Assembly: GCF_000003815.2 (NCBI RefSeq)
Contig: NC_049988.1
Span: 12,677,969 to 12,741,968 of the forward strand
Origin: Branchiostoma floridae
Taxonomy: Eukaryota; Chordata; Leptocardii; Amphioxiformes; Branchiostomatidae
Length of the DNA stretch: 64,000 bases
Direction of reading: 5' to 3'
Below, piece by piece: positions 1 through 64,000 of the stretch. The translations under genes were made by a program, and so were the position numbers. The notes under the pieces were generated by a model. The model was not told the origin of the DNA, ran no database searches, and saw only the letters and a program-made list of their open reading frames with translations. Positions within the stretch are counted from its first letter, which is position 1. Every line of letters starts with the position of its first letter.

Positions 1-71
1 ATCGAACATCCGCTAGACCAATGGCTAGCATATGTCTATATAATATATATGTATTTCATTCTCTACCTCAG

Positions 72-874
72 CCAAGAAACTTTTCTTCCGACCTCTGGAA
101 TACGTACATGGGATCTGGAATTGGCTTGAACTGGTCACCGTTGCTGTCGGTCTCTGCACTCTGTGCTTGTACTTCTACACACAAAGCATCATTGACGACG
201 TGTCGGAACACAGAGCAGCCGGTAACGATGATTTTAACATGTACAAAGATGCCGTCAACTGGTTCCAGATCTACAGCGTTCTTCTGGGTCTGTTCATATG
301 TTGCGCCACTTTAAAGTTCCTCCGCATATTGCGCTTCAACTCCCACGTGTACGCCTTGTCTACAACGATGAAGAAATCTTTCAAACACGTCGCAAAGTTC
401 ATGGTTACAGTTGGAATAATAGTCAAAGCTTTCACCGTGATGGCAACTTTGGTCTTTGGTAGCAAGTTGCAAGGTTTTAGAAACATGGCTTCAAGCTTGC
501 AAAGCCTTCTTGTTATGATGTTGGGTAGCTTCAACTTCGAGGATCTTGTTGATGGAAATAGAGTATTAGGTCCATTGATGTTTTTCGGGTATCAGGTCAT
601 AATGCAGTTCTTCCTACTAAGCATGTTCATGGCCATCATTATGGATGTGTATGCACAGGACAGACATGCTGTTAATCCAAACCATACAGGATTTGTTGAC
701 TTTATTAAACAAAGTATATCAAGTGCAGGAAGAAAATTAAGGGGCGCCATATCCAATATCTGGACGAAGAAGCCGCAGGTTACAAAAGACACGCCGCCAG
801 ATTTACTTGAGTCAGTTGGGCATGTATTGGAAAGGCTTGACAAACATAATGCTAGATATGATAGCACCCTTTAG
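72..874 (+). CDS. Polycystin-1-like (PKD/TRPP) channel, last coding exon
   Basis: C-terminal 266 residues of a polycystin-family membrane protein. A pyrimidine-rich tract and AG at 70-71 mark the acceptor; the frame opens with a split codon (phase 2) and ends at TAG 872-874. In order: a membrane segment around LVTVAVGLCTLCLYFYT, a second (YSVLLGLFICCATLKFL) followed by the basic stretch LRILRF typical of polycystin-1-like proteins, a third (FMVTVGIIVKAFTVMATLVFG in part), a pore-loop region with LGSFNFEDL, and a last membrane helix ending MAIIMDVYAQ. The tail is about 80 residues with a short possible helix (LLESVGHVLERLDKH); no EF hand is seen. Family knowledge: these proteins are ciliary or plasma-membrane cation-channel subunits. 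The KFLRILRFN stretch favours the PKD1/PKD1L branch over PKD2, but this is not certain. Upstream exons lie outside the window. Confidence 0.92.
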
Positions 875-1665
875 ATGGCCTGAATAGCAGACGAAAACGA
901 ACATTGCATGGTGCAAATATTGTACTTCATGCTTATAATTAACGCTAGAGTATAATCTGTTTAAGTATGGGCAGCGTTATATAATTACATAGGACATTAT
1001 ATCATTCGGTTAGGCGTCATAATGTTCGTGTGTACATTAACGGCATTTTTCGTATTAAGATACTTAAGGTTTAAATCTATCTATGTGAATGTAAATGTTT
1101 TAATATCGGTTTCCATTCATGTGTTATCTCAACACGTATCCTGCCTGTATGTTTTTGTGACAAAACGTATTGTAAGGGTCCAAACAGACTAAATGTTTTA
1201 TTTCTTTTGGGTCATATGTTTTTATGTTTGTTCTTTCTGTGATACAATACATGTACCGTTTGATTGATCTTTAATTAAGGAATACGTTAATATGCCCATT
1301 GTCATGATGACAAAGGAAAATTATTTTGCTAAAAAATCTATAATACACTGCTTTTTAGCAATATAGATGTCTTATCTAATATTCCAAAACACTGCCAGTG
1401 TTAAAATAGTATAGAATGGTTTATCCATACATATGCTTTTTACCAAATACATAGTATTGCAGATAAACATATATTAAAATAACAATGCAGCCTGTTGTAT
1501 CTTGCCGTAGAACTAACTGAATTAAGTTAGTTTTAGACCTTATACAACATACTTGTCAATAACCAATAAACACCAAGGCAAATGAGCAATTATGAATCTT
1601 ACCATTTGATAATACTTATAGCATATTATTGAACAAAGAATGTTATTATGGTTTAAATAAACCTG
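875..1665 (+). other. 3' UTR of the polycystin gene with two poly(A) signals
   Basis: AT-rich, no coding signal. AATAAA occurs at 1565-1570 and 1656-1661, so the transcript probably ends shortly after one of them. A short inverted repeat (aactaact/agttagtt) lies near 1510-1535. From 1666 to about 2000 I see nothing else. Confidence 0.6.
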
Positions 1666-2007
1666 TTAATCACTGATATGTCATTGCCTACCGTCTTTAC
1701 ACATACTCTAGTCGATTCCCGTTATAAATATATTTTTCCTGTTGATTATATTTGTATTTGCTGTCGATATTATTATCTATTTTATTCACAATCCCACCGG
1801 CCACACGAAAGCGAGCACCCTAGACGTATTTTTCAGGCACTAACTTTCTTGTCGCATGATACAACTAAACGGCTTACACTAGTGCCAACAAATTTAGTGA
1901 CCTTTTCTAAAGTTTAGAAGGCAGCAAATTCATAGCACGTAATATATAAATTCATAGCTTGTCATGTTGTCATGGCGACGGCGAATTTCAGCGATGTTTG
2001 CTTTGAC

Positions 2008-2013
2008 TTTATT
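2008..2013 (-). terminator. Candidate poly(A) signal of the methyltransferase gene
   Basis: AATAAA on the minus strand, about 290 nt past the stop codon. It is an early canonical signal in a stretch with no other gene. Confidence 0.45.
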
Positions 2014-2300
2014 TGTTTATGTAATTATGTGGTCAATTTACCCTTCAAACTGCTGAGCAGGTCACACTGCATACAGCAACTGTTATAGTAATGATGACAG
2101 AATTTCTTGTTAAAATAGCTACGTAAGTTAAATAAGCCTACATATGCTAAAAAAATCATGCAATGTGTGTTTCTTATAGGTCCTATCACAGTACACATTT
2201 CATTCACCTCACAGCGCTAAAAATAATTTTACATCCATTCTGACTCATCACTGCCACACTATCAGAATGCTTCCTTCCTGTCCTTGCATAGGACAAGGCA

Positions 2301-2577
2301 TTAAGCTTTCATGCCCACCACATACAGGAGACTCTTTACGTCGCTATATTTGCATGTCTCCCTATCAGGAGTTTTGAATTCAGATGTTTCCAGAACCGTG
2401 ATGCCTGCTTCAGATATAGTCTTCAAGACGAAGTCTGTGTCGAGGCGGAGATTATCTGGGTACGTTATGCCGTCCATGCCGATATAATAGGTCACTCCGA
2501 TGTAGGATATGAAGATAAGATAGCCACCTGGCTTCAGGAGGGTGCACATGTTCCTCATGGCGCTTACGTAGGTGGAC
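2301..2577 (-). CDS. Methyltransferase gene, exon 5 (stop codon)
   Basis: Encodes STYVSAMRNMCTLLKPGG and the substrate-side C-terminus with the EAGITVLETSEF strand, ending YVVGMKA then TAA at 2303-2301. Acceptor TTTAAG ends at 2578. Confidence 0.93.
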
Positions 2578-3154
2578 CTTAAACAACGAAATTATCATAG
2601 GGTAAATTATGACCATTATATTTGTACTTCATACCGATATTTATCATTTTAGTTAATAGAAACTCTGCGACCTCGGCACTTTGCCAAAAGATTTTAATCC
2701 TTACAGTTTATGTATTACTTGTGTATCTACTTGATGGTGAAATAAGTCTCATTTGCTTATACTACATTGATGGTCCTCTCCTCAAACCAAATAACAGAAG
2801 TTGTCCAAAATTGAGTCTATTCTAAAGCTTACCCATAAAAAGTGAAAGATTGATATTTTTTTCTATCGATCTAGATTTTCTAATCCAACTGATTAGAATG
2901 GTCTGAAAGTACGTTTACCTTCCTTTGTTTAAACAGGCTCCCTCCAGGCAGTACGCCGAGATGACGGTATCGAACGGACGGAACACAGCCGGGTGTAGAG
3001 GGTTCTCATTGTGCACGTCACAAAACACTGTTTCTTTTATGGCACTTCTCAGCTGCTCTTGGCGTTCTTCCCACCTTGGACAGGAAAAAAGGAATGAACA
3101 GAGTAGACTTGAGTGAAAAAAAACACAATACAAAAAACACAACGCACTCCCTGA

Positions 3155-3185
<31 letters not shown>

Positions 3186-5332
3186 ACACACAATAGAAAG
3201 GTGGTTACGTCGATGTAGGTTAGACATCCAGGTAATAAGATACGCCCAAAAGTAGTTACTCAAACAACTGGATATGGTTTTGGAAACCATATGACGTTTC
3301 AACTGGAATCCACCAGTTTTCGTCAGTGACACTGAAGTGATCTGGAAGAAACAGGTCTTTTATACCCTAAATAAGACGATTTTAGATGTCCAATAGGAAA
3401 CGTTATATTGTAAGGCAATTTTAGGCTGAAGACAATTTGGATACCAATAGAAAACAAAAGGTAGGCAAAGTCAAGCTGGGGGTTAATAAAAGATACGAAA
3501 TAAAACCACTTTTGGGGCTTGAATGTACATTTAGAGACACAACACACCCATTGTGACTACATTTATCTAGCATATTATGCCGAAGAAGGATTAAAGCATA
3601 GGTGCATGTGTCCAAGGCACATGATTACCAACACATTTGGCTTGAATTTTGATTAGAATATAGATGTATAGACAGCTCATCTTTAACGCAGCTAGTATGT
3701 GAGGAATGTATGTAACATCATTCCCGCCCGACAATGGTGTTACAATACAAAGCAGCACGCCATGTAGCACAATACATGCAAAATGTATATTAACCACAAA
3801 TTTCCCTTACCTCGAGCCTTCCAATCCAGAGACATGCTGAAATGCAAGGCTCCAGTCAAAAGCGTCAGCATTACCATTTTTCCATTTCCAGACCTCCGCT
3901 AAGGCTCCCTTGAGATGTAGAAATCTGATTATTAAAATTATTTGATCATATAGGGATTTTGAATTTCATGATAAAACCTGACGATTGTTAGAGGAGATCG
4001 TTGAAGGTCACAGTCAAGTAACCAGTTTTTGACTAATTATAAAATGACCCATTCATATAATCACATCAAAATGGCTATAGACTTGATAGCAAACAAGACC
4101 AAAAGATCACATGTCCTAGCCATCCCATCAAATCCCTTCATACAACTAACCCTTCATACTTGGGGCTCTTGCCGTCCCACTGTTTGCCGTCAAATCACTT
4201 CATACAACCAAATAATTCTTCATACTTGTAGCTCTTGCCATTCCACCGTTTCTGACAAGACCACATTTCCACGTCATCTCATCATTCTTTGCTCATTAAC
4301 TATTACGCCAAATCCCGAATTGCGTCGCACTTCCCGTCATTCACCGCAAAACAAAATGGCGGCGCCCATGTTTGGAAACAAAAGTTTTGGAAGCAAAAAC
4401 AATACAGGTTTTGCTATCGCAAACCTGTAATAAAAGGTCTTATGTTCGTATCTATGACGCGCCTATCCCAACCTGATGAATATCCGAGCAGACGATTTCT
4501 GGAAAAACTCGGCTGGCACTGATTAACGGGTACACCGACGGACCTGTTCCAACGTCTAACAGTCTTTTACCAAAGTCTCTGTCTGTAACAACAATAAAAA
4601 ATAACTAAGATAAAAGAAAATGTCACAATAATAAACAAATGATAAGGCAATGGAAAAGAACATGTTGTATACGGTAGTTAGGAATAAAAGTGTATTCTGT
4701 ATTTCTGTATCTTTTTAGCCGGTACAGCCGCATAGCCTGGCGTAATACACAAGCTTCGCAGGCACGCGGCGCGGTTGCAGTTGGTTATATTACACTGAAC
4801 GACCTGTGACCTGTCACACCTAGCTGTTGCACATCTATCTGCAAGCACGCCCGGATGATGATGATCTGCAAGCGTTCTTTAAAACCAAGGAGTTTATATT
4901 CAGAATATAAACTCCTTGTTAAAACTAACCAGAGAAGATGCCCCTACTGTGCTTGTTGATAACAAGATCCACTCTACGATAGTTCTGGGAAAATACAAAT
5001 TTTTGAACACATCAATCCTAGGTTTGTAACTCTGGTACTTGAAGGCATGGCTGTTTCCTGGTCTTTTTGAGCTGGCATTAGACATTTATGAAATATCATG
5101 GATGTAAAGGAGGGTTATGACATTAGAGAGGAACTAAAATATTAGAAAAGTTATCACAAACTACAGCACCTTCAGTGAAGGTCCGATGGAATTGATCCAT
5201 GATCCATGGCATGGCCGTTCCTTCGTCCTCGTCGTATCTTGTCATCAGGTCGGGCCGATGGAATTCCAGGTATTCTCGGGCAGTTTTGAAATGGTCGTCA
5301 AAGACCTGTGTTTCTACATCTTTTGTAGACAT
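2301..5332 (-). CDS. NNMT/PNMT/TEMT-family SAM-dependent methyltransferase, complete five-exon gene
   Basis: Joined exons 5332-5170, 4582-4473, 3908-3811, 3074-2919 and 2577-2301 give 804 nt, i.e. 267 residues plus stop, matching the family's usual 260-285. Every junction has GT/AG and agreeing phase (1, 0, 2, 2). SAM-binding motif I is LLDVGTGPSVYPLISAS (about residues 62-78). A family-typical AFDWS (107-111), a WEE(R)QEQLR block, CDVH, a PFDTVISAYCLEGAC block and NMCTLLKPGGYLI follow, all aligning in order with vertebrate nicotinamide, indolethylamine and phenylethanolamine N-methyltransferases. It is a cytosolic enzyme moving a methyl from SAM to an amine or N-heterocycle. Odd: the position of human NNMT Asp197 (nicotinamide contact) appears to be Ser, just after LLKPGGYLIFI, so nicotinamide may not be the substrate. 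Converges on the polycystin gene. A poly(A) signal lies about 290 nt past the stop. Confidence 0.93.
2919..3074 (-). CDS. Methyltransferase gene, exon 4
   Basis: Encodes the WEERQEQL, FCDVHNENPLHP and YCLEGACLNKG blocks. Acceptor CCAAG ends at 3075; donor AAG|GTAAAC at 2919/2918. Intron 3 upstream carries a C-run plus (CA)n microsatellite. Confidence 0.92.
3155..3192. repeat. C-homopolymer plus (CA)n microsatellite
   Basis: About 17 C followed by about 11 CA units inside methyltransferase intron 3. Length is likely polymorphic and prone to assembly error. Confidence 0.95.
3245..3355. repeat. Dispersed repeat fragment, copy 1
   Basis: Shares the order 'agtagttactcaaacaac', 'tggatatg', 'gacgttt' and 'cgtcagtgacactga' with 52562-52660. 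A short element fragment of unknown class; it sits in methyltransferase intron 3. Confidence 0.5.
3811..3908 (-). CDS. Methyltransferase gene, exon 3
   Basis: Encodes GALAEVWKWKNGNADAFDWS and onwards to GLEGS. Acceptor CATCTCAAG ends at 3909; donor GAG|GTAAGG at 3811/3810; phase 2. Confidence 0.9.
4473..4582 (-). CDS. Methyltransferase gene, exon 2 (SAM-binding motif I)
   Basis: Encodes RDFGKRLLDVGTGPSVYPL and onwards to CSDIHQ. Acceptor TTGTTACAG ends at 4583; donor CAG|GT at 4473/4472; ends in phase 0. Confidence 0.9.
4887..4917. repeat. Perfect 15-bp hairpin in methyltransferase intron 1
   Basis: Arms aaggagtttatattc (4887-4901) and its exact reverse complement (4903-4917) are separated by one base. 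Confidence 0.85.
5170..5332 (-). CDS. Methyltransferase gene, exon 1 (start codon)
   Basis: ATG at 5332-5330 opens MSTKDVETQVFDDHF; the N-terminal F-x-x-R-x-YL-type pattern (HFKTAREYLEFH) is usual for NNMT/PNMT. Donor GAAG|GTGCTG at 5170/5169; phase 1. Confidence 0.9.
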
Positions 5333-5765
5333 CCTTCGTTGGTTCGAAATTTTAAAGAAAATGTTTACTTTGTTTAATGCAAATTAATTGTAGTTTGATA
5401 AGTTTAATGATTAAAATATTTGATAACTCACTTCCTTGACGGACACGTACAGGCTTATCACAATTCAAATCAGATAAACCTTGTATTTTTTTTAATATAT
5501 ATTTTACCAACGCCACGAACAATGGGTAAAATATGTCGCTGCTTTTAATGACAAAGGGTCGAATTTCGGCGCAGCCGAGGCCTGGGGAGATAATTAAATT
5601 ATAACTACCGCTAAATCATGCACAAGTCATTCGCACACAAAGGGACACCTAAATAGTTTCCACACGATCGCACATGTGTACTAAGGTTGCAGTGCTCGCG
5701 CACACGGGTTTACACAAAATGGTACGTTATAGATACGCAAATGGTCCATTTCCTCGGGTTTACAA

Positions 5766-5810
5766 GGGTGCCCCATATAGTGACACGTCACTATAACACA
5801 GTGGGCACCC
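5766..5810. repeat. Bipartite hairpin
   Basis: Outer arms gggtgccc (5766-5773) and gggcaccc (5803-5810) enclose a perfect inner stem tatagtgac (5776-5784) and gtcactata (5787-5795) with a 2-nt loop. Confidence 0.7.
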
Positions 5811-6732
5811 GGGGAAACCCGTGGAAACTACGAAATTAGTCGTATGTGTACACGGGTTTGCAAAACTGCATTTTCGTGCCTGGGCGTTGTCACTAGGGTT
5901 CAAAGACCTCAAGCGTGCCGCATGAAAACAAAACACCTGGTCAGTAATGGTTACCCCTGATGCTAATTCAATGTTTCCCTGGGAGGAACTCCCCCCCCCC
6001 CCCTCCCTTTTCAATGGAGTCAAATACGTTTGCGCCACCCCGAGGTCAGTACCGGCAGAGGTTAGGCGACACATAAGAAAATAGTACAAAATGACCCCCC
6101 CCCCCCAAAAAAAAAAACCGCCAAAACGTCAGAAACAGCCTGAGCCTAAGCTCTGCTCTGAGAGTAGAAATAATTCATAAATTTAGGTACATAGGACTCA
6201 CCTCACAAGAACGTTGAATAAAGCAAGTAGGTTGAATAAACTAACAGAGAAAACTTGATCCTTTTCATGTGCTATCTAACACCACAATAACTGGAAGTAC
6301 CGGATTTTCTACTTTTAAACAGACATGTCAGGGTCGTCTGAATGAGGCGGATGCACCTAGATATTAGTAAACAAGAAAACAGGGCTTTGACAAGCTGATT
6401 GTTTTTTTGTTATTTATTGTCTATCACAAGAACTACGATCCATTTACTGTGATTGGTCACCAGAAAGTCTCTGAAATTGAAAGCCATCTCCGAATCGTGT
6501 AGAACATTTGTGTGATGAACATATGTGCTATATATATTAACCTTTGTCCTAGAACCCGCAAGTCAGGTGTTCCCTGTGCGCAAAACAGAAGGACAAATCT
6601 TTTGTTCTCAGTTTTTAATGCTTGAAAATAACAGGTCAAAACAGATCAATGCAGACTATAGTGGTGATAGAAGTCGTTGCTGTTAGGCAACATCATAGCT
6701 TAAGATTGAGTTAAGACATTAAAAATATTTAA

Positions 6733-7060
6733 CCCTATTAAGACCGGGCTTTTTGGTCATCCCTGGACGGTAGGGGGGGTGCTTTTGAGGCCCTCCACTT
6801 TTAAGTCCTATAACTCTTTTACGACGTGTTATGTGGCCACCAAATTTATAGACATAATACCTGACATGTATGAGACGGTAATGTGAATGAACATACGTCC
6901 GGGATTTCCACTACTATCGCATGGTATCCTATAGTATACGTTGTAATTCGGCGTTTTATGTTGGATTGCAGTGTTTATAAAGTTTTATGGCAACATTGTG
7001 CTCCAATTTTTTGTTAACAGAATACAAGGCGTGGGTAATAGCCGCCATCTTTGTGTCGCC
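6733..7060 (+). mobile_element. piggyBac-like (TTAA) element, left-end fragment
   Basis: TTAA at 6729-6732 is followed by CCCTATTAAGACCGGGC and a G-rich stretch, then 'gaggccctccactt' and 'agtcctataact', the same order as at 36613 and related to the full element at 45653-46625. No right end found nearby. Confidence 0.55.
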
Positions 7061-7596
7061 AAGGCTTGCCCCGCCCAGCAACGCAGTTCTCGGAAAGTCT
7101 TGCACGATCTATCCCAAAAATTAAGTGTGCGAGATTTGGCCGATTGAACCAGCCGTGAAGAACTGTTTCTATGAATGCAACTCCTAGATATGAAGTATAT
7201 CCACTGTGGGCTCTAAGTAACTTTTAGTATTGGTGTTCATAAACTCGCTGTGGAACATAAAGATGCTTGTAACCATAAGTATTGACACTAGACAATGTTA
7301 TTTTGATAAATATAGCACAATAACTCTGTAAACAGCAATCAAATGTTTAATTCTATTTATGCCCTAACATTTACACAAAGAAATGTGCCATGCATGCAAT
7401 ATTTGGTACCAGAAGAGGGAACCAAATAGCACAAGTGATCTACTGCAGGCCTTATGACGTGAATCCATAAAATTGGATTTGTGTAACTCTAGATTCATCA
7501 TGGTAAATGCAAAGCGTATGACTGAAAAGACAATGAAACACACAAAGCGTAGAAAATTTTTTTATTCATGAAATTCGTTCAGCGACCTGGAAAATT

Positions 7597-7858
7597 TCTC
7601 ATCCGCAGAGCGGTCCAGTCAATGTCGCCCCCTTGCGGAATCGGGTGTAGGTGTTTGTGTCGAGGATTTTTGTTTTGCCCCCTCCCCCTGTTCACGATCT
7701 CTTCTACACCTGTAGCATTAATTGTCCTCATCCACAGCACGATCCAGTCAATGTCGCCCCCTTGCGGAATGGGGCGTAAGTGTTAGTGTAGCGGATTTTG
7801 GTTTTGCCCCCCTCCCCTGTTCACGATTTCTTCTACATCTGTAGCGCTAATTATCCTC
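7597..7858. repeat. Tandem duplication, two units of about 130 bp
   Basis: 'cagtcaatgtcgccccctt' occurs at about 7617 and 7746, each followed by related 'ttttgcccc', 'tgttcacgat' and 'tctgtagc' blocks. No coding sense. Confidence 0.75.
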
Positions 7859-8564
7859 TCCATTACCGCATTGACGTGTGACATGTGCCTTTTGTGCGAG
7901 GTTAGTCGATACTACACCGCAGCGAAGTCAAAAGTAAACATTCAAAGCATAACTTTACAAGCAAATAATTTGGCAGACTCCATGCATGTGTAGACACTGG
8001 ACCGTACTAAAACATACCACACGGCACGATTGTGCACCCAGAGAATTATGTCAATTCTGGCGTGTGCAAAAATCCAAACAAACTTGTTTTGTGAATGGTT
8101 TTGTTTGATACCCTCAAATGCCTTTGGAATCCTAACTGAAATAAAAAAAAAACATTTTCTTGTGGTAGTTGTGGACAGGACACATTGTCGCACCTATTAT
8201 TAATAAACGCGTTTGTAGAGGTCTTTTCAGAACACAGGCATGGGCATGACATGATTTTCAAGAGGGGAGGGGGATCATTGCAATACGCCTCCCACGATAC
8301 ACATACCAGATCTCTGGAACAGGAGTAAATCACAATCTGCGAGGGAGTAAATTTACGGCTACCTGAATGCTTTATTCACTTTAAACAGGCTACAAAAGCT
8401 ACCTTTTCTTCTGCCTTGTCAACAAACGCTATGGGAGCAGCCTCCATGAAGGGATACTACAACATGTATTTTAATTAAGATCATTTGCACAACCCCCTAC
8501 CTAGCACATTTACCTTCTAACTCATACTTGCTTTATCATGTAAAAATATAAAAGTGTGACTAAA

Positions 8565-8700
8565 AAGACGACAAAACCCACAACGCGTAAAAAAACTAGT
8601 TTATTGCTTGACAAATCGTTGAGCGATCTGTCAAATTTAGCTATAGCCCACAGAGAGAGCACCGACTCCTAGTAGAAAGATGTATAAGTGAATATTTACC
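8565..8700. repeat. Dispersed repeat family (related copies at 7525 and 50575)
   Basis: Shared order: an 'acaaaacccacaacgcgtaaaaa'-like stretch, 'tttattg', 'cgttgagcgatctgtcaaa', then 'cacagagagagcacc'. The copy at 50575-50720 is closest. Confidence 0.5.
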
Positions 8701-9049
8701 CATGTGTGTATAGGACAGGAAAAAGCTATTAGTAAATAGAAATTTACAATCGATTTTGTAGCATTCAGTACCATTGTTTCATATTTACAAATTGTCTAAC
8801 ATTTTCTATATGTATAGAAAATTGCTCGACAATTTTGTAAATATATTCTTCTCTATATAAGTAAGAGGTCTATTGGACTGTGTTGCACAAGGTAGTGCCC
8901 CTAGCTTTCTATGTCTCTTTCAGAGGAAATTATACAGCGATTTCGGTGACTGGGTGCCTTGCACGGATTTTCAGCATGAAAGATGGCGACAAATCAGACA
9001 GAACAGTTCGAAACGACTGACCTAGAATTTACGTCAAGCGTGCGATAGC

Positions 9050-10530
9050 TTGTGACGGTTTTGTTTGCCTGCGCCTGTTACACAAAGGATACATCTAACC
9101 ATCCATGTAGCCTCTACCAGGCCCCGCGGATTGGTGGTCTAATATTTGTAGAAATTGAACAAATAGAGTCTATAGTACGCTAGAAGAGTTAGCCACCAGA
9201 AGAATACGTTTCCTAATCAACCATGTACTAGTTGTGCCAAACAATGCATGGTTACTATGGAATCTGTTCGGTTGAAAAATGGTAAAATGCGGGGAGTCAT
9301 GCGATAGCTTGTGACGTCTGTGTTTGCCTGCGTGTTCGCTTGAAAAGTTGTAAAACGTGGGTAGTCATGCCATAGTTTGTGACGACCGTGTTTTAATACT
9401 TGCGTGTATCACACAAAACCTACACTTAAGCAACCATGTACCAATTGTGGCAAATAATACATGGTTACTATCGATATCTGTTCGGTTGAAAAGTTGTAAA
9501 ATGTGGGGAGGCATGCGATAGCTTGTGACGGCTGTGTTTGTGCCTACGTGTGTCACACAAAGGATAAATTTAATCACCCATGTACCAGTTAATCAACCAT
9601 GTACCAGTTGTGGCAAATAATACATGGTTACCACGGAAATCTTTTCGGTTGAAAAGTTGTAAAATGCAAGGAGTCATGCGATAGCTTGTGACGTCTGTGT
9701 TTGCCTGAGTGTGTCACACAAAGGATACATTTGAGCAACCGTGTACCAGTTGTGGCAAATACTGCATAGTAACTACGGAACCTTTCCGGTTGAAAAATTA
9801 TCAAACGAGTAAAGAATAAAGCAAGAAACTGAATAGTCAGAGCTCTGTCACCCATACAGTCCCCTTGGTACCCTAACTTAGACAGCTAACGTTGTATTTT
9901 AAGCAACTATGAACCAGTTATGAAAAAAACACTGATTGGTTACTACGACACTTATCCGGTTGTAAGAAATGTAAAATACGCGGAGGTAAGAATAAAGCAA
10001 GGAACTAAAAAAACTCACTGCTCTGTGAGCCGCATAATTCCCCCTATTTCTCCAACTAAGACTGCCATTTTCATATTTCTAAGCAACCGTGTGACAGTCA
10101 TGACAAGCTATGCATGGTTACTACTAAACTTATTCGGTTGTAAGAAGTGCAAAATACGCAGAGGTAAGAATAAAGCAAGGACTGCTCTGTGAGCCGCATA
10201 ATTCCACCCTGGCACTTTAACTAAGACTACCATATTTCTAAGCCACCCGTGCACAAGTTATGAAAAACACTGCATGGTGAACTACAAAACCTTTCCGATT
10301 GAAAAATGTAAAATGCACGGATTTAAGAATAAAGCAAGGAGACGACTGTGCTTGCCCATTCTGTTACGCAAAGGATATATTTAAGCCACCGTTTACCAGT
10401 TATGACAAACAATGCATGGTTGCTACGGAACCTATTCGGTTGAAATATAGTAAAATGCGGGGAATTAAAGACTCACTGCTGTGTCACACTAGGTACATGT
10501 TACGGTAAACCTCATACTTCCCCTCCTGTA
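9050..10530. repeat. Degenerate satellite-like tandem array, unit about 140-210 bp
   Basis: The core 'aagcaaccatgtaccagttg' with 'catggttactac', 'tcggttgaaaa' and 'gtaaaatgcggg' recurs at about 9218, 9431, 9594, 9736, 9904, 10085, 10243 and 10385. Spacing is irregular and units are diverged, so this is an old array. Short open frames in it have no family sense. Confidence 0.8.
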
Positions 10531-11608
10531 CCCAGACCACAACATCAAGAAATTCTTTACTGGCCGCATTTCAAAATATATCGACCGGAACGATTCCGTT
10601 ACAACAATGTTTAGTCAGCCTCGGCGGCTTTTTTGCTTAATTTGATCCACCGTTGTGCAGCTTGGTTATCAAAATATGTACATCTTTGGCCTCAAAACGT
10701 ACAAAAAGAGAAAATGCTTAATGCACATATGTGAATAAGCCCGGTAGAATTATGAGTTAGTATAAGTTATAATGGCCGTATGAATAAATTTTCAGTGAAG
10801 ACCATTTATCAATTGTCGCAATAGAAACATACAAACAAACAAAGTGTCGGCCTTAAGTTTATTGCTCAAAATTTATTCCGTTTAAATGGGAGAATAGCTT
10901 TATTTCTTACTGTGTAAACCAGGTAGCAACAAATGGAATGCTTACTGAAGAAATAGACAGTTGGGTACTTGGTATGGCAATGATGTAACAACATCATATG
11001 ACAGAGTGTGATCACAAAGGCTCTCTACAAAGGTAGATTAAGATAAGAATACTCGTTTACTAGTAAGTGTATAATACTATATGCTATGATGGATTTTGAC
11101 TGATTTCTAAGCTTTATTTGTCAAATCATTTTAGTCGAAATATCTAAAAAAAAAGAAAAAAAATCATTGCACCGCTTACATTGCACCACTTAAAGTTAGA
11201 TTTCTAATTCTATTATTAAGAAGAATAATAACTAGGTGAATATATTCCTTTCGTGGAGTGGTCCAAATCGTCTTGAAACATTGGATTCTTGTCCTAGTTG
11301 TAGAAGAAAAGGAAAACAGTTACAAAGGGAAAAAATCTCTGTTTACAATGAATACATTTCATATTTACGGAAATACGGGTGCATATTTGTAACTAACTCT
11401 TGTTGACATTCAGATGATTACACCAATATGTAACAAAATTGTTCAAATCTTTCCAACTATTTTACTACGAGAATCCATTAACTTTTTGTGTGAAATGAAA
11501 TGGATTTTCTTTAGGTTACTCTAAAAAAAAAGCCAAAAAAGTTATTACATTCGAGTAATTAGGTAGAAATGGAGAATTTAAGAAGTCACGTGATTTGATA
11601 CACTCACC
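10531..11608. other. Gene-free spacer downstream of the candidate proteoglycan
   Basis: AT-rich. Several minus-strand AATAAA motifs (for example near 10857, 10870 and 11110) could end a transcript coming from the right. A further 3' UTR exon of the gene at 11609-13687 may lie here, because a strong donor follows that gene's stop codon. Confidence 0.4.
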
Positions 11609-11688
11609 TCATTGGCTGAGAAGTTCGTAGGCTTCTTCAATCATTCGGGTCATTTCCTTCAGCTTCTGCTTACCAATCAGGAAACTTT
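11609..11688 (-). CDS. Candidate proteoglycan, exon 3 (C-terminal helix, stop)
   Basis: Acceptor TTTGCTGCAG ends at 11689; split codon gives Glu, then SFLIGKQKLKEMTRMIEE and onwards to LLSQ, TGA at 11611-11609. One base after the TGA comes GTGAGT, a strong donor, suggesting an intron in the 3' UTR. Confidence 0.7.
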
Positions 11689-13687
11689 CTGCAGCAAATA
11701 CAGAAAAATCTATATGAACTTTTTACTATTAAAACTCATTTTGATAATCATACCAATCATTGATAATTACTGTGTAAAATATCAAACCCTGAACAGTAAT
11801 TTCTGCTCAAAATAAATTGACAAATGTTTTACAAATTACATATCTTAAATCCGATACGCTAAAATCCACATTCGAAACACGCGGTCATTCAGATGATGGT
11901 AAATCATTTGCTACTAAAAATGTTTTATTGTCGGTTCCCCGACCGACCCTAACAATAACTGAAGACCTTAGTCTTTTTTTATTGTCGACCGCTTTGTGCT
12001 GGTGAAGGATATACAATTTTAGGCCTGGCATTTGAGTGACAAAAATGTTATAGAAACGTTTTCAAACATGTTCGCCTCATTTCTGTCAAAATATAAAATT
12101 ATGATTGAATATCATATATCTGTATAATCAGAATATGATGTTAAAAAAACCTGCTATGGTGCATTTCAATTTTACTGTGTTTAACAGTTTTGCTTAGATC
12201 ACTTCGACCGAAAAAAAATAGAATCTCTACACTCCGACTCTAATATATTTAGAACCACAGTCTAGACCACAGTGTTTTTTCCTAGGCATAATATTTAGGA
12301 AATATCAATTTTAACAATAGTAGATAAAATATTTAAGTCCTCATCTTACCTTGTTTGTCATCCTCTTCGAATTCCTGTTCATCGCCAGACCCATCTTCGT
12401 CCTTGCTCTTTCCTTTCCTGTTTCCTTTTCCCGGTTGATTCTTCTTTTTCCCCCTTTCTACCTTCCCCTCGCCTTTAAATGCGGAGAAAGGTGTTGCCTT
12501 CTTTTCTTTTTCTTCCCCCTCTTCACTGCCAGACCCCTCTGCTTCCTTTTCGAATTCTACTCCTTCTTTATTCTTTTTCTCCTTTCCTGGTCCTCCCCTC
12601 TTGTTTCCCTTTCTTGTCTTCATACCAACTCTCCATGCCTTGAAAGATGTTGACTTCTTTTCTTTGTCTTCGTCATCGCCAGATCCGCCATCTTCCTCCT
12701 TCTTTCTTTCTTCAATCGTTTGTTCCTTTTTCGGTCCTCCATCATTTTTTCCCTTTCCTTTCTTCATGCCATCTTTCCGAGCCTTCAAAAATGGCTTCTT
12801 ATTTCCTTTCTCTTTCTTGTCTTTGTCGCCTGACCCTTCGGCATCGTCTTCCTTTGCCCAACCCTCTTCATCTTCTTCTTCTTCCTTTTTTTCTTCTACT
12901 TCCCCGGATCCTTCCACCTCTTTGGAGTCTTCGGTTTCCTCACTCGAGTCGTCTTTTCTCTCAGCCATGTACTACGGGGCAAAAGAATACAGTAATCTGT
13001 GACATGTCTTTTTTCTTTTGCATAAACAAAACAATCCGCCTGATTGACAAATCTGCATAAAACACTACTTATTTGTACTCTGCAATACATTATTCTTGAT
13101 TTTATTATTTTGGGGGGCCTATGTTGTACATTTGACGTTTCTCTTGTTAGCAATAGTGTTTCTCAACACGCAATACCACAAAGTAGTTATTGCTACAAGC
13201 AAGCAAACTTTTTTCGAGATAGTATTACACACACAAAAAAAGTTCAGTTTATCGACATCTTATTTGCTTCTTTTTACGAACAGGTAGCGAACTGATATTA
13301 CGTTTCCCGTAGTTTTCAGCACATTCCTTAGGCTATCAGTGTACCCGAGTAAGGCTAAGGTCACATTTCCACAAAGGGGCCCGGCCGGGTAGCTTTCGGG
13401 AACGATAAGTATGATAAAAAAATACAACAAAAGCACAAAACGGACCGAAAATAATTCAGCAGTATGCATTTTGCGTATCTATTGGCATAAACTTAAATTT
13501 TTAGTTTACCCAAACAGCCCGGCCGGCCCCGGGTAAAAAATGTGACCTAGGCCTAAGTCTTAAGCCTTACATTTCGAATAATGCTTTCCAAGGAACGAAG
13601 CTCCTCGGCCGGGTCGGTTAGCTTGTCCCCCACTGGTCCCCCGACGCACAGGACCAAGACCGACACCAGTACAGCTATCCTCAACAT
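11609..13687 (-). CDS. Secreted acidic/basic repeat protein, candidate proteoglycan core
   Basis: Joined exons 13687-13571, 12971-12350 and 11688-11609 give 819 nt (272 residues) with GT/AG and matching phases (0, then 1). Residues 1-17 (MLRIAVLVSVLVLCVGG) are a clear signal peptide. Residues about 60-235 hold Ser-Gly sites at Ser61, 86, 136, 186 and 234 in EGSGEVEE, AEGSGDKD, GGSGDDEDKE, AEGSGSEEGEE and DGSGDEQEFEEDD, i.e. Ser-Gly next to acidic clusters as in glycosaminoglycan attachment sites. The last four are about 50 residues apart, and between them lie three basic repeats of the type K-x(3)-F-x-A-x(3)-G-x-K followed by GP or QP. The C-terminus (KQKLKEMTRMIEEAYELL) is a predicted amphipathic helix. 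There are no cysteines after the signal peptide. The join and secretion are well supported. The proteoglycan role is inference; a mineral-binding or other intrinsically disordered secreted protein is the main alternative. I do not recognise an ortholog. Confidence 0.78.
12350..12971 (-). CDS. Candidate proteoglycan, exon 2 (Ser-Gly / Lys repeats)
   Basis: Acceptor TTTTGCCCCGTAG ends at 12972; the exon starts TAC ATG in phase 0 and ends KQ plus one base, donor CAAG|GTAAGA at 12350/12349. The ATG at 12968 is internal in this model. Antisense frames through this low-complexity exon are shadows. Confidence 0.8.
13571..13687 (-). CDS. Candidate proteoglycan, exon 1 (signal peptide)
   Basis: ATG 13687-13685; 39 codons; ends ESIIRN with donor AAT|GTAAGG at 13571/13570, phase 0. 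The ATG lies about 65 nt downstream of a TATA box. Confidence 0.8.
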
Positions 13688-13750
13688 TGCGATCTCTCTA
13701 CTCGTAGACTCCAACACTGAACAGTGACCAGAGTATCATTCTACAGGGAA

Positions 13751-13756
13751 TTTATA
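13751..13756 (-). promoter_or_regulatory. TATA box of the candidate proteoglycan gene
   Basis: TATAAA in the context GAGTATAAATTCCC on the minus strand. A start site about 30 nt downstream (near 13725) would leave a 5' leader of about 40 nt before the ATG. Confidence 0.7.
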
Positions 13757-14064
13757 CTCTCCTTCCTTTGAAAGGCGCATTCTTGATATGCACGGGGTTT
13801 ACGTCTTTTCAATTTGGGACACACCCAGACTTTTTACGTCAACACTGGCGTTTACATAGCATAGATAGCGGTTCTAGTGTGATGGGATGTTACGGACGCG
13901 TTCATGCGAATGACTGATACTGATCTGGTGTTTGAGTTCTAGGCGCGGTCTGACATTTGTCGTAGGACGTCGTGCGATTCTGATGACGTATTTTTTCAAG
14001 CAGCTAGCAAACTATGGTAGAACAGATCTCCGACAGAGATCCAAGGCAGCCTTTTTGTCGTAAC
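13757..14064. other. Gene-free spacer
   Basis: Upstream flank of the candidate proteoglycan gene; no gene, repeat or clear further promoter element recognised. Confidence 0.4.
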
Positions 14065-14220
14065 AGTGGTATCTCACTGCACTTGGGACACCGGTGCGGC
14101 ACAGCGGGGTTCGTTCACGGCGGCACTGTTGTGTTATTTTCGCCAATTTTCTTTTTATAATGTAGATATTGCGTAAAAGTATGACTTAAAAAAACAACAA
14201 AATACACAAAACCATTCATT
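14065..14220. mobile_element. TTAA-type short MITE, partial copy
   Basis: Carries the left-end pattern 'tctcactgcacttggg(a)caccggtgcggcac' and internal 'gtgttattttcgcc' of the family at 14231-14468, but no right end. Confidence 0.65.
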
Positions 14221-14230
14221 CCGTAAGAGT

Positions 14231-14468
14231 TGGATCTCACTGCATTCACTTGGGGCACCGGTGCGGAACTGCGGGATTCGTTCACTGCGGCACTATTGTG
14301 TTATTTTCGCCGATTTTTTTTTATATTTTAGATACTGCGTAAAAGTATGGCTAAACAACAAAATACTCAAAACCTAAGAACATTCATTCTTAATCTCTGA
14401 AATTCGTTGAGTAATCTTTCGAACCCCGCAGTACCGCACCAGTGCCCCAAGTGCAGTGAGAGTCCACC
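14231..14468. mobile_element. TTAA-type short MITE (about 238 bp)
   Basis: Ends are inverted copies: 'tctcactgca(..)cttggggcaccggtgcgg' on the left and 'cgcaccagtgccccaagtgc' plus 'agtgagagtccacc' on the right, followed by TTAA (14469-14472). Related copies at 25279, 38333, 41273 and 48025. No coding capacity. Confidence 0.8.
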
Positions 14469-14550
14469 TTAACAAGACAACCAAATATTGTACGAAATTT
14501 TAAAGGAACTTCCACAGTCGTCCGATCGTAATACCGGGCTCTTTGTTAGT

Positions 14551-15477
14551 AGTAGTAGTAGTAAAATCATTCTTTATTCGGAAAATAAAGGAAAGTGACA
14601 TTGATCCCAGGTCATGCCGGTCTTTGCAGATCAAACATGCAGGGAGACATGGACAAATTGACATACGACATTACAATAATGATATCAAACACTTTAGTTC
14701 AGTATCGTCTTAAAATCATTCGTCTTAAAATCATTCTATTGCACAGTATTCCCAGTGTGGCTCATGTCGAGCTCTCCATATCGCATAGGAGGACAATAAT
14801 GACATTCGACTAATGTCTCTGAAGAGCTTCTTTGGTACTTTTGCCTTAACAGTCTTGAACAGCGTTCTGAGTCTATTCTTGTTATCTGGGGTGATAAGCC
14901 CCCTTGACCCAACCTCAACACAAGTAAGAGTAACTGAAATGCCTGTTTTGCTCAAGTCTGACACAAGGGAAGTATATTTGTTAACCTTACGCTCATGACT
15001 GGCTTTAATGTTCTGTTCAAAAGGTACAGTTAGTTCTTGTATATGGATGGTGTTTTCTCTAGGCAGGAATATGACTAAGTCCGGCTTCTGTGCTGTAGGT
15101 ATGGTTTGAACAGGAATAGTACCGCCGTCAGTTGTATACCCTTGCAAGTCTGCGTAGACACGGACGTCTATCTGCGAGTGATCAATGTTCTCCTGAAGGG
15201 TATCCACTATGAGTTTAAGTATGGAATTGTGCCGGAACGTATATCGTCCTTGCTGAAGGGAGACGCCACAGTTATTAAGAACATGATGTAGAGTTTCCCT
15301 GTTACCGCACAGTTTGCATTTGTCATTGGTACGCTTGCCCCAAGTGGCTAGATTACAGAATGTCGGCAGAGCGTCTATCGATGCACGTACCGCGAAGCTG
15401 AGAATACCCTTTGGGAGGTCATACATCACTGACTTCCAGGTGAGATCACATTTCTCTTCTTCGATAAGCTGTAGCAT
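14551..15477 (-). pseudogene. RLE-type non-LTR retrotransposon (R2/NeSL/Hero-like), 3' fragment
   Basis: An open frame of 248 codons (15477-14734) holds the C-terminal part downstream of the reverse transcriptase: a CCHC zinc knuckle C-x2-C-x7-H-x4-C (CKLCGNRETLHHVLNNC) and a restriction-like endonuclease motif K-P-D-x14-E with ELTVPFE following, then a KVNKY-type helix. The frame opens just after a stop near 15525, so the element is 5'-truncated and its RT core is missing. A short 3' UTR ends in a tandem trinucleotide tail (GTA on the plus strand, 14551-14566), a common 3' end for such elements. Clade assignment within the RLE group is uncertain. Confidence 0.85.
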
Positions 15478-15520
15478 GTGTCCTTGTTGTTGTAGGTTCT
15501 TTTGATGTTTGTTACAACTC

Positions 15521-15795
15521 TTATGTCAACATTTTTCAGCTTCAATGGAAATAGCAATATATTTGCGTATACTATGTTTGTACGTGCTGTTTTGTATGTG
15601 TCTATTGTTCAATCAACGGTAGCTAAAGTTTCATTGTTAAACCAATGGGAAAATATAAAAGCTGTATCTTTTATTTCACATTGACGTAGTCATTCCATTC
15701 AAGTGCACTTTGATGGTAAATGAATCACGTGCAACACCCAAGGTAGACAGTAGAATATTCCAAAGAAAAAAAGTAGCACTATTGTTATAGGGTAG
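15521..15795. other. Spacer
   Basis: No feature recognised between the LINE fragment and the inverted-duplication arm. Confidence 0.4.
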
Positions 15796-16215
15796 TCACA
15801 CTCGTAATAATTGGACGGAAACAAGGGATGCAATCGCCAAGAGCTGCGAGATCGTTGTCGTCGTCATACTTAGATAGTCTGGATGCCAGACACCTGAAGG
15901 CGATATTTAACCCTTCAACAGGGACCGAAACACTTGTCTTGATCCTAGAGTTGGCACCTCCTTAGCCAGAGTTTTCTCAGGGTCTACCACAGGGGGCTGG
16001 GGAAAATTTTCCTTAGGGCCTTGTTGGCCCTGGAGCCGAGAAGCTGGCCTGTGCAGGCCCTGGAAACAGCCTGGCATCCAGATATGCTTAGATAACACTT
16101 AACTGGAGGATAACCCAGTTGTCAGCAGGTTGATTTCCACCCTTTGGACCCGTGACCTAATTGAGAAATGTTAAATTTAGCGCTCTTATCATTGTTGACT
16201 CCTTCGAATTCAGCA
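15796..16215 (-). pseudogene. Truncated inverted copy of the carboxylesterase 5' region
   Basis: On the minus strand this matches 16783-17175 in order: 'ccctgttgaagggtt', 'ggtgtctggcatccagacta', 'tctaagtatg', then an ATG (15867-15865) opening MTTTTISQLLAIASLVSV beside MATATISQLLVFAALLSV of the real gene. After the signal peptide it runs into QLLRV and a TGA (15798-15796), and the esterase sequence is absent. It is therefore a partial duplication of leader plus signal-peptide codons, pointing away from the intact gene. Confidence 0.82.
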
Positions 16216-16293
16216 CGTTTCGCGGCACATTGTTAGTTTTGACCTGAACCAATCAGGACGATTCGGTACCAGGTCGAGGACGACTCGGGCTTT

Positions 16294-16328
16294 GGTTATG
16301 GTTATGGTTATGGTTATTGTTATGGTTC
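16294..16328. repeat. (GGTTAT)n short hexanucleotide repeat
   Basis: About five to six imperfect units in the spacer of the inverted duplication. Not the TTAGGG telomere unit. Confidence 0.85.
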
Positions 16329-16782
16329 AAGTTAGAATTGCGGTTACTTTGTAGTGAGCCCTTGTCCTGCTGGCTTTTTTGGTCAATTTTACCACCATGA
16401 GCTGACTAAAAATTCGACCTTTTACTTCCCCTTTCTGTGAGCGTTACTGCGGATTACCGCATTTAGGTGAGAAATACTAACCTAAAAGAAATACGGGACC
16501 CACATACAGAGATAATGTATGTGTAGCCCATATGATATAACATATGATATCTATTGCCGCCAAAACGTCTAGAAACAGTCCTGCTGCTAGGCATGGTGAC
16601 GCAACGTCCCGATTCGTAGCCTGGTAATAACCATACCATCGAGGCGCTCGAAATGCTCTACGGCACTGTAGAGGTAGCCGGCCCGTGCAGTAAATTTAAG
16701 CGAAGGCCGGGGGAGATCTCAGGGAGAATGGTACCGAGGCTAACCGATTGGTACCCAGGCTACGGGCCGAACTGACCATTAT

Positions 16783-17175
16783 AACGAATCAACAATGATA
16801 AGAGCGGTAAATTTAACATTTCGTAATTAGGTCATGAGTCCAAAGGGTAACCTGCTGACATCTGGGTCATCCTTTAGTTAAACGTTATCTAAATATAGTC
16901 TGGAAGCCAGACTGTTTCCAGGGCCTACATAAGCTAGCCAGACGGCTCCAGGGCTTACATAGCCCCAAGGAAATTTCCCCACATGCCCCTGTGTTAGACT
17001 CTAAAAAAACTCTGGTTAAGGTGCTTACTCCGGAATTAAGACAAATGTTTTGCTCCCTGTTGAAGGGTTTAATGTCGCCTTGCGCGGTGTCTGGCATCCA
17101 GACTATCTAAGTATGGCGACGGCAACGATCTCTCAGCTCTTGGTCTTTGCAGCTCTTCTTTCCGTCGAGCACGCC
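16783..17175. repeat. Right arm of the carboxylesterase inverted duplication
   Basis: Inverted match to 15796-16215, covering the gene's upstream region, leader and first 20 or so codons. The spacer 16216-16782 is not symmetric and holds no gene that I can see. Confidence 0.82.
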
Positions 17176-17322
17176 GGTGCCCTACCTCCGAAACCGGACG
17201 GTCCGATCGTCCACACTCGGTATGGAGACGTGCAGGGAATGTACGCGGAGGAAGGGGCCATCTTTCTCGGGCTCCCGTTCGGGGTTCCTCCGGTTGGTGA
17301 GCTACGCTGGAAACCTCCTCAG
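17113..17322 (+). CDS. Carboxylesterase exon 1
   Basis: Signal peptide and N-terminal strand region; donor CAG|GTAGTA at 17322/17323, phase 0. Confidence 0.93.
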
Positions 17323-20251
17323 GTAGTAGGGCTGTGTACATAGACTCTGGACTTAGACCATACCCGTTAGGGGTGGGTACTGGTACATCAAATTCAACTA
17401 CAGGTATGGTCCAGGTCCGGAGGATCAGGTCCTGGTCTGGACCTAAACCTGGACCTAGTTGCTTGTGAAAACTTGTGAATTGGAAATACTCAAAACAATG
17501 GTATATTTTATAACAAAGGAATCTTAACGGAGAATACGACTGGCGTTTTAAACTGTTATTTTCATGTACAAGACAAATACCTCTGCCATCATAGACCGAT
17601 TATCTCTCCTTTACTTCGCCCTGGTTATTTCTTGGGGTCGTAAGCCCGAAAATACGTAAACGTCTGCCTGTAAAATTTTTCTTTTTCTAGCGGTTCAAAG
17701 TCCGGTTTACTGATTTCTGGCAGGTTCTCGTTTTTTTGTCGGACCGGTCCAAGAAGAAAAACGGTTCTGTATCGGTACACCGTACCTGTAAACTGTTTAG
17801 GTACGAGTCCGGACCTAAACACCTGTACTGTACCTGTACCTAAATTACTGGTGAACTCCACCGAAGATATATAAGCAAATTCCGTCGCAAAGATAACATC
17901 TTTTGATAACATACCAGTTAAAGATTGACAATACTTAAAATACGATTGTTTTGGGACTCAAATATGTAATGTTTTATACAAAGGTGACAATTTATCAATT
18001 AAAATACAGGTAGGTACATCGTTAATTAACCATAACTGTTACGCTACAGGTACAGGTGTGGACATGTACCTGTATCCATGTACAGTACCTGTACCTAAAA
18101 ACTGCCCTACCCAGTTAAAGATTGAAAATACTTACAAATGTGCTTGTTTTGAGACTCAAATATGTGATGTTTCATACAAAGATGACAATTTATCACTTAA
18201 AAATGCAGGTAGGTACATCGTTAATTAACCATTATAATAGTTGTCTGTTCAGGTACAGGTCTTGACCAGTACCTATATCCATGAACAGTCCATGTACCTA
18301 AAATCTGCTCGCCCAGTTAAAGATTGAAAATACTTACAAATGTACTTGTTTTGAGACTCAAATATGTGATGTTTTATACAAAGATGACAATTTATCGCTT
18401 AAAAATGCAGCTAGGTACATCGTTAACTAACCATAACTGTTCAGGTACAGGTCTTGACCAGTACCTGTATCCATGTACAGTACATGTATCTAAAATCTGC
18501 CCTGTCCAGTTAAAGATTGAAAATACTTACAAATGTACTTGTTTTGAGACTCAAATATGTGATGTTTTATACAAAGATGACAATTTATCACTTAAAAGTA
18601 CGGGTAGGTACATCGTTAACTAACCATAACTGTTTAGGTACAGGTACAGGTACCTTGTGGCGAAAAGACTTGCCTTGTTGCGAATTGACATATTGTTGCG
18701 AAACAACCTGTAACGCCTATCTCCATGTTCAGTACTTGTACCTAAATTTTGCACTATTCTCAGGCGTACAACCTGTCCTGGGCGCCAGACGTTCGCGACG
18801 GCACTGTACCGGGCCCGGCGTGCCGACAAGACGGGTGTGGAGTGAACGACACCGACTATCAATACACCTGCAACCGCGACAAGAACAGGACGCAGAGCGA
18901 AGACTGCCTGTACCTTAACGTGTACGTGCCCAGATCCCTTTTACTGAACACTACTGTCAGTCTACCTGTTATGTGTTGGATACATGGCGGACAGTATGTT
19001 GGCGGGACGGGTGCTGCTTTAGTATATGACGGACGGTTTTGGGCCAACAAGACCAACACTGTCGTCGTGACCACAAACTACAGGCTCGGAGCGTTTGGCT
19101 ACCTGGTGACCGGAGAGGGAGAAGACGACGCAAGGGGCAACTATGGGACTCTAGATCAGATTGAGGCACTCAAGTGGGTCCAGCAGAACATCGCTGACTT
19201 TGGCGGTGACAAGGACAAAGTGACCGTTATCGGACAAAGCGCCGGGTCAGATTCGATTGCAGTTCTCCTGACATCCGCTAGGGCGGCAGACCTGTTCCAC
19301 CAGGGCATCATGCTGAGTGTGCCGTTCTCCATCACTCACAAGACTCAGTTTGAGGCGATTCGTCTCGGGAACGATATAAGCAAGCTCGTGAACTGTTCTG
19401 ACGGGGATATGAAGTGCCTTCGCTCCGCGCCTGCTGACGATATTCTTCACGCTCAAGATGAAGCGGGTAGATACATAGCCGACCCCTTTAGGCTGCTAGA
19501 AATATTTCTTCAGTGGGGCCCTACAGTAGATGGCGACGTTTTGCCCAGGCAAACTGTAGATAGTTTTGCAAGGGGACAGTTTCAGAAGAAACCGTTCATC
19601 ATTGGCAATGTGGGGGAAGAAGCTGTTCTGTACGTTTATTCAGCTTTTGGCAAGCCAATGTCAAAACTTGAGTTGGATGCTGTTGCTTTGGCATTTTTCC
19701 GTGGAAAAGGCCCGACAGTGCTTCGTGAGTATAACCCGCCTCAAACATCAGACTACCGTCCGTTTTTGTCTCAAGCCGCGACAGACTGGGTTTTCGTATG
19801 TTCAACCCGAAATGTCATCCGAAATGCAGTCGCAAGTGGCGAACAGGACGCCTGGCTTTACGTTTTTGACCATGTCTGGTCCTTCGCGAACTTTTGGAAC
19901 GACTCTAGTTTCTGTAATGGCCACGTCTGTCACGGCGAAGACATTCCGTTTGTATTTCAAACAAACCATTTGGTGAATATTAGCTTTACCCCTGACGAAC
20001 AGGTTTTGGCCGACACCATGGCATACCACTACGGTAACTTTGCACACACGGGGGACCCGAACAAGTCTAGTCCGCACGTCTGTATCCCAAACAATGTCCT
20101 CAAGTCCCCACTTAACTGGCCCAAGTACAACGAAGCTAACCACTATCCCAACATAAATTTCACCACTCCACATAACGTTATAGTTCACGCTTATAACAAG
20201 GAAAAGTGTGATTTCTGGGATAAGGAAAATATCTACTCAGGAACAAATTAA
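17113..20251 (+). CDS. Secreted type-B carboxylesterase / cholinesterase-like hydrolase, complete two-exon gene
   Basis: Exons 17113-17322 and 18764-20251 join in phase 0 to give 565 residues, the usual family length. The start MATATISQLLVFAALLSVEH is a signal peptide. Family landmarks in order: YGDVQG, FLGLPFGVPPVGELRWKPPQ (exon 1); the EDCLYLNVYVP signature; oxyanion HGG (HGGQYVGGT, with Gln where Gly or Ser is common); the serine signature FGGDKDKVTVIGQSAG with nucleophile Ser at about residue 229; catalytic Glu in GNVGEE (about 355); catalytic His in CHGEDIPFVF (about 460). The triad is intact, so it should hydrolyse carboxylic esters in the secretory path or outside the cell. No membrane anchor, GPI signal or ER-retention tail is seen at the end (ENIYSGTN). 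An in-frame ATG upstream at 17050 is less likely because it would precede the signal peptide. The exact substrate cannot be told. Confidence 0.95.
17369..17842 (+). repeat. GGTACC dispersed repeat, copy A (carboxylesterase intron)
   Basis: Starts 'aggggtgggtac', then 'ggtccaggtccgg', 'cctaaacctggacct', 'acttgtgaa', 'atactcaaa', 'caatgg', and ends 'ggaccggtccaa' with 'cggtac'. Same block order as copies B (34758), C (41706, reversed) and D (42325, reversed). Confidence 0.75.
17914..18640 (+). repeat. Tandem array, unit about 195-199 bp, nearly four copies (carboxylesterase intron)
   Basis: 'cagttaaagattg' begins units at about 17914, 18113, 18312 and 18507. Each holds 'tgttttgagactcaaatatg', 'gatgacaatttatca', 'aggtacatcgttaa' and a GTACCTG/CAGGTAC-rich block. 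Short open frames here are repeat artefacts. The GTAC block resembles the GGTACC dispersed repeat. Confidence 0.9.
18764..20251 (+). CDS. Carboxylesterase exon 2
   Basis: Acceptor CACTATTCTCAG ends at 18763; starts AYNLSWAPDVRDGTVPGPAC and carries the whole catalytic triad to TAA at 20249-20251. Confidence 0.95.
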   Translation, partial: AYNLSWAPDVRDGTVPGPACRQDGCGVNDTDYQYTCNRDKNRTQSEDCLYLNVYVPRSLLLNTTVSLPVMCWIHGGQYVGGTGAALVYDGRFWANKTNTVVVTTNYRLGAFGYLVTGEGEDDARGNYGTLDQIEALKWVQQNIADFGGDKDKVTVIGQSAGSDSIAVLLTSARAADLFHQGIMLSVPFSITHKTQFEAIRLGNDISKLVNCSDGDMKCLRSAPADDILHAQDEAGRYIADPFRLLEIFLQWGPTVDGDVLPRQTVDSFARGQFQKKPFIIGNVGEEAVLYVYSAFGKPMSKLELDAVALAFFRGKGPTVLREYNPPQTSDYRPFLSQAATDWVFVCSTRNVIRNAVASGEQDAWLYVFDHVWSFANFWNDSSFCNGHVCHGEDIPFVFQTNHLVNISFTPDEQVLADTMAYHYGNFAHTGDPNKSSPHVCIPNNVLKSPLNWPKYNEANHYPNINFTTPHNVIVHAYNKEKCDFWDKENIYSGTN

Positions 20252-21230
20252 AACAAAAGTCCATAGAAAACCAACCTCTGTGAAGTAATTATAGTGTTTT
20301 CGTGTGGGCGAAGCTGTTTGATGGTTTGAATAAGGGCCACGGTAGGCTTAGGTCACAGAAAATAAGGGTCGGATGACGATATTTTCACGCAAGAAAACCG
20401 TTTTAACTTTTGTGAAATTGGACAGGCATGGATTGTACTACACACCCTTCAAAATAGGGTTATCGATCTATAATTCTACAAAGCTTGAAAATACCGCTGC
20501 AGTGCCCAAACTTAACTGCAACATCAGGACTTCAATAACTACCGACATGCTGAACAATGAGACAAATCCATTCAATGGATCTTGAGTTTAAGCTGCCAAT
20601 GCATAAAAAAAAAAAAAAAACAATACCCCTATCAATGTTCACAGTCTTACTTTACGGAGTAAACAGCAAATTAGCAAGAATATTTTCAAAGTTACCTTTG
20701 TAAGCCAGATAATTGCACAACGGATTGACGTACACTTCTGTTAACCGCATGGAATCCGAAAATACCAAACCTGTGCGGTTCAGCTAGCTAACTTCGCATT
20801 TTGAACCACCCGGATAATTGCACGAAATTCACTGGCAAATAGGCAGTGCAATTAAGCGGCTTCTTTAGTTAGAACTCTTGATTAAAACAGCAAAAAACAA
20901 GAAATTTCGTAAGGTCTTCCCTAACTACACATACATGTATGACGTAATAAATTTGTGCTTGATAAAAATAACAGTGTAGAATGTTAGTCTAATTGACTGT
21001 ATACAGTTGAGGCACATTTCACGTAATAAAGTTTGTAACTTGCAGATAAAATATTCAATCAATCTATCAAAAATGGTTTCTGTCAGTTCTGATGTTCTCA
21101 ACTGTGTCATGTTTTACATAAAAACTGCTAGTGACTACACTTTAAAACTCTCGGAAAGTATTGCTGTTTCAGTGGATAATTCGTTTAATATGAATACATA
21201 CATACATAGTATTACATAATTCATCTGGTT
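20252..21230. other. Downstream flank of the carboxylesterase, gene-free
   Basis: AT-rich, with an A-run at about 20607-20621. No canonical AATAAA close to the stop; no other gene recognised. Confidence 0.45.
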
Positions 21231-21593
21231 TTACACCGGTGAGGCACAGTCCAAAGCACAAGTTTTCCAGAATGATCTGTCCTTCATGGCACACACTAAA
21301 CTTGACCCTGACAGTCCAATGTCTCTTTCTGTCATTGTCTTTAAGGTAATGTACGGTCGGCCAACTCTGCGCCTTCCTTCTGGCAGCCAGTCCATTAGTC
21401 TCCCTGCAGGCTCGTTCCCACGAACCACGTGCCCACCCAGGGCGAGTCGGCGCTGCCTCACCACAGATGAAATGGCTGGGAGTGGGCCGTATAGTTGCTT
21501 GTTGGTTAAACAGTCTCTCCATGAAACATTATACACCTTTCTCAACATCTTCGTATAAGTACCATCCAATTTTTTGCTCTGGGCTGCTGTCAT
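21231..21593 (-). pseudogene. Non-LTR retrotransposon (RTE/CR1-like), C-terminal remnant
   Basis: 120 codons with the LINE tail pattern: AQSKKLDGTYTKMLRKVYNV, SWRDCLTNKQLYG, then RQRRLALGGHVVR and GRRRVGRPYITL. This matches the region after the reverse transcriptase of many animal LINEs. 5'-truncated. Confidence 0.85.
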
Positions 21594-21802
21594 AGTCCAT
21601 GACTCACAACTATACAGTAGAATATGAATAAAAACATAACTGATTTATAGTTCGAAATCAGTGTCATTGTTTTTCGTTGAGAAGTCTTAGCAGTGATGGT
21701 ACTGGACTTTTGCGGAATCTTGCAGTAGGGATGGTAGTTAAAGTCAGTGTTTGTGAGTTCCGCAGGTTACGGCAATGCGTCTGTCCACTGGTTTGCGGTA
21801 AC

Positions 21803-22060
21803 AGGTGGGACAGCGTAGCAAAGTGGTATTGTGTTCGGCCCGTGACCGAGAGGTCTCGAGTTCGAATCCGACTGCCGTGTTACCGATCTTGTGCCCTTGG
21901 CAAAGGCACTTTACACAACTTTCCTCGCTTTACTCAGGTGAAATTGAGTACCTAGCTTCGGCTAGGGCCGTCCCTCGGATAGGGTTCCGTGTCTGGGGAG
22001 AGCCATATGCCAGGCACGTTAAAGAACCCGCCACACATGCGAAGGTGCGGTGTGAGTGTT
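21803..22060 (+). mobile_element. tRNA-derived SINE
   Basis: tRNA-like head with A-box region 'gtagcaaagtggtat' and B-box region 'gagttcgaatccgac', then the family body: 'cgatcttgtgcccttgg', 'aaggcactttacac', 'actcaggtgaaattgagtac', 'ggagagccatatgccagg', 'cacgttaaagaacc'. The head does not make a good tRNA cloverleaf, so it is not called as a tRNA gene. Confidence 0.85.
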
Positions 22061-22254
22061 TAGAAAAAAAACTAAAGTACCTTGGCCGCACCTGTGGAAC
22101 TCACTAACACTGACTTTACCTACCATCCGTACTGGGGCAATTACTGTGACAGTCACAATTACTGTGACAGTCGTATTGAGGTCATCTGAGTGGCGCCGAA
22201 TAGCAGCTCTCTCCAAACCCTTGCGAATTTAGCCCCGCCTATTGTAAGCTACTC

Positions 22255-22554
22255 ACAATTCAACCCCTGGCTGCAAAGAGTCAGTAGACGGCCCACCCAA
22301 TACCAATACAAACACCAGGTCTGCAGTTCTTTCTGACCTTTGCATATTGCAAATCTATGTCAGAGGTTAATTCTTCTTTCCTCCAGGATTTCAAGTCCGC
22401 ACTGTTGTAGGGCTAATGTGTAGTCAGTGAAGTGTCGCCAGAGGGTTGTTCGGCAGGCGCTTCTCAGTACAAGTTCCATCCTCCTACGCAGGGACATCCA
22501 ACGGCCAAACTGCCTGTCTGTCTTTGTCAAAAACTTCTGACGAGGATAACTCAA
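22255..22554 (-). pseudogene. LINE reverse-transcriptase-region remnant
   Basis: Reads TDYTLALQQCGLEILEERRI and onwards, then degenerate CRPGVCIGIGWAVY and a stop. The pattern 'L-x-L-x2-R-R' near the end of the frame is common in LINE ORF2 tails. Weak but recognisable. Confidence 0.5.
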
Positions 22555-23250
22555 GAAGGGAACAACGGATTTTCATTATTTTTGGTATGTAGGCACCTTA
22601 GACAATGTTGTACAAGATAAGATACTAATTATGCAAAGTAGGAGTACATTTGCATAATTAATGAGAATATTCTATCATGGCAGTTTTTTCAATGTATCTC
22701 TTGTCCCGGATGTTATATGGTCGTGACATTTGGGTGGTAGATAGCTTTTAGCGTAATGATAAAGTGGGGCAAGTTTCATTCTCCTAAAATTAAATTGTGG
22801 AACTGCAGGGGCGTTTTTGTCAAGACACCCCAAAGAGGATAACTGCAGAAAGGAACGACGGATTGCCTGCATTTTATGTATGCAGTTAGTTTGGGCAGAG
22901 ATGTTCATAATGATATGCATTTTATGCAGATGAGGACTTATTTTGCATAATTAATGAGGAAATTGGTTAATTCCATTGTTTGCAATTACTGGACTTCGAT
23001 AAAGGTAACACTGGTTAATTATAATTGCTGGAACATTATGCAGATATCAAATATGCAAATGAGGAATTTATTTGCATAATTTATGCAAAAATTTCAAAAC
23101 AACTTAATGATTAATGATCTGAATTGGGAATTTTACTTGTGTCATGTGTACTGTACGTTATCCAATGATGAACAACAACATGCATAAATCATGTCAATGT
23201 TGAGTCATTTACATGAAATTAACAAAGCTCTAAATATTCATGGAGGTATG
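22540..23250 (+). repeat. About 700-bp dispersed repeat, copy 1
   Basis: Blocks 'aggataactcaagaag', 'ggcaccttagacaatgttgt', 'tatctcttgtcccgg', 'aagtggggcaagtttcat', 'gtggaactgcaggggc' and 'tatgcaaatgaggaat' reappear in reverse complement and reversed order at 52690-53370. Rich in TGCATAATTAATGA-like motifs. No coding content. Confidence 0.8.
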
Positions 23251-25278
23251 AGGTCGCCGAACTCTAGTTTTTGGATATCATTAATACCACGCGTCATACA
23301 TTCAAACCATCTAGTCTGTATTTGGGGACTTTCTATAGTCTATTTTGGGTCGATTTTTCTCTAGTATATCAAGTTTGTAGCAGGATCAGAGATTCCCATT
23401 ACATGATTTTAATCAGCATTTTAACCTGCATTTTTACAAGTCGCAGATAGGCGGCGTTACTAACCAATGGACTGAAGTTGCACTATTCATATGCGTGATA
23501 CCCTTATAAGTAACGGTTACTTTTTGAATCAGCAGACTTGTGTCTTGACATGGTCGACATCACGTTTATCCCCTAAACAAATAGATGGTACTATCATATT
23601 TCTGTTCATGTCTATTTTCTTATAGCAACTTTAGTTGTAACATTGCATTTCTCCGACCTTCGAGCCTTGTTTTCTGCGGTAGGGAAAACCATACTGTTTT
23701 TGTTCCTGTCTATCATCTTTATACTTTTTCTTCCTTCTGTAGCCAATCAGAGCTTAGGTTAAATATTTGCTGCCGATATTTTTTTTACTCGTACTCAATA
23801 CTATAGGGCTGCTTGAAGCCTAATGGTAAACTGCTGTGTGCTTGACAAATAACTACGGGGGAAACAGTATTTTGGAACAAGTGTACAAAAACACAAAGCT
23901 CGCTGTAGTACTGTAAAAAACGCCAGGTAACCCGTTTTGCGAACTTGGTCTTTATTCTCACAACTGCTGCGCACTTATCGAAAATCACAACGTTCCATCT
24001 ACAATTTCTCGAGTTATATGCCGTTGACCTACATATAGATCCATGATAACCGAAAACACATTGCCTTTCTTGGAGAAGGGAGTAAGTGTTCCAGTTGCTG
24101 TATTGTCACAGCTAGTATGTTCCTATTTGCGCCATGAAGCTGATGTAACGTGCCCTTCAACACGGACTTTTATTTTACGTTCCTTCCGAATAAATGATGC
24201 TCCTATCAGGGTACCAATCTCCAGAAACTATTAAGAAAAGGGAAGTCAATTCGATGCTGCTATTCATTGAGATAAGAGGACATCCACTTTGAACAAATTA
24301 GTTTTTCTCCCTCTTCCTTTCTTTGCACCTTTGTTTTTCTTTCTCTTTTTTTCTTTCTTTCTTTCTTTCAATTGCTTATCATAATACTATTCTTAAGTAT
24401 ACCATGGTTACAGGCATTTTATGGTTCTGGAAATGAAATGAAATGATAATCGACAAGTATTGCCTCTAGTTTACTGGATTATAGCGTCGATACAGCCTTG
24501 AAAACGTGTTTCACTTCATGTATACCACAAAAAAACTACTTCGGAATCCTAAACTGTATTATCGAGCTAGTACGAGGTGATATGTTCTTGCACTCAAGTG
24601 GAAAAATATACAGAATCAATGACAGTGAAGATTAATTCTACGTGACCCCCTTGACCAGTCGACTGTATTGCTACAATGTACGTTTATTACCCTGTGAAAC
24701 AACTGACACATGGGTGGGCCTAACGCATTGTGAGATATAGAGGTCGACTAGAAAATCTTCATTTTCACTATAGAATCGCCGCGAGTGCACGGTTGACTGC
24801 AATTGTAACCTCACCTTTGGCCAAAAATCATCTCCAGCATGGAGATAGGAAGCTACAATGGACCTAAATTGCTATCGCATAACACACCCCAACGCCTATG
24901 GATACAATCTGTACAGCAAAGATGCTCTTCAATAAACCTTCAGATGATACACTAGAAGGACAACGTGTTTTCTTGCAATAGGTTTTCATGCCAACAGCAT
25001 AGATAACATGGTCATGGTCGATACTGCTGAAGATAGCAAGGCAAAATCTCGATTTGGCTGCCGGAGGCTCCGGTGGCCGGAAATTAAATGCTAAGGCACT
25101 CCCAAGAGCAAGGAACACCTGAAGATCTAAGGTCCTACTGATATCGTTTTTTTGTAACGAGGGGATTTGGACCAACTTTTTTGCCTTTGCGGTTTCTGAA
25201 TATCGTAAATCAAAAGTTTTGTGAGCGGACAAGAAGACTGCGATAACTAAATCGTATATCAATGTTGATGTTGCGTTA
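23251..25278. other. Gene-free AT-rich spacer
   Basis: A CT-rich (CTTT)n tract lies at about 24302-24370. The longest frame (minus strand, 24864-25316) begins inside the MITE at 25279 and shows no family pattern. Confidence 0.45.
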
Positions 25279-25513
25279 GGTGGACTCTCACTGCACTTGG
25301 GGCACCGGTGCGGCACTGCGGGGCTCGTAGATGACTCAACGAATTTCAGAGATAAAGAACGAATTTTTCTTACGTTTCCTCTATTTTGTTGTATTCTAAG
25401 TCATACTTTGACGTATTACGCAATATCTAAATTATTGAAAATCGAGAAAATAACAAAACAGTGCCGCAGTGAACGAACCCCGCAGTGCCGCACCGGTGCA
25501 GCGAGAGTCCACC
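25279..25513. mobile_element. TTAA-type short MITE (235 bp)
   Basis: Left end ggtggactctcactgcac and right end 'gcgagagtccacc' are inverted, each next to 'gcaccggtgcgg' or its complement. Flank on the left is TTAG, a one-base variant of TTAA. Confidence 0.85.
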
Positions 25514-28500
25514 TGTTGGTAGATAATATAGTAGTCATGTTTTTTTTCCTGTACACTTAGAAAATATGCAACCTTGGTTACTGTTTGCCTGAGGAAGAAA
25601 CGTCTTAAAAACAGTTTGGGCTTCAAGTATTAATAGATACATTAGCATTCCCAATGGAAATAGTGGAGAGAGAAACTGTAACATTGGTAGAGAAAAACAA
25701 TGGCTTGAAAAACTGCTAGTAACATGGACATACTGATGTATATTTCATAGAACAGTTGTACTTGAAAAAATGCAGGAAGTAAATTCTCGTTAGTCTTTAT
25801 TCTGAAGTAACAAATCAAAATCAAAAATTCTACTTCATTCTATTGATGGTACAATCTGTAATCAGTTATTCAGATTAAACATCTTTTATTAAAGGTCGCT
25901 CATACATTTTTAATATGAGTAGATGCCCGTAAGGTCAACTATTCTAATTGAAATATAATCTCCACTGTTCTTTAATTCACAACTTCGAGTAATAAGGCGT
26001 TGCTTGAGTAAGACACAAATTGACACCAAATTAAATGAATATTTTTTCAATGTTGGAGAAATGCTAAAATAGATTTTACAACCAAACCTAATAATACGTT
26101 TCGCTGAAACAAGTTATAGGACTGCTCAGAGCAATATGCTTTATTTAGAACCCAATCTCACTCGAGAAAATAATATCAGCTCGGTAAAATTATGATTGAC
26201 ATCTACTTGAAACATGTAATTACGACTTTGTTATTGTAATAAGATACAAGAGAAGGATTTATCGGCAACCTGTCATAAAATACGTCCTGACATTGCTCCA
26301 TCGTTACTAAGATTGCTTATAGTCGTTAAAGGGGTCTCGAAGGCTCAACACCTCGAGTGTCCTTATCAATTTTGACAGTTTCAATGTTGCCTGCCACGAA
26401 CACCGGCATCTACATCACCTTATCAATAGAAAACATATTTATATGTCATATGACCATTTGAAGACATCTTCTTGGACCTAAGCTTCGTATTCATCATCAT
26501 TTTTGCATTGCGATCGATGTACTTGATGGTTGTTGTGAATCGATAAACTGCTATGATATTATTATTGATATCAATATTTGCTGTTGATGAATCTGAAGTT
26601 TTCAAGGTCTTTGAAAAAAGTAATATTATTCCTATGATTTATGACATGTTTCATTTATACTTCTGGGCTTCTTAAAATACACACTGGACCAATTCCAGCT
26701 GAAAAGTGAACGTGAGTTGAATACTTGTAGTTGTACTTAGTACACTTTCTTTAAACTGATGCCAGCAGAGGTTTAAGGAGGTTTCTTATGTATGATTTCT
26801 CAGAAAAGGTTAGAATTATTCATAGTTTTTCTCATCATTGTCACATAATCTAAATCAAGTTGTAGTACACGGCGTTTATATATTGATGTTGTTGAGTATT
26901 GATAAACTTTTTTTCAAGTAGTAAAAAATCAATCTTAGTACCTTTAAAGCTATTCAAACTCACGTAGCATTTCATTATAGTAATTGTGACACCAACGACA
27001 CCAATATACAACATTTCCAAATTTAATCCAACCATAACAAGTGCCATTCGATGAACATAGACATTTTATCTAGATTATACACCCTTCTGATTTTATCGAA
27101 CATCAAACCTAACAAATCACTTCGTGATTCCTGCCGCCATAAAATTAAATTGAATTTCTTCGATGACGTAAATGTCGAAAGGGCAGTCGGTTCAAATCCT
27201 GACACTTTGGCTAGCTACAGTATCATTATATAATATTTGCAGGAGTAAGGGGTACAAGAAATTACAAGACATCAAAATATGTTGTTTTCGTGTCAAGAGA
27301 ACGTGGATTTTATGCCAAAGTCCATGTTTATTGAATGATAAAAAATGAAATGGAATCATGGATAAACGTAATCAGAAAAACTTGCCTCACTTGTCACTGG
27401 GTTCAAAAGTACTCTAATAACTTCTGGAATTCGGAAAACCTGTAGCAACATTTTTATGTCTGACTAAAAAAAGAAATTTAGATAAGAAGGAACTTTCAAA
27501 ATTATTTACTTATTGAGATTGAAGGTTAATGGTTAAACCACCGAAGGTTTTTATTTATTTATTTGCAGACCAATATGAGCAATATGTTGGAATATGTAAC
27601 GTAATGTTTATTTCATAAATTTATCTCTTTGATTTGGATTATTCTCCTTTTTTCTATTGTTGTACCTACGACTATAAGAATGTTGTAGCTCAAGTTTTCA
27701 CAAATATGAATTTGAACAGCACACAAATGTATGTCCTCTTACGGTTACAGGTAAAACAGTTCAAATTTTCAAATACGATGGTTTTTGGCAAGATTAAGCA
27801 TTTAGGTTATTTTTTTCTCTCACTTAGCTATGGTCATATGATGCCTTTATTCATACAAATTTGACAGAGTTTCCCATTTTATTTCTCTGAAGTAAAAAAA
27901 AAATAATGTTAAATAAGACTTAACAGTGAGCGTTCTTCCTCAGTGGAGTGTTCTAAAACAAAATTAGATGTTCAATTTTTCAGCCAATCATGCTCTAAGA
28001 GCAAAATCGGAGTAAAGTTCAGGTAAATTTACAGGTATGTACTTTCAAGAAAATGTCAGCTTTTGAGATTTTACCATGTAAATACATTCTTTTATGCTGA
28101 TATCAGTTCCTGGTCATGATATAGTACCTGCAATGTCAAAAGTGTTCTTGATATGGGCCCTGTACACAATGTTCTTTAGATGTTTATGAAAAATGATAGT
28201 CGGTCAAAGATTGCGAGAGAAAAATGACAAACACCAGAAATATATTCTTTCCTAACATCTGGTACGCTGGATATCCATCCTTGTGTCATCTTCTTTGGAA
28301 ATCACAGCAAAAGGATCTTTATCATTCCGCAAGCTAAAAGGAAAATACTCTAGTAGAGACAGTCAGTCTGTCCGGTGTGCCTAATGCATTATGCATTGTT
28401 TATCTTTTGAACGTCTTGGGGAATTAAGTAAACTGTTACGCACGACTATAAGTTGTTTGGTGAGAGGCTTTCAGACGACATCTGCCATCTTTATTTAGCT

Positions 28501-29092
28501 CTGACTGGGCAGTCACGTGACCTGGAGGTCAAAGGTCACACAGGTGACGTAATTGTTTATCTTTTTGTTTCAAACAAAATCTTTTGAACGTCGTAGAGAA
28601 TTGAGTAAACTGTTACGCACGACTATAAGTTGCTTGGTGAGAGGCTTTCAGACGACATCCGCCATCTTTATTTAGCCCTGATTGGGTAGTCAGGTGACCT
28701 GGGGTCAAAGGTCACACAGATCACGTAATTGTTTATCTTTTTGTTTGAAAAAAATTTTAGTGCGACTACAACTGATTATATTAATGCACATAGTGGATGT
28801 ATAAGGTAACTACTTCTGAACGTGACAAAAGTTAACGAAGCAAAACAGTACCAACTTTACACTGGAAGTTAAATAATGATTGAATTTTATTGTACATTTT
28901 CACTCGGGTTAGTTGTGAGATTGGCCCATTGTTAACGTTGGGTGCTTTCAACGTCTCATTTTTCTCAGTTTCCCATCGTTAATAGACGCTTTACTTTTTT
29001 TTTTAATTTGGACATTCAAGTGAATACCGCCATATACCTCCTAAAATGGTGTAATAATCAACATTAAAAGGTGGGAGAAAATAAATATTTTC
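25514..29092. other. Gene-free AT-rich spacer
   Basis: No gene recognised. Includes the tandem duplication at 28404-28748. Confidence 0.45.
28404..28748. repeat. Tandem duplication, two units of about 177 bp
   Basis: 'cttttgaacgtc', 'tgttacgcacgactataagt', 'gagaggctttcagacgacat', 'ggtcaaaggtcacac' and 'gtaattgtttatc' occur twice in the same order. About 95 percent alike by eye, so recent. Confidence 0.85.
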
Positions 29093-29112
29093 TTTATTAC
29101 GATACTTTTATT
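29093..29112 (-). terminator. Candidate poly(A) signals of the relaxin-like gene
   Basis: AATAAA on the minus strand at 29112-29107 and 29098-29093, about 240-255 nt past the stop codon. Confidence 0.55.
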
Positions 29113-29347
29113 TTCCTGTGCCTTTTCCATAGTCTATCGTCTTAATATGTTGTTACGAAAACAATTCTGGACATTTCGTTTGCATATTATTGCAATAACA
29201 ATTGATCAATCAATCATATCAATCGATCTTGTCCGTAAGGATTCGATCAGCATGGTCACATCCGAGCTGTTCTCCTTGTCCGTTGTGTTTCTTTTCAATT
29301 AGTTCCTCCGCCTCATCTATGGTTCTGGTATTGCAAGGTGAGCGTTG

Positions 29348-29496
29348 TTAGCATATGGAGGCTATGTCTTCGTGAGAACACCCCCTCTCACAGCAGTAGT
29401 AGGCCAGTCCAGCCTGTTTCCTAGTCACGGTGTGAACATCTTCCGGTCTTCTGCCTTGGAACGGCAATCTGTCCACATGGTATCCAGTCCGGTCAT
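29348..29496 (-). CDS. Relaxin-like gene exon 2: rest of C-peptide and A chain
   Basis: Acceptor TTTTTCATCTCACAG ends at 29497; the first two bases complete a Tyr codon and the frame runs DRTGYHVDRLPFQGRRPED, HTVTRK, then the A chain to TAA 29350-29348. The exon lies antisense to an unrelated plus-strand frame and is easy to miss because it has no ATG of its own. Confidence 0.9.
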
Positions 29497-32400
29497 CTGT
29501 GAGATGAAAAATACAAAATATTTTTTTAAATATATGTTTGATATTTTTGCCCTAATTTAGGCACACATTGCCATACCGTTAAAAACTAACACATTTTCTG
29601 ACGTCATACTGCCATCAGTGCAGTCGTCATTGGCAACAGAAGACTTGGCAGACTTAAAGAATCTTAAAGATAACCTTAATATTCAATGTTTCTTTAATAC
29701 CTATTACGGAAATTTCCTTTTTAGGCGGTTTTAGGCAGAGGGCATTTACACCTGGGAACATCCTTATGGAGCTTGCGTCGGCTTTCGTGCAATATCGTAC
29801 ATAATTATCCAAATGCCAAGCTTGCTTTTACTGTATTATCTGCATTATTGTGTCGGACGTCATGCGAACGGAAAACCCTCTTTTGTAAAAAGAACCGTAA
29901 TGGTTTGATATTGGTCACTGACCCTTGGATAGCCAAAGGTGGATTGCAAGGAGACCAGAAGACGTCTCTGCAAATGAAATCTTAATAAGTTTAGCTTGTT
30001 GACGTCTGCCAAAGAGATAGCTTAGACTCCGACTGATAGCTAGACAGAGAGAAAAATGTTCTGTGAGTGATCAGATACATGTTTCAGCATTGATATAGAT
30101 GGGTTTTGTTGTATCGTATGGTATCCACATTGTTTATTGTCTTAATTAACCACAAGAGAAACGTTGTCAACCCAAGGAAACTTCGAACGCCTGATACCCA
30201 ATTTGTTTTTCAATTTACAACTTTGTTTGATGTTTGAATTTGTTTATTTATAAAAGCCAAATCAAAAATGAGATTTTCCTTTTATCTTTGCGTTTCTAAA
30301 GTAACATACGACAACCTTAGCATCGGAGGGTTACAACGGGCAACTTCAACCTTTTATAATGTTTTAATCTGTTACAAGAAGATCATCCTTACGCCTTATC
30401 AAAAGTACACTTAGATACTGCTTCTATGTCTTAAATTTCACAGTCAAACAGCTGGTCACGATCAGCAGTTATTATTTGGAAGCACGCTTATTTCTTCGAT
30501 TTTTGAAAGGTTTTGAGTAGCGAGGAATTTCATAAAAAAACTTGTGGGCAGGTTTAAAGATTAACGCCTTACATATCTTTGATCAAATAATCATATTTAC
30601 AACATCAAAGAATATACATCAAAGTCTTCTTTCTTTGTAAAGACTGTGTTTCTTACATAGAAACATCAGTTGCCTTTGATAGTTCAAAGCTACTTAAAAA
30701 AATAAAAGCGAAACTCTGTTTTGGGTTCCTGTGCTGTCTCTATCTTTAATTTCCTTTTTTTTGCATTCGACTCATTGTTTGGGACCCGAATTTAATTTGC
30801 TATATTAAATCCGTCAATCTGAGCATAGGAAAATACATTTTTATCTACTCTGTGTCAAAAAGTTCAGATTTTTTGGACAGACTGAATGAATTGTACTTTT
30901 TCATCCAACCAACTAAATTTCCTATGACGTTTAAAAATCTACCGGTAACCCTGCAACGTTTGCTGTCCCGACGAAAAGTACTATGCACAAGTAGCAAGGT
31001 TATTATACTTACAATTTACAGTGTTAGGGTTATTTGGCTAACAACTAAGGTCTAACAAATATCGTCACCAAGCTAACACCAGTATCATCCCATTCATTTG
31101 CATTGACGCATGGCAAGCCTTTAGACATTGGCCAGGATCAAGCTATTTTTTTTACAAAACAGGTTTTCTGACATGACGTCCAAGACAATCATGCAGATAA
31201 GGGAGTAAAATGAATATCTATGCTTAAAGTACCATTTTCTATATTGGACGAAATTGGTGACCTTCTGAAGCTGAAGAAAGTCTTTGAGATACTAGGTTTG
31301 CATCGGACATAATGTACCTAAAAGAGCTATTCGCAGATAAGGTGTCTAACAGAGACACATGCTATCTTTCGTCAGTGAGTGTGAATGGGTCTCTGAAGTA
31401 CTTTGGAGAATGAAAATGTTTATCATACAAAACTTTTGTCCCAATTGAAAAAGAGGGCCCTCCCGAGCAATTAACCTGTCGCTTTTTTGCCATTTTCTGT
31501 TTTTTTTATGAGAAAACAAGTAGTTACAAATTTGAAGGGAAAATAAGCCAGTTCTCCTTGAACTCGTCATATGGTCCTTGGGTTTTGGCTGATTCTGTCA
31601 TCAAATTAGCATATTTTTTGCAATTTTAATTATGAAAGATAACACACGATTTTATCTATGTAAGAAAACAGTAGTACTATTGCAAATGAACGTCAAAAAA
31701 TACATTGTTGGAACCAAAATAGGCGATTTTCGTCAAAAATGCCTGTCAACAAACGGTTGGGAATAATGGGAATTTCTTTTGATAATATGTAAAATTGTAG
31801 CCAACTAAATTTAAGGAAAACTTACTGAATTTGGTTGCCCTAGCTTTAGCGGTTCTGGCGATATGCGACATGAAAGTTTGCGGAGGCCTCAAAAGCCCCC
31901 CCCCCCCCGTCTGAATAGGATTAATCTACTCTATACTAGAATAGCACAGTTGTGCACATCACTCAAGATACCCATGACATTAGAAGATATAAACTCTACT
32001 ATACTTTGTCAAGCTTGTTGAACAACTGACAAGTACTTGACTTGGATTTTAAGGTCAGCTTTTAAGATGTTTCGACATGCGTCATAAGTTCTTAAGAAGC
32101 AAACGATTTCCTTATGAACTTTCTTTAAGGACACTGGCTTCATGGTACCTCGAATTGTTGTTCAGACCTTCCTTTGGCTTTGTCTTCATTTTTAGCTGCC
32201 AGATTCCATTTAGATAAAACCGTAGAAAGACTTAAGAAGGGAGTAGACTACGAAAGGTGATCAATAAGTCCTCGGCCTCAACCAGAATTAAGAAGCACAA
32301 CTCATATTTCGATGCACAACTTCATAGTATGGAGACTTTAATCCTCTAATTTTCAAATCATTGCAGTCATTACTTTCCAGGTATTCGTTTTTTTTTAAAT

Positions 32401-35400
32401 AAGAAGGTAATTATAAGTTGCGAGAAAAACAAAGGTAAATTGTAATCAGGCATATGTAGGTCGAGTTCCCATGCTGTTAATTTTTTGTCATTAACAAAAG
32501 ACGTTGTCAAAATGTAAAATTCTCTTCCTATTTCAAGCAGAAAGAAGTGGGCGTCTGACTTCCAGCAGCGCAAGTTGACCCGCTTGTCTCAGGTCGCAGC
32601 TCAATTGTCCACGTTTTTTCCTTCTCCCTTACCTATCGTTACTGCAAAGTAATGAACACACCTACTTGAATTTTGGTACACATTCATAAAAGACTTTAGA
32701 CTTGACATCTATTCTTCCAAATATGAGTTGTTCCGAGTTGTTTCTTCGAAATATGAGTTACAAACAAACAAAGTTATGCTTCTTATTTCTGGGTGAGGCC
32801 GAGGACTTATTGATCTCCCCTTCGTAACTGAAGACAACTATGCATATGAAAGGAATCGGGAAAATTTTGATATAGCATATTCTAGTAACAAGTTTTGATG
32901 AAATTACTAACATAAGTTAAACTTTGATGACACTAAAGACATAGCGAAAATTGTATTATAAATTGTTTTTGAATGGTATTTTCAAAAAGAATGATAACAC
33001 TTGGTGTCATGCATTGAATAAGAACTTAAATCATTGCAAGGAAAATGGTAACAATGCATTGCTTTTGGAGTAGGTGTGGTTTTATGTATGTGTGAGTGCG
33101 TACCATGTGAGATCATCTCTTATCATCTTTGCAACGGATTAAGTCAACAACATAATTCTTAGTGTAACCTCTTTGACACTTTCTATGTTTTGCTTTTATG
33201 TTGCTGTTGCTGTTGCCATATAGGGGCGTATCGAAGAGTTGATGACGCACCAGGTCGTCTATGACGTCAACACTTTACGGTGAGAAGCCAAGATCAAAAA
33301 TAGCTAACTTCTCAAAAGATAGATCGTTACTCCATATATGTTTAAAGAATCGGTAAGGTCGAGTGAGTGGGTTACATAGCTTGGAAAGAAACTTTATCAA
33401 ACACTACCGACATTAGTTCTAAAACAATACCGACAGGGCAATAATTTCATGTGTAAATGAAGATTTTGATCAGTCTGTCATTTTATCTCTAGACATCCTT
33501 TCTATATGCTAATGTTGATATAATTAGATGTCAGATTCTTTCAAAGTAATGCACTTGTGTATAATTAGTTGTACATGTTTACGCGTAACTTACTGCAATG
33601 CCAATACAGTAATTTTTTTCGTAATTTAATCAACTGAACCCCGTACCCATGTTTATATGTGCGGTAGTAAAACTTTACGAGAAACAAATTGAATGTCACT
33701 TCACTGACATCAAGAGTTATTACCTTCCACACAATAGATTTACACCTTGTCATTTCTCCTGTATTTGAAAAACTTATCACGTTCAGATACCTAGAAAAGT
33801 CACACGTCAGAAGAAATCTGTCAAAAAACATGCCATGACTTGTTTGAGGCATGAAAAAATGCCTTTATGCATGAGTCTCCCACGCAAGGTTTGAGATAGA
33901 ATCATTAAGACATAACGAAAGAGAACAAGCGTATCTGATAGACCCGTAGTGGGCCCTGTAGGTCCACAAACGGAAGCGGGCTATCAGTCATACACGCCGC
34001 CTGCTGACTCTGATTAGTGCCTACTCTCACGGGGTTACACGAATAGGGACCTTGTCGACAATCTTCAATCGAACATCAAGGTATTAAGTTCGTAGCTCTG
34101 AGTCCCAAGACACTAGTTTCTACCAAAGCTTACATCCACAAGTTTGATCTGCAAGTCCAACCGCGCTGGCTTAGGCCCTCTGAGACCCAACCAAGGTTTA
34201 TCTCTTGCTTTAGAACTACGACAGCTCGCTTGTGTTGTTTTAAACATGTTGGCAAAAAGGAAGACTGTTATTTCCGCTGGTTACCTTTGTACTCCCTAAG
34301 CTTTGTCTCCCTAAGCTCAGAAATAAAGCTTTCCGTTTTTTAGACATGTACGCACCATTGGGGAAGTGAGCCCACCGTCACGAATCGATTGTTTTAAAAA
34401 CATGACGGGTAACCAACTGAAATAAAGGTCGCTCTTTTGAAAACATGCCCAAAACATGTTTTCATAAGGGAAACCGTTATTTCAGTTGGCAACCCCTGCT
34501 TTCAAGGTGGTTGACCTGTTATGACGTAAGACGTAATGGTATGGTTAGATTTCAAAGAGATGATATTTATGACTTAACGGTACGTTGGTTTTTTAGCACA
34601 TTCATATTTAACGAAACTCTTTCTGCGACGCCAAGTTTGCTTTGTTGTTGAAGAACTTGCGATTGTTTTCCAAGCGAGTGACGTGCGGTCAATAAATTTG
34701 CACGTATATCTATCGCGCTTACTTGCCACATCCGGGGTGTTAGACGTCATGATGACTAGGGGTGGGTACCGATAAAGAAAATCCAGGTCCGGTTCAGGTC
34801 CAGAGAATCAGATCCAGGTCTAGACCTAAACCTGGACCTGATTCAGTATATGTACTGTTAGAACTTGTAAATGGACGATACTCAAACCAATGGTCCATTT
34901 CGCAACAAAGAAATCCGTTTCGTGGAGTATTCGACTCCCACTGGCGTGTTAAAATCCTAAAAGGCTAACTGCCTCTGTACTATTGACCGTAAAACTTGGT
35001 AGAAATGACTATAGAATCTACTTCACTTTGCTCTTCGACCGGTAAGTCTCGAAAGTTGTAAATGCTTGATCATATAACCTGTTAATTTTCCAATAGGTCC
35101 AACATCCGGGCCAACGATTTTTTTCAGGACTGATTTTTCTGGACTGGTCCAATAAGAAATACCGGTTTTGTACCGGTACAGTGTACTGGACCCACATAAG
35201 GACTATTTCCATCACGAAATTATGTAGAATTGTGATTACCACTGCATGGTGTTTGCCACCCGCCTTGCAAGTTTAGACGGGATGTAAGTGTGGGCCCACG
35301 ATAAGTTCTTGACTCACAAATTGTAGTAGCCCAACACAAAAAAGGTCATTTGTCAGCGTGATAAATTTATGAGGTGCTTTTCCATTACGTTAGTAGGCCT

Positions 35401-38400
35401 AAGGTATATCATGAAATTGCCCAAGCAAATTTTTAAGTGTTGTATGTAGGTTAGATTAAGGTAGAATATAACAATGTTGTACAAGCGATTTTAGGTGTGT
35501 TATTCTTGATTTAGTATGGATTAAGTAATTTTGTCATGTACTTTATTAACTTGGATAAAAGTTTATGAAAATTGCTCAAACGATTTTTAAAGTATAATCT
35601 ATGGTTTAAAATTAGATACAATGTAACCACGTTTAACAGACGATTTCAAGTGAGTAATGTTTGTTTTTAGAAGTGGGTACAGGTTTTGTCATGTTCTTTG
35701 AATTGGAAAAACGTTCTTGCCAGCAATCTACTTCAACAGTGTACTATAAAAAAATATGACACATATGCATAATTTCATTGTATTGCAACTGTGTTGCTTA
35801 ATTGCTAGGAAATCCAATGCCTAGATATATATTTTATTTATGATACACGCAAATTTAAATGAGAAATGTGGCTAGAGCTTTTACTTTGCTGGTTTCTTGA
35901 TGAACGCATCTCAGACAACAATGAACGCGCAACCTTTAAGGTTGTCACAATGCTCCGTTAAGCTACTTCGTCAAAAAAGATTAAGGACCTTCCGTAAGAG
36001 GTGACAAATTCCTCTAATTGGATCTTCTGACAGCCACCACAGTCGGTCGGCAATCAAGTTCAATGTCTTTGAGACTATCTTAAGATAAGACGGCTTTTGG
36101 ATATGTGTTCATGATAAGATACTCGCTATCAATTAACGTTCAATTTTCAAATGCCAACAAAGTTGTACCTCTTATCCAACCGCCTCTTGCAATACTTTAC
36201 AGTGTGGACAGTAATACGATTAATCATGGTAGAAATATATATTAATCGCATCAACGCGGTCTTATCACCCCATTTCAGAAACCATATCAATTTTTGAGAA
36301 TGATTAAACGGTAATCAAATTAATCTCTCAACTGATTGTCAAAATTTTAAAGCTTGACGACCTTGTATGACAAGTGACGTCATTTCAAGCTATTTTACTG
36401 ACCCCCAGAAATACACCAGTTGGTTCAATTGTTCCACCTGTCACTCAATACGACAGACTAACGTAAATATGTATTGTAGAAACCTAAGCTAGGCGTCTCA
36501 TGACACCCCCGCGTTCATATTTCAAACCAAAACTACGAACAAAGAGCTCTCTCGTTCGGTTACGTAACGCGAACGTAAACCAGTCCCTAAATTTTGAAGA
36601 TATCTGTTTTAACCTTTTCAGACCGGGCTTTTTTGGTCATCCCGGGGAGGGGGGTCTTTTGAGGCCCTCCACTTCTTAGTCCTATAACTTTAGAATTACG
36701 TGCCGTAGTGCCACTAAATTTTTAGGACATGATGTCGACATAAGATCTGACAAGTATTTGACGTTTCACGTTACGATGACGTAATATGACGTAATTATGA
36801 CGTCATCAATTTGATTATATTGGCCGGAACCATGAAAAAAGGGTATTCTCAGAAAAAAAGTTATAGAATGACGTCATGCACATCTAAGATGCGAGTTGGG
36901 CTCCATCATATTATATCCACCTCCTTGAATTTTTGAAAATACTTTTTTTGCAACAAATAATCACAAAGGGCAATGGAAATAGACTAAATTCATTTATTTA
37001 CATGGTTTTTGATGAAAAACTACCAGGTAGTTACAAATTTTAAGGGATAATTAGCTTGTTATTCTTGATCTGGCCATACGGTCCGCCATCTTGGATTTCG
37101 GACTGATGGCGTCATCAAATAAGCATAATTGATGCATATATAATTATGAAATATATGCTAAATAATATAAGATTTTATTTATGTAACAAAATAGCAATGA
37201 TACAGCAAATAAATGTGAAAAATACATTGTTAGAACCAAAAACAGTGATTTTGGCAAAACTACCTGTCAACAAACGGTTGCCATGGCAACACGAAAAAAT
37301 AGAAAAGCTGTCAAACTTCGTAAAATTGCTGCCAATAATGTTTTAGGACAACTCATCAAATTTGGTGGCTCTAGTGTAAGCCGTTCTGGCGTTATAGGAC
37401 ATCAAAGTTGTCGCAGGCCTCAACGTTTTTTCAACGAAGGCTTGAACCCTCATTTCATATTTCATATTCATACATTCATATACTTTTATGAATTATACAT
37501 ACCCTTTTACATACACCTCATTGTTCCAGTGTAATCACTTTCTTGTATTATCACAGCCAGTAAGTGCCTATCTGAGTATCAAAACTGTTGTAACAAACAA
37601 TGAACCCACATTTCACTTTCATTCCGAAAGAAAAATGTAGCTCCAACAAGTATACTACCCCCTGAAATTGAACTGGGGTCTACGAGATACCAAATGATTG
37701 GAACCGGAAGCTCAACTGAGCTCAATCTTTACCAATTGATCCACAAGGACCCAGCACAAACAAAAAAACTTCCTTAAATGCCCAGATTACGTGGTATTCC
37801 GCAATGCCCTATCATTCGTTTTGACATAGTGACTACTAAGAACAAGTTTCTCCTGACAGGAAATGACGTAATCGGGTATCCAGCCATGTTTCACTTAATT
37901 ACGTAAGGATTCCAGTTGCTAACTGGTGTAAACTGGACACGGCCGGTTATCAACATATGCCTAGGATCTAAGCACAAATGGTTTTGGAAGGCTTCGTTGC
38001 CTGAGCAATCAAGGAGGTGCAATTATTCTGGTTTAAGTATAGGATTGCATGGTGTTTTACCACGAGGGCTTTGGAGATTTAGCAAGCTTAGAGACCTATG
38101 TTTTCTTAATGTCACCCAAGACCAATTTATGGATTAGTGTAGATACATATACAAGGACCATTGATGTTTTTATGTGAAAAAAGTCCATGGTTATTGTAAC
38201 CAGCTCAATGCCTTCACGAACACCTACAGGATGCTTAACTGGTGCAAAAAAACAGATGAATATAACATGGCAGTTTAATATCCCCGCGCACAGCTCAAGG
38301 ATGCTTTGCCACTTCGAAACGTAAATGCTTAAGGTGATCTCATTGCACTTGGGACACCGGTGCGGCACTGCGGGGTTCGAAGATTTCTCAATGAATTTCA

Positions 38401-41400
38401 GAGATAAAGAACGAATGAATCGTTTTGTGTATTTTGTTGTCTTCTATGTCATACTTTTAGGTATACGCGATATATAAGTTATTTTTAAAAATGGCGAAAA
38501 TAATACAACAGTTTCACATTGAACGAATCCCGCAGTACCGCAACGGTGCCCCAAGTGCAGTGCCCACCTTTACTATGACCTTTTTAATGTCTCTATGGAC
38601 ATCTGACTTGAATATGTTTTCTATGTACTTAAGCTGATGATTATTACGACCTTCGCAAAGTGTCCACGAGCAAGTCATTGATGCTTTGTACATACAAAAA
38701 GTCAATGCTTACTATGATCTTCTCAATGTCTCCCCACGCATCTCACTCAATGCTGTTATTAAAGTGCTGAAGTCGATGCTTACTACAACCTTCAGAATGT
38801 CCCCTTGCAAAACCTCGATGCTTACTACAACCTTCACAATGTCCCCTTGCAAAACCTCGATGCTTACTACAACCTTTACAATGTCCCCTTGCAAAACCTC
38901 GATGCTTACTACAACCTTCAGAATATCCCCTTGCAAAACCTTTATGCTTACTACAATCTTCACATTGTCCCCATATGCAGAGCCTTACTACAACCTTTAC
39001 AATGTCCCCCTTGCAAAAATTTGATGCTTACTACAACCTTTACAATGTCCCATTGCAAAATCTTGATGCTTACTACAACCTTTACAATGTCCCCTTGCAA
39101 AACCTCGATGCTTACTACAACCTTCACAATGTCCCCTTGCAAAACCTCGATGCTTACTACAACCTTTACAATGTCCCCTTGCAAAACCTCGATGCTTACT
39201 ACAACCTTCACAATGTCCCCTTGCAAAACATCGATGCTTACTACAACCTTCACAATGTCCCCTTGCAAAACATCGATGCTTACTACAACCTTTACAATGT
39301 CCCCTTGCAAAACATCGATGCTTACTACAACCTTTACAATGTCCCCTTGCAAAACATCGATGCTTACTACAACCTTTACAATGTCCCCTTGCAAAACATC
39401 GATGCTTACTACAACCATTACAATGTCCCCTTGCAAAACATCGATGCTTACTACAACCTTCACAATGTCCCCTTGCAAAAGCTCGATGCTTACTACAACC
39501 TTCACAATGTCCCCTTGCAAAACATCGATGCTTACTACAACCTTTACAATGTCCCCTTGCAAAACATCGATGCTTACTACAACCTTTACAATGTCCCCTT
39601 GCAAAACCTCGATGTTTACTACAACCTTTACAATGTCCCCTTGCAAAACATCGATGCTTACTACAACCATTACAATGTCCCCTTGCAAAACCTCGATGCT
39701 TACTACAACCTTTACAATGTCCCCTTGCAAAACCTTGATGCGTACTACAACCTTCACAATGTCCCCTTGCAAAACCTCGATGCTTACTACAACCTTTACA
39801 ATGTCCCCTTGCAAAACCTTGATGCTTACTACAACCTTCACAATGTCCCCTTGCAAAACCTTGATGCGTACTACAACCTTCACAATGTCCCCTTGCAAAA
39901 CCTTGATGCGTACTACAACCTTCACAGTGTCCCCGTTTGCAGAGCCTAATGATGTCTTCTTGGTACAAAACTCCATGTATACTGATATCTTTTCACTTCC
40001 TCTATGGACAACTAACTCAAGGATGTTTTGTAGTTGGTAGCGTTATTGCTTAACGCGACATTTGCATGAATTATACTTAGCATTTTGACACAGCTGTTTG
40101 TTCTGTGTACAAAACTCCATGTATACTGATATCTTTTCACTTCCTCTATGGACAACTAACTCAAGGATGTTTTGTAGTTGCTAGCGTTAATGCTTAACGC
40201 GACATTTGCATGAATTCTACTTAGCATTTTGATCCAGCTGTTTGTTCATTTTGATCCAGCTGTTTGTTCTGTGTAAATGTCGACACAATTCAGCCATCAG
40301 ATACAATGCCGTACATATTACAGTAAAACTTGCTATATACAGAAGTCAATGCTTACTGTGATCTTTTCAAAATCTCAAAAACCTAATCAATGGTGCTTTG
40401 AAGATACAAAATTCGGTAATTGCTATTACCCTGAGTGTCTGTGTGGCACAACGGCTAGAGCGTTGGAATCACAATCAGTAGGTCCTGAGCTCGATACCAG
40501 CCATACCCCTGCCCCCATGACGGTGGATTGGAGTGACGCCCACCGAGCCACACGGCTAATCTGTCTAAAGGTGCCAAGAACATCTACGGATTTGGTGCTG
40601 CCAGTGTTTCAACAACTTCACACTTGCCACTAAGACCCGTGATTTCTTTTTACTACTCTAACTACCTAAGTACAAGATATGATGATAAAGTAATCATAAG
40701 TACAATTAGTGATCTAATAATGTGGTATTCTATTTTATCTTCAGTGTAATACTTTAGGGTGAACATATTAATGATCTTCGTTCCATGATCTTCGTTCGCG
40801 AAGCCAAGCCGAGAGAGATATATTAACTTTAAACACCGTAAGAAAGCCCCTCCTCAAATGACGGTTTGAACATAGAGTAAAGTGATATTTTAGGTGCCAA
40901 AGGCGAGGATAACTGAGACCTTCCCAATACTTGTTCTGTCCGTACTATGTACTGGCTTTTTACACACCGCATATAGGTACTAAGCCAGCCTGAAGGCAAC
41001 CAATTATGCACGTACTCACGTTACGGTTGCCTGGGTGTGGATAATGATACAGCCTTTGCTACCACTTCTACCGCGAACTAAAAATTACCCTGACCTAGTT
41101 TGGAAACAGAAAGAGCTCTCTCACATGTTGCTCTGTGATAAAACATGTGCCGAATCTATTTAGAAAGTGATTGTTGCAGTCAACAGTGACCCAAATGCTA
41201 GGAGACTGCACAAAAAGATTATGGAATCTGACAATTCTAATAACGACATGTTAGTTTGCTAAACCCGGTTAAGGTGCACTCTCACCGCACTTGCGTCAAG
41301 CTTGCGGCACTGCGGGTCCGTTTACTGCGTCACTGTTTTGTTATTTTCTCCGATGTTTCGAGCCCCGCAGTGACGCAAGCGTGACACCAGTGCAGTGAGA

Positions 41401-44400
41401 GTGCACCTTAACACACCATATGGAGTAACACACCAGGTTTGCAATGAAAAGTACAAGCTGCATATTCGTGAAGATTCAATTGATCCTCTCACAACGGGAA
41501 GAGGGCCCTACTCTTTTCGATAATTGTAGTGGATTCTTTTACGTACATCATATGGCTCTCTTCAAACACAAGACCTCCATTTAACGTCCTACCCTTGGGA
41601 CGGTAATTACTGAAGCTCGGTACTCTTGTGTACCTGAGTGAAATTAGGATAGTAGTTTAAAGTGCATTTCCCAAGGGAACAAAGGTTCTGACTAGCGGTA
41701 TGTTCTTGTATGGTGTACCGGTACAAAACCGTTTTTCTTCTAGGACCTGTCCAGAAAAAAATGGACCTGAAAAAAATGGCTGGACCAGATGTTGGACCTA
41801 TTGAAAAATGAACAAACTATATGATCGGGCATTCACATGTTGTGGGGCTTACTGGTCGAAGAAAATAACAAGAGCGAAGTAGTGTAGAGTTTATAGTTCT
41901 TTCTACCAAGTTGTACAGTCAATCTTACAGAGGCAGGTAGCTCCCTAAGATTTCAAAACGCCAGTGGGAATCGAATGCTCCACCAAATCTTTTATTTGTG
42001 GCGGAATGGACCATTGTTTTGACTATTGCCTATTTACAAGTTTTCACATACCAAATCAGGTTCATGTCTGGATCTGGACTTGCACCTGATCCTCTGGACC
42101 TGAACCGGACCTGGACTTGAGTTTTCTGTATCGGTACCCACCCACACTACCCTTTGGTAGAAAAGCATCGGGGTACATATATCCATGGTCACTCATCACC
42201 ATAGGTCATTAGAATCTGTTAAAGACACCTATCATCAATGGTACCGCAGATAAGGCAACAAAAGTCGTGTACGTTTATAATAGGGACCATACGTTCTAAA
42301 CGCATCAGCGATCAATGTGTTGCTACTAGGGGTACCGGTACAAAACCGTTAATTTCATCTTGGACCGGTCCGGAAAAACAGGACCCAAAAAAAAATCATT
42401 GGACCGGATGTTGGACCGATTTGAAAATGAACAAATTATCCCGGCAGGCGTTCACTTGTATTGGGGCTTACATGTTCAAGAAAATAACGAAGCGAAGTAT
42501 AGTAGAGTTGATTATCATTTTCATCCAGTTCCCAGAGTCAAACTTGGTCTAAAACAGGGACAGTGAGTGCTGTTTACATGGAGATATGATTGTAAAACAC
42601 CAATGGACGTCGGGCACTCCACCTAACAGGACCATTGTTTTGAGTAAAATACGTTCACAGATAATTAGGTCCAGGTCAGGACCTGGACCGTACCCGGGCC
42701 TGCATTTTCTGTACCTGTACCCACTCCTTGTTGCTACCCATGGCACATTCTTTATGAAACACTCATTGCAAAATCTCGCTAACTCTACTTCTAAATCGAA
42801 GTTAATCTTGCATTTCGTATTCACAATCCTCGCAAAAAGGCCTCTTTCTCGGTTTCTTATGTCCACTAAGTACGTCTCAATCCTCAGACGAATTTGCAGA
42901 CGTCATTTGCTTCTCCTAAGGGCCTAACAGTGACGCAATAGTTACCCTAAGGTACCACCTAAGTGCGATTGTGATGAATGTGAAGTTAATGATGCGGTGA
43001 AAGGTGGAGTAGATAGGCCTCTATTATGTCGGATCATTGCTCCCAGGACCATGTCTATCTTGCACTTTGTAATGATTTTTTTTTACATGATAGCCCTAGG
43101 TTAAGGTTGGACATGTGACAGTCTTGTATAATTGTTAATGGGGATAAATGTGTATTGTGGTATGCAAATGCAGAGGTCAACGCCTTCGAAAAAGAAAAAA
43201 AGTGCAGGCACATTACATGATTTTGATGACTCACAACATTCATAGTGGTGAAATAAAAACGGCCACCAAATGTTTTCTTTATGTGCAGATGTATAAAGCT
43301 TGAGACTTACATCTAAAACCCGCTAATATGCGGAGCAGTCGTATTTACATCACCATCCGAAATGGCGAATGCAATTTCCTATATGTCCAAGCCATGAGAC
43401 CAACCCTAGAATTGAACCCTTATCAAACGATCTGCGGAATTCAGATAGCCAAAAGAGGGGTTGCGTTACCTTCTGTGTCACGGGGACATCTATAGGAGCA
43501 AATGGTCTTCATGGCAACATAAAAACTAAAATAAAAAAAATCAGAATATGTTCAAGTCACCCATACGGCATGTCAACTGCATCTATGAGGCTTTCCACAA
43601 AACAAACCACAAAACCACGCCTTTAAAGTATCGCGAGTTCGCACTCGAGTGACATCTGAAAAAAGGTGCCCTTCCTAAGGAAAATATCAAAGCTTTCAAT
43701 TCAAGGTTCGACATCCTTGCATCGACGTCCAGGGACGACATATAAAAAAATCCTTTTCCTGTCTTACTAACGCGGTCTATTACACGCACAAAGCCGCTAT
43801 TGCTAGGTAAAGCCTCGTGAGTGCATGTTAGGACCTTCTAATCAGACCTTTCGCTGGCTTGCTCGTAATGTACATTAAGGGATGAAAGCTCAAGCGTAAG
43901 ATCGTACTAAGGGTATGTATTAGCACTTGACACACACACACACACAACGGTATCTCTCTTGCGTAAAAGGTGCTTAGATGTCATTTGACCAGCACAGATC
44001 ATCGCTCAATGTCCCTCCAAAGAAGCGAATGGGCAAAGGACAGAAATGTAAGATAGTAAAACCAATTACGGTGGCCGAGATCTAAGGCTGGCGGGATCTT
44101 TTTGCAAATGCAAAACTTGTTAGCCTGGCTTCGTACACTACCAAGTCGCTCATTTTTTTTATAATATGGAGCTCCAAAAGCTGTCAATGATTAAACAACA
44201 GCTTCAACATAAGATGGCATCTGACATCTAAGACATAGAGTAAATGTTAAAGCAAACTTACAGTGTTTAGTCAGACCTGGCAGATGGTAAGGACCTTCCC
44301 AACGACGTCGTTCATCTGCTTGCCAGGACCGTTTCGACCGTGCGCAAGTACGGGCGACGAATCTTAAAAAGTCTCTACCGCAGTAGCGGGGGGACCTCTT

Positions 44401-44466
44401 CGAAACCGGAACGGACGCGGCGGCGGCGAGCACCAGAACGGCCACCACTAGACCAAGCAGCCTCAT
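29348..44466 (-). CDS. Relaxin/insulin-superfamily prohormone, complete two-exon gene
   Basis: Exons 44466-44262 and 29496-29348 join to 354 nt, 117 residues plus TAA, across one phase-1 intron of 14,765 bp; a phase-1 intron in the C-peptide is the conserved layout of insulin/relaxin genes. Residues 1-19 or so (MRLLGLVVAVLVLAAAA) are a signal peptide, followed by a KR site. The B chain is YCGRDFLRFVARTC: Cys29-x11-Cys41. It ends at RSKR, a furin-type site. The C-peptide runs to TRK. The A chain is QAGLAYYCCERGCSHEDIAS plus IC: Cys103, Cys104, Cys108 and Cys117, i.e. CC-x3-C-x8-C with the last Cys as final residue. The six cysteines fit the two interchain and one intrachain bridges of the superfamily. 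CGR-[DE]-F and CC-x2-GCS-x2-(E)-x-I match relaxin-3-type chains better than insulin, so a secreted relaxin-type hormone acting on a leucine-rich-repeat GPCR is likely. The B-chain RxxxRxx(I/V) receptor motif is present as R31-DFL-R35-FV but with Ala38 last. No ortholog name is assigned. Confidence 0.9.
31400..31920 (+). mobile_element. piggyBac-like (TTAA) element, right-end fragment
   Basis: Internal blocks ('acaaacggttg', 'aatttggttgccctagc', 'gcggttctggcg', 'gcggaggcctcaaaa') match 37260-37430. The right end, read inward, is TCCTATTCAGACGGGGG, next to TTAA at 31921-31924, mirroring the left end at 6733. Confidence 0.65.
32251..32824. mobile_element. mariner-like non-autonomous element (574 bp)
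   Basis: Left end cgaaaggtgatcaataagtc continuing ctcggcctca; right end read inward cgaaggggagatcaataagt continuing cctcggcctca. TIR of about 30 bp with few mismatches, flanked by TA on both sides (32249-32250, 32825-32826). 'GATCAATAAGT' ends are typical of mariner elements. No transposase frame. Confidence 0.85.
34407..34495. repeat. Long imperfect hairpin, arms about 41 bp
   Basis: 'gggtaaccaactgaaataaa' through 'gaaaacatg' on the left and its inverted counterpart 'catgttttcat' through 'atttcagttggcaaccc' on the right, with a 7-nt loop. Confidence 0.8.
34758..35193 (+). repeat. GGTACC dispersed repeat, copy B
   Basis: Most complete copy: 'aggggtgggtaccgataaag', 'ccaggtccggttcaggtcca', 'actcccactggcgtgtt', 'ggtccaacatccggg' and 'accggttttgtaccggtaca' near the end. 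Lies in the relaxin-like intron. Confidence 0.8.
36613..37445 (+). mobile_element. piggyBac-like (TTAA) element, long copy with decayed right end
   Basis: TTAA at 36609-36612, left end CCTTTTCAGACCGGGCTTTT; shares 'gaggccctccacttcttagt', 'cgccatcttggattt', 'ggttgccatggcaacac' and 'gttctggcgttataggacat' with 45653-46625 and 31400-31920. Confidence 0.7.
37660..37770 (-). mobile_element. tRNA-derived SINE fragment
   Basis: Minus strand reads a tRNA-like head: 'gtggatcaattggtaaaga' (A-box region) and 'agttcaatttcaggggg' (B-box region). Confidence 0.5.
38333..38578. mobile_element. TTAA-type short MITE (246 bp)
   Basis: TTAA at 38329-38332; left end ggtgatctcattgcacttgg, right end 'ggtgccccaagtgcag' then 'tgcccacc'. 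Same internal 'tttcagagataaagaacgaa' as 25279-25513. Confidence 0.85.
38776..39940. repeat. 42-bp minisatellite, about 27 units
   Basis: Unit: 'cctcgatgcttactacaacc' plus 'tttacaatgtccccttgc' plus 'aaaa'. Variation is limited to a few sites (cctcg/catcg/ccttg; tttac/ttcac/attac). Degenerate precursors occur at about 38570 and 38707. Because 42 is a multiple of 3 and the unit lacks stops in four frames, open frames of 323-411 codons arise on both strands; none is credible as a gene. Confidence 0.97.
39963..40260. repeat. Direct duplication of about 147 bp next to the minisatellite
   Basis: 'tacaaaactccatgtatact', 'cttcctctatggacaactaa', 'gcttaacgcgacatttgcat' and 'cagctgtttgttctgtg' occur twice, at about 39964 and 40109. 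A third short 'attttgatccagctgtttgt' repeat follows. Confidence 0.9.
40433..40560 (+). mobile_element. tRNA-derived SINE fragment (different head)
   Basis: 'tgtggcacaacggctagagc' (A-box-like) and 'gtcctgagctcgatacc' (B-box-like), then 'atgacggtggattggagtg'. Confidence 0.55.
41273..41407. mobile_element. TTAA-type MITE, 135 bp, with target duplication
   Basis: TTAA at 41269-41272 and again at 41408-41411. The ends are exact inverted repeats: ggtgcactctcac and gtgagagtgcacc. This copy defines the family boundaries. Confidence 0.9.
41505..41690 (-). mobile_element. SINE body fragment
   Basis: Minus strand reads 'cccttgggaaatgcacttta', 'cactcaggtac', 'gagagccatatgatg' and 'gtaaaagaatccac', the body of the family at 21803 and 59712 without its tRNA head. 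Confidence 0.65.
41706..42146 (-). repeat. GGTACC dispersed repeat, copy C
   Basis: Reverse orientation to copies A and B: starts 'gtaccggtacaaaaccgttt', ends 'ctgtatcggtacccaccc'. Confidence 0.8.
42325..42730 (-). repeat. GGTACC dispersed repeat, copy D
   Basis: Same orientation as copy C and only about 180 bp from it: starts 'aggggtaccggtacaaaacc', ends 'tctgtacctgtacccactcc'. Confidence 0.8.
44262..44466 (-). CDS. Relaxin-like gene exon 1: signal peptide, B chain, start of C-peptide
   Basis: ATG 44466-44464 after a GA-rich leader; donor CACT|GTAAGT at 44262/44261, phase 1. GC-rich compared with its surroundings. Reading past the donor would give an unrelated tail (CKFALTFTLCLRCQ), which is intron. 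Confidence 0.9.
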
Positions 44467-45648
44467 GTTCTCTCTTCCTTCTCCCTCTCTCTTTCCCTCA
44501 GTCGGCGGTAGCTGGAGTTAGTGCGTGTGTGGTGAACCCCTCACTTGGAATTCCACTTCTCACACCTGCCGAGGCGTTGGAGTAATGTTAAGTAGTCTCG
44601 CGCCTTAATCTTTGCGATATGAATATATCAAGACGAGTAAGGCTTGGCCAATCATGTTCACTCCACCTACACTCTCTCTTCTACCGTCTGCGTATACACG
44701 TCAGCACGTCAAAGTTGAGTCGGCGCCCAAGGGAAGCGACAAAGACTCCGCCAAAAAGACCGCTCTCTGACGTATTCATAAACCGGTTTGAAACACGCGT
44801 CTGTTATAATTAGTTTTCAGGAAAGATCAGTGGTAGATAACGTCATCACATAACTTTCAAGCTACCTGCTGTTCATCATAATGAAAGCCTTGCCGACGTT
44901 TTGGACAACAATTATGAACAGTTTGCATGCAAGTGGCCTCGTTTGTCGTCCCTATCAGCAAGTCTTTGGATCACCATGACGTCGTCTTCACAACGCTTTC
45001 AACAGCTGCAAATCCACCGAGTCTACAACCTTGACACACAAGAAATCTTATTTCATGAGTAGTTCAAGCGACATTTCAAATAAATGAACAATTTGCGACT
45101 TGTGTGTTTCGCTTTCTATTGAATCATACGTTTAGTCCATTCATCATATCTTATTCATATTGGCATAGGTCATATGCTAATTCAATTATGATGAGTCAAC
45201 GGCCTGGACTCCATACGGTAAAAAGAGAGCGGGCTAATATAGCGTGTGCGTGTAAACGACGTGAATAACAATTGCTCGAACTCCTAAAGCATTCGTAAAG
45301 GATGTATTTTATATGATTTACGCATGCTTTTGAAAGACTTTGCGTGTGCTTAAAGATAAGATCCGTCTAGTGAAGCCGCAGTAGTGTACAGACCGTGAAT
45401 AGTTACTAACCTTTATCTAATTTTTAAACCCGCCCGCCGAAAAGTATTCGTAAATATTGCGTTTTTATAGTTAACGTAGTACTACGTTTTAAGAACGGTT
45501 AACGTATGTTTGTAATATGATTTCGTCTAACGTGCAGTGGTATAGGGTCCATGAAAAACAACTACCCAAAATGCAGTCTTTAAGCCGTAAAGTATGCGTA
45601 AAGGTTTCGGTTTTTTTTTACGCTTGACGTTTTTCTAATGAATTCGCT
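44467..45648. other. Leader and upstream region of the relaxin-like gene
   Basis: On the minus strand the bases just before the ATG are a GA-rich leader (44467-44505). No TATA box was found within 150 bp. Beyond about 44850 the sequence is AT-rich with no recognised feature. Confidence 0.45.
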
Positions 45649-45652
45649 TTAA

Positions 45653-46625
45653 CCCTCAAACCACCGTATAGGGTCAAAACTGACCCCAGGCGTATATCGA
45701 TGTGTGCCATCATGGCATTTCTGGTCGAAAACAAATTTCGTTCCATGAGTTTGTTTGTATATATGTCCTATAACTTCTTATACGTTTTTAACGAGATTGG
45801 CTCATTATTGATTAAGTTATCTTAGAAAGTTTATGCATGGTCCAGTGGGGTCAAAACTGACCCCAGCATTTTTTTAAACAAACTTTTGCGACCCACACCT
45901 GAACTACTTATTGTACGATCACGAAATTTTCAGAGAATGCTGGACATGTAAGCCAAAGTTATTGTTACGGCTTTTGTGCCATTATCATGTTATATGACGA
46001 CATTATGACGTCATCTAGGTAATCTCGGCCGCCATCTTGGATTTTGCCTGATGAAGTCATTAAATTAGCATAAATTATGAATATTGAGTCATGAAATTTA
46101 CGTTGAATTTCATAAGATGTGATAAGCAACTGATATCTGCTAAGAAAACCTTAAAACTTAAATGTTTAATACAAAATTAGTAAACTTAATAATAATAATA
46201 ATTAGTAATAAGTATATCTGTCAAAATTTCGTTGCCATGGCAACATGAAAAAGAATGAACATACTTTGTTCACTGAAAATGTTTGCTTTCAACATTTTCT
46301 AAAAAGTTACCAAGTTTGGTGACCCTAGCATGGGCCATTCAGGCGCTATACGGCATTGAAGCTGGCATCAAAAACCTCCTTCCATTTCTGAATAGCATTG
46401 GTGCAAAATGTGGTCCTCGTGATCTTTTGCATAAATTATGATAATGAGTTAGAAGTATTCTAACCTAATCATGTCAGACTGTCCCACATAGATTAATGAA
46501 ACTAAACATATATACAAATCACAAAAAGAGTCACACAAAAAACTGTATTTGTACAAAACGTTTTGGGGTCAGTTTTGACCCCATACGGTAATCTACGTCA
46601 CAAAAAAGCTACGGTGGTTTGAGGG
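45653..46625. mobile_element. piggyBac-like non-autonomous element (973 bp)
   Basis: Flanked by TTAA at 45649-45652 and 46626-46629. Perfect 16-bp terminal inverted repeats ccctcaaaccaccgta and tacggtggtttgaggg. Sub-terminal copies of ggggtcaaaactgacccc lie near 45670, at 45848-45865, and inverted at 46565-46582. TTAA target and CCC-starting ends are piggyBac hallmarks. No transposase frame. Confidence 0.9.
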
Positions 46626-46629
46626 TTAA

Positions 46630-47349
46630 GATCGGATTTCGTGTACTGGACAAGTAGAAGTGGCTGCATACGGTTTCTACAGAGCGCTTTGCAAGTCAGC
46701 AACAGGTGGAGTCATAATACGTCTTGCGGCACACGATCTTAACCTTTGACCAAGCAATATTGTCGGCACCTTATCGGTAAGATATTTGGCGTTATTGCCT
46801 GAAAGACCTCACGTTAGCCATCTATAATCTAATAATAACCACCTTGCTCAGTGATAGGTGGCATGCGTGTGGCGTGCTAAAGCAATTTAAGTTCGCTTCA
46901 GTTCTAATAAAAGCAGCAAGCTTGTAGGTAGATGGCCTCTATTGGCAAGAGGGTAAATGCAACAAAATCTGGCGTGACGGCTTATGAAATACATGTTTAA
47001 CCTTTCGTCCAAATTAAGAAAGTCCGTGTTACTATGGGCTTCTTAAGAATTTCTTGAGCATCTTGCCTGATGTCTCAGGGTCGATTATCATTTTCTGTTT
47101 GCTTTCGGACAGATGAGGAAAATGTGGCACTGGCACTTGAGTGATTACCTTATTCTAAAGGTGCAAATGACAAATAGCTTGATAAGGTTGCCCGATATAG
47201 CCTTCTGCGTAAGACCGGAGGGAGCGGTGGGTTGTTATCCGCTGTAAACATGTGTCTAAGGCACGGACTTGGAAGGCATAACCCATCCTTCTCCCCTACG
47301 TAAGCCAGGTACTCAATGTTACAATTGGGTGGAGTGAGTAAAGTAGTGT
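46630..47349. other. Gene-free spacer
   Basis: No gene or repeat recognised between the piggyBac-like element and the SINE. Confidence 0.4.
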
Positions 47350-47361
47350 AAATTGCATTCC

Positions 47362-47828
47362 ACTGGGACCGCGTAGCACAGTGGTAGTTTGTTCGCCGCG
47401 GAACCGAGAGGTTGCGGGTTCGAATCCGACTGCCGTGCCACCGATCTTGTGCCCTTGCGAAAAGCACTTTGCACGGCTTTCCTCACTTTACTCAGATGAA
47501 AATGAGTACCTTGCTTCGGCTAAATAGAGGCCCCGTGTATTGGGAGAGCCACACCCCAGGCACGTTAAAGAACCCCCACGCGTGCGATGGTGCGGTGTGC
47601 GTTGGTGCAAATCCTTCTGTCGGGAGTTGGTGATTCACTTCAAATCACCTGGATGGAGGCCTGGCGAACTTCTGTCTCGTATCAGCCACATGGTGATTTA
47701 CATCGTTCACCCGGACGAATATGTGCGAACATGTACAGGGTTAGCACTTGGCAATAGCCTACGGCTAGATGGGCAGCCCTGGCTGTTTGTAAACAACTTA
47801 ACAAATAAATAAATAAATAAAAAAATAA
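47362..47828 (+). mobile_element. Full-length tRNA-derived SINE with target-site duplication
   Basis: A 12-bp duplication AAATTGCATTCC flanks it (47350-47361, 47829-47840). The head has 'gcgtagcacagtggtagttt' and 'gggttcgaatccgactgcc'; the body matches 21803-22060; the tail is an (AAAT)n run. About 467 bp. Confidence 0.9.
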
Positions 47829-47924
47829 AAATTGCATTCCCCACTGGCACAAAACTATAGAAACACATATTTCCGCAACTGATATGGCCTATTGTACAGA
47901 TAGATGTTTGTAATGTATGTGTAT

Positions 47925-48010
47925 GTATATGTGATCCGAAGAATCGAACCCAGAAATCCTGAAATCTGGTTGAAACAACTTAACCGTTACGCCTGCTACC
48001 AAAGACAGCA
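47925..48010 (-). mobile_element. tRNA-like SINE head
   Basis: Minus strand: 'ggcgtaacggttaagttg' and 'gggttcgattcttcgg'. tRNA-derived, but too degenerate for a tRNA gene. Confidence 0.45.
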
Positions 48011-48024
48011 GTGTGGATTCCTTA

Positions 48025-48266
48025 GGTGCACTCTAACCGCACTTGCGTCAAGCTTGCGTCACTTCCGGGTTCGTTCACCGTGTCACTGTTTTGCTATTTT
48101 CTCCATTTTTTTAGATATTGCGTAATATGTAGAGGTATGACTTATAGGACGACAAAATACACAAAAAAGTAAGAAAATTCACTCTGAAATCTCTGAAAAA
48201 TTCGTTGAGTATCTTTCGAACCCCGCGGTGACACAAACTTGATGCAAGTGTAGTGGGAGTGCACGG
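48025..48266. mobile_element. TTAA-type short MITE (about 242 bp)
   Basis: Left ggtgcactctaaccgcactt, right 'agtgtagtgggagtgcac'; internal 'cgttcaccgtgtcactgttt' as in 41273. Left flank is CTTA. Confidence 0.8.
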
Positions 48267-50550
48267 TCGCCTATAGCTTGGATCTCTTTCAAATCTCAAT
48301 TTGCTCATGTGTAGCAGGATATTATAATCGCTGGCATCCAATCGTTGGCATTAATCAAATGACGCGGGCGATGTTTTATATTTCTTTTTACTATTTTTTT
48401 TTCTTTATTTTACTATAAAATATCAAAAGATCTTTCAAAAGATCGTACTGGGTACGATTAACATCATTGTACCACCTGAATGATATCGCTTGGATATGAA
48501 ATTACATATATTACTGTGTGTGAATGTGGCTTGAAGATATCTATTAATAGCATAAACTGATTTTGTCGCATTTGGTGCAAACGTGCTAAGATACGACGAG
48601 ATTGCGGAATTCTGGATTGAGATGCGTAAGATGTTTAATATCTATAGAGGTCATCATACTTATGGTGACGTTATAAATTTTACACATTTGATATAAGACG
48701 TCAGTTCACCACAAAATATTTTTTATCATTAGATGACTGCGCGCAAAATTCAAAGACAACATGAAAGTGGAAGAGCGCTAGCAGTCCAACTATCTTTGTT
48801 TGCAAACCGCCTCTAACACTCCAGGTTCGTACTAAAGAGTATAAGCTGCATATTCGGCTAGAATTCATTCACACCAAGATGTGCCTTTACTCTTTCCAAT
48901 GGACCACTATTCTTTCCAAAAAATGTGACAGGTTCTTTAACGTGCTTGATGTGTGGCTCTCCTCAAGCACGAAACCTCCATATACGTCTTATCCGAAGGA
49001 CGGCCCTAACCGAAACCAGATACCCATTTTTATGTTTCATTCAAGTTCAAAAATTAGTGAAAAGTGGGGAGGGGGGCGTACCTTCAACATCAGGAACTGT
49101 TAGTTATTCTAACTAAGTACCTCCAGGTTATGAGTAAATAGCCCTAACAACAAAGTTATCGTGTAATATTGCTTTTGTCTGGCTACTCCATAGGATTTCA
49201 AGGATCAGTGTTACACAAATATGTCTGATCATAAACATTCCAAACACATAGAAACATTTGAGAAAAACACAGCCAATGGCTAAACTAGGATGGTCTCCAA
49301 ATATGCTTTATGAGTTTGGCACAAGGACAAGGAGAACCTCTGTTAAATGTCAGGGCCATTCGGATCATAAGATTGCAGCCACATGGTGAAACATGAGTTT
49401 CCGCTGTTATACGATAGTTTTAACCAGAGAGATTCCCAAGTATGCTAATGAGTTTGACACAAAAACGTCTCATTACAATTCAACCACATGGACTAACACG
49501 AAGAAACTCAGACAGCTATAGGTCAGGACTAATTGCAAAATATGTAGAAATATAGCATTTCAAGCACATGAATTCTCCCAAAGCTCAGTCATACAGTAGA
49601 CACATATAGAGACACTTTTCGATTTTGTATGGCTGAAAGATACACATGTGAAACCCAAGGGAAAACTCAGTTAATATCCATGACCAATAATTGCTTCACC
49701 CACAGAAACACAAGGACCTGTCAGGCTGATGTCTGCTTTGCTCTCCTCCTTGGAGTGATTGATTACCAAGCTCATGAGAAACACATTAGAATGACTGTCT
49801 CTAATTAGCGATAAGGTAACCATTCGGATATTTATTATCCAGCAGATCCAGATATTTATCATAAGCAAACATAGAGAACCCTTCGACTAGGAAAAAAAAG
49901 GACAAAACACACAAGATATATCTTCTTTTGGGTTGTTTCTGCAGTGTTTACCCTAAATCTCGACTGAGCTTTGGAATATAAACATGTGTAAGCTACATCT
50001 GAACCAGGCCTCCCTTGCCTGACACATATATGTCAGATTATAATGTTACAGTGGGCATTGAGAAGGCGGCAAGAGGTGCAAATCTTTCATTACCGTACAT
50101 TCTCCAGAAATCGCTTTCATTCTGAAAGCATTGCGTTCGCAGGAGCTTAGGTAACCTTTGTGATATTTTAACCACACACAATCTAACAAAGCTCCACAAA
50201 GGTCACCTGTCCGAGTCTTACAGTTGTGAGTTGTGGGGGCGTTAGATTGCATTAATATGAATCCCTTGTATTCAAATCAATCGAGGCCGACACGTGCCGT
50301 TAATAGGCTTATCAGACAGTTTCGTTTGGTAGTTTTCTGCATTAGCGTACTTTGCAATTGACAGATAGTTGGAAATCAGCAATTGACAGATAGTGAGAGA
50401 TCTATAAATGTATGAAAAATAAAGACAAGCAAACAATCATTGTCTTGAAGTCATCCAGTAATTTTAGTAAAATTTCTTATCTTTTTAAAACTTTTTGACC
50501 GACAAGGATCTGGCAAATGAAAACAGTGGCACATACAAAGAATAGCAGGT
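48267..50550. other. Gene-free spacer with a SINE body fragment
   Basis: At 48890-49060 the minus strand carries SINE-body blocks (inverse of 'gttctttaacgtgcttgatg', 'gtggctctcctcaagcac'). Elsewhere AT-rich with no gene seen. Confidence 0.45.
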
Positions 50551-50724
50551 TCAATTAAGGAAATGTAGTTTCAAAGTCTTTTTTTTTCAGTTTTACACAC
50601 AAAACAAAACAAAACACACGAAGTGTAAAAAGATTCTTCTTCTTTATTCTATACAATCCGTTAAGAATTGATCTGTCAAACTTTAGTTCACAGAGAGAGT
50701 GTGGCGAGAGCACCGTCCTGGCGG

Positions 50725-50835
50725 AAAGAGGGTTTAACACCACCATTTACCTCCCCAGCCAAAGTTAGGCACCCTTTTTACACCTGGGTGATAAGGAAAG
50801 CCTTGTTAAGTGCCCTTCACAGTGACACACGATCG
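50725..50835 (-). mobile_element. SINE body fragment
   Basis: Minus strand: 'ccgatcgtgtgtcactgtg', 'aagggcacttaacaaggctt', 'cacccaggtgtaaa'. Confidence 0.6.
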
Positions 50836-51505
50836 GTAGTATCATCCCTGTATATTTACCTTCAGCTTGCTTTCCTGGAATATCTTCCACAAGAATTCCA
50901 CATCAAATTCACGTTTTTCTTTTTCTTATGGTAATATCAGATTCTTTCTTCTCTACTCGTATGTTCGAATTATGAAAGATATGCCCAGTCTAGCAACTGT
51001 GACATTCTAAAGGCCACACCGTTTTGGATTCCGTTTTAGTCGTTATTATTTTGTTTGAGAACTCAGGCGGTGACCTCAAAATCCTAAGGTATTCCTCTGT
51101 TCATCGTGGGTTACTTGCACAAAGACCCTGGATCCGCCGGGATTTGTCGGTAGGTCCTGTGACCTTTAACACGAGAGGTTCGCGCTTCTCATGCAAATAA
51201 CACATCAAAGCTCCGGATGTTTGCCGTCAAAGAGTTAAAAGATCGGCACGGATTATTGGATCCCTCACGCTTTTAAGTCAACAATTTGTCACTATGTTAT
51301 ATTCTGTGATATCTCAAACGTGAAGGACTAATGGCAAGGGAAAATCAGATGTTGTGTCAAAGGTGACTTTTGTGTCACGTTTTCTTTAGGATATTTTTTT
51401 CTGATCTTTCACTGTTTCTTTTTCCTTCGTCATTTAAAACATTTGGCCAGACGCCGTTTCCAAATTTTGGTAAAAGACATACACACACACACAAATCATA
51501 GCATA

Positions 51506-51940
51506 CAGTCAAACCTGCCCAAGACGACCACGCGGGGGACAGAGAAAAATCGGTCGATTTGGACAGGTGGTCGCTAAGAAGAGTATCGACTCAAAATATG
51601 CCCGATGCAAAGTATAAATGGGGAACGCACGCAAAGAAGCGAGGTCTTTAATGTCAAATACAACACGCAAACTGTAAACTGTAAATTTAACCCCAAAATC
51701 CGACGCAAACTGGCCGATTTTGGCACAAAATCGCGCTAATTATCATCAAAAATCGATGAAAACCTCAATCTTAAAAATGATGAGGCCCAATTGGGCCGGT
51801 CGCGTTGGCTAGGTGGTCGTTGAGAAAAGGTCGCTAATTAATGCTTACGTCAATGGGAAACTAAATCGGGACCGAGAAAAAGCGGTCGAAATGGCCAGGT
51901 GGTCGCTGAGAAGTGGTGGTCGCTCGTGCAGGTTTGACTG
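51506..51940. mobile_element. pogo/Tigger-like MITE (435 bp)
   Basis: TA at 51504-51505 and 51941-51942. Ends CAGTCAAACCTGC and its inverse GCAGGTTTGACTG. Inside, GGTCGCT(G/A)AGAA motifs repeat four times in both halves. CAGTC ends with a TA target are typical of pogo/Tigger elements. Confidence 0.85.
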
Positions 51941-51942
51941 TA

Positions 51943-52561
51943 TTTTGTACGGTATATTTCAGACTATAAGAATGTACATTTGTTATATTTTGTCTGATTC
52001 TCATCTCTTCCCCCTTAATCTCAATGAGAAGCTGTCTGTGGGCGAATTTGAGCGTCTCATGAATAAGAAAAGTTCAGAAACCACTCACGGAGACATGAAA
52101 TAACAGAAACGGCCCCTAATTTCTTTCTCAAGGCTGAAGGCTCATAAAAAGCACGGGACCTCTTCTGTTTGAAACATTTTATCGTTTTAGAAAGCAGTGT
52201 CTCTTAGTGTACAGGATCAAGTTTTGCCATGGTCTAACGTCTCATTGAGCAAGAGACATGCTTTAAAAGTCTGCCTTTAGAACCCACACAACGTTGCATC
52301 TCCGCGAACAAATCTAATGGTCAACGTATTTGAAACCAGGAAATATGTTTGCAATAGAATATACGAAAATCAAACAACACCCCGGATGAACAATTTCCAC
52401 TGGGCTATATAAGAATATAATAATGTAAATTCAATAACACAATAAACATGAAAGTAACAACACAACACTTTCATCATATATCTACTACGTCACTCGCTTT
52501 TTCCTCGACGATACATGAACAGTTTTTTTGTTGGGCTATTAAATTAATGATCACACCAAAT
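51943..52561. other. Gene-free spacer
   Basis: AT-rich; nothing recognised. Confidence 0.4.
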
Positions 52562-52660
52562 AGCAGTTACTCAAGCGACTGGATATGATTTCGAATCAGT
52601 CAGACGTTTTTATAGCATCAAATACATTTCGTTAGTGACAATGAGCAAGATCTCTTGAAG
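52562..52660. repeat. Dispersed repeat fragment, copy 2
   Basis: 'agcagttactcaagcgactg', 'gatatga', 'gacgttt' and 'cgttagtgacaatga' parallel 3245-3355. Confidence 0.5.
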
Positions 52661-52689
52661 AATAGTCATCAATCAAATTGTTTTGCAAG

Positions 52690-53370
52690 CAAAAATTTGG
52701 CGACCTAATACATCCTTGAAATATTTAAAGCTTTTGTAAATTTTATGCACATGACTTTGAGTAACGTACACATGTCACAAGAATAAAATTCCCATCATTA
52801 ATCATTAAGCGGTTTTGCAGTTTTTGCATATGTTATGCGAATCAGTTCCTCATTTGAATATTTGGTATCTGCTTATGTCCCTCGTATCATAAATTACACA
52901 TGTTACGTTATGGAAGTAAAGTAATGGAAAAAAATGAAATTATCTAATTTCATAATTGATTATGCAAATCAAGCCTTCATTTGCATAACATCTATATCGT
53001 TTTAACCATCTTTGTCCAAGCTACCGCATGCCTAAAACGATGTCAGTCCCTTGTTTCTTCCTGCAGTTGTCCTCTTTGGAATGTTTGACAAAAATGCCCG
53101 CAGTTCCACAATTAGTTAGGGGGCTGAAACTTGCTCCACTTTGTCACGACGCCGAAGCTATCTACCATACAAATGTCAACACCATATCATGTCCGGGACA
53201 AGAGACACATTGAAAAAAACTGTTATGATAGAACATTCTTTAGTTACTAACTATGCAAATTTGCTCTCATTTTGCATTTATCCTTTATTTATTTTGTACA
53301 ACATTGTCTAAGGTACCTACATACCAAGAATCATAAAAATCCGTTGTTTCTTTCTTGAGTTATCTTGTTC
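52690..53370 (-). repeat. About 700-bp dispersed repeat, copy 2 (inverted)
   Basis: Reverse-complement match to 22540-23250, block by block: 'tcctcatttgaatatttgg', 'gcccgcagttccac', 'gaaacttgctccactttg', 'gtccgggacaagagacac', 'gtacaacattgtctaaggta'. Confidence 0.8.
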
Positions 53371-55660
53371 AGAAAAGGTTGACAAAAATGCCCCTGCTAT
53401 CCTAAACTAGCCGCTAGGGGCCAAAGTTACGTCACTTCTTCCTAAGCACGAAAGCGATTTACTGGCACATGACACGGCACATAATACTATCTAGTATTCA
53501 TAACTTGGGTCGACGATAAAGAAAACAAAATGGTGCATGAGCTCAGGTTGTTCGAGAAGCACTGTGTAAGGACAAGACGGCAACACAATGCTACGCACGA
53601 AGATAACAAAAAAGCTCCTTCGGTTTCTGGCATGTTACCAAATGCTAGCAGGGTTTTTGTTAATGGAGTAAGCTGGCAATACGACAGAATTTTTGACATG
53701 TTTGGACATGCACTAGGAGTAACTGTGAAAGGTATAGGACGGCAACTTGCTGCTATACCCAAAAGGAAGTCAACTTAGACTACATCCATGTGGTATAGAA
53801 CACAGTATTAGCTGGGGATTTCATACGAAAAAATAGGCTGGCAAAACTACAATAAAATAAAACTACAGTTAAAGACCATCGCTGGAGAAGCACTGGAGTA
53901 TTCGAACCGTGTATGGCACAGTGTTACTGTAAACAAGGATTAGAAAACACAAACATTGGCTGGCATATGATATGGCTCCTAATCCTAGCTAGAGGTTTTA
54001 GAATATTGAGTTGGCTTGCAAGACGACAGCGAAATGGCAAAGAACATTGTTGAAGGAGCAGCGAAAGTAACAGTTTAAGGCGAAGGACGTCAACGTGATG
54101 CTGGGAAAAAAAGATAAGAAGCAGATACGTTCGCACTTGACATGGCACGTAATACCAGCCCCGGAGTTTTAGATGATTGAGTGCACTACCAAGGCGAAAG
54201 ACAGATTGCCCGCATAACAAATTATCAATCAATTTACATTGGCCCCCACAGTTGTGTAACAGGTCTTTCTGTCTTGTGGCTGACACAAGGAAGCTCACGG
54301 GCTATTTAATGGCTTATATTATATATAAAAATTCAAATCAATGGCACAACCGCTCATCGAAGACCGTGGTCTTGGAACAGAGAGCCCCTACCATATCTAA
54401 GATTCTTTTCAAGGGTCAACGATTGGTCCATACCTACATCAAGGCCATCAGTCATCTCTTACTAAAAACGGTGGGCGATGCGTACTCCCAGGAACCTTTG
54501 ACCCCATAATGGAGCCACATAAAACCTCCTTTCCTGTAGAGGGTGGGAGTTTCTATTCTAATTCCACCATTACTCGCCACTGGTGCTCTTGATGAGAAGG
54601 AACGTGTGTGGATAAGGGTTTGTTCCACTGGGACACTAAACGTACCAGGCCACATGGAACGCCGGGCATTGCACTGCGCCTTAGAGGTGTTGTTGATCGA
54701 CTGCGCCACTGCAGTGGTCAGAGGTGCGCTGACCCCGTCACACTTTAGCTTTCAGACTTTCCTCATCTTCTTAAAAGTGCGAAAAGCATTACGATAACTG
54801 CATGCAAGTCATTCACTGCTTGAAGTAACTGAATCTATGAATAATTTGGTTTTTGTCTTATCAACACCCACTCAGTATCCACTCGAAAAAGGTGATATCC
54901 TTTGTTTGTAGGCAATGCTTAGATTTGCTCAGATTTGTACCGAACAGGAAAATTTGCATATCCAGATAGATTTATTTACTCCACTCACACCAGCATCCTC
55001 ATCATCATCATCATCGTTCATCCTCGTGTGAGGTGGAGCAGACGAAGTTAGTCCTCTAGAACTGCTTGTCCCCCATCGCAGAGAGTAGCCTTGCCCTTCC
55101 AGCCCTGTACACCAGCATAGCACTCTACCATTTTCTGTGATTGAGGTTGCTTTTTTAACGTACTCGAGTTGTGGCTCTTCTCAAACGTTTAATTTTCATT
55201 TAACGTCCTATCAAAAGGGCGCGTCCCTAACTGAAGTTGGGTACAGAATTTTTAACTGATTGAAGTAAGGAAATCGCGTACAAAAATGGTCACATTGACG
55301 GTGGGATTTCAGAAAACTAGAAACAATGGCATCCTGGTGTTAGGTTTATTGAAAATGTTTTTCATTGCATATTCCTGTCCAACATAATGCTAAACATAAT
55401 GATAAATGCATTGAGTTAGATAACTGAAGTATAGTACAACCTGCTAGCCGCCATGCTAGATAGAGATGCATGGCCAGACATTGTTAATGGCACCTCATAT
55501 GAGTTTAAACTGAACCGAACTGAAGTTCTAAAGAGGTTACATTTAATATCATCTTAATCTACTCGCTGTCTCTCTATCTTTTTAAAACTTGTGTTAACAC
55601 ATTTGCAGAGCCTTTTCAGTACGTTGTACTTTTTAGTCGACATAATGTAGCTGATCATTT
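53371..55660. other. Spacer, no gene recognised
   Basis: Several 80-120-codon frames overlap on both strands (for example 53530-53778 plus, 53924-54298 minus) without family pattern or convincing splice partners. A (ATC)n run lies at about 54998-55016. A SINE-body-like stretch lies at 55140-55260 on the minus strand. Confidence 0.4.
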
Positions 55661-55674
55661 TGTCCTTGCCTAAA

Positions 55675-55910
55675 CATGCATATTCATGATCTGGTTGTAG
55701 TGTATGGTTGTAGTACTAGCGTACTTATAAGAGATCTGCGCAACTCTCTGTATAGTCAGCCCGGGCATTCAAAAAGAAAATGTACTAAATTCTCTACATA
55801 TGTATCGTTGCAAAAAGTACATAAATATTCTGTCGTTTGGAGGAGTCTGGTTGTGTCTACCAACTTTAAGTTGTAGCGAATGGTCACTAAGCCTTAGTTT
55901 AGCCATGGCT
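55675..55910 (-). pseudogene. Frameshifted LINE C-terminal remnant
   Basis: Reads AKLRLSDHSLQLKVGRHNQT, PPNDRIFMYF, then after a one-base shift CNDTYVENLVHFLFECPG. The order 'KLRLS-H-L-x-GRH' plus 'C-x(8)-VHFL-x2-CP' is the post-RT zinc-knuckle region of some LINEs. Confidence 0.55.
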
Positions 55911-56383
55911 TGGTGGTGATTGAAATTTTCTCGCTCATATATATGCTTAATTTTTCTGTAAGTTTATTAAAACTGTAACTGTTACTCCAACGCGGCGTTA
56001 TGTTGCGAGGGTAATGAGTGGCTAAAAGTAGCTTAAGTGATGCCGCTTCATATAGTACTGGATTTTTTTATTCTCCTGTCGATGTGACAGATGAAGAGGC
56101 AGACAGGCATTTTGCCTGTTTGCCTGACCAGCACATGACTTTTTATGGTGAAGGAGGGGTGTGCAATTCCTTCTCCACCCTCTCGTCTATTGGAGCACTA
56201 AGTCTCACAGGGGCAACTCTATGCAACGTGTGAGGCGACTCCAGCAGATGCAGCTTTGTTGTTCGGAGTATCCATCTCCTAGGAGGACTTCCGACCAAGG
56301 ATGTAAGGGGTTCCTCCTACCCCCGACTCGTGTGTCATGGCGGGCGCGTCATGCCCGAACATGCCCCTAAGGCCTGTCTCGGC

Positions 56384-56562
56384 CACAAAGGCCTGCAACT
56401 GCAACTAGCCGCAGCTAGATACTCATTTACACCTGAGTTAAGTGAGGAAAGTCGTGTAAAGTGCCTTTCCCAAGGGCACAAGATCGGTGGCACGGCAGTC
56501 GGATTCGAACCAGCCACCTCTCGGTCTCGAGCCGAACATGCCACTGCGCCTTGCGGTCCCAC
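56384..56562 (-). mobile_element. tRNA-derived SINE
   Basis: Minus strand: 'gtgggaccgcaaggcgcagt', 'ctggttcgaatccgactgcc', 'cgatcttgtgcccttggg', 'aactcaggtgtaaatgagta'. Confidence 0.8.
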
Positions 56563-56957
56563 TATATTAGTAAGTGTATCATGGAAGTCGGCTAAAGTGA
56601 AAGTGGGTAGATTAAAAGTGGTTGGCTTCCTTTGTGTGTGGTGTTAATCTATTTATATCACGGGATGTCGCTTAGTGCACTCCCACCACTTTTATCACAC
56701 TCGACTCATTCAAACGCACTATCTCTGGGTCTTAGAAAGACTTTATTCCGCTTGACCGAAATAACCGCCTCACGCGTTCTTTTGCAAAAATCGAATTGAC
56801 TATATATCTCTTAAGAGGTGGTTCTTCGAGTGTCATAGTGTCATTACTCCAGGCATTAGAACAACTCTAAGTGTCGAGCAACCCCATAACTTTGATATAA
56901 CCATCCGTTCTTACCTTTAACATGATATACGGTCGACGCTTAACATGTAATTTTTGA

Positions 56958-57260
56958 TTGCCATTTTTTATTGATGAAGCTCTCCAGACCCCTTGTGAGT
57001 CCCTCCCTCATGGCACCCATCCACCCAGAAGGGAATGGGTGGACCTGAACAGAGCAAGGTGCGGAGTAGGTAGGACCAGAGACAACCTACTGAAATGGGG
57101 CCGGGTGAACTCAGCTGAGTGTCGTTGTGGCCACCCAACCCAAACCATGGGACACATTACGAAGGACTGTGTATTAGGCCCCAACATCTCCAACCAGGAC
57201 CTACTAGAAGCTAACGAGAAGGCCGTGGCCTGGCTGCAGTACTGGAACGGAAGGCTATGA
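56958..57260 (+). pseudogene. LINE (jockey-like ORF2 tail) 3' remnant
   Basis: WVDLNRARCGVGRTRDNLLK, WGRVNSAECRCGHPTQTMGH, ITKDC: the common 'LNR-x-R-x-G-x-G ... L-x-KWG ... C-x-CG ... QTM-x-HI-x3-C' module after jockey/I-type reverse transcriptases. TGA near 57258 is the natural C-terminus; the upstream part is missing. Confidence 0.85.
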
Positions 57261-59711
57261 TGATCGAAGAAGCAGAAATATTAGAGATAGATATAGATAG
57301 ATTTATAATGGGGTTAAGTTGTTGCTAGATAGTACAAAGTGCTGAACAGAGAACATCAGAATACAGTATCTCTAGAGATGCTTGAGTGGGTTTTACCCAA
57401 TGCGCCAGTAGTGAGAGGAAAGTCTTTGGGTCAGAATCAATAGCCTTTCTCGTGGCACGGCGGTCTAAATGAGAGCCTTACAGCATTACCGAGAATCCAC
57501 GCAACCCTCGGGTCAAAAAGGAAATAATATCAGGGAGTCTGCATATGGAGACCTGGATCACATTGATGTGTGTTGCTGTGAGTTTGGGCACGCTTTCAGC
57601 TAAATTCTCACATCTTGTATTGATCAAAAGTTGTCTGCTCGATTTATCTTTTTTGTTGGATCTTACTCGTTGTTTTATCTGTCTGTTGGATCTTGGTCGG
57701 TAGTTTGTCTTTGTTGGGAGGTGTAGTGCTAGTTGAGCTTATTATCATTTTATAATCTCGCGAATTTTATAAGATTTTTGCTTTTTCTTTATTTTTGCCT
57801 CACCACACTGCATTGCTCCATCATAAGTTTGGACAGTGCTACGAAAATAACTTTAACAACCAAAAAACTGTTAAATGTCATACTCTAATGGATTCAGGGA
57901 CTCATCTGTACCTTATGTCGTTTGATTGCAATTTGTTGTTTCAATGAATAAGAAATATATGACGCCTTTTTTTAAAAAACTGTTTCCATTGCAATGTGAC
58001 TCAATTCAAGGGTAAATTCAGATGTTCAGTTATGTGTTGATTATTCCATAGTATATAAATATTTGATGTGTCAAATGAATTTGAATCGTTTCTGAACGTA
58101 ACTTTTAGTCGTTGTTAGTAAAACGTATTTCAGTGGCAAGGTTGCAAGGATTTACAAGAATAGTACACCATTCATTCCTTAAAATTGCAGCATTAAAATT
58201 ACCAATTAGTATACATGCTATTAATGGTTATGTTACATTGCTTCTCTTCTTTTATAACATAATGATCTTGTACGTATCATCATTTAGCTATTAATACATT
58301 GGACATGGGTTTGAGCAGTGATAATATTCTAAGTGATTTATTGTTTGGTGTTCTGCTATTGTAATTTTCGGCTATTCATGGAGATTTTAGATTATTACAG
58401 GTGTCCAAGAACAATAATCTTAACTCTCTAACATGATAAACCAATATTTATTTTCATTATAAAAATGAATACATTGAAATAGGCATGGGGTGATAATTAT
58501 GTTACGGGTGCTTTGTTGTTTGCTGTTCTGCTATTTCAAGCTCGCAATATTCCCGGAGGTTTTGAACGAGGACTGCAGGTGGCTAATTAAATGTCACGAG
58601 GTTTGATTTTTTTTAGCGACTATCAATTAGCTACTAAAATATCTGACAGCCGCTACTCAGTATTGTCAAGAAAGAACTCAATCAGCTGTAGTTAACTATA
58701 ATTAGAATCGCGAACAAAGAAACATTACGAACATGCAGAATGGCACTTGCACCTAATCAAGCCATCAAAGTCTTGAACACACCCAATCAACCCTTCAAAG
58801 TCGTGAACAATTTTCCCCGCTTCATATCATTATCAATGATTTTCATTGAATTGCATAATACTTACAATGGAGCCACCTAATGATATAGAAATAAAGTACA
58901 GAAAACACTTTTAAAGCACGTAAGTCTATTGTGACAAGTTTAAAGTTAAAAGATAGAAGGTTGCTTTAAGCCGAGAGTGAGTTGTATTCAGTTTTCTTTG
59001 TCCTTTCCTCAATTTCTTTAGAAGATGAAAAAAATCTGAAAGCTAATACATGGCAACTTTAAACTTCTCGGGTTTAAACAATGTAATTACACATAATTAG
59101 TATATTCTTTTAGATACAAAATTCGCTTTTTTTTAATCACATACATACGACAATGTATCATTTTTTTCTATATGTTATATCGTAGACATCGGCATTAACA
59201 CCAGGAAACTGGTATATTAATGTTGAACTCAAAAGTGCACAAATCTTTTCCGTGCTCTAGGGTCGGAGAATAATCGTGGTAATGCCACATGATTAGAGTT
59301 CATATTTCATCACAAGGATGTCTCATTTGCTATCAAACCTTATTTTTACTACAACTAACACTTGTAACACCGATTGCATTTGGACCTTAGTAAAATGTGC
59401 AACATTTTAATAGCAGTGTCGACCGGCGTATTCCCAAAAGTGACTCGTATTCCATGTACCAATCAGTCAAATCAACTTAAATTTCGTGCTTGTCAATATT
59501 CTTAGGGGACTATTCTGGTTAAAAGGAAAACTGCATACGTTTGGGTCAACAGTATGGACTAAGAAATTGTTGAAAATATTTTACTTTTTTAAAATTTCTT
59601 AACAAAATACAAAAGAAAGAATGTACAGACTATGTCATTTTTACACATTCGGGTACAAAACAAATTTGAACAAATCTTAACACACACCAGGGCAAACAAA
59701 CAAACATACGT
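57261..59711. other. Gene-free AT-rich spacer
   Basis: The first 200 bp may be the 3' UTR of the LINE at 56958. No gene or structured repeat recognised after that. Confidence 0.4.
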
Positions 59712-59900
59712 GGTGCAACGCCAGGTGTTTGGCTCAAGGCTCATTGGTCCTGGGTTTGAATCCCTGACAAGCTTCTACTTCGTGCCCTTGGGAAAGGCAC
59801 TTTACACGTGAGTTCTCACTCGGGTGAAAATGAGTGCTTATATTACGAATTGCCACATCTAAATCACGTAAAAGAACCCACTACTTTAATAGAAAAGTGT
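59712..59900 (+). mobile_element. tRNA-derived SINE (diverged head)
   Basis: 'ggtcctgggtttgaatccct' (B-box-like), 'cgtgcccttgggaaaggcac', 'tcactcgggtgaaaatgagt', 'cacgtaaaagaacccac'. A (CAAA)n tail-like run lies at 60018-60039. Confidence 0.7.
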
Positions 59901-60499
59901 AGGAATCTTTAGGGATGTGCGTGGATCAGACGAATTTGGTCGTAAATGCACATTCTTACTCTTTAGTACAAACCTGGTTTGTCATGCCATAAGGTAGGCT
60001 ACTTGGTATGTAATACAAACAAACAAACAAACAAACAAAAGACGATACCTACATTGTTCAAAGATAATGATGTATATTATGTTTGTAGTTCGAGATAATG
60101 TACCTGCTGTTGTGGTGTTATTTTATAAAAAAATCCACTCACTTTTACAATAAACAAAGGCATACTGCAAATGACTTAGTATATAGTTGCTGCTTATACA
60201 TATTGCTTAAAGCCAAATTATTAGAAAATTCTACCTATTAAAAGTTTTTAGAATTAGATGCAAAAACATGAGGGAGTCCTGAGGTGTGAGGGTCAAAAAG
60301 CACACGGGTGTCTCTATTTTCGGCTTATCATATCCTGCAAATTGCCTCCCTGGAGCACTTCATCCAATAATTGTGTGACGGCAGCAATTTATTACCCGAA
60401 AACGCAATCATGCCACGATGTTTTCTCAGATACCCTTGCGGACTGCGTCATTTCAACCCCCATGAAAATCGAACTCATGACGTGGCCAGATTACGGGCT

Positions 60500-61515
60500 A
60501 GAAATCCGTCATATTTTATGTCAAACTAATAATTCTGTGACTGAAAGCTGGCTGATATGCAACAGACAAAAATTTATGATAGCAGCTATGGAAAGGAAGT
60601 GAAAAATGATTCTTCTAAAGGTGGTTTTACGCTAACTTTATCTGCATTGTTCCGCAAACAAATGTTGTCATATTTATGTCAAACTAATGATTCTGTCGCT
60701 TGAATTGACTGATATGCAAAAGACTAAATTTATGATAGCAGCTATGGAAAGGAAGTGAGAAACAATTATTCTCTGTGTGGTTTCACGCTAACTTTATCTT
60801 TGCTCAAGCCAACAGACGTTGCCAAATTTTATGTCAAACTAATGATTCTGTCGCTAGAGTTGACTCATATGCAACAGACTAACTTTGTAATTATAGCAGC
60901 TTTGGAAAGGAAGTGACGAACGATTCTTTCGTTTTACGCTAATTGTATCTACATTGTTCAGCAAGTGTTTCTTGAGCCAACAGACGTTGTCATATTTTAT
61001 GTCAAACTATGAATTCTGTCGCTAGAGCTGGCTGATATGCGACAGAATATATTTATGATAGCAGCTATGGAAAGGAAGCGAGAAACGATTATTTAAAGTT
61101 GGTTTTACGCTAATTTTATCTACATTGTTCAGCACGTGTTGCTCAAGCCAACAGACGTTGTCATATTTTATGTCAAACTAATAATTCTATCGCTAGAGTT
61201 TACTGATACACAACAGACTAAATTTATGATCGCAGCTATGGAAAGTAAGTGAGAAATGATTATTCTAAATCTTGTTTTACGCTAATTCTATCTACATTGT
61301 TCAGCAAGTGTTGCTCAAGCCAACAGACGTCAGATTTTATGTCAAACTAATAATTCTGTCGCTAGAGTTGACTGATATGTAAGAGACTAAATGTATGATA
61401 GCCGCTTTGGAAAGAAAGCGACGAACGGTTATTCTAAATGTGGTTTAAGCTAATTTTATTTACATTGTTCAGAAAGTGTTGCGCAAGCCAGCAGACGTTG
61501 GTCTTCCGTTGACGC
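60500..61515. repeat. Tandem array, unit about 155-170 bp, six or more copies
   Basis: 'atattttatgtcaaactaat', 'tctgtcgctagagttgactg', 'tttatgatagcagctatgga', 'ttttacgctaattttatcta' and 'agccaacagacgt' recur at about 60510, 60668, 60823, 60990, 61160 and 61325. Confidence 0.9.
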
Positions 61516-62512
61516 CAGTACTAATTTACACTGACGTCGCTATATGAGAATTTATCAAAATGCCAACACCAATCCTTTGAAGTAGAGTATAAATGGTTTG
61601 GCCTGCTTTTACATCTCTCCATGTGTAACCATTTCTCATTAAAATGCATTGTAAACCGGACATGGCAGACCTTCTAAGCAATTTTACCCCTTTATTGAGA
61701 ATGAGTTTCCTGCCCTTTGAGGACCTTTGCGTTTGTCTTTTATAATATTAAACATTTTCCTTTCGCAGGTAGTTACTATCCTTTCAGGTATATCGTGAAC
61801 CGGAGATGTGTTAAACTTCTAAGGTATTCCGGCCTATCTATTTTGTCTGAAACTAGCTTCCTGAATGTAACCAAACTTCAGTCGTCTTGTGATGTTTCAG
61901 AATATTACAATTTTTCTTTGAAATGTATTTTTTTACCGGGTACAGGACATAGCAAACATCCGATGTCTTTTCATCTATAACAGGCTTTCTACTTTTGATT
62001 AGCCCATCATAGGTTACCGGCGGAAAAGCAAAATATGTATAGTGGTCGCGAGTTCGTGAGTTCAATGCCCGGTTGAGTCGAACCGAAGGCCTGAGCTTTA
62101 AAATGGATTGTGCTACTTTCTGTGCTCAACACTCAGTATTTTGGAAATGGTAATGCAGTTGGACATACAACACTACCCCCCCCCCCCCAAATAGTTTCAT
62201 CTACTTATAACCTTACTAACGTTAGTAGAAAATAGGATATTGGAAATTCTTTCTCTACAAAATCAGCAGGTACTTACATTGCTTACGTTTCGATGTCTCT
62301 CATGACACCTTCGTCAGAGCTTCTAACTGGAGTTATGCTATTCACCGCCATATGTAACTGGTGTAGGTGGCGCTTTTGCGGTGAGAAAACGATCCCAAAC
62401 GTGGCTAAGCTTGTATGCCCCCTCGTCCCAGTTCATCACTGGTGTTGACTTTCTACACACCGCTTACAGTACCAATCCCTATGCAGAAGGTCTCCTCCTC
62501 ACCCTGACGCCC
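61516..62512. other. Gene-free spacer
   Basis: A poly-C run lies at 62177-62187. No gene recognised. Confidence 0.4.
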
Positions 62513-62888
62513 CTAGGTCTGAGGGCCTATGAGCCTCTGGACAAAAGATCTCCATGCTCCTCTCTCTAAGGCCATGTCCTTGACTTTATCAAAGTTCGGT
62601 TCTTCTTTACTTTCCGTTTCCTTAATCTGGTCTATCCACCGTTTTCTTGGCCTGCCTGCCGGACTCTTCTTTTTTGGTTTCCAGTTGAAAATTCTTTTAT
62701 CGTCTCTGTGGTCTGGCACTGCAGAAGTAACTGTACGAACTTCTGCGGCTCAGCGATTCAGAATCTAAGATAAGTTCCGTCATATGCTCCATTAGTTGCT
62801 GGGAGGGCCTTAACTTTTTGCATTCTCTGCTGTAGTCCATCTTTCGTTTACCTTGTAATACGTTTTCTTTTAGTGAATGCACTTTCAT
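62513..62888 (-). pseudogene. LINE C-terminal remnant, frameshifted
   Basis: MPDHRDDKRIFNWKPKKKSP, AGRPRKRWIDQIKET and ALERGAWRSFV form the 'W-x-P ... GRPRKRW-D-I ... R-x-WR' end module of RTE-like ORF2. A second frame (62888-62697) continues upstream after a shift near 62700. Confidence 0.75.
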
Positions 62889-64000
62889 CTTTTAGATATA
62901 TAGTGTGCCGGACATGCAATACAATTTAAGCAATTCCTGTCCATTTACATTTGTATTCACCATGAGTTTCCTGCTTTCGACCAATTTTCATTTGCTGCGT
63001 GAGATAAAACAAATAGTTCAAATGTTGGATCAACCCCTTTGGATTGGATAATAAACCAGAAATAGCAAATTTTCTCCCAATTTCATCCAATCTATCTTTC
63101 GTCGCATGACAAAATGGTTCTTTTAAGCTGCCTTTCCTTCGTTTGAACCATGCTCATTTGATTTAGGACATTTTCCTGCAGGCTATTAAGTCATTATTTT
63201 TCAAAATTCATCTTATGCGGACATTTATGACATGTTACAAGACGCGGAAGACTTCCTGTCGATTTCTACAATACAATTATCTATAATAAGCTTCCTGCTA
63301 TTGGCCCATTTTTGTTCGCCTTGCGATGTAATACATTTCGTTCCATATTTTAGTTATCCGAAGTATGCGGTAAGCTTTAAACGAGAGAGTCATAGGCTGC
63401 AGCTGTTTCAGAAAAGGAAAATCTTGAAGCAATTTTTTCGACCCATTTTGTATAAAAGAGGTTCTACCGGCAGGCTTTTTACGTATTTTCATCTGGCTTT
63501 TGATAGTATTATTTCGTCGATGTTTAACCGTTTTCTTTTTGAATACGTTGCAAAACGGAGAAGGAAAAATTCCTATTAACTACAGCCTACTTATCAATAA
63601 GTCTATTCTAATTTTGTTTCTTTTAATGATATTCGCGTGAGCATGTCTATTTCTAAGCAGAAGTTTTTTTATAAGTAATATGCTGTAGAATGTACAAAGA
63701 AACTTACAATGAGCCGGAAATATGTCGTAGATATAAAAAAAATGTATCGGAAAGATGTGAAAGAACAAATATAATCTATTGTTAGATAATCCATAATCTT
63801 TATGTAGCCGATTTTTTAACACTCATAAACATCAAGATTTCATAATGAAGGCAACTTTGTTTTTAGTTCACAAAAGGCAACGTCTTTTTTCTTTTAAATT
63901 CACAGGCTTGTATGGGTTTTAGGGTTTCCAGAGGATGTTATTCGTAAAATCAAATCGACGTTGCTAAATAAATCTCCTGTCTTTGACATATTTTATTTGC
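62889..64000. other. Spacer to the window edge
   Basis: AT-rich. A 115-codon plus-strand frame (63232-63579) has hydrophobic and basic stretches but no family pattern; I do not call it a gene. Confidence 0.4.

Follow-up and report, generated by a model that had tools for sequence, protein, structure and literature searches.

A predicted two-exon relaxin-type gene and its tandem neighbour in the lancelet Branchiostoma floridae

Hormones of the insulin/relaxin superfamily have already been reported from the lancelet Branchiostoma floridae. Excerpts of PMC4361685 describe six members, two of the ILP type and four branching with vertebrate relaxins, with JGI 100967, 72897, 74371 and 97394 as the relaxin-like models; a relaxin-like sequence, EEA41967.1, is reported in PMC5396301. 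The names used in this hormone family are disputed, since models 72897, 74371 and 100967 are called IGF-type in excerpts of PMC4772807, and a passage of PMC8286064 makes the case for an independent origin of echinoderm GSS from IGF. An A chain terminating on a cysteine separates relaxin/INSL from insulin/IGF (PMC4772807, in part), while one phase-1 intron, with no phase-2 intron, is typical of relaxin/Dilp8-type as opposed to Dilp7-type genes, the starfish RGP gene also having one phase-1 intron (both from passages of PMC11863921). In the portions of PMC7682835 and PMC4772807 cited here, RGP is without the receptor-binding cassette. For amphioxus, the cited part of PMC3310001 reports five genes of the rxfp1/2 type and none evident of the rxfp3 type.

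The locus described here refines the structure and arrangement of genes in this family and opens no new kind: its predicted product is an ordinary two-chain hormone. It lies in a 64,000-nucleotide stretch of the B. floridae genome (the window) and is very probably an intact relaxin-subfamily gene with two exons (Table 1). Since amphioxus is not a vertebrate and did not share the vertebrate genome duplications, an intact relaxin-like gene in this animal helps to ask what the ancestral relaxin did.

Table 1. Features of the relaxin-type locus, in positions of the window
Feature	Position and length	Strand	Content	Basis
Coding exon 1	44466-44262, 205 nt	minus	signal peptide, B chain, RSKR, beginning of the C-peptide; phase-1 end	sequence reading; match to relaxin-3 B chain
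Phase-1 intron	44261-29497, 14,765 bp	minus	GTAAGT..cacag	
Coding exon 2	29496-29348, 149 nt	minus	remaining C-peptide, RK site, A chain Q96-C117, TAA stop	sequence reading; match to relaxin-3 A chain
Tandem array, 42 bp x 27.8	38773..39934	not assigned	within the intron	
TATA-like motif TATAT	44623..44627	minus	~160 bp ahead of ATG; weak candidate promoter element	motif only
Two AATAAA polyadenylation-type signals	29112-29107, 29098-29093	minus	~240 bp past the stop; candidate 3' end	motif only

Joined in phase 1, the two exons give 354 nt, i.e. 117 codons and the TAA, with no internal stop. The donor GTAAGT (44261-44256) directly follows exon 1, and tttttcatctcacag directly precedes exon 2. 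The B chain contains C29-x11-C41 and the A chain C103 C104-x3-C108-x8-C117, after which the reading frame ends (TGC then TAA). Processing-type sites are found at 43-46 (RSKR) and 93-95 (TRK), the basic site ahead of the A chain being RK, where KR or RR is commoner. A preliminary description had read two minus-strand exons as a 117-codon relaxin-type prohormone; its chains and sites were confirmed on the sequence, the splice itself being predicted. Its statement that neither exon would be found by ORF calling was wrong for exon 1, which sits inside a 91-codon ATG ORF (a 108-codon frame when counted stop-to-stop). The intronic 42-bp array gives rise to a spurious ORF of 411 codons.

The chance expectation of the chain patterns was estimated by simulating the window 300 times with a second-order Markov model, the patterns having been picked after the gene was seen. 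C-x11-C by itself carries no information, with 89 occurrences in the window against a simulated mean of 95.4. CC-x3-C-x8-C without a stop, present twice in the window, was obtained in 41 of the 300 simulations; with the stop it was obtained in one, and with both the stop and a dibasic site in none (one occurrence each in the window). The B-chain pattern with a start Met and a basic site, also present once, was seen in 2/300 simulations, and this full pattern jointly with an A chain having the stop and dibasic site in 0/300. We consider it improbable that the exons are leftovers of a non-expressed copy, a pseudogene whose frame has stayed intact by luck: such an origin would be in keeping with the very long intron and its tandem array, with the altered receptor cassette (see below) and with the lack of a second close copy among the assembly matches listed, but the six cysteines, both splice sites, both processing sites, the leader and the stop are all intact, and AATAAA signals lie downstream.

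A complete neighbour gene, new in this analysis, is located on the same strand at C10:12766444-12762674, 40-44 kb upstream of the window gene. It has the same exon plan and phase-1 intron, with a B exon at C10:12766444-12766207 and its own phase-matched A exon 3.4 kb away. Its B chain carries a full RxxxRxxV cassette, and its A chain shows an unusual CC-x3-C-x9-C spacing and a single Phe beyond the last Cys. A first search, covering 292 kb, had found two CGRDF B exons and one canonical minus-strand A exon; the idea that this exon serves both B exons as their sole A exon was rejected when a relaxed search found the x9-spaced exon of the neighbour. There is little to be said for a shared exon 2, in which the B exon of the neighbour would also splice past its own A exon to that of the window gene, giving hybrid as well as plain prohormones. 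Both first exons are phase 1 and on the same strand, the cross-join is open through the A-chain stop, and a passage of PMC8286064 mentions starfish RNA-seq sequences, some of which suggest that clustered insulin-type exons are occasionally combined. Nevertheless, the neighbour has a matching A exon close at hand, and the open cross-join is weak evidence, since any phase-1 gene of the family would fit. We give slightly less credit still to the proposal that the tandem genes form one exon-swapping locus, where skipping of the upstream A exon would unite the cassette-bearing B chain with the window A chain in a third, hybrid relaxin of different receptor preference. If true, this hybrid would arise in a chordate whose lineage split off before relaxins had multiplied in vertebrates. 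The two genes, of which only the neighbour has the full receptor cassette, lend themselves to a direct test of ligand-receptor pairing.

The joined protein of the window gene scores 23.2 bits with Pfam Insulin (PF00049), barely (0.2 bits) above the curated cut-off of 23, and slightly more with the nematode Ins_beta model (23.4 bits, cut-off 21), which matches the A chain. The corresponding Pfam Insulin scores of the C10 neighbour and of a further gene on C12 are 32.4 and 30.5 bits (1.8e-7 and 7.5e-7, respectively). The five PDB matches listed were to the relaxin-3 A, relaxin-3 B and INSL3 A chains, each with a weak E-value (0.06 to 0.4), and a two-gene profile placed the INSL5 and relaxin-3 B chains at the top. 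Superfamily membership, as originally suggested, is upheld by the marginal Pfam match, these nearest PDB chains, the cysteine spacing of both chains (C-x11-C and CC-x3-C-x8-C) and the phase-1 intron in the C-peptide. The same matches and intron phase also support a relaxin-type assignment of the predicted peptide: its A chain stops at the final Cys, as in relaxin/INSL, and the leader and B chain lie within one exon, therefore no phase-2 intron separates them, as in relaxin/Dilp8-type genes.

Over 35 core residues (the lone C172 A-chain exon and C135 being compared by A chain only, and the additional residue in the A chain of the neighbour on C10 omitted), the window gene shares 18 with human relaxin-3, 16 with starfish RGP (provisional sequence) and eight each with insulin and IGF1. 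The proposed proximity to relaxin-3-like peptides and starfish RGP thus holds among the outside sequences compared, whereas the top identity of all is with the tandem neighbour (20/35). A tree of 11 sequences, several of them provisional, was built from 35 sites, leaving out C172, C135 and the extra residue of the neighbour. Here insulin, IGF1 and amphioxus ILP split off with 94/93 support, but the remaining nodes are weak (SH-aLRT 0 to 84), and the position of the gene with respect to the relaxins has weak support: it groups with starfish RGP at 76.9/72 and is not paired with its tandem neighbour. Least probable of all is an insulin/IGF-type or Dilp7-type peptide, since, even though Pfam Insulin takes in insulin, IGF and relaxin alike and three JGI models bear the IGF-type label mentioned above, the window A chain ends on Cys, its core is closer to relaxin-3 than to insulin or IGF1, the Dilp7-type phase-2 intron is absent, and the genes with insulin/IGF-like A chains lie elsewhere, on C172 and C135.

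The B. floridae genome (513 Mb) yielded six loci of the superfamily: two with ILP-type A chains (C172:417186-422728 and C135:60187), the C10 pair, the C12 gene and another on C172. A genome-wide PF00049 search listed five places, neither C10 gene among them. The C12 gene has a phase-1 C-peptide intron, judged by eye, and an eight-residue tail after the last Cys. The A chain of the non-ILP C172 locus ends on its last Cys and is closer to RGP (12/19, provisional RGP sequence); no B exon was recognised within 10 kb upstream of it. A match at C15:7340517 was rejected as a superfamily gene, as it has in-frame stops and no B chain. The total, and its division into two ILP-type genes and four others, equals that given in the excerpts of PMC4361685, which lends no support to the earlier suggestion that annotations may lack the gene. 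This comparison with the JGI models is one of locus counts, and the window gene may correspond to one of them; a literature text search with peptide words and identifiers (100967 excepted) matched the window gene to no published model, EEA41967 being the sole name found. Vertebrate relaxin genes are linked to relatives of JAK, NFI and RFX. For these three markers, none of the matches listed (three FERM_F1, i.e. putative JAK, one NFI and ten RFX) is on C10; the best listed FERM_F1 match is on C2, and NFI and the best RFX match are on C15.

The window gene combines relaxin-3-like and RGP-like features. In addition to the core residues, it has CGR[DE]F, RxxxR and an AGL ahead of the A-chain CC pair in common with vertebrate relaxin-3, and differs from it at the third cassette position, where relaxin-3 has Ile. 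The B chain reads R31xxxR35xxA38, not the vertebrate-type RxxxRxxI/V, with two of the three positions matching the vertebrate relaxin cassette. Starfish RGP is without the two cassette Arg (PMC7682835), whereas the window gene retains both. Since RGP also lacks the cassette, we regard this motif as a trait of the vertebrate type, and place the window gene among the relaxin-like genes and not among the vertebrate-type relaxins. The amphioxus ILP/IGF-type genes follow the same six-Cys plan, but their A chains run beyond the last Cys, and core identity between the C172 representative and the window gene is 9/35.

Splicing, processing, disulfides, receptor and function of the window gene are proposed here by homology. 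The 117-residue prohormone would lose its signal peptide and be cut after RSKR and after RK (94-95), perhaps also after KR (23-24), in which case the B chain would span about S25-A42. Two inter-chain bridges would hold the B and A chains together, with one further bridge within the A chain. Once secreted, the peptide would most likely have leucine-rich-repeat GPCRs of the RXFP1/2 (LGR3) type as its receptors, in line with the rxfp1/2-type genes reported from amphioxus, and a reproductive role is plausible. In human relaxin-2 the A chain begins with pyroglutamate, and the N-terminal Gln of the predicted lancelet A chain could be converted to the same residue.

The two exons of the relaxin-like gene in the window hold at the coordinates proposed for them; the donor site reads GTAAGT (44261-44256) and the acceptor cacag. 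They join in phase 1, as had been claimed, into 117 codons followed by a TAA stop. The predicted protein agrees with the preliminary description in its hydrophobic leader, B chain (C29-x11-C41), processing sites (RSKR, 43-46; RK, 94-95) and A chain (Q96-C117, CC-x3-C-x8-C), which ends on its last Cys; RK as the site before the A chain counts against a relaxin-like reading. By homology, the product would be a secreted two-chain hormone with three disulfides. The assertion that neither exon is visible to ORF calling was wrong for exon 1, which lies within a 91-codon ATG ORF (108-codon stop-to-stop frame). A 42-bp repeat array in the 14,765-bp intron is free of stop codons in several frames of both strands, which generates spurious ORFs of up to 411 codons.

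Positions of the features discussed (window positions unless a contig is named; C10, NC_049988.1, whose positions 12677969-12741968 are the window; C12 and C172, other contigs of the same genome)
Feature	Position	Strand	Remarks
Relaxin-like gene	44466-44262 + 29496-29348	minus	
AATAAA motifs (two)	29112-29107 and 29098-29093		3' of relaxin-like gene; motif
Weak TATA-like motif	~160 bp 5' of relaxin-like gene ATG		motif
42-bp array	38773-39934		27.8 units, inside intron
Neighbour gene	C10:12766444-12766207 + 12762807-12762674	minus	phase 1, 123 aa
C12 gene	C12: about 6366050-6367250	minus	insulin/relaxin superfamily; phase-1 intron <1 kb
Relaxin-like A-chain exon	C172:255559-255636	minus	ends on Cys
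Polycystin cation channel exon	44-874	plus	PKD_channel 6e-35
NNMT/PNMT/TEMT-type methyltransferase exon	2301-2591	minus	7.4e-9
Retroelement fragment	14731-15477	minus	zf-RVT domain 2.7e-6
Carboxylesterase/cholinesterase-type gene	17020-20251	plus	at least 2 exons; COesterase 1.2e-8 and 4.2e-97

The window was simulated 300 times with a second-order Markov model, and patterns picked after the gene had been seen were counted. Of these simulations, 41 contained the A-chain pattern without a stop (two occurrences in the window), one contained it with a stop (one occurrence), and none with both stop and dibasic site (one occurrence); the full B-chain pattern appeared in 2/300 (one occurrence), and its combination with the A-chain pattern, stop and dibasic site in 0/300.

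When the whole genome (513,431,437 bp, 431 contigs) was searched, another B exon turned up at C10:12766283 (E 0.15). It belongs to a complete tandem superfamily gene on the same strand, 40-44 kb upstream. The relaxin-like gene itself holds the sole minus-strand occurrence of the canonical A pattern in the 292 kb surrounding the window. Relaxing the pattern led to the A exon of the neighbour (12762727), whose CC-x3-C-x9-C spacing is non-canonical. The B chain of the neighbour, CGRDFIRTVVRVC, carries the RxxxRxxV receptor-binding cassette in full, and one Phe follows the last A-chain Cys; the product matches Pfam Insulin at 1.8e-7.

For the window gene the Pfam Insulin match was marginal (1.4e-4, 23.2 bits; cut-off 23), and on the A chain a nematode model, Ins_beta, scored slightly ahead (6.2e-5, 23.4 bits; cut-off 21); both results count against the relaxin-like reading. 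All five PDB matches listed at an E-value limit of 10 belong to relaxin-3 (A and B chains) or INSL3 (A chains), and the weakness of these single matches (E 0.06 to 0.4) again weighs against it. A PDB profile search with both C10 genes gave 18 rows, 11 of them relaxin, INSL3 or INSL5 chains, with an INSL5 B chain (0.0011) and a relaxin-3 B chain (0.0034) at the top; the other seven are unrelated proteins with weak scores. Across 35 Cys-anchored core positions (several reference sequences provisional, including that of RGP, the starfish relaxin-like gonad-stimulating peptide; the extra A-chain residue of the neighbour omitted), the window gene shares 20 identities with the neighbour, 18 with human relaxin-3, 16 with RGP, 15 each with INSL5 and the C12 gene, 14 with INSL3, 13 with relaxin-2, 9 with amphioxus insulin-like peptide (ILP), and 8 each with insulin and IGF1. 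In a tree of 11 sequences, insulin, IGF1 and ILP split off (94/93) and the window gene grouped with RGP (76.9/72), 35 sites being too few to settle its placement; the weakness of this tree, in which the two C10 genes are not paired, counts against the reading. So does the result for three marker families, which we take to be linked to vertebrate relaxin genes: no match was listed for them on C10.

Six superfamily loci were found: the two C10 genes, the C12 gene, the C172 A-chain exon, and ILP-type genes on C172 and C135. Since the PF00049 genome search, with five places listed, missed both C10 genes, six is a lower bound. The C12 gene (B chain CGRLLVRRFQRLC; eight-residue tail past the last A-chain Cys) is left at superfamily level, because its core is about equally close to IGF1 and the window gene (15/35 each). 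The C172 exon, ~160 kb from the ILP-type gene, shares 12/19 core positions with the provisional RGP sequence and is possibly the nearer RGP relative; no B exon was recognised within 10 kb upstream.

Six superfamily members have already been described from B. floridae, two of them ILP-type and four branching with vertebrate relaxins (PMC4361685). The window gene is probably identical to one of these four B. floridae relaxin-like models (JGI 100967, 72897, 74371 and 97394; PMC4361685), known here by identifier, not letters. In PMC4772807, 72897, 74371, 77763 and 100967 are aligned under the label IGF-type, and this differing label counts against the relaxin-like reading, as does the independent origin of echinoderm GSS from IGF argued in PMC8286064. 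EEA41967.1 is taken as relaxin-like in PMC5396301, and PMC8805411, judging from its accessible part, is limited in scope to ILP/IGF genes. Among the matches listed in a literature search, no title concerned amphioxus relaxin function.

Since the receptor genes reported from amphioxus comprise five of the rxfp1/2 type, with the rxfp3 type seemingly absent (PMC3310001), and starfish RGPs target the RXFP/LGR3 receptor (PMC11863921), the peptide would be expected to act on an RXFP1/2-type receptor. Its cassette, R31xxxR35xxA38, is partial compared with RxxxRxxI/V, which counts against the relaxin-like reading and may change affinity. RGP signals although it lacks the cassette (PMC7682835).

Elsewhere in the window, 2915-3259 and 5123-5383 might, judged by eye, be further methyltransferase exons; an NNMT match sought at 5123-5383 was not found. 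The polycystin exon perhaps belongs to a gene severed by the window start.
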